64,000 nt of DNA from Chloranthus sessilifolius (Eukaryota > Streptophyta > Magnoliopsida > Chloranthales > Chloranthaceae). The stretch spans positions 83,549,765 through 83,613,764 of the forward strand of contig CM037588.1 of the NCBI GenBank assembly GCA_021018995.1. The letters are read 5' to 3'. Numbering within the stretch: the first letter of the stretch is position 1; each line of letters opens with the position of its first letter. The translations under genes and the position numbers were made by a program. The notes under the pieces are model-generated. The model was not told where the DNA came from. It worked only from the letters and a program-made list of their open reading frames with translations, and did no database searches. This document shows positions 1 to 64,000 of this stretch, piece by piece.

Positions 1-142
1 AAAAGTGATATGGTGAAAACAGCAATCCTAAAACATCCTAAGCCTGCAAGATTCAGGGCTATTATAGCAAGTTTTGATAAGTAAGCGTTTGTCCCACAAA
101 GAATTTGATCTAGAACTCAAAATGGGCTATAATAGTAGGCCT

Positions 143-164
143 CCAGATCTGGCTACAGATCTGA
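143..164 (-). repeat. Conserved AGATCT hairpin in the LTR leader
   Basis: CCAGATCTG is followed by a four-base loop and CAGATCTGA, forming a stem of eight to nine pairs. The same hairpin recurs at the same place in the other Athila-like LTRs of the window (for example 39313-39334, 46354-46375, 54645-54665 and 30857-30877). Several of its changes preserve pairing. Confidence 0.65.
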
Positions 165-457
165 CAATCCTAAAGAAGGGGAGTTGGGTGTCATGACTTT
201 ACTAAATTAACCCTAACGAAAAAGAAATAAAGTACAGCCCTATCCTAAAGAAAGGGTTAAGAAGAAGATGGTGATGGTGTGCACCAAAATAAAATATAAA
301 AATGATGGGAAGTAAGAAAGTTAAGCTAGAGTTAATACAGTAATGTAACTCAGATCTAGACAGTCTCTGCAATGGTCCTTACTGAGATGCTATCAATAAC
401 CTCAACAAGGTAGAAGAATCTAATTTAACCTATGTCATTTGGGGTGCTCTTAAGGCT

Positions 458-489
458 ATACTCTGTCCACTCAAATGATCACAGAGTAT
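458..489 (-). repeat. Second conserved LTR hairpin, copy 1
   Basis: ATACTCTGT and ACAGAGTAT form a nine-pair stem around a conserved core that itself holds CCA/TGG. A second copy lies at 973-1004. Similar single or double copies occur in the LTRs of the other Athila-like elements (24016-24047, 31179-31210, 40037-40068, 8698-8723). Confidence 0.6.
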
Positions 490-1537
490 TCGATAGAGTC
501 TGTCAAATCCCATTGATTAAACCAGAAATGCTAACCTAATCCAAAGGAGTGGACTAATCATTTCTCCAACCAATGGACCAGATCAGGTCATGAATATTAT
601 TACAGACACTATGTAATGTCAGTGCTATATGTTCCCCAGAACTGCACACAGATCTGGCTAACATCCATAGATATTCCAACCCATAAAATCTTATGTGTTT
701 TGCCAAGGTGAATGGCTCAATGTGCCCACACAAAGGACCAATAACAGGTTGAATAAGGATTTAGATTCAGCTAATCATTGCTACCAAAGGCCTGTAATGA
801 CTCAACCTCAAGCTGTAATTACTACAAAGATATCAAGTCTAACATCTGATATCGGACAAGTAAAACAAAGGGGAGCCAGTTCCTGCACAAACCTCCTCAC
901 AAGGCTCTAGAAGCTCATGTGTAGAGGAGAAGAATCCTTCTCAGACATGTGGTTGGGCACTACCTTAGGGTTATACTCTGTCCACTCATATGGTCACAGG
1001 GTATCCGATAGGTCTATCCATACCACAGAGATCTGAGAAAGAACATATAAACTATTGCTGCCACCATGGAGTCCCAGGGCTACGAGTTCTCTAAATCTGG
1101 CTATAGATCCAGCTTGCTATCCATGGGTCTATTAAACTAAGAGAAATCAGATGGTAAACAATAGATCTACTAGAAACTAAATAGGCTAGTCCCAAAAACA
1201 TGGATCTTATAGAAGTCTAAGGAAACCATAAGATCTGTAGATTTAATTTGTCATTAAGATAATAATCTATTAATAAAAGTAAAACTTACAATGAATTATC
1301 TCAAGGCTACAGCTTGTACACAACTGCTCATCCAAAAGATCCCAATGTATACAAAGCCTATTACAAAACTAAAATAAAACTAAACCTACCTGCTTATAAA
1401 AGGATTAGCCAGCCAATGCTGGACTAAGAGGGATGAAAAATAAAAAAAAGAGATGATCAAACCCTAACCCTAGCCTATTAGAGCTCTCACCCGACAGAGG
1501 ATGAAGGAAAGATGAAAATACTAAACTCTAAATATAG

Positions 1538-1545
1538 CTTATATA
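1538..1545 (-). promoter_or_regulatory. TATA box of E1 3' LTR
   Basis: On the minus strand this reads TATATAAG. It lies about 190 bases downstream (in element sense) of the CGCGAG array, the same arrangement as in the other LTRs. The paired 5' LTR has lost this segment. Confidence 0.6.
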
Positions 1546-1734
1546 CTCTGTCCATAAGGCCTTGGCTTCAAAAGAGATTAACCCTAATTTTTCTAGCAGA
1601 CGTGGCACTATTACAACCCTTGAATGTCTTGAGATGTGTGCCTCAAACTCCATGCCTTGAGAAGTGTGCCCTAACCTTGGGAAATTCCCTGAAGGTCCTT
1701 GAGTTAAAATTGACAAGTGGAGAGCCTGAGCTTC

Positions 1735-2290
1735 GCAGGGCTGGCATCTGCATTAATTCACTCGCGCAATGGCAGAGCCTTCGCAGAGGAGCATTTGGCT
1801 TAGGAGGATTGTTCACTCGCACGGTAGATTCTCAGTTGATTGTGTAGCTACTTTGTGTTGTAATGTTGTCACGGAGGTGATTTAGAATGCCTGGATTTCT
1901 CGCACAATAGATCTTCATAAGTTCTCTCTCGTTAAATATTCGCACAGGTAGGCTCCTACGCTTGCGTAGTAACTGGTTAGGCTTCAGAGTGCGCGAGAGC
2001 TGCATGAGGAAAATTTTGGGCATCTCTCACTTCCAGGGCTTAGTGAGAACTCCGTGAGGTGACAAATTGTTCTTTATGCATATGAATTTACTATGTTCTG
2101 CGCAAGGCTACTTTAAGGCTCGATCTCTGTGAGAGCTTCGCGAGCATAAATTTTGAGGGTTTTAAGACACGAGATCTTCATAATTTCTTTACTACTCTCC
2201 TCTTGACTGCGCGTCCTATCTGCGCAAGGGCAGCTTCCACTACATCCTTAGCTCCATCAGGGAGCTCCTCAACTCTGCGAGATGCGTGTT
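1735..2290 (-). repeat. CGCGAG/TCGCGAGG motif array in U3 of LTR A
   Basis: Many degenerate copies of TCGCGAG, CGCACAG and GCGCGAG lie irregularly spaced in about 550 bases, far richer in CpG than the surrounding AT-rich LTR. Copies point in both directions, since the core TCGCGA is palindromic. The better preserved copy of this array is at 25190-25760 in the partner LTR. The position upstream of the TATA box suggests a U3 enhancer or silencer array. Confidence 0.7.
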
Positions 2291-2617
2291 TTGATCCTCT
2301 GATGCATTGCACTTGCTGCTGTTGCAGCTTCCTCCATTCTCAACTAACTTCTTTCATCTGCTAGACTTTTGGTCAATGATGACCAACAAATGAGTCACCA
2401 TAGTGAGCATACCAGGGTGTTCCATTAGGCTTTGGCTCAGCTGTCATCTTTGCATATTTTCTTTCTCTTCTTTGGACCAATGAGCAGGGATTTTATCTTA
2501 AGCTACACAGTTTATTGCTAACTACAAAACACACCTAACAAATGATTATTAGTCTGCTTCAAGGTCCCTCAAAGGCTAGGTTCAGAAGTCAAAAGTGATG
2601 CTTTTTAGTAAATAACA

Positions 2618-2630
2618 CACCCCCAAACCT
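2618..2630 (-). other. E1 polypurine tract
   Basis: On the minus strand the sequence AGGTTTGGGGGTG abuts the LTR start TGTTATT. This is the expected priming site for plus-strand DNA synthesis. E4 keeps a near-identical tract at 35102-35114. Confidence 0.75.
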
Positions 2631-4506
2631 AATCTTTGCTAGTCATTGAGCAAAGGAGAAATTAAAACTACTCTAAGAATTTAAATGCCACTTTTATAGG
2701 AAACACAAATGCATTTAGCTTATGCATCAATCCTTTTAAACCCCTAGGTGATCCCTAGTGGAGGAGTGAAGTCTCCTGAGGGTTTTCAGTGAAGATACCC
2801 ACAAACTTCTCAATAAAACAGTTAACAAAAGTGCAAAATTATTAAGTCAGCTATCAAGAAACAGAGCTTCAGTTCACCTTTGATTCAACATAAATGTGAG
2901 GAATTTGAAGATATGATATGCACAGATATTTAATCACCACAACTTTTACAAAGATGCACATCATTTCCAATTAGCTCACAATAAGGGAAAACATCACATG
3001 TAGGTCAGTACTGAGGTCATCATTAATTCAAAAATTAGGTTATAGCCTTTGCCAAATACATTCAACATCAGACCCAATGCTCACCAGGGTAGACTCTCAC
3101 AAGGAACTTTGAGGGTTTTCATTTTCTCTCAAGCTCAAGAGCAGTTACAGGCCCCAAATGGGTCTGTAAGCATGAGCATAGACAAAGCACCTAAGTTCTG
3201 GCATCATTGGCTAATCCTCACAATAGATTGGACAACTCTTTATTTCTACATGACAGCTTATTTAACTTTGGATCGCAGGGTCTTTTGACTGGGTTGTAAT
3301 ATGACTTATGGGATAGGTTATAAAGAATGGAAGGTTGAAAAGGTATTCAAAATTGAGAAATCAGTAGGTGAAAGAGGTGATTCATGACTTCAGACTTGAA
3401 GTGACCAACTTCTCCTGTTGTTTTCGATTTTTCCAATGAACTTTTCCTCTTGAGTCATCTCTTATTCCTCTTCATTATTATTTTTATTTCTTTTAGATGT
3501 ATTTTTCTTTTTATTTTTATTTCAATTTTTCTGACTTGCCGCCTCTTTCCGCAGCTGCTACACTACTATGCTTTAGGTATCTCTTCAATGTTGACCCTAT
3601 CTTGTCCATCTTCAGCTCTTTCTCCTTTATCTTCTAAATTCTAAGAGTGAGGGTAGGTTTGAATCAGGTCCATAGGTTCAAGTTCAAGTACTCAGGTGTA
3701 TTTTGAAGAAAATTAGAAATTAAGGCTCAAAAGGTGTGTGCACAAGGGCAATTGATTACGGTTTGGCCTGTTTAAGCTCAAACTGTCTAAGACAAGGCTT
3801 TAATCCTTTCCTAGGTGTCATGAGTACTGTCAGTTGTTTCAACTTAGAGGTGCCTAACTTCTAGTGAGGGCATTGACTCAGCCAGTCCTTAGAGCTAAAA
3901 GAATTGCCTTAGTCACTCCTCAAACGAAGGAAAAAATTTTTGTAGGCCCAAATCTCACTAGTTATGGTCTTCCATTGAACTCTTAGGCATGTCCTTACCT
4001 TTTTCTCTCTTTAATGATTCACTAAGTACTGATACAAGTGAGTTTTCTTAGTGTTCACATCATGGAAAAGTTAAAATCTAAAAGCTTGTAATGCCTAAAG
4101 GTCTGCAAATTTTTTAAATTTCTCATTTTTTATGATTCTTAAGTGAGCATGGCTCCATTTCTATCTTACTCACTTGATTCTGCTGTACTTAGGTTAAATA
4201 TTTCATCAGCAAACCTTGCCACACCCCCAAACATATGAGGAGCAGTGTCCTCACTGTTTCTAATATAAAGGGCTTGTGCAGTAGGGCAAAAACAGATATA
4301 AAATAGAAAATGAAGTACAACAGGAAAATAAAATACACAACACAAAAATAAACACACAAACAGACAAATAAAAATAAAGAAAGACAGTGACCAAAACAGC
4401 ACATTACAAAAAGAAATTTCAGTATAACAGCAAAAGTATATATAACGTAAGGGAAAGTAAACTATAAAATTACACACTACTTCCTAACAAAATACATGTG
4501 CAAAAA
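2631..4506 (-). other. Conserved non-coding 3' region of E1
   Basis: About 1.9 kb without a credible gene. It is collinear with 10332-12122, 35115-36960 and 41392-43180, with shared blocks such as the one around 2738-2810 and AGAGCAGTTACAG near 3131. Short ORFs here sit in T-rich runs and are not conserved. At 4222-4233 it contains a second tract resembling the polypurine tract. Confidence 0.6.
4222..4233 (-). other. Second polypurine-tract-like motif in E1
   Basis: On the minus strand a TGTTTGGGGGTGTGG-type sequence repeats the core of the true tract at 2618-2630, but lies about 1.6 kb upstream of it in element sense. The same duplicate occurs in E2 (11895-11908), E4 (36682-36694) and E5 (42957-42970). 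Confidence 0.5.
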
Positions 4507-7469
4507 TTAATCATCTGAGTCTTTAGCTTCAGCAGGTGGTTCCTGGATTTCTTTATCCTTTGCTTGCTTCAAAACAGCAGTCTTAGATAGTGGTCTTTTT
4601 GAAGTAGGTTTCCTAGGCTTGGTTGTGCTTTTCCTTATAGGAGTGGGTGATGGATGGCTTTAGGGTAGGGTCCTTGATTTTGAGTCCAGGTTTTACTTGG
4701 CTAGGTTCCTTTGAATCTGGAGCTCTTTGCTGGAGAGGTACATCTGGGTTTAATTCTTGAAAAAGAGCTTCTGCCAACTCCCTGTTAGTTTGTGCATTTA
4801 CGGACTTCTCCAAAGCTGCAATAGTCACCCCATAATCATGAGCTCTCTCCTCAGTCAGTCAGTCTCTCTTTCAGTTCCTTGATCACATCTTCTTGACTCT
4901 CAACTCTTCTCTTTTGCTGGTTGTAATTGGACCATAATCTCTATCCATCCTTGCTTGATTTCCTTTTTCTCAACCTTATGAGCAAGCATCAGGAGTTTAA
5001 TTTTATGAAGGAGGGGCTATCGTACTATAGCTTTCAAGTCAGCCATGCCTTGAACTACATCCCTCTTTATATAAGCATTAGCTTGCATGGCCCGAAGGAG
5101 GGTGTAACAAGGAGGCTAGGGATTACAAGAGACAGGAAGTATGGGCTGAGCAGTGAGGGAAGAAGTGCTAGCCAGCAATGGAAAGGGATAGGATGAAGAT
5201 AGGGGTGGGGTGGAGGGTAGAGGGTGAGGGACATTAAGGGTAGTTTCAGGTATGTGTTGTAGTTGAGGTTCAGGGTCTGTTTGGGTGGACACATCTTTTG
5301 AGGTGATGGGAGAAGTTTCTGGAGAGGTACAATGGGTGTGGGAGCAGGTGGTGGATTATGGTTTGATGTAGGGGGAGAGGTGACTATTAGGAAGGTATAG
5401 TTAGAGTGGTTAAAGCTGCTTGGATGGATTGTAAAATGGTTGGGATGGATGCAGGGTTTGGTAGGGTGGAGTGAATTGAATGAAGATTGGCCTCAATGGA
5501 TGCTTGGGTTTGGGTATTGACCAACATTTGGGAATAAAGGAGGAGTAAGAGGTGTAGGATTTGGGGTAATGGCTATGGGTTGAATAGGTGAAACTGGTTG
5601 AAAGGGGGAAGTGGGTCTATGAGTGAAGTGTGGGTATTGGCTTGTGGTGGTGTCTGATGTGGAGGGGTGAAGTGTGGAGGGTGAGGTGAGTTTGGGAGAG
5701 GGGTATACTCCAGGTTGATGTCTCCTTGGATAGTGGATATCATAGTGGAAAATTCCTCTCGTAAATGGGTCATGGTTATGGGATAATGGAATAGATTGGT
5801 ATAGGGGTTCACATGTGATAGGTATAAAGGGTGGGAAAGTCTCAATGGAATAATGTGGGGTTTCAAAGGTATGAGTTTTAGGTTCATAGGGTGTGGTTAT
5901 GGGGTCTGGAATGGTTGTGGTGTTAGGGATTGGAATGGTTTGGGACATATAGGTGGGATGGGGTTCAGTGGGGGTTTTGGCAGCTTTTCTTTTCTTCTAG
6001 TATGGAGTCTTGGTAGGTGGGCTAATGTGGGCTGGAAAAATAGGTAAGGGGACAGAAATGGGTAGGGTGTCAGTGGCTATGGTGGTTGGTGGTGAGATTA
6101 AGGTTGCTATAGCTGTGATAATTGGTGATATAGGCTCAGGTAAGGGTAGTGGACTTTTGTGGGGCTGTGAGGTCTAGGTTGAGGGTGGAGGTGGTGTGGC
6201 AATGAGTGTACATAAAGGTGGCGTTAAGGGAGTTGAGGCTGGCATGGAGGTAGAGGGAATGGCTGGGGAGGTAATGGTTGTGCTGGCTGACACACGTGAG
6301 GTGGAGGATGTAGCAGCATCTGCAGTAGCAACAGCAACAACACCTGCAGCAGCTATTTCATGAATGGTGGGGGCTGCTTCTCTCAGTAACTCCTCCCTCT
6401 GCTTTTTATTCTTCTCCATCATTGTGCCACTAATTCTCCACTGTTTCTTTCCATTATTTTTAGGGTTCAGGGTCACTGTCTCCTCCTCCCTTTGAAAGGG
6501 GTATTTCCCAAACTTCAGTAATGCAGTAATAAACCTGCAGTAGGGAAGAGCATGAGGTTTCTCCTTGATTTTCACCTTTTCACATAGGTCATTAATCCCC
6601 TCAAAAAGTAACTTGGCTGCATTAAAGTAACGATTCTTGTGAAAAGAAGAGGGCATCGGCTATTGGGGGCCTCCTCTCTTGCTCATGACCAGAGCAATAA
6701 ATATTTTTCCTTAACACCCCATCCATGAATCTGAGGTTGGGGTGTAGGTCCCTCTTCCTGATTGAGTCACTTGAGACAGTGATTTGTCCAGTTAACTCCC
6801 TTGCTATCTTAGTGATGGTGGCAGTCAAAGGAGGACTGAAACCCCATTCAAGGCTATACGTGGCTTATATCCCCAATATTCTTCAATGCCAGACTGGTTG
6901 AACAACATCTCAAAGTCATCAATCAATACCAGTAGTGATGGGTTCTCATCACCACTAGTTTTTAACCTCATATTCTAATAAAATAGTCTCACTAGTCTTG
7001 GGAAAACTAGTTGCATCGGGGGCCGCAACAGGAGCAGCAGAGATGCCTTGGTTAGATACTCAATGGAGGCAGAGGTCTCTAGTAGCTCCTCAAAATAGAC
7101 TTTGTCAAAAATAGTTTCAGCCTCCAACTGGATTGATTGCATAAATTCAGAAGGGACCCTGACGTATTCAGTAGTCTCTTCCTCCTCAACCTCCGGGACC
7201 TCAGGGGCCACAACTTTGCCCTTTTTGTGTTTCTTCTTTAATTTTTCAGGGCTCTTAGCAGGTGGGTGCTCTCTGGCCCTCTTCTTTAGGGCTGATTTCT
7301 TCTTTTCTTTTGGGATTGGGGGCCCAACAATAGGTGGAGGCACCTCAAAGGTCTCTAATGTGGAGGCCTCTGCAATCCTTACTAATTTTCTAGTGGCCAC
7401 AACACTACCACTAGCAGCAAGATTCAGCATGGCAGTTAAGGTATCTGTGAATTGTGAACCAGCAGCCAT
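4507..7469 (-). pseudogene. E1 3' ORF, lysine/proline-rich protein of unknown function (decayed)
   Basis: The likely start is MAAGSQFTDT at 7469. The first 164 residues are open and include a very basic stretch (KEKKKSALKKRAREH, then KLKKKHKKGK), a good nuclear-localisation candidate. The frame then breaks but continues in pieces at 6622-6828 and 6174-6656, and through a Pro/Ser/Thr-rich segment (5493-5948) to a basic tail ending KDSDD at 4507. The middle part resembles the plant-transposon domain also seen in E2 and E4. It sits after gag in the place where Athila elements carry their env-like ORF, but I see no transmembrane or signal sequence. Function is not known. A DNA-binding or regulatory role is my inference from the adjacent motif array. 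Confidence 0.6.
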
Positions 7470-7842
7470 AGGTGCAAAAATTATTAAAAATGGGGCTCAC
7501 AAATCTTAGAAAACACATAACACGCTTAATACGCATAGAAGCACCAAATTTTTTCCTTCTTTCTCTCTAATTTACTAAACCAATCAAAGCACAAAGCGAG
7601 AGTTGGAGGGCTTACCAATTGAGAGCTAGGGTTCCACCTAAAAACTTGCACAGCAATTCAAATCCCCCCAAACCTTGTTTAAAGTGACCAGGAGTAGTTG
7701 GGGAATAAAATGGTAGGAGGAAAATGCTTTAGGTGGAGTGGCTTAAGTTGTAGAAAAGAAAGCAGAGAAAGGGTAATTCGATTGTAGTGCGGAGAAGCTA
7801 GGGCAGAAAGATGAAGTGAAGAAAATGAAGGGTTTCGCAGAG

Positions 7843-8130
7843 TTTATAGAGCTAATCCCGTGGTTCGCCGAGTTGGAAATAAGTGCTCGCAGGATAGATT
7901 TCTCGTGCAGTTAACATTTAATCTCGCGAGAAGTTATGTCGCGTAGAAGAAAACTGCCTTTCAATCCATTTTGCAGAGTTGAAACTTTGCCATGGTGCGC
8001 GAGAGCTATTTCACTTCAGAATTTTTCCCTGCGATGTTCTCACGAAGAACAAAATATATGATAAGCCTTTCGCATGGATTGGACTCGCAGAAATAAAGTA
8101 ATTCTGCGAGGCTCTATTACCACTATTGTT
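7843..8130 (-). promoter_or_regulatory. Internal CGCGAG array with TATA box upstream of the E1 3' ORF
   Basis: The segment carries CTCGCAGG, CTCGCGAGAAG, GTCGCGTAG and GCGCGAGAGC, the same motif family as the E1 LTR. At its ORF-facing edge TATAAA reads on the minus strand (7843-7848), about 375 bases before the ORF start at 7469. I interpret this as an internal promoter for the 3' ORF. That is inference, since no transcript data are available. Confidence 0.5.
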
Positions 8131-8169
8131 TAGGCATTTTAGCACACGGGAGAGCCAAAAATGGGCTTC

Positions 8170-8174
8170 TGCAG
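8170..8174. repeat. Left target duplication of E2
   Basis: TGCAG here matches TGCAA at 21190-21194 in four of five bases. Together with LTR ends TGTT...AACA it fixes the E2 boundaries and shows insertion into E1. Confidence 0.65.
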
Positions 8175-9314
8175 TGTTGGGATTCTGCCTTGTGTTCAAA
8201 AAGGGTTTTAAAATCGCACAATTAAAGGGTCTATGGAGAGCACACACCAAGGCAGGCTCACACACAGTCCTGCAAGTATTCAGGGCCTGTTGTAGTAAGT
8301 TTTTCAAAAAAGTAAGGGAATGTCCACAGGGAAATGTGAGTTAAAATCAGGTAAATCTTCAGATCTGTGATAGATCAGGCACCCTTCCTAATGTTAACAC
8401 AGTAAAAGGAAGAGGAGAGGTTTAAGGGCTTGTCACTTCTAAATTAAACTCAAAACAAGTAAGATTGCAGAGATAAATGGTAGGATCAGATCTCGAGTAT
8501 AGATCTTGCAAAGAGGGGGAATTAAACACTAGAAAATGGGGAGAAGCAGCTTGGAGTTTGGTCTTACTGCAATTAGGTTGAGCTGCTAGGGTTACAGAGA
8601 GTATAGAGTACACCAATCTCTCATCTGGCCATAGGCACAGCTGCAAGGTAGAAGAATCTACTCTACACAAAAGGCTTGAACTGATCTTAAGGGTATTATC
8701 TGTCCACTTTAATGGTCACAGATCCTCCTATAGACTTCCTCCAAATCAAAGGATTAAGGTAGAAGAATCCAATTTAGACCCAAAGGTTTGAATTGATCTT
8801 AAGGCTATGATCTATCCACTTCAATGGTCACAGATCATCCTAAGGATTTCCTCCAAACCAAAGGGTTCAATTAGAGCATTAAAATCACTGCAAATGCTGT
8901 AATTACTAGGCCACAGACACAGGCAATTGCAGGAGCATCAGATCCAGGGAGATCAAATGGCATCCAAGAGGTCTACCAGTTAAGTGGGTGAGCTATTCTC
9001 ATCTACACAAAGCTGATCGAGCACCAAATGAAACCAAAGGACCTATAGATCTAATTACAACAATTAAACCAACATTACATTGAATTAAACTGACCATACA
9101 ATGAAATGTCCTCAGATTTGTAGTCTGTACATCATCTAACCCTCAACAACACTCTCAGCTCTCCCTAATTACAGATTTGACCTCTCTCTTTGTTGCTCTC
9201 AAGAATTTAGCCAACCATCAACCATAGTTGGACTAAAGGAAAGAATTAAAGAATTTTGCTACAGGCTCTGGTTTTCGAAATCGATCCCCCCTTTTTCTGA
9301 TGGCTTCCTTCCTT

Positions 9315-9320
9315 CTTATA
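9315..9320 (-). promoter_or_regulatory. TATA box of E2 3' LTR
   Basis: TATAAG on the minus strand, preserved in the partner LTR at 20172-20177, lies about 250 bases downstream of the TCGATAGG array in element sense. Confidence 0.5.
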
Positions 9321-9569
9321 GCTTTCTCCTTTAGCCTCAGATCTATTTTTCCGCCAATTGTAACTTCTAGCATGATTCTCTTATTCCCTCTTTTATTCCC
9401 TTTCTAGAAGGTTCTTCCAGTTCATTAAAGTTGAGGGAGGGCACGTGGGTCTGTTAGGGTTTCCCAGGGCACTTCTAAAAGTCTCGCACCAATCACCAAG
9501 GTGCCTCGGTTTGAGTGCAACAGGTCACCAACTCACAGCGTGTGCACAACAGCTTTTCTAGGAAGTGTT

Positions 9570-10065
9570 TAGATCGATTTTGATAGGTTGAGGAAGCTTT
9601 TGATAGGTTGAGATAAAAAACTTTGGTCCTTTTACTGGGATTCAGGATCCTATCGAAAGGTCCCAATAGGTTGAATCCTGCAGTTAGAGCTTCAGCATTT
9701 GCAACCTCCATTTGATGTTTTCGATAGGTTGAGCGATCCTTTCCACAGGTTGAGCTCTTGGATGATTGCTTTTGATAGGTTCTCTTCTGGCTCCTATCGA
9801 CAGGTTCCAGAAGCTTTCGATAAGTTCACCCACTGATTTGTAGCAACCATTCGATAGGTGGCATTTTCCTGATAGATTCTAGGATCCTGTCGACAGGATC
9901 ACTTTAAGTTCCATGGGACCTTTCGATAGGATGCTTCCTGCTTGCTTTCAACTGCTCGATAGGTTTCAGATCCTATTGAAATACTCTGATCTCCACGACT
10001 TCTTCCTTTTTAGCCTTCAGATCCTATCGATAGGTTGAAGTAACCTATCGACAGGTTGTTCTCAA
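9570..10065 (-). repeat. TCGATAGGTT palindromic motif array in U3 of LTR B
   Basis: I see roughly sixteen copies or variants of TCGATAGGTT or its complement in about 490 bases. They include full palindromes such as CCTATCGATAGG near 10025 and CCTGTCGACAGG near 9890. Spacing is irregular, so this is a dispersed motif cluster rather than a satellite. The same array lies at 20430-20935. Confidence 0.8.
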
Positions 10066-10331
10066 CTTGCTTTTCCTTTTTCAACGCTTTTTTGCTGTTG
10101 CTGCACACCCCAAGTGGTCATTGGTTTGGGGCCCTTTTGTGTGCCATAGCTGGGTTAGAGCTATGGTGAGAGATGGACCTTCTTGTAGAGCACTTTAGAG
10201 TGGATTTCTGCACTATGACTGCTTATTATTATTATCTACAAAACATTCTCAATAAGCACTTATTAGTCAACTCATAGGTCTATCAAAGCTCATGTTAAGA
10301 GGTGAAAAGTGACACTTTTCACTGATTAACA

Positions 10332-12122
10332 CACCCCTAAGCAAAGGAAAGATAAAGAAAACTAAAATGCCACTTTTGTAGGGAGCACAGATGCATTTAG
10401 CATATGCATCAAGCCCTTTAAACCCTTAGGTGATCCCTAGTGGAGGAGTGAAGTCTCCTAAGGGTTTTCAGTGAAGGTACCCACAAACTTCTCCAATAAA
10501 ATAAGTTAATACTCTGCAGCATGCTAAAACAGAGTTTAAGTAAATAAAATGAATTCCACACCATTTCCATTCAATTTTAGAGGATTTTCAGCATAAAAAT
10601 TACCAGTTCAAAATATGAAATTCTACTGTAATTCATTCATCATCAATCAGTTAATGTCAAGGCATTGTGTCTGAAAATTAATGCATAGGTCACCTTTAAT
10701 TTAAGAATTCTGCTCTGGTAATACCCCAAATCTTTCTAGGGCTGTTCACTCATAACAAAAATAGAATGGTGCATCATTTCACACAGCTCAAGAGCAGTTA
10801 CAGCCCTCAAATAGGACTGCAAGCATGAGCATAGGCATTGCTCTAATTTCTAAAACTTTCTAACTCTTTTCACCATAGATCAGCCAAATTCTCATCTCCA
10901 CATGATAGCTCAATCTATTTCAGATAAGTAAGGTCTTTTTATTGGGTTGTAATGTGGCTTATGGGTGACGTTTATAAAGAATGAAAGGGTGGAATGTGAT
11001 TCAACATTGAGAAATTCGTAAAGGTAAGGAGGTGATTCGCAACTCAACCTTCTTCATTTCAACATAATTTTATCTACTTCTTGAATTTCTAGATTTGAAA
11101 TGGCTAGTCGCTAATTCTATTTTCAGTCTTTCAATGAAATGACTTCTCTTTCACATTCTTTTTGTTTGATTTTCCTTTTTTTTTTTTTTTTTTTTTTTTT
11201 TCTTGGGCTGGAATGCCACAATACCACCAAATGTGCTTTCCTTTCTTTCAAACTAAAAATCTTTAAACCTTGCTCCTCTAACCTCACCTATCCTCCTACT
11301 CCATGCTTTCTCAGATTGAGGGTAAGCTGAAATAGGTCGAAAGGTTTTGGGGTTTCCATTCCTCTGGTTTTCATGAAGGACAACTGGGATTTTTAGGCTC
11401 AAAAGGTGTGTATTAAGGGCAGTTCAAAGGTGGGGCATTTTAGCTCAAACTGTCCAAGGAATGTCCATACTTGATGTCCTCAATGTCATGAGTGCAGTCA
11501 AGCTATTTGAACTCGGATTTGCCTAACTTCTAGTGATCAAATGTAGGTCCAATCAGTCCTTAGAGCAGAAAAATTGCCAAGACACCCTTCAAGAAAATTT
11601 TTTAGGCCCAAATCTCACTGGGTATGACCTTTCATCAAATTTTCTAGGGTGCATCCTTACAGTTTTCTCTCATTTCAGGTTCACTACACCCATTTTTTTT
11701 TAAAAATGCTTGACATTTGCTTCATGAAGAATGCTAGACTACAACTCATTTAAGTTTTGAAAAGTTTTTTTTTTTTTTTTTTTTTTAATTTCCCCTTTTC
11801 CAAAACTCAGGTGGGAAATCACTTTATTTTCAAACAAAATTTCCAACATAGCATAGTTACACTAGCATTAACTCATTTCATTGGCATACCTGCTACACCC
11901 CCAAACCTAAACTAAATAGTGTCCTCACTGTTGGGAGCATGGTAGTACGAAATAGTGCATGTGAAGAACAGAAAAGGAATAAGCACAAAGAAAAGTATAA
12001 CACAAAAAGAAATTACTATTTAATCAGCAAAAATATGTACAAGGGGACAAAACAGTAAGAGAAATAAAAAAAAATTGAAACCACATTTATTTACAAGCAT
12101 CATTAGGCCAATCATATAAATC
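10332..12122 (-). other. Conserved non-coding 3' region of E2, with truncated polypurine tract
   Basis: The region begins CACCCCTAAGC, where about 24 bases of the tract seen in E1 are missing. It is otherwise collinear with the E1, E4 and E5 3' regions. It includes T runs of 26 bases (11176-11201) and 22 bases (11765-11786) and the second polypurine-like motif at 11895-11908. No coding function is visible. Confidence 0.6.
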
Positions 12123-15046
12123 TTACAAATTTTTCAAATCATCCTTTGATAAAGGAGTTTTTCTTTTTGGTTGGGAATTCTTGGTAGATTGTTGAGGTGA
12201 CTCCTTAGACAAGGCAGTAGGTTTCTTGCCTTTCTTTGCAGAAGCAGCAAGAGGAATGGACCCACCATCTGAATCAGAATTAGATGGGAAGAGGTCAGTA
12301 GGATTGAGGCCAAGGGCAGCTGCAACTTTTCTTCTTTCTTCTTTGGAGAGTAAGGTGGAGGAGGTATCAGTAGGTGGAGAGGGCTTGGTAGGGGCTACCT
12401 CTTCAGATTGGGTAGCAAGCTTCTTCCCTTTTGCAGTAGAGGCACTTGAAGAAACATGCCACTTAGAAGTGACTTTTCTTGGAGTGGAAGACCTCTTGGG
12501 TTTTGGTGGGGAAGGTTGAGTGGAAGGGGGGTCTTGGGCCGGAGGGGGGGGGACATCCACAGGTTGGGATGGGAGGAGGGAGGGTTAGTAGGAGGAGCTG
12601 TAGCTAGAGGGGTAGGTTGGAAGGGCTGAGAGGTCAAGGAAGCACCCTTTTTCTCCAATATTTCAATTTGTTTTATGGCATAGAGTAGGTTGGTATCAGA
12701 GAGTTCCTTGGTGGCTTTGAGTATCTCCTAAGCATTGGCTAATTTTTTCTTGAGAAGCTCATAATTCTTCTTCTCATATTTGGCAATGAGACTCTCAGCA
12801 GCAGCCAACTATTTTGCTAACTCATAACGAGTCAGGATTTCTTTCCACCCCTGAGAGATATCTCGGAGCTTGATTCTGTGCTCCAATTCCATGTTGGCAA
12901 TCCTCTCCTCATAAGGGGCTTCAAGGGAAGCTCAGAGTGTAGCCATACCTCTCAGGACATCCCTTTGGATGTAAGGGTTGTCCCTCATGGCATACGTAGG
13001 GTGAGGTAAGGGGGGATGTACATGTTTTGTCTGAGGACAATGGGCAAGGAAAGGGGTGGACTGGATGAAGAGGAGGGGGAGGAGAAAACGAGATCCTCAC
13101 ATGGATCAGTTTGGGTGGAGGCATCTTTGAAAACTGGTGGAGAGCGAGTGGGGGAGTGGGTGATAGGTGACTCAGCAACTACAGAAGGAATTATAGCTGG
13201 TGATGAAGGAAGAGCAGATGCTGGTGAGGAAGTAATGGGGACAGATGGAGTTACTAGCTCCTCAGACTGGGTAGCAACTGTGGGGGGTGCAGTAATAGGT
13301 GAAGTTGGAGGGGATACATGAAGAGGTGATGGAACAGGGGAGAGAGGAGAAGAGTGAGTGGGTTGGGAAGCTGAAGAGGATGGGATAATGGTGGACTGTA
13401 TGGATTGAAGGCATGAGCTCATGAGGGCTTTGTTGTTGAAATTGATGGTCAACTGAGATTGAATGGACTGTAGTAGTGAGAGAATTTGTCTGAAGGAATC
13501 AAGAATGATGGAGCTTTAGGGTACAGCTGTGGGAATGGGCTGGAAAGGAGAGGAGGGTGCATGGTTGAAGTGAGGGGGAGTGGGGTGTGGGGAGTCAGGG
13601 AGTGGGGTGTACTCATGAGCAACATCCTCCACAATGAATGTCATGAGGGTAGTGAACCCAGCAGTGGTAAACTGGTCCAAGCCCTGGGTAGGAAGGAATG
13701 GTTGGAGAGGGGGAAAATCAGGGATGGGTTGGTCCATGGGTGGAGAGGAAAGGGTAGGCTTAGGTAGTGGTGGGGGGCAAGGACTTCAGGTTGGAGGTCA
13801 AGGGTGGTGGGTGGAGGTAAAACTGATTCAGAGGTGGGAGGAGAGGGGTTTGTTGGAAGAGGGACTGATACAATGGGGAAAAGCAAAGTAGGTGGGGGTG
13901 TTGGTGATGATGGAGGTAGGGTAGGTGAAAGGATGAATGGGGGTATCGCAGCAGGAAGATCTGCTACCATGGTAGTGGCCACCTCCTCAGCCTCCTCCAT
14001 CCCAACTGGCTTACTCTTCTTAATCAAGTTGAGGCTGGTGGACCATTCCCTTTTTCCATATACTTTTATGGTCAACATCTCCATTGGCTCATTTCTTTTG
14101 ACCACATACTTTCCAACCTTGACAAGCATGTAATGAGCCTGCTAAAAGGCAACCCACCTCCTTTAGCAAATGCTTGTCTTTTCAGCACTTTATCATTGAT
14201 GTCCCCATTGTCTCAAAAATAAACTAAGGTGCACTCAAAAATTGCCCTTTTGAACAGTAGTACAAGGCATCTACAATTGGGGGCCTTCATTCCTGCAGGT
14301 GCCCAGTGACATAGACATTCTTCCTCAAAAGAGTATCAATGAATCTGAGCCTGGGTTAGAGATCTCTTCTCATCAATGATTCACCAGATCCCACAATTCC
14401 ATTAGTGAGCTATTTAGCCATTTCTTTAAATGTAACCCAGTTGGGTGCTCCCTCAGATCTAGTGTAGTCAAATTGGTGTGGAACTCCCAAAGCCATCCCA
14501 ATATCCTTGCTATCCACTGTGATTTGACAATCATTAATTAAAATTTCCAACACAACCTCTTTCCCAGGCACCACCTTCTTTTTCAAATTCTGGTACCACA
14601 GCTTAACTAGCCTCAGGTACACAGTCTCCTTCAATGGTGTAAGTAGGGGTAACAATCCCTCCTTTTTCAGATACAATAGTGTCCCCTAGCACTCCTCAAT
14701 GTTGGCAAAGTATGCCTGATCAAACTTAGTCTCAGAGACCATGCTCAAACCATCCACAAACTTGTTAGGAGTGGTTAATTCAGCAGGAATCTCCACAGGC
14801 TGTATTTCAGGGGTGGGCAAAGGTGCTTCCCCAATTTGAATAGATTTCTCCATAGGTATTTCTGCAGCAAGCTTTGGAAGTGCTATAGACTTAGCCTTCT
14901 TAGCTTTACTCCTTCTTTGGCTTCCCCTTAGGGAGCTTCCTTTTGGTAGGTGGTTTGGTGGCAGGTTTGGATTTCTTGGAGGACTTGGGGGTGGAAGCAG
15001 TTGGATGCCGGAATAGGTCAGCTAAGGTTTCTTCAGAATCGGCCAT
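12123..15046 (-). pseudogene. E2 3' ORF, basic proline-rich protein of unknown function (decayed)
   Basis: The inferred start is MADSEETLADLF at 15046, matching the MADPNQFEE start of the E4 copy. The N-terminus is rich in lysine (KSSKKSKP, KRKLPKGKPKKE). Next comes a conserved domain at 14410-14676 with LLTPLKETVYLRLVKLWYQN and VDSKDIGMALGVP. I associate it with the putative plant transposon protein domains common in such ORFs, by recognition only. Long Pro/Ser/Thr stretches follow (13641-14129, 12985-13452), and a basic tail ends PLSKDDLKNL at 12123. Several frame breaks make it inactive. There is no sign of a membrane anchor, so an envelope role is not supported by what I see. Confidence 0.6.
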
Positions 15047-15364
15047 TTTGCTCTCAGAAATAAATCTCTTAAAACTCACTCACTAATTTGAATTGAAATG
15101 CTAAGGTACACAACTAGGAAAACAATAAAAGGGAAGCAGAGAGACAGCTTACCTAGAATTCCTAGGGATTTGCATAAACCGTGCTGCACACTTTCAATTT
15201 CACAAAAATCTGGTGCAAAATGCTCCTTAGTGCAGGCTGAATGATCTTGGAGAATGACAAACCTAATGGTCAAGAGTCCTGAGGGTATGTGGCAGAAAGA
15301 GAGCAGCGACAAATGAGGAAGAGAGAGCTAGGGTTTTGCGGAAAGTGTGAAATGGGTGAAAATG

Positions 15365-15700
15365 ACCTACCGATAGGTATATGAAGAGGAAAAATCAATT
15401 TCGATAGGATGAATTGAATGATTTCGATAGGTGATGGCGTCCTGTCGAACGCTATAGAAGTACAATGTGCAGATGGAATACTTCAATAGGTCAATCCTAC
15501 TTATCGATAGGTTCATGGAGCGTATGATTTATCCTTTCGATAGGTTCCCGATAAGTACCCATAACCTATCGAAAGCTTCTTTCTAACCTTTTTGAACTTA
15601 ATGAAAAGTTGTTTTCACCTATCGACCAATCTCAGTGCCTATCGAAATCCTCTAGGGACCTATCAAAATCATCAAATGGCCTATCGAAAGGTCTCATATG
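15365..15700 (-). promoter_or_regulatory. Internal TCGATAGG array upstream of the E2 3' ORF
   Basis: I count about eight exact TCGATAGG octamers here on the two strands, plus several variants. They begin about 320 bases upstream of the ORF start at 15046. Copies near 15370-15560 point one way and those near 15565-15690 the other. The motif is the same family-specific version as in the E2 LTRs. Confidence 0.65.
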
Positions 15701-15937
15701 CCCATAGAACCAACATCTTCATGCAGTGCTCAGCCTCAGCACTCAGCAAACTCTTTTGTTGTGCTTCCATTCAAATTTTTTTCATTATTTACACACTCCC
15801 ATAGTCTCTGAATTGCGGGCAAGACCAATGTGATGACCCAATGCTGGAATGGAAATTTTATTGTGAACAAAGCCTTAACACATAAAGTAATCATTTAAAA
15901 TAGAATGAAAATATGGTACATATGATACACACTGAAA

Positions 15938-17074
15938 TTAGGTAAAAATTGGAGGGTCCTGAAGATCAATGGTCTCCTCAGGTACATGGATTTTTTCAAT
16001 ATAACTTTTTAACCTTTGGCCATTGACTTTCATGGCCCTACCATCTTTAGGGTCCTCGATTTCTATAGTTCCAGATGGGGAAACATATAAGGCTATGTAA
16101 GGCCCATCCCATCTGAACTGCATTTTGCTTGAAAAGAGTTTTAATCTTGACTTGAACGACCATACCTTGGCAGCTTTTTTGAATTCTCTCCACTGCAGGT
16201 GCTTGTCAAGAAAGGCCTTAGTTTTGTCTTTGTAGATCCTTGCGTTTGAATAGGCATCCATCCTCAACTCTTCAAGCTTAGATATTGGCAATCTCCTGTT
16301 CACACCAGCAATGGTTAAGTCAGCATTTAATGTTTTAATGGAGAAAGAGTCCTCACTCTCTAAGTGGGGCTGATGATTTGCATGGTACACATTCAGCTTG
16401 ACTTTCATATTGCCAAAAGTTACTTCCATGATCGTTGATCTACATTGTATGCAAGCATTTTCAGTGGCCAAAAAGGGCCTGCCTAAGATCACAGGGATAG
16501 AAATAGCACTCCTACTTGGCTTCATATCTAGCACCAGAAAATCAGCAGGATAAAAGAATTTGTCAACCCCAACCAAGATATCTTCAATGATCCCCACAGG
16601 CTTCCTTTCAGATCTATCAGCTAGTTGTAAGTCCACATGTGTGGGCTTCAACTGTCCTAAGCCCAACTTCTCATATATTGAATATGGAAGCAAATTTGTA
16701 CTAGCTCCCAGATCTAACAAGACCTTTTTAATGGTATGATCCCCAATGATGCAGGGGATAGTAGGGACTCCAGGGTCTTGGAGTTTGGTTGGGGTAGCAA
16801 TAGTCAAAATCTGTTTCACTTTTTCTGTTGAAAAGACTTTCTTGGACAAATGTATCCTTGATTGTCTCTTGTGGGTGCACAGGTCTTTTAAAAACTTGGC
16901 ATAGGCTGGAACCTGCTTGATTGCATCAAGGAGAGGCAGGTTAATCTTCACTTGCTTAAAGGTTTCCATCATTTCCTCTATTTTGGCATGCCCATTATCA
17001 AAAGGGGAAGATGCTTGCATTGCCCTAGGAAATGGCAAATGTGGGACTGCTCCCTCATTTGCAGCCTTTGCCAA
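15938..17074 (-). CDS. pol: E2 fused protease and integrase C-terminal ORF (internal pol deletion)
   Basis: The 378-codon frame has no stop. Residues 1-110 are the gag-protease linker typical of Athila (KIEEMMETFKQVKINLPLLD). The retropepsin core follows, with LLDLGAS at about 119-125 and ILGRPFLAT near 197-204. Around residue 247 the sequence jumps straight to the integrase C-terminal region: LEELRMDAYSNARIYKDK, RWDGPYIAL at about 321-329 and KVNGQRLKSY. Reverse transcriptase, RNase H and the integrase zinc and catalytic domains are missing. The frame is kept across the junction near 16330. In an intact element this would be one polyprotein with gag. A frameshift in an A-rich run near 17095 now separates it from gag. 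Confidence 0.75.
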   Translation of the reverse strand: MAKAANEGAVPHLPFPRAMQASSPFDNGHAKIEEMMETFKQVKINLPLLDAIKQVPAYAKFLKDLCTHKRQSRIHLSKKVFSTEKVKQILTIATPTKLQDPGVPTIPCIIGDHTIKKVLLDLGASTNLLPYSIYEKLGLGQLKPTHVDLQLADRSERKPVGIIEDILVGVDKFFYPADFLVLDMKPSRSAISIPVILGRPFLATENACIQCRSTIMEVTFGNMKVKLNVYHANHQPHLESEDSFSIKTLNADLTIAGVNRRLPISKLEELRMDAYSNARIYKDKTKAFLDKHLQWREFKKAAKVWSFKSRLKLFSSKMQFRWDGPYIALYVSPSGTIEIEDPKDGRAMKVNGQRLKSYIEKIHVPEETIDLQDPPIFT

Positions 17075-17204
17075 CTCATCTTCTCTTTTTTTTCTTTTTT
17101 TTTTTCTCGAGGATCATCACTATCCTTTTTATTCATCATGGGTTGCTCCTGTTGCACATTCTCTTTAACCACCTCTTTCTCTTTTTCTGCATTTCTCAAA
17201 GACC

Positions 17205-18722
17205 CTAGCCTACTTGATTATCTACCAACCTTCCACTTCTCAATGTGGTGACAAATTTGGCTTTCTCATAGGAAGAGGAGACTTCACCTACCACATATTG
17301 TCTCCTTGGGTTGTCCATGGGTTGGCTAGGCAGCCTCCATTCCTCTCTCTTGGCTAAAGCATTAGATAGCTGATCAAGATGGTCTTTTATCATTTTAATG
17401 CTTTGACTATGAGAATGCACAGTCTGAGACAAGGATCCTAAGTTCTGGAATGAGGCCAGAACTAGTTCCACAAAAGAAGTTGATCTAGCAGCTGAAGGGG
17501 GTGCATATTGCTGTATAGGCTGAGCCATAGGTTGGGCCATAGGCTGTTGGCATTGAGGCCTTGGGAAGTAATTCTGGTGGTATGGTTGAGCATTCTTGTA
17601 AGGCATAGGCTGCAATGGCTGCTGTTGCTGGTTTTAAAAACCATCTTGTCTCCACCTTAAGTTGGGGTGGTTTCTCCATTGGTAAGCAGCAGTAGGTTGT
17701 TGCCCATAAGATTGAGTGGCAGCCACATGATCCATCACAAAGTCTGAAAATTGAACAGCTGAGGGGCATTCCTAAAGGGAGTGAGTGGGGGGCTGGCATA
17801 TAACACATGCCTCCTCCACTTTAGTAGCCGTGGGTGACTGCATTGCTCCCAGGAGCTTGTCAAATTTTTGGGTCAAACTGTCCACTTTCTTTTCAAAATC
17901 ATTGTGACCACTTACCTCATACAATTTTCCTCTTGTGGTATTTTCTTTCACCATTCTAGGAGTGTCCCAATCCCTGGACAATGTCTTTCTCTGCATGGAG
18001 TTCTCACTGATAATGTCAAATAACTCTCAAGCCTCCTCAGTAGTTTTATGGAGGTAAGTACCACCACAAGAGGCATCGACCATTTCCCTGCTTTTGGAGT
18101 CAATCCCTTGATAGAAACTTTGGACAAGTTGCCATTCGGGGATTTGATGATGGGGACATTTCTTCAGGAGTTCTTTAAATCTTTCCCAAGTTTGGTGAAA
18201 ATCCTCAGTTAGATCTTTAGCAAATGAGATAATGTCCTTCCTCAACTGGCTTGTCTTCAACATGGGAAAAAACTTAGCCAAAAACTGACATTGAAGGTCA
18301 CTCCAGGACTGAATGCTGTTGATTGGGAGCATTGACAACCAAGTCCTGGCCCTATCCTTTAGTGAAAAAGGAAAGAGTCTCATCCTGGTTGATTCCTCCC
18401 CCAAACCTGTGATATCGAATGTAGTGCATAGTCCTAGAAATTCATCAATGTGCTTATATGGGTCTTCTTTGGTCAGGCCATAGAATCAGGGTAGCATTTG
18501 GATTATGGATGACTTGATCTCATAATTCCCTTGAGCAGCAGGGAATTGAATGCAGAAGGGAGAGTTGTAAACCTCTAGTGCATTGAATTCCTTCAAGGTT
18601 CTAGGTTGCTGTTGCTCACCCATTTCAGCAGATGTCGGTGAAATTTGTTTAATCCTAAGGATTCTTTGAACCTCTGGATTTAATGGAACAATCTAACGGT
18701 TGAGAATTCTCCTTCCAAACAC
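17205..18722 (-). pseudogene. gag: E2 gag (broken)
   Basis: The capsid region is recognisable at 18027-18404 (RTWLSMLPINSIQSW, FLAKFFPMLKTSQLRKDI, REMVDASCGGTYLHKT), followed by a CCHC zinc knuckle (CVICQPPTH then EC, spacing C-x2-C-x4-H-x4-C) and a glutamine/proline-rich tail. The conserved start MLGRRSLNP of related gags is here FGRRILNR with the initiator changed to GTG at about 18722. Stops interrupt it at several places. Gag forms the virus-like particle and binds element RNA. This copy cannot make a full protein. Confidence 0.8.
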
Positions 18723-19017
18723 CACTCACAATCTTAATGCACACACAACGTAAAACCAATTTATCACAATAATCAGGAATCAACACAATACAAATCCACA
18801 GATCATAAAAATAAAAGGAGTAGAGGAATGCAAACTTTAGCACAGCCTCTAGCACAATGTTCCTCTGTAAACACAACTTCTAATATATTAAAAATAATAA
18901 AACTACTACAAAACAACATAAATTTCAACAACAATTAGTGGAAAACTAAATAATCTATTGCAAATCTACAATCTATACTAAAACAAACTTAGATCTACCA
19001 ATTTTAAGCATACAGAT

Positions 19018-19034
19018 TCCCGGTAGCGGTGCTA
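19018..19034 (-). other. E2 primer-binding site (tRNA-Asp type)
   Basis: The + strand reads like the 3' end of plant tRNA-Asp (CCCCGGCAACGGCGCCA) with several mismatches. It is separated by AAAACT from the LTR start at 19041. Confidence 0.75.
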
Positions 19035-19040
19035 AAAACT

Positions 19041-21189
19041 TGTTGAGATTCTGTCTTGTGTTCAAAAAGGGGTTTAAACTTGCACAATTAAAGGGTCTAT
19101 GGATAGCACACACCAAGGCAGGCTCACACACAGTCCTGCAAGTATTCAGGGCCTGTTGTAATAAGTTTTTTTTAAAAAGTAAGGGAATGTCCACAAGGAA
19201 ATGTGAGTTAAAATCAGGTAAATCTCTAGATCTGTGGTAGATCTGGCACCCTTCCTAATGTTAACACAGTAAAAGGAAGAGGAGAGGTTTAAGGGGTTGT
19301 CACTTCTAAATTAAACTAAAAACAAGTAAGATTGCAGAGATGGATGGTAGGATCAGATTTGGAGTACAGATCTTGCAGAGAGGGGGAATTAAACACAGAA
19401 AATGGGGAGAAGAAGCTTGGAGTTTGGTCTTGCTGCAATTTGGTTGAGCTGCTAGGGTTACAGAAAGTATAGAGTACACCAATCCCTCATCTGGCCATAG
19501 GCACAGCTGCAGGGTAGAAGAATCTACTCTACACCAAAGGCTTGAATTGATCTTAAGGGTATGATCTGTCCACTTTAATGGCCACAGATCATCCTATAGA
19601 CTTCCTTCAAATCAAAGGATTGAGGTAGAAGAATCCAATTTAGACCAGAGGTTTGAATTGATCTTAAGGCTATGATCTATCCACTTCAATGGTCACGATC
19701 ATCCTAGGGATTTCCTCCAAACCAAAGGGTTCAATTAGAGCATTAAAATCACTGTGAATGCTGTAATTACCAAGCTATAGACACAGGCAATTGCAGGAGC
19801 ATCAGATCCAGGGAGATCAAATGGCATCCAAGTGGTCTACCAGTTAAGTGGGTGAGCTATTCTTATCTACACAAAGCCGATCGAGCACCAAATGAAACCA
19901 AAGGAACTACAGATCTTATTACAACAATTAAACCAACATTACATTGAATTAAACTGACCATATAATGAAATGTCCTCAGATTTACAGTCTGTGCATCATC
20001 TAACCCTCAACAACACTCTCAACTCTCCCTAATTACAAATTCGACCTCTCTCTTTCCTGCTCTCAAGAATTTAGCCAACCATAGTTGAACTAAAGGAAAG
20101 AATTAAAGAATTTCACTGCAGGCTCTGGTTTTCAGAATTGATCCCCCCTTTTTTTGACTGCTTCCTTCCTTCTTATAGCTTTCTCCTTCAGCCTCAGATC
20201 TGTTTTTCTCGCCAATTACAGCTTCTAGCATGATTCTCTTATTCCCACTTTTATTCCCTTTCTAGAAGGTTCTTCCAGTTCGTTAGAGTTGAGCGGGAGC
20301 ACGTGGGTTGGTTAGGGTTTCCTAGGACACTTCTATAAGTCTCGCGCCGATCACCAAGGTGCCTCAGTTTGCTTGCAGCAGGTCACCAACTCGCAGCGTG
20401 TGCACAACAACTTTTGTAAGAAGTTCTTAGATCGATTTTGATAGTTTGAGGAAGCTTTCGATAGGTTGAGATAAAGAACTTTGGTCCTTTCGCTAGGATT
20501 CAGGATCCTATCGAAAGGTTCCAATAGGTTGAATCCTGCAGTTATTGCTTCAACATCTGTAGCCTCCATTTGATGTTTTCGATAGGTTGAGCAATCCTTT
20601 CGACAGGTTGAGCTCTTACATTATTGCTTTCGATAGGGTCTCTTCTGGCTCCTATCGATAGGTTCCAGAAGCTTTCGATAAGTTCACCCACTGATCTATA
20701 GCAACCATTTGATAGGTGGCATTTTCGTGATAGGTTCCAGGATCCTGCTGACAGGATTACTTTAAGTTCTAGGGGACCTTTCAATAGGATGCTTCTTGCT
20801 TGCTTTCAACTACCCAATAGGTTTCAAATCCTATCGAAATACTCTGATCTCCATGACTTCTTCCTTTTCAGCCTTTAGATCCTATCGATAGGTTAAAGTA
20901 ACTTATCGACAGGTTATTCTCAGCCTATTTTTCCTTTTTAAGTGCTACTTTGCTGTTACTGCACGCCCCAAGTGGTCATTGCTTTGGTGCCCTTTTGTGT
21001 GCCATAGCTGGGTCAGAGCTTTGGTGAGAGATGGACCTTCTTGTAGAGAAGTTTAGGGTGGATTTCTGTACTATGACTGCTTATTACTGCTATCTACAAA
21101 ACATGCTCAACAAGCACTTATTAGTCAAATCATAGGTCTATCAAAGCTCATGTTAAGAGGTGAAAAGTTGTACTTTTCACTGATTAACA
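19041..21189 (-). mobile_element. E2 5' LTR (family B)
   Basis: It starts TGTTGAGATTCTG next to the primer site and ends GATTAACA, followed by the target duplication TGCAA. It keeps TATAAG (20172-20177) and a motif array at 20430-20935 with at least five exact TCGATAGG and two TCGACAGG octamers. Confidence 0.9.
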
Positions 21190-21659
21190 TGCAACTGATT
21201 GAAGCCTTTAAGGCCCGCGAAAAAGCAACATTTTCAACCTTTAATCTTTTAACTCAGTGTTGTACATTAGTTAGTGCATCCATGCTGTTGTGCACCTGAC
21301 CATAGAGTATCAGTACCAAACCTCTCACATGTACTTCATTTCAACATGATAATTAAGTACCCATTAACAACATCAATTCATCAAAATTGCAAAATCTTAA
21401 ACATAGTTTCTTAGATCAAGTTCATGGCAATTATGAAGAGAGCACCACCTCAACCATTCATCAACAAACATACACAGCAAATTCAAATAAAAAAAATGCA
21501 CATGTATTCAACACAAAATTCAATACGAAATCTAAAAATAGACAAAGCAACACAAACAAAATAATATCACACTGACAACAAAAATTGACAAATTCTGAAA
21601 CAACACACATCAGAACAAACTTTCCATACATAATGGTACACTTATTACCAATCTTTGGA
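21190..21659 (-). other. Non-coding spacer of E1 between gag end and 3' ORF region
   Basis: This AT-rich stretch directly follows the E1 gag stop in element sense. It holds no protease or other pol motif in any frame. E5 has a similar gag-flanking spacer (43886-44240), so pol absence seems characteristic of these elements rather than due to the E2 insertion. Confidence 0.5.
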
Positions 21660-23135
21660 TCACTGAGCACTAACTTTCTCATGAGTGGAGGATGCATCTC
21701 CAATCATATACTGCCCTTTTGGATTTATCAGGGGTTGACTAGGCAATTTTCCTTCCTCTCTTCTGTTCAAAGCATTACAAATTTGACCCAACTGGTCCTC
21801 AATCCTTTTAATGCTCTGTCCATGAGAATTGACAGTCTGTACCAGGTTCCCCAAATTTTACATTAAAGCCATCATCTGCTCTACAAATGAAGAGGATCTG
21901 GACTGTTGTGGGGGCAGGGCCAGCTGGTTAGACTGGGGGGCAGATAGCAGAGAATTTTGCCTTGGTGGGTACCCTTCGTTAAGCTGGTGCTAGGGTCTTT
22001 AAGGAGCAACCACTTACTATTGCTCGGGCTGAGGATATGAATCTTGTCTCCACCTCAAGTTTGGGTTGTTCTTCTAAGAATACCTAGCAAGCTACTGCCC
22101 ATAAGTTCGAGCAGCATTGGCATGCTCCATAACAAAATCAGAAAATTGGTTGGCAAATGGACAATTATGAATAGAATGTGTGGGAGATTGGCATATCAGA
22201 CATGCTTCCTCCACCTGTGCAACCATCCTGGGCTTCATCACATTCATTAATTTGTCAACTTTTAAGGATAAATTATCCACCTTCCTCTCCAAATCACCTT
22301 GCACCTTAACTTCATATATTCCACCTCTATGGGTGGCCTCTTTCACCGTCTTAGCTGGGGTCCGGCTGCCATTGTGTGACAGAGACTCTTGCTGCATAGA
22401 ATTTTCTCCTATTATGTCAAGTAGCTCCTAAGCTTCCTCTGCTGTCTTGTGGAGGTAGCAACCACCACAGGAAGCATCCACCATATCCCTACTCTTGGGA
22501 TTAATTCCTTGGTAGAATACTTGCACTAGTTGACACATTGAAATTTGGTGTTGGGGGAATTGTTTTAACATCTCTTGAATTCTTTCCCAAGCTTCATAAA
22601 AATCCTCAATTGAGGACAGAGTAAATGACAAAATATTTGTCCTCATCTGGCTGGTGTTGTTCATGGGAAAGAATTTGGCCAAGAATTTTGTTTGAAGGTC
22701 ACTCCATGACTATATGTTGTTGGCTGGGAGCTTTGATAGTCATGTGTTGGCTTTGTCCTTTAGTGAAAAAGGAAAAAGCCTCAGTTTTGTGGCCTCAGGT
22801 CCCAAGCCAGCAATATTGAAAGTAGTACAAAGTGCCAAAAATTGGTCGATATGCTTGTAGGGATCTTCTGTACTAAGCCCATGAAACGGAGGCAGAATAT
22901 TAATGGTGGAGGAGTTAATTTTATAATTCCCCTCAACAGAGGGAAATTGAATGCAAAAGGGAGAGGTGTACTCCCCAGGTGCATTATACTCCTTTAACAT
23001 TCTCTGCCTCTCGGCCATGATAGCTGGTTCAGTTTCAACAGCAGGGCCTTGTGTGGTGTGTTTAGGTCTAAGAATCCTTTCAACCTCTAGATTTGGAGGT
23101 TCCACTTCAGGGTTTAAGGACCTTCTATCAAGCAT
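21660..23135 (-). pseudogene. gag: E1 gag (broken)
   Basis: The start MLDRRSLNPE at 23135 matches other gags here. An in-frame hydrophobic extension upstream (to 23192) is not conserved and is not taken as part of the protein. Capsid motifs are FCIQFPSVEGNYKI, PFHGLSTEDPYKHIDQFLAL and SRDMVDASCGGCYLHKT. The zinc knuckle at about 22160-22205 is C-LI-C-QSPT-H-SIHN-C, all four ligands kept. The C-terminal segment ends GQYMIGDASSTHEKVSAQ at a stop at 21660, before any protease. Several internal stops show decay. It is the only retroviral-type gene in E1. Confidence 0.8.
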
Positions 23136-23453
23136 ATACTCACACCCATAGTAAGTAAAGAGAATGCTCACAAGCACACAAAAAGATTTCAAACAAAAAT
23201 TAACAACTACATAGATTTACACTAAAGAAATAATGGGGAATTAAACATAAATGGACTGAGATTTAGGGGAAAGGAAGTGCAAACAGAGCTAGCTACACTC
23301 TAACCACAGCTCTAGCTTTTCCCTTCTTCTGCTGTCCATTTCTATAAAATTCAAAAAAATATCAGTAGTACTTTATTCTAGATTAGGTACAACTATAAAG
23401 AATTTGGAAGTCTAAATTATAGTACAACTCAAGTCTTCTAAAAAGATCAATCT

Positions 23454-23470
23454 CGTTGGCAACGGTGCCA
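23454..23470 (-). other. E1 primer-binding site (tRNA-Asp type)
   Basis: GGCAACGGTGCCA matches the tRNA-Asp 3' end except for one base, and the outer part is more diverged. AAAACT separates it from the LTR. Confidence 0.7.
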
Positions 23471-23476
23471 AAAACT

Positions 23477-26094
23477 TGTTTGTATGGGTCTGTCAGAGGA
23501 TGTGCTGATTTATTATGTGGGGTTGGAAGAAAATTTAAATCAAAGTAAAACAGAGGATAAAAGTGATATGGTGAAAATAACAATCCTAAAACATCCTAAG
23601 CCTACAAGATCCAAGGCTATTGTAGCAAGTTTTGATAAGTAAGAGTTTGTCCCATAGAGAAATTGATGTAGAACCCAAAATGGGCTATAATAGTAGGCCT
23701 CCAAATCTTGCTACAGATTTGATAATCCTAAAGAAAGGGAGTTGGGCGTCACGACTACACTAAATTAATCCTAACAAAAGAGAAATAAAGTGCACCGCTA
23801 TCCTAAAGAAAGGGTTAAGAAGAAGATGGTGATGGTGTGTGCGAAAATAAAATATAAAAATGATGGGAAGTAAGCAGGTTATGCTAGAGTTAATGCAGTA
23901 ATGTAACTCTGATTTTGACTGTCTCTGCAATGGTCCTTGCTGAGATGCTATCAATAACCTCAACAAGGTAGAAGAATCTAATTTAACCCATGCAAATTGG
24001 GGTGCTCTTAGGGCTATACTCTGTCCACTCAAATGGTAACAGAGTATCTGATAGAGTCAGTCAAATCCCATTGATTAAACCGGAAATGCTAACCTAATCT
24101 AAAGGAGTGGATTGATCATTTCCCCAACCAATGGGCCAGATCAAGCCATGAATATTATTGCAGACACTATATAATGCCAGTGCTACACGCTCCCCAGATC
24201 TGCGCACAGATCTGACTGACATCCATAAGTATTCCAACCCATAAAATCCTATGTGCTTTGCTAAGGCCAACGGCTCAATGTGCCAATACAAAGGACCAAC
24301 AACAGGATGAATAAGGATTTAGATTCAGCTGATCATTGCCACAAAAGGCTTGTACTGACTCAGCCTCAAGCTGTAATTACTACAGAGATATCAGATCTAA
24401 CATCTCATATCAGACAAGTAAAATAGAGGGGAGCCAGTTCCTGCACAAACCTCCTCACAAGGCTTTAGAACCTCATGTGTAGAGGAGAAGAATCCTTCTC
24501 AGACATGTGGCTGGACACCACCTTAGGGTTATACTCTGTCCACTCAAATGGTCATAGAATTCTCATACCATACGTAGATCAAAAAAAGAATATGTAAACT
24601 GTCGCCACCATGGAGTCCAGTGTATTATTTAACTCCAAATCGCTCTGATTTGGCTTGCTTTCCATGGGTCTATTAAACCAAGGGAAATCAGATGGTAAAT
24701 AATACATCTACTAAAACTAAATGGGCTAGTCCCAAAAACATGGATTCTATAGACATCTAAAAAATCCATAAAGATCTATAGATATAATTAGTCATTAAAA
24801 CAATAATCCATTGATAAAAGAAAAACTTACAATGAACTGTCTCAAGGCTACAACCTGTACACAACTGCTCATCCAAAAGATCCCAATGTATATAAAGCCT
24901 ATTACAAAACTAAAATAAAACTAAACCTAGCTGCTTACAAAAGGATTAGCCAGCTAATGATAGGCTAAGAGAGAAGAAAAATAAGAAAAGAAATTATCAA
25001 ACCCTAACCTTACCCTGCTGGAGCTCTCAGACGACAGAGGATGAAGAAAAGAGCTTAATCTTAATTTTTCCAGCAGACATGGCACTATTACAACCCTTGA
25101 ATGCCTTGAGATGTGCACCTCGAAATCCATGCCACTTGAAGTGTGCCCTAACCTTGGGAAATTCTCAACAGGTCTTTGAATTAAAACTGAGAAGTGGAGA
25201 GCCTGAGCTTCGCGGGGATAACAACTGCATTAATTCACTCGCGCAGTGGCAGAGCCTTCGCGGAGGAGCATTTGGGTTAGGAGGATTGTTCACTCGTGCG
25301 GTAGATTCTCAGTTGATTGTGCAGCTGCTTTGTGCTGCAATGCTATCACAGAGGTGATTTAGAACACCTGGATTTCTCGCACAGTAGAGCTTAAGAAGTT
25401 CTCTCTCGTTGGATATTCGCACAGGTAGGCTCCTGCGCTCGTGTAGTAATTGGTTAGGCTTCAGAGTGCACGAGAGCTGCACGAGGAAAATTTTAGGTGT
25501 CTCTCTCTTCCAGGGCTTCGCGAGAACTCCACGAGGTGATAAATTATTCTCTATGCATATGGATTCGTTATGTTCTGCGCGCGGCTGCTTTAAGGCTCGA
25601 TCTCCACGAGGGCTTCGCGAGCATAAATTCTAAGGGTTTTAAGATGCGAGATCTTCATGATTTTTTTACTGCTCTCCTCTTGACTGCGCATCCTATCTGC
25701 GCGAGGGCAGCTTCCACTGCATCCTTAGCTTCGCGAGGGAGCTCCTCAACTCTACAAGATGTGTCTTTTGATCCTCTGATGCATTGCACTTGTTGATGTT
25801 GCAGCTTCCTCCATTCTCAGCTAGCTTCTTTCATCTGCTAGACTTTTGGTCAATGATGACCAGCAAATGAGTCACCATGGTGCGCATTCCAGGGTGTTCC
25901 ATAAGGCTTTGGCTCAGCTGTTATCTTTTCATGTTTTCTTTCTCTTGTTTGGACCAATATGCAGGGATTTTATATCAAGCTGCATAGTTTATTGCTAACT
26001 ATAAAACACACCTAATAAATAATTATTAGTCTGCTTCAAGGTCCCTCAAAGGCTAGGTTAAGAGGTAAAAAGTGATACTTTTTGGTGAATAACA
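23477..26094 (-). mobile_element. E1 5' LTR (family A)
   Basis: It starts TGTTTGTATGGG and ends GAATAACA at 26094. It is collinear with 1-2617 but lacks about 60 bases around 25050 that in the 3' LTR contain the TATA box. The CGCGAG array is at 25190-25760 (TTCGCGAGAACTCC, GGCTTCGCGAGC, CTTCGCGAGGGAG and others). Confidence 0.9.
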
Positions 26095-26500
26095 TGGGGG
26101 GATCCTTCCAGCAGCCAGGTAATTCACAATGTTGGCAAACCAAGGCAGATCTGTGTTGATGGAAAACATTTGCTCATTAGGGAAGGAATCATTTAGTGGT
26201 GTTGCAACACCATCCTCAAGCATGATTCTGGATAAGTGTTAAACAACCACATTCTGTACTCATTTTTTATATTTGATCTCAAGATCGAACTCCTGCAGGA
26301 GTAAGATCCATCTGATCAGCCTGTGTTTTGCCTCTTTTTTTGACAGCAGGTACTTGATAGTAAAGTGGTCAGCGAAAGTCACAATTTTAGACCCTAATAA
26401 ATAAGGTCTAAATTTTTTCAAAGCAAAGACTACTGCGAGAAGCTCCTTTTTAGTTGTTGTGTAGTTCAATTGAGCATTTGTCAGTGTCCTGCTTGCATAA
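26095..26500 (-). pseudogene. pol: E3 RNase H C-terminus and spacer to integrase
   Basis: The open piece at 26260-26469 begins [19 protein letters not shown], continues with a [12 protein letters not shown] segment (an RNase H aspartate) and ends [15 protein letters not shown], the usual end of the Athila RNase H. Further left, diverged codons match the spacer that normally reads toward a WFANIVNYLAAG-like segment before integrase. Stop codons occur between the pieces. RNase H degrades the RNA strand during reverse transcription. This copy is dead and cut by E1. Confidence 0.7.
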
Positions 26501-28500
26501 CAAACTACACTTGGCAGTTTCTCTCTTCTCTACCCTAAGACTGCACCAAAGGCAAAGTCAGAGGCATCACACATTAACTCAAAAGGGAGAGAATAATCCA
26601 GAACTTGGTTGACTGGGGCAAAGGTCAAACACTACTTCAATACCTCAAATGTTTTCAAGCATTCAACATCAAACTCAAAAGGCACATCTTGACACAACAT
26701 GTGGCATAATGGTTTGGAGATCTTACTAAAACCCTTTATAAACCTCCTATAAAAACCTACATGACCTACGAATGATTTGACCTGCTTGATGGTTTTTGGT
26801 GGAGGTAGTTGTGAAATTAGATCAAATTTTGCTTTATCGACATCAATTTCCTTCTAGGACACCACATGTATAAGAACAGTTCCTTGGGTGACCATGAAGT
26901 GGCTCTTCTCCCAGCTCAAAATCAGATTGGTTTCTTCCCATCTTTGAAGCACAAGGGAGAGGTCGTGCAAAAATTGATTGAAATCATGCCCATAGACTGA
27001 GAAATCATCTAAAAAGATTTTTAAAAGCTTATTCAACATGTTAGAAAATACAGCATGCATGCATCTTTGGAAAGTGGCAGGAGCATTGCACAATCCAAAT
27101 GGCATCCTCCTATAAGCAAAGGTACCAAATGGATAGGTGAAAATTGTCTTTTCTGGATCTTGAGGATACACTGGTATCTAGTTGTAACCAAAATATCCAT
27201 CAAGAAAATAGTAGTAAGCTCGTCTTGCCAATTTATCCAAGATTTCGTCTATAAAGGGCAATGAGAGGCGGTCTTTCCTAGTCATGGAGTTCAATTTTCT
27301 TTAGTCAATACAAACTCTCCAACCACTGACCTCTGTGGTGGGCATCAGCTCTCCAGACTCATTTGGAACTACTGTGACGTCAAATTTCTTTGGGACCGCC
27401 TATATAGGTAATACCCATTCAGAATTAGAAATTGGATAGATTACTCTAGCATCAAGTAGTATTAGAATCTCTTTCATCACTACTTCCTGCATGTGAGGAT
27501 TCAATTTCCTCTGTATCTCCTTAGAGGGTTTAGAACTCTCTTTCAAGTGAATTTTATGCATACACACTGATGGATCAATTCTTCCTAAATCTGTAATGGT
27601 CCATCCAATTGCTTTTTTATGCTTCTTGAGGACGCAAAGTAATTTCTCCTCTTGATCCATAGTGACAGAAGAGGATATAATTACTGGCAGTTTATCATTA
27701 TGCACTAGGAAAGCATACTTCAGAGATGCTAGGAGCTGTTTCAGCTCCAAATCATGTGGACTTTCAATAGAAGGCAATGAAGGTGCCTTAGAGGGTTGAG
27801 GGAGGGGCAACATAATAGGTTTCCAAGTGGAATGCTGCACTGACCCCACTGAAGAGTCCAAGATGCTCACATCTTTAAAAAAATGAGTGGGGGCCTCATT
27901 TTCAACTTCCTTAGTCCAATATTCTTCAAACTCATCGAAAACCTCATCCAAGTCTAGCAGCTTGGGCAAGTTTTCTTCTACCAGCTCATCAATGACATCA
28001 ACCACAAAAGAGTCGTCACTTTTAAATAGAGGTTGGTTGGCTGCATTATACACATTGAGTTTCACCTTCATGTTTCCAAAAGTGATTTCCATCACTCTGT
28101 ACCTGCACTGAATGTATGCATTGGTAATGGCCAGAAATGGCCTACCCAATATTACAAGTATAGGAGTGGTGCACTTTGTAGGCTCCATGTCCAAGACTAA
28201 GGAATCTGTTGGGTAGAAAAACTTATCCACCGCTACTAGCACATCCTCCATTTTTCCCATAGGCCTCCTCTCTGATCTGTCAGCCAGCTAGAGTACCACA
28301 GGTGTGGGTTTCAACTCCCCCAAACTTAGCTTCTCATACATAGAGTATGAAAGTAGGTTAACACTGGCTCCCAAATCTAAGAGAGCTCTACCTATGGTAT
28401 GATCACCTATAATGCAGGGGATTGTAGGTACCCCAAGGTCTTGGAGTTTGGTTGGGGTGGCTATGGACAAAATTGGTTACACTTTTTCAACAGTAAATAT
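26501..28500 (-). pseudogene. pol: E3 protease and reverse transcriptase (broken)
   Basis: In sense order, 28288-28470 has the protease site ALLDLGASVNLL. The open frame 27400-28260 (286 codons) carries the protease end (ILGRPFLAI) and the linker into reverse transcriptase (KEIQRKLNPHMQEVVMKEI). The piece 26854-27171 has MPFGLCNAPATFQRCM and IFLDDFSVYG, so the catalytic DD pair is preserved. Between them motif A (FLDGYFGYN) is visible with a stop nearby. The length and order match Athila pol. Multiple frame breaks make it inactive. Confidence 0.8.
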
Positions 28501-30377
28501 TTTCTTAGTGAGGTGGATCCTTGCTTTCCTCTTCTGTGTGCATAAGTCCTTCAAAAACTTTGCATAGGCCGAGACTTGCTTCATACCATCTAGCAAAGGT
28601 AAATTAATTTTTACTTGCTTAAATTTGTCCATCATTTACTCCATTCTAACATTCTCCATGTCAAAAGGAGAAGGTCCTTTAAAAGCTTGAGGAAATGGCA
28701 GATGAGGTACTACTAGTATCTCATCTGCTGGCCTAATAGTCTCATCAATCTTTTTCTTTTTATTTTTTCTTTCTACTGGGGCTCCACAGCAGCCCTTTTA
28801 CTTTTCTCCTGCTGCTGCTCCATGACAGGGAACATGTCCTCTCCTTCTTCACTTATTTTTGCCTCAAAAACCACTTTGTTGTTTACCACTTTACCACTCC
28901 TCAAGGTAGTGATGACCTTGGCTTCATCATGAGTTGAAGAAGTTTCACCTATCATGTATTACCCCTTGGGATTGGTCACTATTTGACTCAGGAGCCTGCT
29001 CTCTTCCCTTTTTGTCAGAGCATTTGAGATTTGACCAAGTTGGTCTTCTATTTTCTTGATACTCTGGTTGTGAAAATTTATTGTTTGTGATAGGGAGCTG
29101 ACGGTTTATAATGAAGACAAAACCTACTCCTCAAAGGAGGGGGCTCTAGGTTGTGGTGGTGGTAAAGTCAATTGACTTTGCTATGCCAGTAGCTGTGGAA
29201 ACTAATGTCTTGGGAAATAATCCTCACTATACTGCTGAGGTCTGTAGGACAATGCCTGCTATTGCTGGGATTTTTAAAAATTGTCTTGTCTCCAGCTCAA
29301 GTTAGGGTGGTTCCTCCACGCAAACTCAGCTGCTTGCCACCCATAAGATTGGGCTGCATTGGCATACTCCATTACTAACTCTAGGTATTGACCAACAAAG
29401 GGACAGTTTAGAAGGGAGTGTGTGAGAGATTGGCATATTAGACATGCCTCCTCAACCTATGTAGTTGCTTGGGGTTACACCACACTCAATAATTTATCAA
29501 ATTTTTGTGACAAACTGTCCACTTTCCTTTCTAGGTCATTGTATACATTAAGTTCATATAATTATCCTTTTGAAGTAGGTTCTTTTATAGCTCTAGCAGC
29601 TGGCTCAATGTCCTTTCTTGTCAAAGATTCCTGCTGCATAGAGTTTTCACTTATCACATTAAATAAATCCCATGCTTCTTCATCAGTTTTACTGAGATAT
29701 ATGCCACCACAAGATGCATCCACCATGTGTTTATTTTTAGAATCTAACCCTTGGCAAAAGCTTTGAACAAGCTACCATTTGAGTATTTGGTGGTGTGGGC
29801 ATTGTATCAGTTGTTCCTTAAATCTGTCCTAAGATTCATAAAAATCCTTAGTTGGGAACTGAGTAAAAGAGATAATGCTCTTCCTCAACTGGCTTGTCTT
29901 GCTCATTGGATAAAATTTAGCCAAGAATTGGCTTTGTAAGGCATTCCAAGATGTAATGCTATTTGTTGGGAGCATGTTTAGCTAATTTCTAGCTTTATCT
30001 TTTAATGAAGAAGGAAACAATCTCTTCTTAGTGGCTTCATCTCCCAGACCAGCAATTTTAAAAGTTATGCACAAAGACAGAAACTCATCTATATGCTTAT
30101 AAGGGTCTTCTTTACTCGACCCATGAAAAGATGGCAACATCTGGATGGTCTGAGGTTTAATTTCATAGTTACCCTCAATTATAGGGAATTGAATGCAAAA
30201 AGGGCATAAATATGCCCCTAGTGCATAATAATTCCTATGGGGCCTAGGCTGCTCACCCATCTCAAATATTTCTAAATGTTTAGCAGGGATGTGTTCTGTT
30301 GGCCTAGATCTAAGGACTCTCTCAATTTCAAGGTTCAATGGTATGATCTAAGGATTGAGGGATCTTCTTCCCAGCAT
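28501..30377 (-). pseudogene. gag: E3 gag (broken)
   Basis: The start is MLGRRSLNP at 30377. The open N-terminal piece 29982-30338 contains FCIQFPIIEGNYEI and SSKEDPYKHIDEFLSL. The zinc knuckle is ACLICQSLTH followed by the fourth cysteine, so the CCHC ligands are kept. The tail at 28773-28955 reads TTLRSGKVVNNKVV, the usual junction to the protease linker. Many stops and frameshifts occur between these landmarks. Confidence 0.78.
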
Positions 30378-30629
30378 ACAATACACAACAAAGACAAATT
30401 ACAGCAAATAAAAGAAAACCCTACACCATACTGTTGAATTTTAAAGATTATAGAAATGAAACTATACCAAGGGAGAAAGAGATGCAAATTAAAGCAGAGG
30501 CTTTTTCAATTCTACAAAAATTAAAAGACTACAATAGTAATTTATTCAAACATAAAAAAGATAGAAAAAAAACATATCTAAATCACAACATATAGAAAAA
30601 CTCATATCTACTACTTAGATCAAAAAGTT

Positions 30630-30646
30630 CCCCGACAGCGGCGCCA
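30630..30646 (-). other. E3 primer-binding site (tRNA-Asp type)
   Basis: CCCCGACAGCGGCGCCA matches the plant tRNA-Asp 3' end at all but two positions. The spacer to the LTR is AAAACTCAG, nine bases, as in E4 (AAAACTCAT). Confidence 0.82.
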
Positions 30647-31624
30647 AAAACTCAGTGGTTCAATTTGTGTTGTTGTTCTTTATTATAAAAGTGGTCAAAA
30701 TATGACAAAAATAAAGAGCGGCAAAAATAAAACAAGAGGGCTAAAGATGGAATTAGAACACAAACACCACCTGCAAGATACAGGATTGTTGTAGCAAGTT
30801 TTAAATGAAGTAAGGGTTGCCCCAGAGGGACTTATGGATCTAAAGGTAGTAAATCTCCAAATTTGCTATAGATTTGGCAACTCTAAACCTAATCTATCTT
30901 AATCTAATAAAATAGGATAAAGAGGGTGTTTTTGGAGTTTGTCACTAACTAAAACAAAAATAAATGGAAAAACTAGAAATATTAAAAAAGAATGAAAGTG
31001 GTTTGGTAAAATAAATAGAAAATAGAGAAGTAGGCAGTTAGGGACTAATTTTTACTGCTAAAAGCAATGTAAAACAGAGCAAGAATTGGATCTGCAGCAA
31101 TCCTTCATTTGACTACAAGCACAAATGCAAGGAAGAAGAATCCAACTCAACCCTGAGATATGGATTAGTCTTAGGGCTATAGCCTGTTCACTCAAATGGT
31201 CATAGGTTATCCCATGGATATAATCCAATCATGAGAGTTAAAGATGAAATAGTAAAATCACTGCAGACACTATGTTTGCAAGGCTATAAGCTCATGCATC
31301 CATAGGTGCATTAAATCCATAAACATCTAGTGAAAATCACAAGAGATTACAGATCAATTGAAACATTAAAGCCAGCTATTCATTGCCAAAAAGAAACATA
31401 CAATGATACAGCTCTCAAATCTACAGTCTCTTTAAGACTCTAAGCTCTTCACAATGTTAATATAGAGCAATGTACAATAAAACTAGCCCTAACTACTATA
31501 AAGATTTAGCCAGACATGCTGAGCTAAGGAGATAAGAATAATAAAAAGGAAAAGATGACCTAAACCCTAGAAATGAGCTCAGCTTTCGTGTGGTGTGATC
31601 CCCTTTTCTGCATTCTTTACATGG

Positions 31625-31632
31625 TATTTATA
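31625..31632 (-). promoter_or_regulatory. TATA box of E3 5' LTR
   Basis: TATAAATA on the minus strand lies about 230 bases downstream of the CTCGAG array in element sense. This is a canonical plant TATA box. Confidence 0.6.
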
Positions 31633-31860
31633 CAATCCAAAAAGTTACTTTTTGCTCTGGCCAATCGTAGGGTCGGAGAATCAAAATAGTTAGGATCTGC
31701 TAACGTGGCTCAATTGCAGCCAAGTATTGCCCCCATTCTGTTAGGAACGTAGTACAAACTTGGACAGGTGTCCCATGTGTTGTGGTAGTTTCAAAATTAC
31801 CCTTGAAGTCCATAAATATCTGTTGGGGCCTAAGCTTTAAGAGGATGGCATACTTCTGAA

Positions 31861-32275
31861 GGTTGCTCGATAAGTTGGAGTACTGAAGTCTTAGTCTATT
31901 TGATAGCTACTCGAGTGGATGAGTCATAAAGGATATTTTAAAGGTCTCCCGAGAGGCCTCGAGAAGATAGGCTTCTGTCTGATAACTGCTCGAGTGGCTG
32001 AAGTACTAAAGTCTTGACTGCTCAACAGGATACTTCTGAAGGCTCTCAAAAGAATGAATTACTGTGGGTCTTTGCCTGCTCGAGAGGATACTGTGAACTG
32101 CTCAACCTGCTCGAGAGGCTTACTTCAGTAGAGGTTTGAACTGCTCGAGTGTGCTCGACAGCTCCTCGAGAACATGATCTTGAGGTTTGTTCTGCTCGAG
32201 ACAGCTTGACAGGCTAGATTTGAGGGTTTCAGATCTGCTCGAGAAAACATGATCTGAGATTTCTGCTTCTCAACT
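31861..32275 (-). repeat. CTCGAG palindromic motif array in U3 of LTR E
   Basis: I count nine CTCGAG hexamers between 31911 and 32244, mostly as CTGCTCGAGAGG, CTGCTCGAGTGG or CCTCGAGAA, plus several variants (CTCGACAG, CTCAACAGG). One per about 4 kb would be expected by chance. The half-site TCGAGAGG is the family version of TCGnnAGG. Confidence 0.8.
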
Positions 32276-32590
32276 GGTTTGTCTAGTCTGCTACAGCACT
32301 CCTTTAGGCATGAGTCCCACAGGTCTCTCATTGCAGGACTTCTAGGGGTTCAAGGCATGCCGAGTAACCCATTTGGTGGGGACCAGCATGGTTTTTTCTC
32401 TATATTTCCATCAGCTCCAATGCTTGACTCTAATTCCTCTCTCCTTGGCACTTGTTACATGGATTGTAGCACCCTTTTGCAAATTATTGCTAACTACAAA
32501 ACCACACTCAAAAATCAACTATTAGATAGCTCTAGAGTCTTGTAAGGACTAGGTTAGGAGGTCGAAATTGGCATAATTCAATGATTAACA

Positions 32591-33276
32591 CCCACCAGAG
32601 ATTGAATTTTTGCTTTCCACAACTTCAGCCTCGGAAGACTTTTCATCATTGACTTTAATTTATATAATCCTCCTTGCTTAGGAAGTATATTTGTTAAAGT
32701 CTCCGAATCAATCTCACCGATATGTGGTGTTGCACCGGTTCCTCGCTAAGGGCAAGCTTCTTCTGTCATCAATTTACAGAACATACCTCGACAGGCCATA
32801 TCAATCCCGTGCCAGGTTGCATCTTCAAGCCCTTCATAGAAAGTGAGCACAAGTTGCCAGCACGTAACCTGATGGTGAGTGCACTTGTGCAGAAAATCCT
32901 TAAGACTGTTCCAACATTCCTGAAGAGATTCATCTGGGAATTGATGAAATGTAATAATAAGATCCCAGATTTTATTAGTTCTGTTGATTGGAAAGAATTT
33001 TGTAAGAAACAAGTGTTCCAGTCCTTCCCAATTAGTAATAGAATTATGGGGCAAAGAGTTTATCCACCGCTTTACTTCATCTCTAAGGGAATATGAGAAT
33101 AGCCTCAACTGAGTGGATGCTTCTGACAAGTTCTTAATTCGAATGATAGTGCATATTTCTAGAAACTTACGTAAACGCATGTAGGGGTCTTCATCCATCC
33201 ACCCGTGAAAGATAGGAAGTACTCGAAGCACATTGGGCGTTATTTCAAAAGTCCTATTACCGGTTGTACGGGGTGT
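32591..33276 (-). pseudogene. gag: E6 gag, middle part, left of E4
   Basis: The piece 32746-33231 is open and reads as a diverged Athila-type capsid: FHGWMDEDPYMRLRKFLEI, LRLFSYSLRDEVKRWINSLP and FFPINRTNKIWDLI. It is clearly a different lineage from the E1-E5 gags. Its frame continues across the E4 insertion into 56308-56398 when one copy of the target duplication is removed. At the left edge it is cut by E3. Confidence 0.78.
33272..33276. repeat. Left target duplication of E4
   Basis: GGTGT here pairs with GGGGT at 56308-56312, four of five bases. Confidence 0.55.
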
Positions 33277-34246
33277 TGATTACTTTGTGCTAGCAGAATT
33301 TTATTGCAAAATTGGATGAAAAATGCAACAGAAAATAAAGGAAATGGAATGATCTTTAGCACAAAGCACAACCTGCAAGATACAAGGCTATTGTAGCAAG
33401 TTCTAAAAGTAAGAGTTTGTTCATAGGGAAATGTGATCTAAATTTTTAAATCTTCAGATCTGCTATAGATCTAGGAATTTATTCCTATTTTAACTAAAAA
33501 TCAAGGAAAAATAGGAAGAGATAAAGAGTTTGGTTGTCACTTTAAACTACGAAAAAGAGTTTTAAAAACTAAACTAGAGGTGAGTGAGAGAATGATTTAA
33601 GAGGAGAGCAAAAGTTTTGGTAAAATAAAAATCAAATGTGGAGAATTAACAACTTGGGATCAGTCTCATAGTGAAATCAATTTGTCAAACAATAGAGCAG
33701 AGGATAGATCTGCAGCCATCCTTCCTTTGCCTACAAGCTCAAATTCAAGGTAAAACAACTCAGATCTGCCCTGAGATATGGATTAGTCCTAAGGGTATAT
33801 TCTGTCCACTAAAATGGTCACAGAGTATCCCATGGATATAATCTAGTCATAGGAGATAAATTTGGAATAATAAAACCACTACAGATGCTATGGATGCAAG
33901 GCTACAAGCTCAGGCATCCATAGGAGCATAAAATCTATGGAAATTTGATGGAGATCAAAAGATCTATAGATTAAATGGAACTTTAAAACCAGCAATTCAT
34001 TGATCTAATCTAACTTACAACAAATTGCTCACAGATCTGCAGTCTCTGCACTCTCCAATCCTCACACAACGCTCTCTCACCACTCAATTTACAGATCTAA
34101 CTTCACCCTAGCTGTAAGAGGAATTTAGCCAACCATGGTTGGGCTAAAGAGAGAATAGAAAAGAGAGAAGAAGACTAGAATTTAGGTGAGAAAACTAATT
34201 GAAAATTACTGAAACTCTTGATGCTTTCCTCTATTGTAATCCCCCC

Positions 34247-34254
34247 TATTTATA
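34247..34254 (-). promoter_or_regulatory. TATA box of E4 3' LTR
   Basis: TATAAATA on the minus strand. The same position in the 5' LTR (55446-55453) reads TATAGATA, so only the 3' LTR keeps the consensus. Confidence 0.55.
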
Positions 34255-34509
34255 CAAATTCCCAAGTGCCTCATATCTGATTTGGCAAATCAGAGAAGGA
34301 GGGTATCAATTATGTTAAAACCTTGCTGATGTGGCTGAATTTCCACCAAGCATTTCCACCAATTTGTTAGACTAAGTTGAGCCCATGTGAGGCAGTTAGA
34401 TCAGAGGTTCCTTTGGAGTTCCAAAAATTCCCGCCAAGGCTGTCTGATTGCTGTTGAACATGTGCATCAAGTGATTGAGGCATCATGTCTTTCAAGAAAC
34501 TTCAGAAAT

Positions 34510-34870
34510 TGCACCTCGACAGGTTCAGAGTACCTCTCGACAGGTCTTCAACTGGTGTAAAGCTTCAGGCCCAACCTCTCGACAGGTTCAGTGATTCAGA
34601 ACCTTGATCTTGATAGGTTCATAACACCCTTCGACAGGTGCTCGATAGGTTCTCGATGAGTTGAGTTCAGCGTTTTACACTTCGTGAGGTTGGTTGGCTT
34701 TAGGTAACCTCTCGACAGGTTCGTTCTATAATATGTGGAACCACTCAATAGGTTCATTAAACTGCTCGAGTTCACTTGTGAGCTTCAGCAACTGCTCGAA
34801 TGCTTCATTGGACTGTTCGACAACTTCATGCAACTTGTCGACAGGTTGTTTCAACTGCTCGAATGCATCC
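34510..34870 (-). repeat. TCGACAGG motif array in U3 of LTR D
   Basis: I count six exact TCGACAGG and one TCGATAGG, plus CTCGAATG and CTCGAGTT variants. The dinucleotide AC between TCG and AGG distinguishes it from the AT of family B. Confidence 0.75.
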
Positions 34871-35101
34871 CTTGTGAGCCTTTGCTGCTGATGATCTCAA
34901 CTGTCATGCCTGAGTCTCTTTACCAGTCAAGGGTTGAGTCTGCTTTATCTCCTTTTTAGCCTTTTATGCATAGTTTTCGGTACTTTGTTATACATTATTG
35001 CCAACTACAAAACAACCCTCAAAATCACCTTATTAATCGACTCAAAGGTTTATCAAAGGTCGGGTTAGGAGGTGAAAAGTGGTATTTTTCACTGATTAAC
35101 A

Positions 35102-36959
35102 CACCCCCTAACCTAATCTTTACTAGTCCTCAAGCAAAGAAAAAATGAGAAAACATTTATTAAGAACAGTAAATGTCACTTTTGTAGGGAGCACAAATGC
35201 ATTTAGCATACGCATCAAGCCTTTTAAACCCCTGGGCGATTCCTAGTGGAGAAGTGAAGTCTCCTGAGGGTTTTCAATGAAGGTACCCACAACCTTCCAT
35301 GTGAACAATAGTTAAATCAAGTGCACACAGTGATAAGTTAGATTTCTACAAATTAAGCTTCATTCCACTACTTGCTCTTTCAAATTAAGAAGTTTTTAAA
35401 TAGTATATGTAAACAATTTAATACCTAGATCTTCATGTATATTCATTGCAACCAATCTGAAAGATATTAAGAGTATAGTATGTGCAAATCAGTATACAAA
35501 TTACCATTAGTTTAAAAATCAGGTTCAAACAATGCCCTAATAAGTCCAATCTCAAACCCAATTCTTACAACCTCAAATCTCAAAACTGAATTTAAAGGTG
35601 TTCAATTTCACTCCTGCTCAAGAGCAGTTACAACCTCAAATAGGACTGCAAGCATAAGCATAGGCATGGCTACTAAGTCCTGCAATCCTCTAGCTCTTTC
35701 CACCATAGATCAAACAGCTCCTCATCTCCACATGACAGCTCAATCTATTTCAGATTAGTAAGGTCTTTTATTGGGTTGTAATGTGGCTTATGGTTGAGGT
35801 TAAAAGAATAAAGGGGAATAAAGGATTCAAAATTGAGAAATCAACCAAGGAGAGGAAGTAATAACTCCACCTTCTTCATTTCAGCACAACTTCATCTTGT
35901 TTTTGAATTTTTAGAGCCAGAGTGATCAGCTTCTTCTCTTCTTTTCAATTTTACTAATGAAGCACTTTCTTGACTTCTCGTTCTCTTTTTGTTTTGTTTT
36001 TCTCTTTTTCTATTTTTGTATGCTTTTCTTTATTTTTTTGTTTTTATTTTTTTAAGCTGGAATGCCACAATTGACACACAATTGTCATCAAATGTCCTTT
36101 CTTCTTCTTCCACCAAATATAAAACCAGTTCCACCTTCTTCAACTTCTTCTCCTTTTCCTTTTGAAATCTCAGAGTGAGGGTCAGGCTGAATCAGGTCAC
36201 TGAGGTTTGGGCTCAAGTTCTCTGGTTTTTGTAAAAGAAAATAGGAATTTTCAAGGCTTAAATGGTGTGTATCAAAGGCAGTTCAAAGGATAGGGATTTT
36301 TAGGCTCAAACTTTTCAAATAAAGGTCTTACATTAAATCTTCAGTGTCATGAGTTTTGTCAAACTTATTTAACTTGGAGTGCACAACTTCTAGTGAAAAG
36401 GAGTAGTTTTAATCATTCCTTAGAGCAAAAAAATTTGCCAAAACACTCTTCAAAGAACTTTATTTTTACAGGCCCAAATCTCACTGGGTCTAGTCTTCCT
36501 TTGCACTCATAGGGCATGTTCTTACATTTTTCTCTCCTTACTGGTTCACTATATATTGATTATAACAGACATTTCTTGATGACCTCCTTCATGGAAGTGT
36601 TGAATTTTAAAAGATCCTAACATTAAATAGTCTACTATCTTTTTTCAATTCTCCTTAACTATTTCAAATGTCTCCCCTGCCATACCCCAAACCTATGAGA
36701 AACAGTGTCCTCTTCGGTTCAATGAAAAGAAGGTAGCAGGGTAGGAATAGGACTATTCAAAAACAAAATTTTATGTACAAAAGGAAGAAAGTAGAAGGCA
36801 CATCTAATAATAGAAAAGAGATATTTGATTTAACAAAAAGTAATGACAGAAAAGTAGGAATATATACAAAAGATGGCACACAAACAAAATCCTAAATACA
36901 AAATTTATACAGCACAGAAAATTTGAAGTACAAAGTGGTAAAAAAAATAAAAAAACATC
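35102..36959 (-). other. Polypurine tract and conserved non-coding 3' region of E4
   Basis: The tract is at 35102-35114 (CACCCCCTAACCT on the + strand). The following 1.8 kb is collinear with the corresponding regions of E1, E2 and E5 and has the second tract-like motif at 36682-36694. No coding feature is visible. Confidence 0.6.
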
Positions 36960-39105
36960 CTACTCCTAATTTGAATCTGAGCTTAAAAAAAGTAACTGGG
37001 TCCCATCCATATTTTTTGCACATTCCTAATACTCCTTCAAATTTTCAGTTTTGGCAGCACCAGCCTTCGTCCTTTTGGCAGCTGGCTTCTGTGGCTTGGT
37101 GTTGCTCTGCTGTTGAGAGGGTTCTTTGAAAGACACTCCAGCAGAGGAGGGTGAATGACTGAGATGGAATTTTAGAGTCCATCCACATGTCGTCCCAACA
37201 TCTCTGATTTCTACTTTTACTCTTCATATAAATTAAGGGTTTCCATTAACAATTGCTCCCACTTCCTCTTCTCCACTTTATGATCTAGCTCCAGCTGGTC
37301 AATTTCTGCTATCAATGGTAGCATTACCAAAGTTTGAAGCTCAAACATTCCTCTTATGACATCTCTGTGGATATAAGGGTTGGTAGACATATCTTTTTTC
37401 AGGGTGGCAAATGGAGGCATAGGGTTTAAGGATGCCAGGATCATGGTTTAAGATGATGGGACAACTAAAGGGTGTAGAAGGGTTGTTAGCAGCTCCTCCT
37501 CTAAAGGCTCAGTTTCGGTGGAGGTAGAGGTCAGGGTAGGGAAAATAAGGGGTAAATCCCCCACCTCAGTTTGGATGGAGGAGGAGGCATAGGTAAGGTG
37601 GGCAAGGACCAACTCCTCAGAATCATTGTTTGTCTGAGTGGTAGCAGTGATAGTGGCCACAGAAATGGAAGGCTGTGGAGAGGATATAGGAACAAGTGAA
37701 GGGATAAGGGGTTAGGAGGTTGGGGTAGATGACAATAGAGTGGATTGAATGGAATGGAGGAAGGTTTGCATGACAGATTGGTTCTTAGTGGTAGTATGGA
37801 GCTGAGATTGGATAGATGTGAGGAGGGAAAGGATTTGGGCAAATGAGTTAGGTAGGGATTGAGTAACAGGTTGGGCAGGTGAAATAGGAATAAAAGGGGA
37901 GGTAGTGGCATGTTGGAAAAGGTCATGCTGTGGAGAATTAGGAAGAGGGATGTACTCATACCCAATATCCTCCACAATGGAGTAAATTAGGGTAGAGTAC
38001 CCCTTAGTATAAAGTGCTCCAGATCCTGTGTATGGATAGGTGAAAGAGAGGTAGGTATGTCAGTGGGGATGAGGGCATCAATATCAGATGGGATGTAGGT
38101 GAATGGTGAAGGTGGACCAGGAATTGTAGGTTTAGGTGGGTGAGGTTTTTTGTGGTATGTTGTTCTAATAATGGCGGGTGTGGGCAAGATTAATGGATCA
38201 ATGGTAGGAAGAGCTGACATATGGAAGGTTGTGGTACTGAGAGATATGGGTGCAAGTATGGAAGGTATGGGAGATGGGGGAATGGATGAGGTAATAGGTG
38301 TTGTCACTAGTCCCACAATTGGTTCAGCTGAGGAGATTGTCAGCACAGAGGCTAAGCTGGTATGTGAAGTTGCAATGCTAACATCCACTATGGTGGCCAC
38401 AGTGTCCTCCCCTGAAGTATCCTCAACATGTTTCTTCCTCTTTTCAATCAGGGTCATGCTGGTTGACCACAACATCTTTAGAGATTCACCAAATCCAACA
38501 ATACCCTAAGTCAAATGATGAGCCATATCCCAAAAGGATACACTGTCAGGGGTATCTAACCCTCTAGATGGATCATTTTGAAAAGGAATCCACATCACCA
38601 GTTCGATGTCCTTGACATCCACCACCCCTTCCCTGTCATCAATCAACACTACAATCACTGGTTCAGATGGCCCAGAATATTCTTTCAACCGAATGTTTTG
38701 AAAAAATAATTTCACCAACCTGGAGTATACTCTTTCCTTCAATGGAGTCAGTAAGGGCTTCAAAGCAACCTTCTCTAATAAACCATGGTTCTACTCTCTG
38801 GTTGAGTAAAGTAGGAGATATCAAATGTTGTCTCAGGTATCAGACTCAAGGCACCCACAAATTCATTTGGAGTTGAAAGTGGGTTAAATTCAGCCTTGGG
38901 CTCAGGAACCATAGGTACCTCCTCATTCATACTCTCACTGGCTTTGGGCTTTTTGGATTTTTTAGACTTTATGGGCTTCTTGGACCCAGATATCTCACTC
39001 AACTTTCATTTAACAGGTGGGTCCACTTGCGAATGAGAAGAAGCTAGTCTGTTAGATTTCCTAGTTGATTTGGGGGAGGGTTGAACCAAATTTGATAGAG
39101 ATTCC
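36960..39105 (-). pseudogene. E4 3' ORF, main part, interrupted by E5
   Basis: The start MADPNQFEE lies beyond E5 at 48548, and the ORF resumes left of E5 at 39105. It has a lysine-rich N-terminal part (KKPIKSKKSKKPK at about 38940-38985) and the shared domain at 38506-38763 (LLTPLKERVYSRLVKLFFQN, VDVKDIELVMWIP). Proline/serine/threonine-rich stretches follow (37987-38475, 37531-37977), and the tail is near 37030. Frames shift several times. Function is unknown. Its upstream array (48955-49200) uses the same motif as the E4 LTRs. Confidence 0.6.
39101..39105. repeat. Left target duplication of E5
   Basis: ATTCC, identical to 48521-48525 on the other side of E5. Confidence 0.85.
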
Positions 39106-39312
39106 TGTTGTGACTCCCACTGTGCTTACTTTATTTGTTGGTGGTAAAAGCAATTTAAAATCAAAGTAAAAGAGGGGATGGAATCAGCACAACTAAGAAA
39201 TCCTAGACCTGCAAGATACAGGGTCCATTTGTAGCAAGTTTTGATAAGTAAGAGTTTGTCCCACAGGGAAAGGTGATCTACGGCTCCAAGGGAGCCATCT
39301 CTAGTAGTCCCT

Positions 39313-39334
39313 CCAGATCTGACTACAGATCTGG
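39313..39334 (-). repeat. Best preserved AGATCT leader hairpin
   Basis: CCAGATCTG, loop ACTA, CAGATCTGG: a perfect nine-pair stem. The 5' LTR copy is at 46354-46375. Confidence 0.7.
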
Positions 39335-40036
39335 CAGTCCTAAAAGGAAGGGAGTTTAGGGTCACTTATTCTAAATATCCTAAGGTAGCCTAATGAATTA
39401 ACTACAGAAAGGGTTGAGAAGATGGATGGAGTGTGGGAAAATCAATATGAAAGGGTGAGAAGTATGCTATTGGGTCTAGATTAGAGGAGTTTTGTAACTC
39501 AGATTCAGATCTGATGTTATAGAAATCCTATCCAATGGCTACATTATCACCACTGAGGAGAAAGAATCTAACCCATCTCTGTGCCATGATCCAATCCCTT
39601 AAGGCTATAACCTGTCCACTCAAATGGTCACAGAATATCCCATAGGGGAACCACAGTCCAGAGATGGGTCAAAACAAGTTAATCATTGTAGGCACTACTT
39701 CATCCAGGCTACAAGCTCAAGAATCCATAGGGAACCTCAACCTCTAAAGCTCTATGTGTGGGGCTAGGGCTGTATAGGACCATGTTAGCCCAGACACATA
39801 GAACCAGCAAGGGATTGAGTACAACCTTCGATCTAGCTGTCCATTTCTTGAGTGGGGCTACAATGGTCTAGTCAGAAGCCTTCAATCTCCATAACCAGAT
39901 CAGATCTAACATCTGATGGTGGGTCTATACAAATATAGGGGAGTCTGCCTCTGTACAATCTCCACAAGGCTACAAGCACATGTGCAGAGAAGAAGAATCC
40001 ATCTTGGATCCTAGGGATTGACTTCACCCTAAGGCT

Positions 40037-40068
40037 ATAGCCTGACCACTTGAATGGTCACAGACTAT
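40037..40068 (-). repeat. Second conserved LTR hairpin in E5
   Basis: ATAGCCTG and CAGACTAT enclose ACCA and TGGT around a short loop. Compared with 458-489 the outer stem has a C-G pair replaced by G-C, so pairing is maintained. Confidence 0.55.
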
Positions 40069-40744
40069 CCCAGAGGCTATCCTTCACATAGAGTCCAAAA
40101 TAGAACAGTAATATTGCTGCCACCACCATGGTCACAAGGCTATCAGCTCAGGCTCCCATGGGGATTTCAGATCTAGTGGGTCCTGTGGTAGGGCTAAGGC
40201 TGTATCGGACCATGATAGCCCAAACACACAGGTCACTTGGATCTGAATGGATCCTTAGAATCAGTCCTCCATTGCTTTGAATCACAGCCAAAGCAATGGC
40301 GGATCACAAGGTAGCAACCTTGCACAGAGCAACTCTCATTCGCACACATCCCATAAAAGTACATATCCTATTACAAAACATCCATTAAACTAGTTCAAAA
40401 ATTCATACGAAGGCATAGCCAGCAAGGGCTGGACTATGGACAGAAAGAAAAAGAAAAAGAAAAACTACTTACAACTATAGAAGAACAGAAAAGAAAATGA
40501 TCTCAGATCCTGTATCAGTGATAAAGTCTGGGCTCCTAAACCTAAACCAAGTTTGGGTTTATATAGCAGTGGTGTGGCGGCGCATTAGGGTTAGGAAACC
40601 CTAATTTTAACGATGCCACGTGACCGAATACTGTTCCTTGGATGCCTCAAGGCATGTGCACGAAGATTTGAGCATGGGAGTGCGTGCCCTAATCCTTGGA
40701 AATTCTCATAAAGTCCTCTAGTGAGGCGATGGAAGGTTAAAGTT

Positions 40745-41285
40745 TAGAGCTTCGCTAGGTAGCCATCGATTCCCAAACTTGTTGCGTGGTAGCACTGAAT
40801 TCATGAGGATGAGTTAGCATTAAAACTTCAGACGTCGCAGGGTTGCAGCTTCTTGATGCTTTGAGCAGTCGCGAGGTAGATAGTTAAGCTCTCGCTGGAT
40901 TGGGCTTAGCGCAGTTGGATTGCTAGTTGTTAATAGCGCAAGAACTGCGCGAGCATTCCATTTCACAATAGATCTTCGCGAGGCTAACTCTGGCTTCGCG
41001 AGGCTGCTTTCTTCCTGAACAGCGTGAGAACTACACGAGAAGATCACTTCTTAATGGAACTTCGCGAGGATCCTCGCGAGGCTTTGATAGTTTCTGGACT
41101 ATGCGAGAGGTTCTCTTGACATTTGCATCCCACGACTACTGCACGAGGCAGGATTTTGAAGCTATTCTGTCACTCAACTGCACGAGAAGTTGTTGTGAAG
41201 CCTTGGGAATTTGCGAGGACTGCGCGAAGCATATTTTTCTGAATCCTCTGAAGCTTTGGGAAGTTGCGCGAGGCTCTTCTTAGGT
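40745..41285 (-). repeat. TCGCGAGG motif array in U3 of LTR C
   Basis: I count five exact TCGCGAGG octamers, including the palindromic CCTCGCGAGG near 41070, and many GCGCGAG or GCACGAG variants. The array lies upstream of TATATAAA in element sense. The matching array of the partner LTR is at 47780-48330. Confidence 0.75.
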
Positions 41286-41391
41286 GTGGATTCAGTTCTC
41301 ATTCTTCTGAGGGACTTCTGGGGTCAAAACAGGCTCCTTAGTAGGATTTATGACCTTATTGCATTGTTGTTTATTGCTTACAGAAAACACT

Positions 41392-43180
41392 TAAACCCCT
41401 AGGTGATCCCTAGTGGAGGAGTGAAATCTCCTGAGGGTCTTCAGTGAAGACACCCACAAACTTCTCAATGAGACAGTTAACAAAAGTGCATTATTATCAA
41501 GTGAGCAGTCAAGAAACAGAGTTAGTTCACCCTTGCATCAGTAAGAGATATAAGAAATTCAAACACCTTGGCTGCACAAAAATTTAAACAGTATAAGCTT
41601 CTCATGAAAGCACAACATTTCCAATCAGTTTACACTAAAGAACAATTCACATGTGTGTCAGCACTGAGCTCATCACTGGATCAAAAATTAGGTTGTAGAT
41701 CGTACTTAATGCATTCAATATCAGACCCAAAACTCTCCAGGGCATACTCTCATAAAGAATTGTTGAGGGTTTCATTTTCTCTCAAGCTCAAGAGCAGTTA
41801 CATCTCCCAAATGGGTTTGTAAGCATGAGCATAGGCAAAGCTCTTAAGTGCTGGCATCATTGACAGATCCTCACCATAGATTGGATAACTCTTTATCTCC
41901 ACATGACAGCTCACTCAACTTTGGATCACAAGGGATTTAACTGGGCTGTAATATGGCTTATGGAGTGGAGTTAAAAAGAATGGAAGGTTGAAAAGGGGTT
42001 CAAAATTGAGAAATCAGTAGGTGAAGGACGTGATTCATGACTTAACCTTCTTTAATTCAGCTCCTTTCATCTTCTTTGAGGTTTTCAGATTTGAAGTAAT
42101 CAGTTTCTCTTCTTGATTTCGATTTTCCCAATGAAAGTTCCCTCTTGACTCCTCTCTTACTCCTCTTCATTATTGTTTTGGTTTCTTTTTGATGCATTTT
42201 CTTCTTTTTATTTTGTTTTTGCTTTTCTGAAATGCCACCATTTTCTCAGTTACCATACTGCCAGAATTTTGAGATACTTTTTTTCCATTCACCTAGTGTT
42301 GACCATAGCTAGTCCATCTTCAACTCTTTCTCCTTTAACTTCTGAATTCTCAGAGTGAGGGTAGGCTGAATCAGGTTCATAGGTTCAGGTACAAGTACTC
42401 AGGTGCATTTTGAAAAAATTTAGGATTTAAAGCTCAAAGGGGGGTATGGACAAGGGAAGTTGCTTAAGGTTGGTCTATTTAGGAAGTTGCTTAAGGTTGG
42501 TCTATTTAGGCTCAAACTGTCGAAGAGAAGGCCTTGATCCTTTCCTAAGTCTCATGAGTGTTGTCAGTTGTTTCAACTTGGAGTTGCCTAACTTCTAGTG
42601 AGCACAGTGACTTAGCCAGTCCTTAGAGCTAGAAGAAATTACCTTAGTCACTCCTCAAAGAAAAAAAAAATTTGTATAGGCCCAAATCTCGCTGGTTATG
42701 GTCTTCCTTTGAATTCTTAAGTATGTCCTTACCTTTTTCTCTCTCTAATGATTCACTAAGTGCTGATACAAGTGAGTTTCCTTGGTGATCTCATCATGGA
42801 AATGTGAAATTTTAAAAGTTTGTAATGCCTAAAGTCTGGAAAAAATTTTAAATTTCTTTATATTTCTGATTCTCTAGTGAACATGACCCATTTCCATCTT
42901 ACTCACATGATTCTGCTATACTTAGGTTAACTATTTCATTGGCAGGATCTGCTTGCCACACCCCCAAACCTATGAGGAGCAGTGTCCCCACTGATTCAAA
43001 GGTGGGTGTGCAGCAGATTTATTAATGGAAAAATAAAAGGAAATAACATGGAGCAAAACAGACACAAGACAAAGAAAAATAGCAATGACAAAAGAAGATC
43101 TATTATAAGAGAGAAATGTACAAAATGAAAAACAACAGGAGAAAAAGAAAATGCAGAAACAGAAAAATCCTAGGGGCAAG
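41392..43180 (-). other. Conserved non-coding 3' region of E5
   Basis: Collinear with the E1, E2 and E4 3' regions from the CCCCTAGGTGATCCC block onward. A short direct duplication of about 29 bases lies near 42460-42510. The second polypurine-like motif is at 42957-42970. The true tract has been deleted. Confidence 0.6.
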
Positions 43181-43456
43181 CTAATCGGAGCCTAAATCAA
43201 TCCCAGTCCCAACCCATCTTCTTGACATGCTCTCGAAGGAGATCCTCTTCCTCTTTTTCTTTCGTTCCCTCTCTTCCTTTCTTTGGGCTGCAGTTTTGGG
43301 CATGGTAGGAGCTTTTGGTGCCCTCATCCTCATTTTGGGGGCCTTTGGTGCAGGAGGGATCACTGGGGATTTGTCTGTGGTTTGCTCAGGTGATTTGATA
43401 GGACTTTTTCCTTTGGGACTCTTCCCTTTTGGGCCCTTCCCTTGTTGAGTCTTACC
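43181..43456 (-). pseudogene. E5 3' ORF remnant, short basic protein
   Basis: About 90 codons remain open, closed by a stop at each end. The sequence has repeated KGKSPKGKSP units followed by APKAPKMRMRAPKAP, then a lysine/arginine block (KEERERKKKRKR) and a C-terminus ending GIDLGSD. The end and the strong basic character correspond to the tail of the E1, E2 and E4 3' ORFs, so the central domain has been lost. Any function is unknown. Confidence 0.5.
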
Positions 43457-43487
43457 CTAAAACTTAGGGTTCTGTTCAATCTGATGC

Positions 43488-43885
43488 ACGAAAGACCGCG
43501 AGAGCTCTTATCAGAGGGCAACTGGTGATGGAGGTTGTAGGAGCAAATCCCCAGAATTTGAAGGTGAATGGAGGACTGTAGAAAGGATGCTGGAGGAGAG
43601 AGATTAATGGGAGTCAGAGCTAGGGTTTCGCTGGCTGGAAAAGAAAGAGAAAATAGAAAAGGAGAGCAGCGCGGGGTTGGATTAAATATATCGTGAGGCT
43701 TAGCGCGCTTTAAAATTATCTGCTCGCTGGATTGAAATGAGTGGGTCGCGAGATTGGATGTTCATCTAAACTGCGCGAGGAAGCCCACACAACTACGTTT
43801 GAAACTCGCGGCAACTAAGCAGAGTAGTTCCTTATGACCTACGCGAGAGGAAGCCAAGCCAAATCTTCAGAACCCCGCGACAGCT
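43488..43885 (-). promoter_or_regulatory. Internal CGCGAG array with TATA-like box upstream of the E5 3' ORF
   Basis: It contains CCGCGAGAGC, ATCGTGAGGCTTAGCGCGC, GTCGCGAGATT, CTGCGCGAGGAAG and ACGCGAGAGGAAG, the same variant as the E5 LTR. TATATTTA on the minus strand is at 43683-43690. The position relative to the ORF matches E1, E2 and E4. Confidence 0.55.
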
Positions 43886-44240
43886 TAAACAGAGTCAAAA
43901 AATCACACACCCACTAGTCAGCCTTTGACCTTTGTTTTGTAGGTGGATTCTCTCATATGCTCTCGTCCAGGGACACTAGTCACCCTTAATCATGCAATTA
44001 CTCAAAAAGCATTTAATCAAAACCTCATATCCAAAAAAGGCATTCTCATTATCAAAATAGTATAATCATCATTCATTCACTCAAAATCATCAATTCAAAG
44101 GGGACAAGAAGCAAAGCAGGCAGAAGAATTTTCAGGTCATATACACTCAGACTCCGACAGAATCACTAGAAATTCCTATAAACAAAAAAAAAATGAACCA
44201 TACTAAAATACATAACATACACAATGCACAGTTCTGTGAA
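43886..44240 (-). other. Non-coding spacer after E5 gag
   Basis: AT-rich sequence immediately following the gag stop in element sense. No protease or other pol motif is visible. Confidence 0.5.
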
Positions 44241-45790
44241 TCAATTTAATGAATGTTCCCTCTGCCCCTCAAGGTTTGAGGATCCTTCATCAATCAAAAA
44301 TTGGCCCTTGGGATTAACCATTGGCTGATTGGGCAACCTCCCCTCCTCTCTTTTAGCTAAGTCATTCGCTAGTTAGCCAATCTGCTCTTCCATCTTCTTT
44401 ATGCTCTGACCATGAGAATTCACAGTCTGAGCCACGGACCCCCCAAGTTTTACAGTGAGGTCAAGACCTGGTCCTCGAAAAAAGTATTTTTGGGTTGAGA
44501 TGGGGGTAAGACCAATTGATTTTGTTGCCGATGGGGCTGCTGCTGGTGTTGGAAATTAGACCTAGGGGCATATCCCTGATTGAACTGCTACTGTGGCCTT
44601 TGGGGTAAGGCCAACAGTTGCTGGGGCTGCATATAATTGTCTTGCCTCCACCTCAGATTTGGGTGGTATCTCCATTGGTAACTAGCATTTTAGTGCTGGT
44701 ATCCAAATGGCTGTCTGTTGTAGCCACCAGATTGTTGTTGGCCAAAAGATTACGCAGTAGCAACTTGTTCCAATACCAATTCAGGATATTGTCTTGCATA
44801 TGGACATTCCTCTACTGTCTGCTGTGGGGACTGGCATATCATACATGCCTCCCCCACTTGAGAAGCCCTTCTGGGTTGCATCACAGTCAGTAATTTGTCA
44901 AACTTCTCTAAGAGGTTTGCCATCTGCAGCTGCAGATCGTTGTTCCCAGACACCTCATAAACTTTTCCTCTTGACAATGTAGCAGGCCCCACTTTTGACA
45001 CAGACTCCTGACTAGTTCTTGTCAGGGATAGCTTTTGAAAAGCATTTTCACTGATTACTTCAAACAATTCCCATGCCTCATCAGCAGTCTTGTGCATGTA
45101 GGTTCCACCACAAGAGGCATCAACCATATCTCAATTTTTCTCATCAATCCCATTATAGAAGCTTTGTACAAGCTGCCAGTCTGGGATCTTGTGGTGGGGG
45201 CATTGTTTGAACATTTCCTTAAACCTATCCTAGGCTTGGTTAAAATCCTCAGTTGGGGATTGGGCAAAAGCAAGAATTGCCTTCCTGAACTGGCTAGTTT
45301 TGATCTCAGGGAAGAACTTTGTCAGGAACTTGGTCTGTAGGTCTTTCCACGAAGTGATGCCATTGTTGGGAAGAGTAGCCAACCAGGTACTAGCCCTATC
45401 CTTCAGAGAGAAGGGAAAGAGCTTGAGTCTAGTGGCCTCTGGTCCCAAACCAGCGATATTGAATGTGGTACACAAGGCCAAGAACAGGTCAATGTGCTTG
45501 TAAGGGTCTTCCTTGCTAAGCCCATGGAAAGAGGGCAGCATCTGGATGATTGAAGTTTTAATTTCATAGTTCCTTTGAACATCAGGGAATTGAATGCGAA
45601 ATGGAGAGTTATAGTCATCCGGAGCATTCAACTCCTTGAGAGTTCTGGGTTATTCTTCACCCATGGCTACTGTCTCAGATTTAATTGGGGGCTCTACTGT
45701 GGTGTGCCTGTTCCTTCTAAGTCTTCTACCCCTTTCTAGCTCAGGGTTGAAAGGCTCTAAAGTAGGACTAAGAGATCTCCTACCTAGCAT
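44241..45790 (-). pseudogene. gag: E5 gag
   Basis: The start is MLGRRSLSP at 45790. Capsid motifs include FRIQFPDVQRNYEI, PSFHGLSKEDPYKHIDLFLA and RASTWLATLPNNGITSW, followed by EMVDASCGGTYMHKTADEAWE with small breaks near 45130. The zinc knuckle is altered: C-MI-C-QSPQ-Q-TVEE-C, with glutamine in place of the histidine ligand. The C-terminus reads NPKGQFLIDEGSSN and stops at 44241, with no transition to protease. Large parts stay open (45230-45631, 44750-45127). Gag would package this pol-less RNA together with enzymes from a relative. Confidence 0.82.
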
Positions 45791-46123
45791 ACAAACACAC
45801 CACTAGCAGGGACAACTCCTTGCAGGCACATTGTACTTGACTCGAAGAATTTTCTAACAAATTTCCAGCTATTTTAAGAAAACATAAATTTACAACTATA
45901 CTAAATAACTGCTATGGAATTTTCAAAGAAACTAGACTGAGTTTTAAAGGTTAGAGAATTGCAAACAGAGGTAGCGAATCTCCAAATGCAGTCCACTGTC
46001 CTTCTCTGTTGCTGTCTAGATCTGCAAGAAAGATTCAAAATTACATTAGCAGTATCAATTATTCACAGCTACAAAGAATACTAAAAATACAAAAACTAAG
46101 GGTCTACTAATAGATCATCTTAT

Positions 46124-46140
46124 CCCTGACAGCGGCGCCA
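46124..46140 (-). other. E5 primer-binding site (tRNA-Asp type)
   Basis: CCCTGACAGCGGCGCCA resembles the tRNA-Asp 3' end with a few mismatches. AAAACT separates it from the LTR at 46147. Confidence 0.8.
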
Positions 46141-46146
46141 AAAACT

Positions 46147-48520
46147 TGTTGCGAATCCCAGTGTGTTTACTTTATTTGTTGGTGGTAAAAGCAATTTAAA
46201 ATCAAAGTAAAATAAGGGATGGAATTAGCACAACTAAGAAATCCTAGACCTGCAAGATACAGGGTCCATTTGTAGCAAGTTTTGATAAGTAAGAGTTTGT
46301 CCCACAGTGAAAGGTGATCTACGGCTCCAAGGGAGCCATCTCTAGTAATCCCTCCAGATCTGACTATAGATCTGGCAGTCCTAAAAGGAAGGGAGTTTAG
46401 GGTCACTTATTCTAAATATCCTAAGGTAGCCTAACGAATTAACTACAGAAAGGGTTGAGAAGATGGATGGAGTGTGGGAAAATAAATATAAAAGGGTGAG
46501 AAGTATGCTATTGGGTCTAGATCAGAGGAGTTTTGTAACTCAGATTCAGATCTGATGTTATAGAAATCCTGTCCAATGGCTACATTATCACCACTGAGGA
46601 GAAAGAATCCAACCCATCTCTGTGCCATGATCCAATCCCTTAAGGCTATAACCTGTCCACTCAAATGGTCACAGACTATCCCATAGGGGAACCACAGTCC
46701 AGAGATGGGTCAAAACAAGTTAATCATTGAAGGCACTACTTCATCCAGGCTACAAGCTCAAGAATCCATAGGGAACCTCAACCTCTAAAGCTCTTTGTGT
46801 GGGGCTATGGCAGTATAGGACCATGTTAGCCCAGACACATAGAACCAGCAAGGGATTGAGTACAACCTTCGATCTAGCTGTCCATTGCTTGAGTGGGGCT
46901 ACAATGGTTTAGTCACAAGCCTATAATCTCCATAACCAGATCAGATCTAGCATCTGATGGCGGGTCTATACAAATATAGGGGAGTCTGCCTTTGTACAAT
47001 CTCCCACAAGGCTACAAGCACATGTGCAGAGAAGAAGAATTCATCTTGGATCCTACGGATTGGCTTCACCCTAAGGCTATAGCCTGACCACTTGAATGGT
47101 CATAGACTATCCCAGAGGCTATCCTCCTCATAGAGTCCAAAACAGAACAGTAATATTGCTGCCACCACCATGGTCACAAGGCTACCAGCTCAGGCTCCCA
47201 TGGGGATTTCCAATCTAGTGGGTCCTGTGGTGGAGCTAAGGCTGTATCGGACCATGAAAGCCCAAACACACAGGTCACTTGGATCTGAATGGATCCTTAG
47301 AATCAGTCCTCCATTGCTTTGAATCACAGCCAAAGCAATGGCAGATCACAGCGTGACCTTGCAGAGCAACTCTCATTCGCACACATCCCATAAAAGTACA
47401 TATCCTATTACGAAACATCCATTAAACTAGTTCAAAAATACATACAAAGGCATAGCCAGCAAGTGCTGGACTATGGAGAGAAAGAAAAAGAAAAGGAAAA
47501 CTACTTACAACTATAGATGAACAGAAAAGAAAATGATCTCAGATCCCGTATCAGTGATAAAGTTTGGGCTCCTAAACCTAAACCAAGTTTGGGTTTATAT
47601 AGCAGTGGTGTGGCGGCGCATTAGGGTTAGGAAACCCTAATTTTAACAATGCCACGTGACTGAATACTCTTCCTTGGATGCCTCGAGGCACGTGCATAGA
47701 GATTTGAGCGTGAGAGGGCGTGCCCTAATCCTTGGAAATTCCCAGAAAGTCCTCTGCTGAAGCGATGGAAGGTTAAAGTTTAGAGCTTCGCTAGGTAGCC
47801 ATCAATTCCCAGACTTGTCATGTGGTAGCACTGACTTCGAGAGGATGAGTTAGCCTTAAAACTTCAGACGTCACAGGGTTGCAGCTTCTTGATGCTTTGA
47901 GCAATCGCGAGGTAGATAGTTAAGCTCTCGCTGGATTGGGCTTCGCGCAGTTGGATTGCTACTTGTGAATAGCGCGGGAATTGTGCGAGCATTCTATTTC
48001 ACAATAGATCTTCGTGAGGCTAACTCTGGCTTTGTGAGGCTACTTTCTTCCTGAACAGTGCGAGAACTGCACGAGAAGATCACTTCTTAATGGAACTTCG
48101 CGAGGATCTTCGCAAGGCTTTGATTGTTTCTGGACTGCGCGAGAGGTTCTCTTGACATTTGCATCCCGGGGCTATTGTGGGACAGCTGTGCAAGGCAGGA
48201 TTCTGAAGCTAGTCTGTCACTCAACTGTGCGAGAAGTTGTTGTGAAGTCTTGGGAATTCGTGAGGACTGTGCGAAGCATATTTTTCTGAATCCTCTGAAG
48301 CTATGGGAAGCTGCGCGAGCCTCTTCTCAGGTCTGGATTCAGTTGTCATCCTTCTGAGGGACTTCTGGGGTCAAAACAGGCTCCTTAGCAGGATTTATGA
48401 CCTTATTGCACTGCTGTTTATTGCTTACAGAAAACACTTAACAAACCTTTATTGGATGGCTAAGGGTCTAATCAAAGGCTAAGTTAAGGGGAGAAAAGTT
48501 GTACTTTTCAGGTCTTAACA
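46147..48520 (-). mobile_element. E5 5' LTR (family C), complete
   Basis: 2374 bases, starting TGTTGCGAATCCC and ending GGTCTTAACA, followed by target duplication ATTCC. TATATAAA on the minus strand is at 47594-47601, and the CGCGAG array is at 47780-48330. It is the reference copy for the truncated 3' LTR and for the inverted copy E8. Confidence 0.92.
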
Positions 48521-48548
48521 ATTCCTCAAATTGATTGGGGTCGGCCAT
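48521..48548 (-). pseudogene. E4 3' ORF, first codons, right of E5
   Basis: The ATG at 48548 opens MADPNQFEE and runs into the E5 target duplication. Removing E5 and one duplication restores a continuous frame with 39105 leftward. The start is supported by the similar MADS start of the E2 copy. Confidence 0.65.
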
Positions 48549-48954
48549 TTGAACACACAAACTCCTTTACAAATCAACTCAGCAAAGTCTTATTCCACTT
48601 TAAAACCCACTCTTCACCCACAGGTGCCAAAATCCCAAAAATGCAAAATTTAAAAGGCAGAATGTGAAGAACTCACCCGAAATCTAGGGTTTCTCTGCAA
48701 AGGAAGCACAGTGGACCAAACCAGTAGCAACTAGGTGCAAAATGAATACTCTTCAATGCTGATCTGACAAGAAAAAGTAAAGAGCAGGTGGAAGAGTGAC
48801 TGGTGAGCTGTCTAAGAGAAAGACAATGGAATTCGTGAGGAAGAAAAGAGGGATTTTAAGCAAAAGCAAAAGAATGCCCCAAAATAAACCTGTCAAAGGG
48901 TTTCAAAACCCAAAACACAATTTTAACAGGTTAAACATTCCAAGATGTAGTGCT

Positions 48955-49200
48955 CAAGTGGTTCGCGAGTAGTTCAGTTTAACCTATCGAACCGATGAAC
49001 CCATAGAAAGCACAGAGAGCTCCAGAACGAAGAGTTTGAGGGGTTCGTCCATCCTCTCGACAAGTTCCATTCTTCAGAAAAAAGGATTCGATAGGTTCCT
49101 TGAACCTCTCAATAGGTTATCAAAACCTGTCGAATTCTCTTAGAATACCATCAGAACCTGTCGAATTGTATTTTTAACCTATCAACAAGTTTTAGTGATG
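48955..49200 (-). promoter_or_regulatory. Internal TCGACAGG/TCGATAGG array upstream of the E4 3' ORF
   Basis: It includes ACCTATCGAACC, CTCTCGACAAGTTC, TTCGATAGGTTCC and two copies of AACCTGTCGAATT. The mix of AC and AT versions is that of the E4 LTR. It begins about 410 bases upstream of the ORF start. A clear TATA box is not visible. Confidence 0.6.
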
Positions 49201-49369
49201 CTTTAATGCATTCCCTTTACCTGTGTGTTGTCCAGTAGTCCTCAAAAATCAAAAGTCCACCTCATGGCCAACAAAAGCTCAAGAATTTCACAAACATTTT
49301 ACAGACAAAACTATCAAATTATTAAGAGTAACAAAAACAAAATAACAGACAGCTGTAGTACAAAGTATA

Positions 49370-50065
49370 CGGAGCTGTAGAACACTCATTGGTGGGAGGC
49401 TCTTGAAGTTAATGCTTTCAGCTGGCTCCACTGTATTTTCAACACAAATTTCAGCCTCTGACCATTCACTTTAATAACCCGTCCATCAGTAGGGTTCATG
49501 ATCTCAACAGTTCCAGATAGAGATACATGTAGCACAATGTAGGGTCCACCCCATCTGGATTTTAACTTCCCTGGAAAAAATTTAAGTTTGAAATTTAAAA
49601 TCCATACTTGGTACCAACCTCAAAGTTCTTTCTCAGCAGATATTTGTCAAAGAAAGCCTTGACTTTCTGTTTGTAAATCCTTGAATTTTCATAAGCTTCT
49701 ATTCTCAGCTCCTCCAATTCTGACAACTATAATTTTCTGTGCATGCTAGCAATAGTTAGATCAAAATTTAATGCTTTGATGAGCCAGTAGACCTTGTGCT
49801 ATAACTCTACTAGCAAATGACATGCTTTGCCATATACCAATTTGAAAGGAGACATCCCAATTGGGATCTTATAGGCAGTCCTATAAGCCCAAAGAGCATT
49901 CTACGACTTCAGGGACCAACCCTTTCTATCAGTCCTCACAGTTTTCTCAAAAATAAATCTCCACTTGCCCACTGGTCTATGGGTGATATGGAGTAGCTAT
50001 TCTATGTGTAACAGAGTACTTTTTAAGCAGGCTTGAAAAGTGTCTGTTATAGAAATGACTCCCCC
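49370..50065 (-). pseudogene. pol: E4 integrase, second half of core and C-terminus
   Basis: In sense order it begins abruptly with NGGSHFYNRHFSS and THRIATPYHP, the last third of the catalytic core. It continues with [20 protein letters not shown] and KALNFDLTIA, and ends with the C-terminal region (RWGGPYIVLHVS-like and VNGQRLKL). Stops interrupt it. The zinc finger and the first catalytic aspartate are missing because RNase H is joined directly to this point near 50065. Integrase would insert element DNA into the chromosome. This one is inactive. Confidence 0.75.
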
Positions 50066-50480
50066 CATTAAAATTCTAGACAAGTGGTCTACAACCACAA
50101 TTTCCACACCCTTTTTTATCTTTGATCTCTATATCAAACTCCTGTAGTAGGTGGATCCATCTGATCAACCTAGGCTTGGCTTCCTTTTTAGACAATAGGT
50201 ATTTCAGGGCGAAGTGGTCAATGAATACAATGATTTTAAACCCTAAGACTTAAGGCCTAAATTTCTCCAAGGCAAAAACAACAGCCAACAACTCTTTCTC
50301 AGTGGTGGTATAATTGAGTTGAGCATCATCCAGTGTCTTGCTAGAATAATAAACCACACAAGGTAGTTTATCTTTTCTCTGCCCCAAAACTGCACCAATG
50401 GCTAAATCTGAAGCATCACACATGAGCTCGAAAAGGAGGGACTAAACAGGGGCTTGCAGGATGGGACCAAAAGTCAAACA
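50066..50480 (-). pseudogene. pol: E4 RNase H (broken)
   Basis: Diverged codons read [19 protein letters not shown], then [34 protein letters not shown] and VDHLSR, the full order of an Athila RNase H, with stops. Its end abuts the integrase fragment out of frame. Confidence 0.72.
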
Positions 50481-51230
50481 GTTCTTTAAGACCTCGAAAG
50501 CAGTCAAGCACCAGCAATGAACACAAAAGGTACATCCTGACACAGCAAGTTGCACAGAGGGTTAAAAATTTTACTAAAATCCTTGATGAATCTCCTGTAG
50601 AAACCAGCATGTCCTAAGAAAGACCTGACTTATTTGATAGTTTTCAGAGGAGAAAAATGTGAAATTAGATCAATTTTTGCTTTATCCACCTCAATCCCCT
50701 TCTAGCAAACCACATGACCAAGAACAATTCCTTGAGTTACCATGAAATTTCTCTTTTCCCAGCTTATTACTAGGTTGGTTTCCTCACATCTCTGAAGCAC
50801 AAGGGATAGATAATGCAAACAGTGATCAAAATTATCAGCATACATAGAAAAATCATTCATTAAAATCTCTAAACACTTGTCTAACATGTCAGAAAAAATT
50901 ACAAACATACATCGCTGAAAAGTAGCAGGAGCATTACACAGTCCAAAAGGCATCCTTCGGTAAGTATAGGTGCCAAAAGGACAAGTAAAAGTTGTTTGCT
51001 CCTGATCTTATGGATACACAGTGATCTAGTAGTAACTAGAGTATCCATCAAGAAAGCAATAGTAAGCTTTGCCTGCTAACTTATTCAAAATTTGGTCTTT
51101 CCTAGTCTTGGAGTTCAGTTTTCTGTAGTCAACACAGACCCTCCAACCAGTGGTCTCTCTGGTTGACATTAATTCTCTAGACTCATTCATCACTACAGTG
51201 ATGTTAGACTTCTTAGGTACCACCTGTGTA
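50481..51230 (-). pseudogene. pol: E4 reverse transcriptase palm (broken)
   Basis: The piece 50702-50953 has MPFGLCNAPATFQRCM. The catalytic motif normally FxDDFS reads LMNDFSMY, so the first aspartate is asparagine. Upstream in sense, VCVDYRKLNSKTRKDQ runs straight into ILNKLAGKAYYCFLDG. The usual few residues between (FPLPFIDE-like in relatives) are missing. The enzyme cannot be active. Confidence 0.78.
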
Positions 51231-52534
51231 GGTGACACCCATTCAGAGTCAGAAATTGGGTATATTACTCCAGCATCAAGTAGTTTTACAACTTCCTTCA
51301 TCACCACCTCTTGCATATGAGGATTTAACTTCGTCTGCATCTCCCTAGAGGATTTGGAACCCTCTTTCAGATGAATTTTGTTCATATACATAGCTGGGTT
51401 AATTTCCTCCAGATCAACAGTAGTCCATCCTATTGCTTGCCTATGCATTTTGAGCACACAAAGTAGTTTTTCTTCTTGTTTCATAGTGAGGGAAAAAGAA
51501 ATTATCACAGGCAATTTTTTATCCTGCCCCAAAAATGCATATTTGAGAGATTTTGGGAGCTGTTTCAACTCCAAATCAGGTGGACTGATGAGTGAAGGCA
51601 GCAAAGGTGCCTTAGAAGGTGAGGGAAGAGGCAGCATAGCAGGTTTCCAATTAGAGTGCTTTGCTGACCCCATTGAAAACTCCAAGGTTTTCACCTCTTC
51701 AATAAAATGTGCGGGGGTCTCCCCTTCAAATGTCTCACTCCAAATCTCCTCAAAAACATCAACAGCATCATCCCAATTCAGCAGCTTGGGCCTGGTCTCC
51801 TCAACAATCTCATTAAGCAAATCAATCATAAAATAGTCCTCACTCTCAAAGTGAGGTTGATTTGCAGCATTATAGACATTGAACTTTACTTTCATATTTC
51901 CAAAAGATACTTCCATCACCCCAAACCTACACTGGATGTAGGCATTAGCAGTGGCTAAGAAGCCAATATCACAGGGATAGAGGTAGTGCACTTAGTAGGC
52001 TCCATATCCAAAACTAGGAAATATGTTGGGTAAAAAAATTTATCAACCCCAACCAGCACATCCTCAATAATGCCCATAGGTCTCCGCTCAGATTTGTCAG
52101 CCAGTTGAAGGAAAACATATGTGGGATTTAACTCCCCCAAACCTAACTTCTCATATACAAAATATGGAAGTAAGTTAACATCGGCTAGGAAATTGTGGGA
52201 ACTCCAGGATCTTAGAGTTTAGCTGGGGTTGCAATGGACAAAATCTAGTTTACTTTCTCAGCAGAAAAAACTTTCTTGGATAGATGAATCCTAGACTGCC
52301 TTTTATGGGTACACAAATCCTTTAAAAATTTTGCATAGGCTGGAACTTACTTTATGGCATCAAGCAAAAGTAAATTAATTTTTACCTGCTTAAAAGTCTC
52401 CACATTTCTTGTACTTTAGCATTCCCTAACCAAAAGGAGAAGGTGCTTGAAGGGCATGAGGAAATGGCAGATGAGGTACTTTTTTCTCATCTGCAGCCTT
52501 TATCAATTTTTTCTTTATTTTGATTTTCATTTTT
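51231..52534 (-). pseudogene. pol: E4 protease and linker to reverse transcriptase (broken)
   Basis: The frame 51026-51991 (321 codons) covers the end of protease and the linker (LELKQLPKSLKYAFLG, REMQTKLNPHMQEVVMKEV). The piece 51955-52140 is mid-protease (LADKSERRPMGIIEDVLVGV). Near 52185 the segment that in E2 and E3 carries the DLGA active site is deleted. GVPTIS is followed at once by a DVNLLPYFVYEK-like segment. Further upstream the gag-protease linker is recognisable but interrupted. Confidence 0.78.
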
Positions 52535-54148
52535 CTATTGGGACTCCATAGCAGCCCCTTTATATTTCATATGTTGCTCCTGTTGTATATTGCCATGGAC
52601 TGATTTCTCTTGTTCTACTTTCCTAGTTGTCTCAATGTCAACTTTGTTATCTACCAACCTGCCACTACTTAAAGTAGTAATGGCCTTAACTTCTTCATGA
52701 GTTGAAGAAGACTCACCCACCATATATTGACCTTTGGGATTGTTCATTGGCTGACTTTGTAGTCTGCCCTCTTCCCTCCTAGTCAAAGTATTAGATAGCT
52801 GACCAAGATGGTCCTCTATCTTTTTAATGCTTTGGCTATTAGAATTTACAGTTTGGGACAAAGAACTTAGGTTCTGTAATGGGGACAGAACCTGCTCCTC
52901 AAATGAGGATGCTCTAGCAGGTGATGCGGCTGGTGCATTTTGATGACTAAACTGTGCCATTGGCTGTTGATACTGAGGCCTTGGAAAAAAATTTTGTTGG
53001 TATGGCTGGACAGGTCTATAAGGCATTGCCTGCAGCTGCTGGGGCTAAAAATTATCTTACCTCCACCTCAGATTAGGGTTTCTCCATGGACACCCAGCAG
53101 GCTACTGCTATCCATAAGATTGAGCAGCATTAGCATGCTCCATCACCAGCTCTGGGTATTGACCAGCTGATGAACAATCTTGAATAGAGTGTGTGGGGGT
53201 CTGGCATATCAGACATGCCTCCTTAATTTGTACAACCATTTTAGGCTGCATCTCACTCGTCAACTTATCAAATTGCAGGCTTAAACTATCCACCTTTCTT
53301 TTTAGATCATTGGACACATTAACCCCATACATCCTTCCTCTAGAGGTGGCTTCCCTTACCAGTTTAGCCGGAATCTCAATATCATTGCGAGATAGAGACT
53401 CTTGCTGCATGGAATTTTTACTGATTGTATCAAAAAGCTCCCAAGTCTCATCAGCAATCTTGTGGAGATAAGTACTCCCACATGAGGCATCCACCATATC
53501 CCTGCTCTTGGGATCAATTCCTTGGTAGAAGCTTTGGGCAAGCTGCTACTCAAGAATTTGGTGGTGGGGACATTATTTCAACAGTTCCTTAAACCTCTCC
53601 CATGCCTGATTGAAATCCTCAGTTGAGAATTGAACAAAGGAAATGATGCTCTTCCTCAACTGCCTAGTTTTGCTCATGGGAAAAAATTTAGCCATGAATT
53701 GGTATTGGAGATTATTCCAGGATTGTATACTGTTGGCTGGGATCATGGAGAGCCATGTTTTGGCTCTGTCCTTTAGTGAAAAAGGAAAGAGCCTTAGTTT
53801 GGTGGTTTCTTCTCTCAGGCCAGCAATATTAAAGGTAGAGCAAATAGCAAGGAATTCATCAATATGTTTATAAGGATCCTCCTTGCTCAGCACATGAAAT
53901 GAAGGCAGCATCTGGATGATTGATAATTTGATCTCATAATTCCCTTGAACAGCAGGGAATTGAATGCAAAAAGGAGATGTATATGCCCCTAGTGCATTGA
54001 ATTTCTTCAAGGTTCTTTGTTTCTCTCCCATCACAAATGGCTCACAATTAACAATAGGTGTGTGTGGGGGATGGCAAGGCCTAAGAAGCCTTTGAACTTC
54101 AAGATCTAAAGGGACAAGCTCGGGGTTGAGGGATCTTCTACCAAGCAT
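52535..54148 (-). pseudogene. gag: E4 gag (nearly continuous N-terminal half)
   Basis: The start MLGRRSLNPE at 54148 is chosen because it is shared with the other gags. The in-frame hydrophobic upstream extension (to 54280) is not conserved. The first 190 or so codons to 53573 are open: FCIQFPAVQGNYEIK, EDPYKHIDEFLAICS and RAKTWLSMIPANSIQSW. The zinc knuckle at about 53150-53210 is C-LI-C-QTPT-H-SIQD-C. The Gln/Pro-rich tail (52535-53026) continues into the protease linker without a stop, so gag and pol were one polyprotein. Confidence 0.82.
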
Positions 54149-54440
54149 ACAACACACACTACAAAGATAGACACAACAATTTATAGTACAAAAACACCAT
54201 AGAAACAAGGTACTGCTGAAATGATAAAATGACAAAACTGAAAATATAATAAAAGGAATAGGAAATGCAAACTCAAGCAAGATGTGCTCTAGCTGCAGGC
54301 TATGAACTGCTCTCCTGACTACAACTTCTGATCTGAAATAAAATCCAATAGACTAATTAACTACTGCAGCATTAATTCAAATACTATGACTATAGAAATT
54401 CTAACTAAAACTCAGATTTACCAAACTTAGGTCTACAGAT

Positions 54441-54457
54441 CCCCGGCAGCGGTGCCA
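54441..54457 (-). other. E4 primer-binding site (tRNA-Asp type)
   Basis: CCCCGGCAGCGGTGCCA matches the tRNA-Asp 3' end at all but two positions. The spacer to the LTR is AAAACTCAT. Confidence 0.82.
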
Positions 54458-54466
54458 AAAACTCAT

Positions 54467-56307
54467 TGATTACTTTGTGCTAGCAGAATTTTATTGTAAA
54501 ATTGGATGAAAAATGCAACAGAAAATTAATTAAATGGAATGGTCTTTAGCACAATGGACAACCTGCAAGATACAGGGCTGTTGTAGCAAGTGCTAAAAGT
54601 AAGAGTTCGTTCACAGGGAAAAGTGATCTAAATTTTGTAAATCTCTAGATCTGCTATAGATCTAGGAATTTATTCCTATTTTAACTAAAAATCAAGGAAA
54701 AACAGGAAGAGAGAAAGAGTTTGGTTGTCACTTTAAACTATGAAAAACAGATTTAAAAACTAAACTAGAGGTGAGCAAAAGAATGATTTAAAGAGGAGAG
54801 CAAAAGTTTTGGTAAAATAAAAATCAAATGTGGAGAATTAATAGCTTGGGATCAGTCTCACTCTGAAATCAATTTGTCAGACAACAGAACAGAGGATGGA
54901 TCTGCAGCCTTCCATCATTTCGCTATAAGCTCAAATGTAAGGTAAAACAATCCAGATCTGCCCCGAGATATGGATTAGTCCTAGGGGTATATTTTGTCCA
55001 CTAAAATGGTCACAAAGTGTCCCATGGATATAATCCAATCATGGGGGATAAATTTGGAGCAATAAAACCACTACAGATGCTATGGATGCCTGGATTCAAA
55101 GCTACAAGCTCAGGCATCCATAGGAGCATAAAATCTATGGAAATTTGATGTAGATAAAAAGATCTACAAATTAAATGGAACTTTAAAACTAGCAATTCAT
55201 TGATCTAATCCAACTTACAACAAATTGCTCTCAGATCTGCAGTCTCAGCACTCTCCAATCCTCACACAATGCTCTCTCACCACTCAATTTACAAATCTAA
55301 CTTCACCCTAGCTGTTAGAGTAATTTAGCCAACCATGGTTGGGCTAAAGAGAGAATTGAAAACAGAGAAGAAGACTAGAATTTAGGTGGGAAAACTAATT
55401 CGAAATTGCTCAAACTCTTGATGCTTTCCTCTGTTGTATTCCCCCTATCTATACAAATTCCCAAGTTCCTCAGATCTAATTTGGACAATCAGAGGAGGGT
55501 ATCAATTTTGTTAAAACCCTACTGATGTGGCTAAATTTCCACCAAGCATTTCCTCCAATTTGTTAGACTCAGTTGAGCCCATGTGAGGCAGTTAGATCAG
55601 AGGTTCCTTTGGAGTTCCAAAAATTCCCGCCAAGGCTGTCAGATTGCTGCTAAACATGTGCATCAAGTGATTGAGGCATCATGTCTTTCAAGAAACTTCA
55701 GAAATCTCACCTCGACGGGTTCAGAGTACCTCTCGACAGGTTTAAAGATTCAGGCACAGCCTCTCTACAAGTTCAATGCTTCAAAACCTTGATCTCGATA
55801 GGTTCACAACACCCTTCGACAGGTGCTTGATAGGTTCTCGATGAGTTGATTTCAGCCTTTTATACTTTGCGAGGTTGGTTGGCTTCAAGTAACCTCTCAA
55901 ATGGTTTAGTCCACTGGTCAACAGGTTCGTTCTATAATACATGGAACCACTCGATAGGTTCATTGAACTGCTCGAGTTCACTTGTGAGCTTCAACAACTA
56001 CTCGAATGCTTCATTAGAGTGCTTAACAGCTTCATGAAACCTGTCGACAGGTTGTTTCAACTGCTCGAATGCATCCCTTGTAAGCCTTTGCTGCTGATGA
56101 CCTCAACTGTCATGCCTGGGTCTCTTTACCAGTCAAGGGTTGACTCTCCTTTATCTCCTTTTTGGCCTTTTATGCATAGTTTTCTGCACTTTATTGTACA
56201 TTATTACCAACTACAAAACAACACTCAAAATCACCTTATTAATCAGCTCGGAGGTCCATCAAAGGTTAGGTTAGGAGGTGAAAATTGATATTTTTCATTG
56301 ATTAATA
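54467..56307 (-). mobile_element. E4 5' LTR (family D)
   Basis: It starts TGATTACTTTGTG and ends GATTAATA; the terminal CA of other LTRs has become TA. The leader hairpin is at 54645-54665 (CTAGATCTG, CTA, TAGATCTAG). The TATA position 55446-55453 is TATAGATA. The motif array is at 55705-56075, with TCGACAGG and TCGATAGG copies. Confidence 0.88.
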
Positions 56308-56398
56308 GGGGTACTTGAATGCATGGGAGAGGTGTAAGAGGTGTGAATGCATAATATTCCCCCATTGTTTTAGCCAAAAATTGGTCTTTACCTGCCAT
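56308..56398 (-). pseudogene. gag: E6 gag, N-terminal part, right of E4
   Basis: The ATG at 56398 opens MAGKDQFLAKTMGEYYA. The frame runs to the E4 target duplication and then continues in the same frame at 33276. This confirms that 32591-33276 and this segment were once one gene. The rest of the protein is not recoverable here. Confidence 0.7.
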
Positions 56399-56679
56399 TC
56401 TGAATTGAGCTAGCGCAGAGCAGGGTGGCTAAAACAGTTATTGTAAATGTCTATTTTACATTTAGTTTTATTTTATTTTTATTTTAGAAAGTAGGGAGAG
56501 AAACAAATCAAAGCCTCTAGCTTCTCTGACTAGGGGAAGTTGAAACCTTAATTTGTTACTCCGCATAAACCTGCAAAAGATTTAAGAAGTGATCAAAGAA
56601 AATTTAAAATATAAAGAAATATAAAAAGAGAAAGATAAATACTTATTTTCTTAAACTAATATAAAGATAAAATTCGCTT
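56399..56679 (-). other. E6 leader between primer site and gag
   Basis: AT-rich untranslated leader. No gene or clear structure seen. Confidence 0.4.
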
Positions 56680-56695
56680 CCCCGGCAGTGGTGCA
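56680..56695 (-). other. E6 primer-binding site (tRNA-Asp type, diverged)
   Basis: CCCCGGCAGTGGTGCA resembles the tRNA-Asp 3' end with three or so mismatches. It fixes the position of the adjoining LTR. Confidence 0.65.
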
Positions 56696-56702
56696 AAAAA
56701 CT

Positions 56703-57883
56703 TTTAGCGTGAACTTTCTGTTGTTTTAATTAAGTCTTAACCTATTGCAAGCACACAATAATAATTGTAATACGGGCATAGGATCGTTCTCATGAGGAAG
56801 TGTTTTATCTATTTAATTAATTTTCTGAAAACTTATATTTATCTTTTAAGATCTTAAACTACTTGAGAAATATGAATGAAAGATTAATTTCTTAAACTAA
56901 TTTGCAGAAAAATAAATCCTAAATCTTCCTTCAGATTGTGGTTGTCAATCACAATCTTCAGTTATCGAATGTTTACAAATTTAAAATACTGTTATACTAT
57001 ATCTCAGTTCTCTAGAATTTGGGCGTCAATAAAAAACTAGCATCCTTTAATATAGATCTATACTAATATTTAATCTACCAGAAATTTAGGCATCAATCAA
57101 ACTCTAGAAAATCAAAGATGGAAAAGTAAAAACCATTACAATAATTTGTAAATCTCAACATGAGTCGTCAATTCAAATCAAAACATGGAGATGTTTACCA
57201 AGCAGTAAATTGCAATAAAAAAATTCTAAACTAGAAAGCAATAAAAATTATATCTTTCATCCCTCAACTGCAGGCGTCAATTGCTTCTGAGAAACTATAG
57301 ATATCTACAATAATTCTTCAGCTCTCAATCCCAGTCGTCAATTGTGATCGAGGAACCTTGGATATCTAAACTGAAATACTCTAAATTTGTTCGAAAGAAA
57401 ACCTAACCTCAGTCTTTAATTGATGCTGAGAATTTCTTCGATGATTAATTCCTATACTAGGCTCTTTCCTTGCTTTCAATAGTAGATGTTCTTCTAGATT
57501 TTCTCCTTTATTTCAGCAAGAGAGTCCTTCAGGAGTCTTCCTTCGTTAATCTTCTCAGATCCGTGAGTGGTCAGATTTATAATTCAAGAATTCTTCTATT
57601 TATATGCATGGCAGTGTAAATCCTCACGTGATCAACAACTTCAGAAAGCTTCCCTTTTGTAATCGTAAATCATGATTTTATAGCTTTCACTCTCTGGACG
57701 ATTCCTTGATTTACGATCGATCGTCTTAACTTTTGTATCGCACTACGCTTTGAACGTTTCTTTTGAAGAATCATAAATTATGATTTTTTACTTTCTTACT
57801 TTGCAGCGTTCTGCTCAATCGTAAAGTACGATTTTCCATCTTTCAATATGTGATGATTCATCTTTTTTGTTCAATTGTTTTTC
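56703..57883 (-). mobile_element. E6 5' LTR (family F), cut by E7
   Basis: It begins next to the primer site (the expected TG is not intact) with the GCAAGCACAC-type leader common in plant Ty3/Gypsy LTRs. TATAAATA on the minus strand is at 57597-57604, followed by four palindromic AATCGTAAA..TACGATT units (57660-57835). At 57884 an unrelated LTR begins, so E7 interrupts it. The far end and the partner LTR are not in the window. Confidence 0.68.
57660..57835 (-). repeat. AATCGTAAAnTACGATTT palindrome array in U3 of LTR F
   Basis: Units at about 57660-57680, 57707-57724, 57769-57787 and 57817-57835. Three have the form AATCRTAAA-n-TAYGATTTT, and one has GATTTACGATCGATCGT. They lie upstream of TATAAATA in element sense. 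Confidence 0.7.
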
Positions 57884-58623
57884 TGACAGCCCGGGTTTCC
57901 TTACCCCAAAACTAGCGCCGTCAGATAACGCGAAAGATTCAAGTTACAATGATGCTATAATATCAAATGTAAGCATCACTACCTGATAGCTCGATCTTTT
58001 CTCACACTTAAACAATAGGAAGGATGGAGCTAACTTATAATGGTAAGCTTACGAAGGCGAGAAATAAAGTGCACAAAATGGAAACCAATACAAAGCTATA
58101 TCAATGACGAAATGGCAACATAAACCCACAGAACTAGCTATCATATGTATAAAACCTCAAAAGAACTATCATCTATTGATGAAGGCCGACCTCCGTCTAA
58201 ACAGTGGATCAGAATATACTTTGTATTTAATTACAAACTTGTTGATATACTATTTGCTCGAAAATCACCAAAGGAAGGCTTGTAGTCCGGATCCTCTTCT
58301 TGTTCAGGATCATCCTCCAAATGAATTCCTATAGCTGTGACATATAGTCGAGGGGTGAGCTTCATCCAAGCTCACTAGGGAATAACAAATGCAAAACTAG
58401 AATTTATTCTTCTCATTCATGGATCTTATGCATAAATAAATAGAGTCAAGCTAGAAATTATTTAGCAAAATCAAACTTAGTCTTTAATGTATGCAGGAAA
58501 TCAAGTATTCAACATGAAGCATATGGGATCAAACGAAACATGTCAGAAACATGGAAGCAAATCACAAGTATCTCGTTGGAACGTGTAGCAAAGAGTTACA
58601 AAACAAAGTTACATAGTAAGCTG

Positions 58624-58850
58624 TCAAGCCCCTGAGCTACGTTAACAAGGGTCACTCAACACGGGACGGGTCAAGCCCCTGAGCTACTTTAACAGGGTCA
58701 CTTGATACCGAGAAGATAAGCCCTTGAGCTACGTTAACAAGGTCAGTTGAACCGAAATGTCAAGCCCCTGAGCTATGTTAATGGGGTCACTTGAACTAAA
58801 ACCATCAAACCCTTGAGCTACATTAACAAGGTAACTTGATCTGAGACACA
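58624..58850 (-). repeat. Minisatellite of five 44-47 base units in LTR G
   Basis: Units begin at about 58624, 58671, 58716, 58760 and 58805. Each is a diverged copy of TCAAGCCCCTGAGCTACGTT followed by AACAAGGTCACTTGA and a variable tail. Confidence 0.8.
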
Positions 58851-59260
58851 ACGAGGTTACAAGGTTAAACACTTATGCGAGACAGGAGGCAATGATATAA
58901 GTCAAGATGTCAAAAAGCATGTAAAAAATGTGTACAAAAAACCAATTCTCAATGATGCTTCAAAATAACACAAGAGTTTTCTTATATTAATTCTAGAAAA
59001 ATACCAAGTAAATACTATGTGCATCAATGACTACAATTCGAGAGAAATGAGTAATCAGGCACAAAGTTCTTCCCTACCTCAAGTGTCAAATTCGTGCGAG
59101 TTAAAGCGCATAAATAAAGGCCTATCCTTTAGCAAATGGGTCCTCGCATACACCCTAGATCATGCATAGTATACCAAGTAATGGTTAACGAGGCACATGT
59201 GATCAGGGCCTCTCAAGGTATAAAACCCACTCACAACTCTCAAGTGTACAACAAAGTACA

Positions 59261-59458
59261 CCTCGTCGTGGTGAGGTCACATGTCGTCGCGATGACCTCT
59301 TCAGGTGCCACATGAATTAGGCCATCTCGCCGTAGCAAGATTTACCCAAGCCAAATTGGTCATGGAAATCATGTAGCACTCCCCACGGCGAGTGCTTCAG
59401 GTAGTTTCTCGCCATGGCGAGCCTCCAAGTCGCTGCGGCGAACCTCTGCAACTCGCCA
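59261..59458 (-). repeat. CTCGCCnnGGCGAG palindrome group in LTR G
   Basis: Copies include CTCGTCGTGGTGAG, TCGTCGCGATGA, TCTCGCCGTAGCAAGA, CACGGCGAG, CTCGCCATGGCGAG (perfect palindrome near 59408) and GTCGCTGCGGCGAA. Unlike families A to F it lies downstream of the candidate TATA box in element sense. Confidence 0.6.
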
Positions 59459-60563
59459 CTTTTACATTTGTACCTTTCGGGTCCAAGACTCACTTTGGTG
59501 CTAAATTTTTCCCCATTAGGCAAGGGAAAAAGACGTGCAGCATATGCTATTGCCTGAACTAGACACCTAGCCTATTCGGGCTACACGAGCTATGGCTCAA
59601 GGCTTCGAAAATTGGTTAAATCGGTGCTAAGTCATTCTTACACCCATTTTTCATAGATTCGAAGCATGAGATGACAAAATGCACTCACTCGAGTCTGATT
59701 TACATAAATCAAATATCTAAACACTCGCGTGCTACTGCATGCATGAAAGTCGAGGCATCAGACCTCAAGAATTTGGTTACAATGCCACTTGCATGTCCGA
59801 TTTCTACACTCCCAATTCCAAGACTAAAAGAATGAGTTTACGAAATAGAGATTACGAGGTTACCTTAATGAGATCCTCGCACACGAGGCTTCCAAGCTTT
59901 CACGGGCATTTTCTCTTGTGAGAATGCACTCGATCATTTCGATCCCCGCCCGAAAGAGTTCATGATTTAAGAGTTAGTTGTTGCAGAAAGAATCTCTCCG
60001 TCGCAAACGTCGGTTTGAGCTGACAGACTGGGCAAGATCGAATGGTGAATGACCTTCTTCAAGATGGAGATGATGGGTGAAGAGGATAGCTCCCTTTTCC
60101 TTCTTCACTTTGACACACAACCTCCATGAACGACTTATGCGTGCATGGGAGCTTATAATGATTCGGCAATTTCACATGTGATTCTGCTATACCCATTTCG
60201 ATGTATATGTTGGATTAAAAGCCTTAGATCTGGGACCCTTTAAGCCATGGGTTTGATTTCTAATGGGTCCAAACGGGTCTTAGCATAGGGTCATCACTAA
60301 TGGGTCCAAACCATGGGCTTTATGATATAATGGGTCTTTTGCGTGGGTCTTTAACGAATGGATTGCTACTTTGGATTGTTGGCTATTGGGCCCCACCTTG
60401 GCTCTAATTGATGGGTCTCACACAAGAAGTCTAATTACTCCCAATGGGTCTAGTTCCAAAGAAGCCCAGTCCATATATATGCATTGCCCAATCTTGTTTT
60501 ATCAGGTGTCTTACCAGTCAGACCAATAGTGCGGTTATAACCCAGATATGGGTGGGTGTTACA

Positions 60564-60574
60564 TCCTCCCCCCC
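60564..60574 (-). other. E7 polypurine tract
   Basis: TCCTCCCCCCC on the + strand, a purine run on the minus strand directly before the LTR start. Confidence 0.7.
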
Positions 60575-60900
60575 TTAAATAAATTTTAATCCTTGAAAAT
60601 TGACAAAATCAGTGGGGATTTGAAAGATGCATTAGGGTTGTGTTGTTAACGACGACGTATGTTGTTTCGTTAGAAGGTGTTGACAAGAAACAATTTGGTA
60701 TGTGGTTATAATAGGTTTCACACTAATTACCAATAATGTCTCTGTAATGCAGAAATTTTGGGGCTATTCGAATAGTGATTTCACCTTTGTGAGGAGTTTA
60801 AGTCTTTCTTGATCCTAACTAGCAACAAAAGTATAGTGATCCATTAGTTCTATAAATATCCAACATGTGATACAAGATTATATCGAAGACAAATATGTAA

Positions 60901-60943
<43 letters not shown>

Positions 60944-61017
60944 AAGGAGCGAACAACATAAAAACTTCAGGCATTCGAGTCATGCACACAATTTATTGCT
61001 AAGGAGCAAGTAACACG
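60575..61017 (-). repeat. Non-coding 3' part of E7 with (AT)18 microsatellite
   Basis: No gene seen. An uninterrupted AT repeat occupies 60905-60940. Confidence 0.7.
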
Positions 61018-62249
61018 TCAAGAGTTAAAGGGCTCACTAGCTGGCTCTGCTGGTTGCTTCTCATAGCGCCAGGTTCCAGTCTCAGAGGGGTCAGGTTTTG
61101 AATGAGTTGCATTCTTGGTGTAGTTTGAGACGAACTGGCGTGCTTGGGCTACGAATGGCGTATGAGCGGTCGGGTATGCCTTTGCTAACAATAGTTGTCG
61201 GATCTCATCACAAAAATCCAACCTTTGATGCATGACATAGTTGTTTTGATGGTGGGTTTCGAATTGCTCTAGATATTGCCTATGTTGGATTTCTAGAATT
61301 TGAGAAATCTGATATTGCTCCAATTCCATCTGTCGAGTGAACTCCGGCAGTGATAAGAATTCACCCTGTGGCATGTGTGGGTGCGTGGGCTGAGCAAACA
61401 TTTGTTGTTCTGGTCTGGGGACGGCTTACTCTACTGCAGGGGCTGCTTGCTCAGGTTGTTCTTGTTGCACACCCCCAACCGATTGTCTCAATGCTCTGTT
61501 TCTCAAACTCAGACGACATCTCTTCAAAATCATGTTCCATTGTTTCCATGAAAACTTCTCCACATTGTCCTTCCTAGCTTCCTTGTTCGGCGATATTCAT
61601 ATGGTTCTTCATTGTCATCATCTTCATGACCGTCAAGGAGTAGAGATATAATTCGGGCATAGGGTAGGGCAGTTAAGGGTTTATTAACCGTGCTCAGTGA
61701 CTCCTTGTTTGCATATTTTATGCCCTCATACACTACTGGAGGCGCAAAAAACCATCTATCTTCATTTACGATGAATAATGCTTGGAGTAATGAGTCTCGT
61801 CTCTCTCTCTCTCATGTTGAAGGGGGTATAAATTGCTTCGAAAGATGATGTCCAAAACCACATTCAGTCGGGCAGCTGGGATTGGGTCACAGATTGATCG
61901 GATGCTTGAAGACCACTATTCATCCCAACTACAATTTGGTGAAATTTGGGTTCCTTGGGTAGAGGGGCTTGTAAGCCAAGGTGGGTTTCGATCTTCGTGC
62001 TACAGCACATGGCTGCTGTAATATCGTAAACGTCCATGTGGAACTTTCACCCATCAATTTTGGTGCTAAAGTTCCCGTAGGTGTCACTGTCCTTAATTCT
62101 AGTAAAAAAATTTCACCAGGCGTGGGTGATAATGGGACTGGACGGGAGTAAGTAGGGATTCAAGGTTAGAAAATTGTTGGTAAATTTCAAATGCTTGTGG
62201 CTATTTCATTAAAAAATAGTGGAGAAAATAAATCAAGAGAGGAGAGATG
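61018..62249 (-). pseudogene. E7 internal ORF, putative plant-transposon-type protein (broken, truncated by E8)
   Basis: From right to left, diverged codons near 62150-62000 read RLVKFFY and a KFHMDVYDI-like stretch, the signature I also see in the 3' ORFs of E2 and E4. The piece 61530-61733 reads YEGIKYANKESLSTVNKPLT and has an acidic DGHEDDDNEEPYEY stretch. The piece 61018-61401 (127 codons) is glutamine- and histidine-rich (MELEQYQISQILEIQHRQYL) and possibly coiled-coil. Stops separate the pieces. E8 cuts the upstream side. I do not recognise a biochemical function. Confidence 0.5.
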
Positions 62250-62454
62250 TGTTAAGACCTGAAAAGTACCACTTTTCATCCCTTAACTTAATCTCTGTTA
62301 GACCCTTAGTCATTTAATAAATGTGTGTTAAGCAAATTTTGGAGGTAATAAGCAACAGCTGCAGATAAGGCCCTAATCATGCCAAGAAGCTTACTTTTGC
62401 CCCAGAAGTGCCTCAGGAGAAAGAAAGTTAGATAAAGAATAGAAGCGGCGCAAC

Positions 62455-63000
62455 ATAGGCAAAGTGAGCCTCGCGGATGTCACAGGTTCAATTGTTTCGA
62501 GAAAAAGCTTGTCGGGTTTCGAGTTTACGGCGACACACACCAACTGGTCATATTGTTCTCGCACAGATTGATGACAGAAGGGAGTAAAAAGCATACTTCG
62601 TGTAGTTCTCGTGAGGCTCAGGTATAAGCTCTTGCACAGTCTCACGTAGTCCCGCGCAGTCTCACGCAGCTCAAGAAAGGAGCCTTTAATCTTCGTGCGA
62701 TTCACCGAGGAGAGAGAGCTCCAGGCATTCCTGCGCACAGCTGTTGCAAAGTGGCCGCAGGATACAGACCATTCAGGGAACTGCTCGTGCGATCCAGAGG
62801 CCTATGCACATTGCTTCTTCGCGAGGATCCCTGCGAGCTTCACCAAGGAACGAACCACTCGTGCAATTCCCGCACCATTCAAATGGAAAGCGCAATCCCG
62901 CGATGACTAGAGCATTCCCACGATGACCAAACTATCTATCCCGTGACTACAAGAGCTTCAAGGTAATGCAATCCCGCAACGACTACTCTATCACGCGACA
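62455..63000 (+). repeat. CGCGAG-type array in U3 of E8 LTR
   Basis: Degenerate copies such as CTCGCGGATG, CTCGTGAGGCTC, CTTCGCGAGGATCC and CCCGCGATGAC lie 215-760 bases upstream of the TATA box. This is the only array in direct orientation in the window and confirms the U3 position. Confidence 0.65.
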
Positions 63001-63214
63001 AGACCTGGAAATCCTTGCTACTTAGGGAGGCTCAGGATCTTAACTTCTCTCCACTTCTGCAGGGGAAATTTGGGAACTTCCTGCCCTAGGGCACGCACTC
63101 TAATGCTCCAATCTTCATGCACACGCCCCGAGGCATCCAAGGAATAAAAATGAGCCACGATTGCATTGATATAATTAGGGTTTTCCTAACCCTAATGCTC
63201 CCACAGCTGACTGC

Positions 63215-63222
63215 TATATAAG
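63215..63222 (+). promoter_or_regulatory. TATA box of E8 LTR
   Basis: TATATAAG in an LTR of known orientation. The equivalent in E5 is at 47594-47601 and 40558-40565 on the minus strand. Confidence 0.65.
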
Positions 63223-64000
63223 CCTAAGTCTAGTTTAGGTTTAGGGGTCTTCTATATTCTATCTTCTTGAATCAACTTTAGAGTTCCAGTAGGCTAAGGT
63301 TAGGGTTTAGGCAGCTTCTTTTTCTTTTTTCTTCTCTCCATAGTCCAGCACTTACTGGCTATGCCTTTGTATTTCTATTTGGAATAGTTTTAATGGAGTT
63401 TTATAATAGGATCTTATGCAGGTATGGGATTGAAGTTTGAGGGTTGCTCTGTACTAGGTTGCTGCCTTGAGATCCTCCATTGCTATGTTGCATTATAAGC
63501 AATGGAGGATTGTTTTTAAGGATTTATCTAGGTCCAAGTGACCTGTGTGTCCAGGTTAGGCACATTGCAGGCCTATGCCCCACCACAAGATCCACTAGAT
63601 CTGAATCTCCATGGGAGCTTGAGCTGGTAGCCTTGTGAACATGGTGGTGGCAGTAATTTTCTTATTCTGTCTCAGACCTCTGTGAGGAGGATAGCCTCTG
63701 TGGATAGTCTGTGGCCATTCAAGTGGACAAGTTATAGCCCTAGGGTGAGGCCAATCCATAGATCTAAGACAGATTCTTCTTCTCTGCACTTGTGCTTGTA
63801 GCCCTGTGAGAGATTGTGCAAAGACAGACCCCCATGTATTTGTATAGACCCACCATTAGATGGCAGATCTGATCTGGCTGTAGAGATTGTAGGCTTGTGA
63901 CTGGATCATTGCTGTCTTTCTAAGCAGTGAACAACTAGGCCTAAAGCTAGTACTCAAACTCTTGCTGGTCCTGTCTGTCCAGGCTAGTGCACATTGCAGG

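Follow-up and report, generated by a model that had tools for sequence, protein, structure and literature searches.

In the 64,000 nucleotides of Chloranthus sessilifolius DNA analysed here (the window), LTR retrotransposons carry arrays of a short motif at two places, the U3 region of the LTR and an internal region preceding the 3' gene, and the motif variant in one place mostly agrees with that in the other. The best explanation, to which we assign a probability of roughly two in three on the sequence evidence, is that in each lineage a single sequence-specific factor acts on two promoters through the paired arrays.

The five elements of the window (E1-E5) are all in minus-strand orientation. 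LTR pairs were found for E1, E2, E4, and E5, and E5 is an insertion at 39106-48441 inside E4. Read by eye, the right LTRs of E2, E4, and E5 have a primer-site-like sequence beside them, and a purine-rich complement adjoins the left LTR in E1, E2, and E4. The structural features are as follows.

8175-10331 and 19041-21189, minus strand: E2 LTR pair, 91.6% identical
within 15938-17113, minus strand: E2 protease, PF13650 (24.0 bits, cut-off 24.3)
53573-54352, minus strand: E4 gag, PF03732
51958-52218, minus strand: E4 protease region, assigned by similarity to E2 only, without a Pfam match
50705-51007, minus strand: E4 RT, PF00078
50253-50441, minus strand: E4 RNase H, PF17919

The Pfam scan returned no match for integrase, and the pol end was defined by position. 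RT and RNase H follow the protease region and precede the pol end, as in Ty3. Judged by the order of gag, protease, RT, and RNase H together with the paired LTRs, the elements are Ty3/gypsy LTR retrotransposons. The name Athila-like comes from the first-pass annotation and from a PF20167-like 3' ORF reported for sunflower Athila.

Exact motif sites were counted on both strands and compared with 1000 dinucleotide shuffles per region. The arrays are listed element by element.

9570..10065, minus strand: E2 3' LTR array (U3), TCGATAGG type, 9 exact sites
20430..20935, minus strand: E2 5' LTR array (U3), TCGATAGG type, 9 exact sites
15365..15700, minus strand: E2 internal array, TCGATAGG type, flanked by the protease/pol remnant and the 3' gene, 8 exact sites against a shuffle mean of 0.04
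34510..34870, minus strand: E4 3' LTR array, mostly TCGACAGG, 7 TCGA[CT]AGG
55705..56075, minus strand: E4 5' LTR array, mostly TCGACAGG, 6 TCGA[CT]AGG
48955..49200, minus strand: E4 internal array, mixed TCGACAGG and TCGATAGG, 4 sites (shuffle maximum 1)
25190..25760, minus strand: E1 5' LTR array, CGCGAG type, 5 CGCGAG (reached by 1/1000 shuffles)
1670..2330, minus strand: E1 3' LTR array, decayed CGCGAG type, aligned LTR copy
7843..8130, minus strand: E1 internal array, CGCGAG type, weak, 3 CGCGAG (reached by 1/1000 shuffles)
7843-7848, minus strand: TATAAA within the E1 internal array
40745..41285, minus strand: E5 3' LTR array, CGCGAG type, 8 sites
47780..48330, minus strand: E5 5' LTR array, CGCGAG type, 4 sites
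43488..43885, minus strand: E5 internal array, CGCGAG type, 5 sites
31900..32280, minus strand: E3 5' LTR array, CTGCTCGAGAGG type, CTCGAG 9 in the U3 region
G000:C5:83547965-83548225 (L009:8200-8460), just outside the window: E3 internal array, CTCGAG 4

The array word is half of the dyad CCTNTCGANAGG, with lineage variants, and the motif cores across elements are TCGA, CGCG, or TCGC. Over the whole window, all 31 occurrences of TCGATAGG and 19 of the 20 of TCGACAGG fall inside the E2 and E4 arrays. None of the 1000 shuffles reached the counts of E2 (shuffle means 0.02-0.04), E4, or E5. These counts confirm the matching LTR and internal arrays that the first-pass annotation had reported in E1, E2, E4, and E5, but the four elements represent only three types, since E1 and E5 share one. 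In E4, TCGACAGG dominates the LTRs (wider regions: TCGACAGG 6, TCGAGAGG 3, and TCGATAGG 1 in the 3' LTR; TCGACAGG 4 and TCGATAGG 2 in the 5' LTR), and the internal array is mixed, with 2 sites each of TCGACAGG and TCGATAGG. In E1, CGCGAG is found in the 5' LTR and the internal region as claimed, but the internal array is weak and no 6-mer count in the 3' LTR copy exceeds the shuffles. E3, an element that the annotation had left unused, has TCGAGAGG/CTCGAG common to its LTR and internal arrays; the sites are few, and because CTCGAG is palindromic a both-strand count doubles the figures to 18 (U3) and 8 (internal). The agreement in E3, the half-dyad form, and the minus-strand orientation are additions to the earlier description.

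The correlation between U3 and internal variants survives in a larger sample. A total of 28 elements were examined (E1-E5; A, C-L; M10, M15; ten relatives), and in 18 of them arrays were available from both U3 and the internal region. The remaining ones were G, K, and L (no internal array of the scored classes), F, I, and J (LTR region only), and C12_71.6, C4_55.8, C2_110, and C12_53 (an internal array but no captured U3). The top variant was equal in U3 and the internal region in 15 of the 18, two of them by tie-break: tied counts were assigned to the first class, by which C14 (U3 5/5) and C11 (3/3 and 5/5) agree and C6 (U3 3/3, internal 5/6) does not. The 18 elements are not 18 independent events, because the families are related. 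With motif classes that were set after inspection of the first 13 elements, the cosine was 0.890 within elements and 0.373 between them, a difference reached by none of 20000 permutations, and the true pairing of the six motif groups ranked 1 of 720, ahead of the 719 others. One of the classes, G, is a single element with 3 and 2 sites. A 6-mer test made without chosen motifs on 13 elements gave 0.245 within against 0.115 between (0/20000); with one element per type it gave p 0.008, which is the floor for five types. In this test E5, A, C, and E were closer to the internal region of a same-type relative than to their own. All ten relatives, which were picked by their pol end, have internal arrays (6-11 sites each, shuffle maximum 2). 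Among nine E4-related elements the T-site fraction in U3 followed that in the internal region (Spearman 0.85, p 0.004); within the six Tmix elements alone the correlation was 0.64 and not significant (p 0.17). The group A/D/E matches in part (group cosine 0.54): its scored U3 sites are all TCGCAAAG, and its internal sites also include TCGAAAAG and others. Across 13 aligned internal regions, conservation was higher in motifs (0.903) than in spacers (0.848), a difference not used as support because the columns were selected for motif content. The joint selection by one trans-acting factor that the annotation had proposed is the best reading, probably with one factor per lineage, and the sequences bear it out in part.

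Shared ancestry alone would also produce agreement, if both arrays inherited an old word and kept their likeness without selection. Same-type elements can indeed be close relatives, and the internal regions of A/D/E and of C/E2 align; six motif groups nevertheless agree across both places, which independent drift would break, and we regard this account as improbable. Copying by recombination or gene conversion, from U3 to the internal site or the reverse, is more improbable still. A 50-nt stretch at 80% is common to the U3 of the E4 5' LTR and its internal array, and the best flank matches beat shuffled flanks by approximately 2-4 of 30 positions in nine elements. But flank likeness between arrays fades approximately 5 nt outside the word, beyond which position-wise identity is mostly 0.2-0.4, so the arrays are not plain copies; site spacing and orientation also differ between them. 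Of 13 elements, 3 gave local alignments between their own two regions at E<1e-3, over 24-50 nt. An origin of the internal array as a copy of U3 is largely rejected, and the annotation's own concern, a recent gene-conversion copy of U3, is not borne out.

The arrays lie in promoter-like surroundings. LTR arrays are mostly 200-800 nt into the LTR, and of 15 LTRs scanned, 11 have TATAWA approximately 800-1050 into the LTR. The internal arrays are followed by features resembling the leader of the 3' gene: among ten array-bearing internal regions, eight contain AACCCTA (shuffle average 0.4, 0/300 reach) and eight a splice-donor-like word (shuffles 2.8, 1/300 reach). In E1, AACCCTA and GGTAAG lie downstream of the internal array, and in E5 TATATTTAA lies near 43690, inside it. 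A TATA-like word is present in 6 of the 10 internal regions and absent from those of E2, E4, C, and H; since 80/300 shuffles reach that number, the word is not above chance and is given no weight as support. Palindromes can generally pair in RNA, and the arrays might accordingly be read as signals for packaging, dimer initiation, or splicing instead of DNA-binding sites. Half-sites are found in both orientations, and the LTR arrays stand upstream of TATA-like boxes in most LTRs, which makes this the least probable of the readings we weighed.

Under the shared-factor reading, each array would be a putative cluster of binding sites in one of a retrotransposon's two promoters: the LTR promoter would give genomic RNA and the internal promoter the mRNA of the 3' gene. 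We infer that the sites are bound and that the internal promoter is active. A single factor in each lineage would bind both arrays, probably as a dimer because the sites are dyads, and both arrays would follow when its specificity shifts. The factor might be the product of the 3' gene itself, whose remnants in the window are listed below.

12126..15046, minus strand: E2 3' gene remnant, broken, ATG near 15046, ATGGCCGA; pieces resemble E1 and E4 pieces
5070..7496, minus strand: E1 3' gene remnant; pieces resemble E2 pieces
37534..39005, minus strand: E4 3' gene remnant, cut from the gene start (ATGGCCGA near 48548) by the E5 insertion

Pfam scans gave no match for five pieces of the E2 gene, no convincing match for the E1 gene, and no PF20167 match among the window's own pieces. 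The 3' gene of element D is open and PF20167-like, and the lysine-rich N-terminus of its product is read as nuclear. PF20167 (Transposase_32) matched 3 of the 10 3' proteins scanned, D, A, and H, at E 1e-8, 5e-8, and 7e-6, all below the Pfam cut-off of 45 bits (35.7, 33.6, and 26.6). An E2 3' piece and the D 3' protein, used as queries in protein searches, returned nothing, no PDB relative was found, and a literature search for a description of PF20167 found no paper. In two elements, G and K, the lack of an internal array of the scored classes goes together with little space for a 3' gene: 1.7 and 1.2 kb, holding 3 and 0 ORFs, respectively, of at least 70 aa. The decayed element L has a 3'-gene match and no internal array.

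That the factor is encoded by the element is plausible, at somewhat under even odds. A fuller version is tentative and slightly less probable: the 3' gene product (PF20167-like, basic N-terminus) would bind DNA with lineage specificity and, by way of the dyad arrays, activate or de-silence both the LTR and its own internal promoter, perhaps in a regulatory loop like that of Tas in foamy viruses. Agreement requires only a shared factor, and each lineage could have recruited a different host factor or paralogue for both promoters, with no element-encoded regulator; Sirevirus motifs mainly recover sites of stress-related plant factors in PLACE, according to PMC2829016. We consider this rather unlikely, as the variants depart only slightly from a single dyad (CCTNTCGANAGG and relatives), a pattern that looks more like the evolution of one factor, and the gene behind the internal arrays has an open copy that appears to encode a nuclear protein. 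Less likely again, the arrays could be targets of an element-encoded remover of DNA methylation, like VANC for VANDAL, instead of an activator. VANC21 binds dense short noncoding motifs whose types diverge between related families, as described in PMC5735166. Among the forms counted, the motif CpG in the E2/E4 arrays is altered only to TpG/CpA (TTGATAGG 8, TCAATAGG 5), with none of four transversion forms, as expected if silent copies were methylated there. Activation accounts for the arrays equally well, however; VANDAL elements are DNA transposons, and no match to the VANC domains (DUF1985, DUF287) was seen among the scanned 3' proteins and pieces.

Many of the extra 3' genes of plant retrotransposons have been called envelope-like, and the matched arrays bear on what these genes do. 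If the 3' protein binds the array of its own lineage only, this would reveal a self-reinforcing regulatory programme in plant retroelements, with protein-site pairs that have diversified naturally and could be studied as a set. On the fuller version above, the elements would resemble complex retroviruses in having a loop of the Tas kind, as their counterparts in plants, and small dyad changes would insulate the lineages from one another. Even with a host factor, the arrays would suggest that a Ty3 element has an internal promoter, as a parallel to the Sireviruses of the other superfamily.

The annotation knew of no such paired arrays in Athila-like elements. This stands, as no report for such elements was found in open-licence PMC among the matches listed; outside them, the paired repeats of Sireviruses offer a close precedent. 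As reported by Bousios et al. (2010; PMC2829016), these Ty1/copia elements have palindromic repeats of element-specific sequence at two places, ahead of TATA in the LTR and in the linker that precedes ENV. Table 3 of that paper lists linker copies in all nine ENV-bearing elements and in none of four without ENV, and its authors consider an internal promoter for ENV to be supported. The Sirevirus core is CGG-CCG in 12 of 13, a core that was not found here; the present elements differ in their TCGA/CGCG core, their Ty3-order pol, their PF20167-like 3' protein, and the statistical test of LTR-internal agreement. According to PMC5735166 and PMC10398659, VANC/VANDAL motifs resemble those described here in being short, clustered in noncoding regions, and divergent between related families, and differ in belonging to a DNA transposon with a known, bound factor. 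In foamy viruses the single activator Tas is described as driving the LTR and an internal promoter, as proposed here; these are vertebrate retroviruses, likened to the plant elements by architecture only. The 3' aORF of sunflower Athila 14 likewise matches PF20167 in part, with a nuclear localization signal predicted, and the part of PMC11728184 available mentions no arrays. The TRP28 ORFs of Retand lie between pol and the 3' LTR with predicted DNA binding; they are antisense, and paired LTR/internal motifs are not mentioned in the available text of PMC11963269. The accessory gene of Grande, between pol and the 3' LTR, is described as having its own promoter and a nuclear product.

The window, G000:C5:83549765-83613764 within a 2.17-Gb genome, contains five nested LTR retrotransposons (E1 to E5), all on the minus strand.

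LTRs of the five elements (window positions)
left edge-2617, minus: 3' LTR of E1, running 84 bases on into L009, a stretch outside the window
~23476-26094, minus: 5' LTR of E1
8175-10331 and 19041-21189, minus: LTRs of E2, nested in E1
~30597-32588, minus: 5' LTR of E3, interrupted by E1
33276-35099 and 54466-56305, minus: LTRs of E4
39106-41394 and 46147-48441, minus: LTRs of E5, nested in E4

E4 shows the Ty3 order of gag, RT, and RNase H, and a protease Pfam match was located in E2. A gag ORF adjoining E4 (32749-33231; PF03732, E 5e-16; ~32-44% identity to other gags) belongs to a further element. An inverted piece of E5-like LTR lies at the right window edge (63087-63986, ~76% identity to 39786-40691), and a tandem repeat (58624-58839; 45-base unit, 4.8 copies) lies outside the elements studied.

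The first-pass annotation had claimed that, within E1, E2, E4, and E5, the word cluster in the LTR (U3 array) and that between the pol end and the 3' gene (internal array) share one motif type. Comparison with shuffled sequence bore this out. The arrays of E2 (9, 9, and 8 TCGATAGG), E4 (7, 6, and 4 TCGA[CT]AGG), and E5 (8, 4, and 5 CGCGAG) exceeded shuffles, and those of E1 were weakest (CGCGAG 5 and 3, each count reached by 1/1000 shuffles). All 31 TCGATAGG and 19 of the 20 TCGACAGG in the window fall inside the E2/E4 arrays. The array word is one half of a dyad, CCTNTCGANAGG, with 17 sites of this form in the window. The E3 LTR array is of type CTGCTCGAGAGG, and its internal array, outside the window (L009:8200-8460), is of the same type (TCGAGAGG/CTCGAG), with small site counts (TCGAGA[AG]G 3 and 2). 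Forms of TCGATAGG altered at its CpG within the E2/E4 arrays were TTGATAGG (eight) and TCAATAGG (five), and none of the four transversion forms sought there was found, a pattern that would be expected of methylated old copies.

The match between arrays is genuine and holds far outside the window as well. Neighbouring elements were collected from 210 kb next to the window, with array-free pieces of the window (coding, linker, and LTR-end) as similarity queries. Two E4 relatives on other chromosomes both carry the expected internal array; the query was the E4 LTR including its array, which leaves just the internal arrays of these two independent of how they were selected. Ten more relatives, picked by pol end from the low-identity end of a 40-place list, each carry an internal array (6-11 sites, shuffle maximum 2); U3 was captured in six of them (five and C11), and the LTR of C12_53 was not captured.

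The families are related and the classes (lineage variants of the dyad word) were defined after part of the data had been seen, so the probabilities of the class-based tests below are guides. Comparison of 6-mer profiles between U3 and the internal region in 13 elements gave 0.245 within and 0.115 between elements (0.275 and 0.110 without G, K, and L), with 0/20000 permutations in both cases, and one element per type gave p 0.008, the minimum possible for five types. In four cases the internal region of a relative of the same type outscored that of the element itself (H for E5, D for A and for E, E2 for C), and ties with E5 occurred for E1 and H; the 6-mer test thus resolves types, not single elements. 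The top class was equal in 15 of the 18 elements with both arrays, all except A, D, and C6_122, with two agreements (C14 and C11) depending on ties assigned to the first class. Class-profile cosine was 0.890 within vs 0.373 between these 18 elements (0/20000 permutations). Among six motif groups the true U3-internal pairing was the best, 1 of 720, with group cosines of 0.99-1.00 and only 0.54 for the A/D/E group. The correlation of variants thus held in the larger sample. The T-type fraction correlated across nine E4-related elements (Spearman 0.85, p 0.004), a result that depends on two sub-clades; for the six Tmix elements alone the value was 0.64 (p 0.17).

Copying of the internal array from U3 would be an alternative source of agreement. 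In nine elements, position-wise identity of site flanks was mostly 0.2-0.4 beyond ~5 nt from the word, which speaks against copying; the best flank matches still exceeded shuffled flanks by ~2-4 of 30 positions, and within-element local alignments (24-50 nt) occurred in C, D, and E4 only. Separately, a 59-base stretch of 96.6% identity links the 3' U3-side region of element A and the E3 internal region (L009:7900-8677, L027), far above the general similarity of both regions; it is perhaps part of a third insertion.

LTR arrays mostly lie 200-800 nt into the LTR. TATAWA occurs at ~800-1050 in 11/15 LTRs scanned (counted without chance control), and is absent there from the E1 5' LTR, both E2 LTRs, and the E4 5' LTR. 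Ten array-bearing internal regions were compared, among which the close relatives A, D, and E are not independent. AACCCTA is present in all except E3 and C (8/10; 0.4 in shuffles, reached by 0/300), and all except C and H have a donor-like word, GGTAAG, GGTGAG, or GGTATT (8/10; 2.8 in shuffles, reached by 1/300); a ATGGCCGA start then follows in E2 and E4. A leader-like part downstream of the internal arrays is supported. TATA-like words beside the internal array (E1, E3, E5, A, D, and E; 6/10) showed no excess over chance (80/300 shuffles). We infer an internal promoter upstream of the 3' gene.

The reading we favour, at a probability of about 0.7, is that each element would have two promoters, LTR and internal, served by one putative factor per lineage. 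Foamy virus Tas is described as driving both an LTR and an internal promoter. Sireviruses, which are Ty1/copia, are reported to have paired arrays of similar architecture (PMC2829016), and VANC is a precedent for transposon-encoded factors whose target motif arrays diverge (PMC5735166). Among the best matches listed in open-licence PMC literature, no account of paired arrays in Athila-like elements was found.

Tentatively, the factor might be encoded by the 3' gene. Element D has the only copy found open from its start (556 aa from ATG, L022:8182-9849); the gene is split across frames in A and H, and the copies within the window are broken. The 3' proteins of D, A, and H match PF20167 with scores under the Pfam cut-off. 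The 3' pieces of D, A, E, and H start with a lysine-rich stretch, which we read as a candidate nuclear signal, and the downstream piece in E has an acidic, serine-rich end. The sunflower Athila 14 has a similar 3' ORF with a predicted nuclear signal (PMC11728184).

Two neighbouring elements showed further features. The conserved LTR ends of element G (L010-L011, G000:C5 ~83614460-83627040) are ~2.9 kb apart; this interval is rich in AGCAGC/AGCTGC and contains neither a pol match nor an internal array of the counted classes. Element E (L020 and L009, G000:C5 ~83532379-83541342) carries four gag-like stretches, all on one strand and spaced ~2.8 kb apart, which looks like tandem repetition of a gag-bearing segment.
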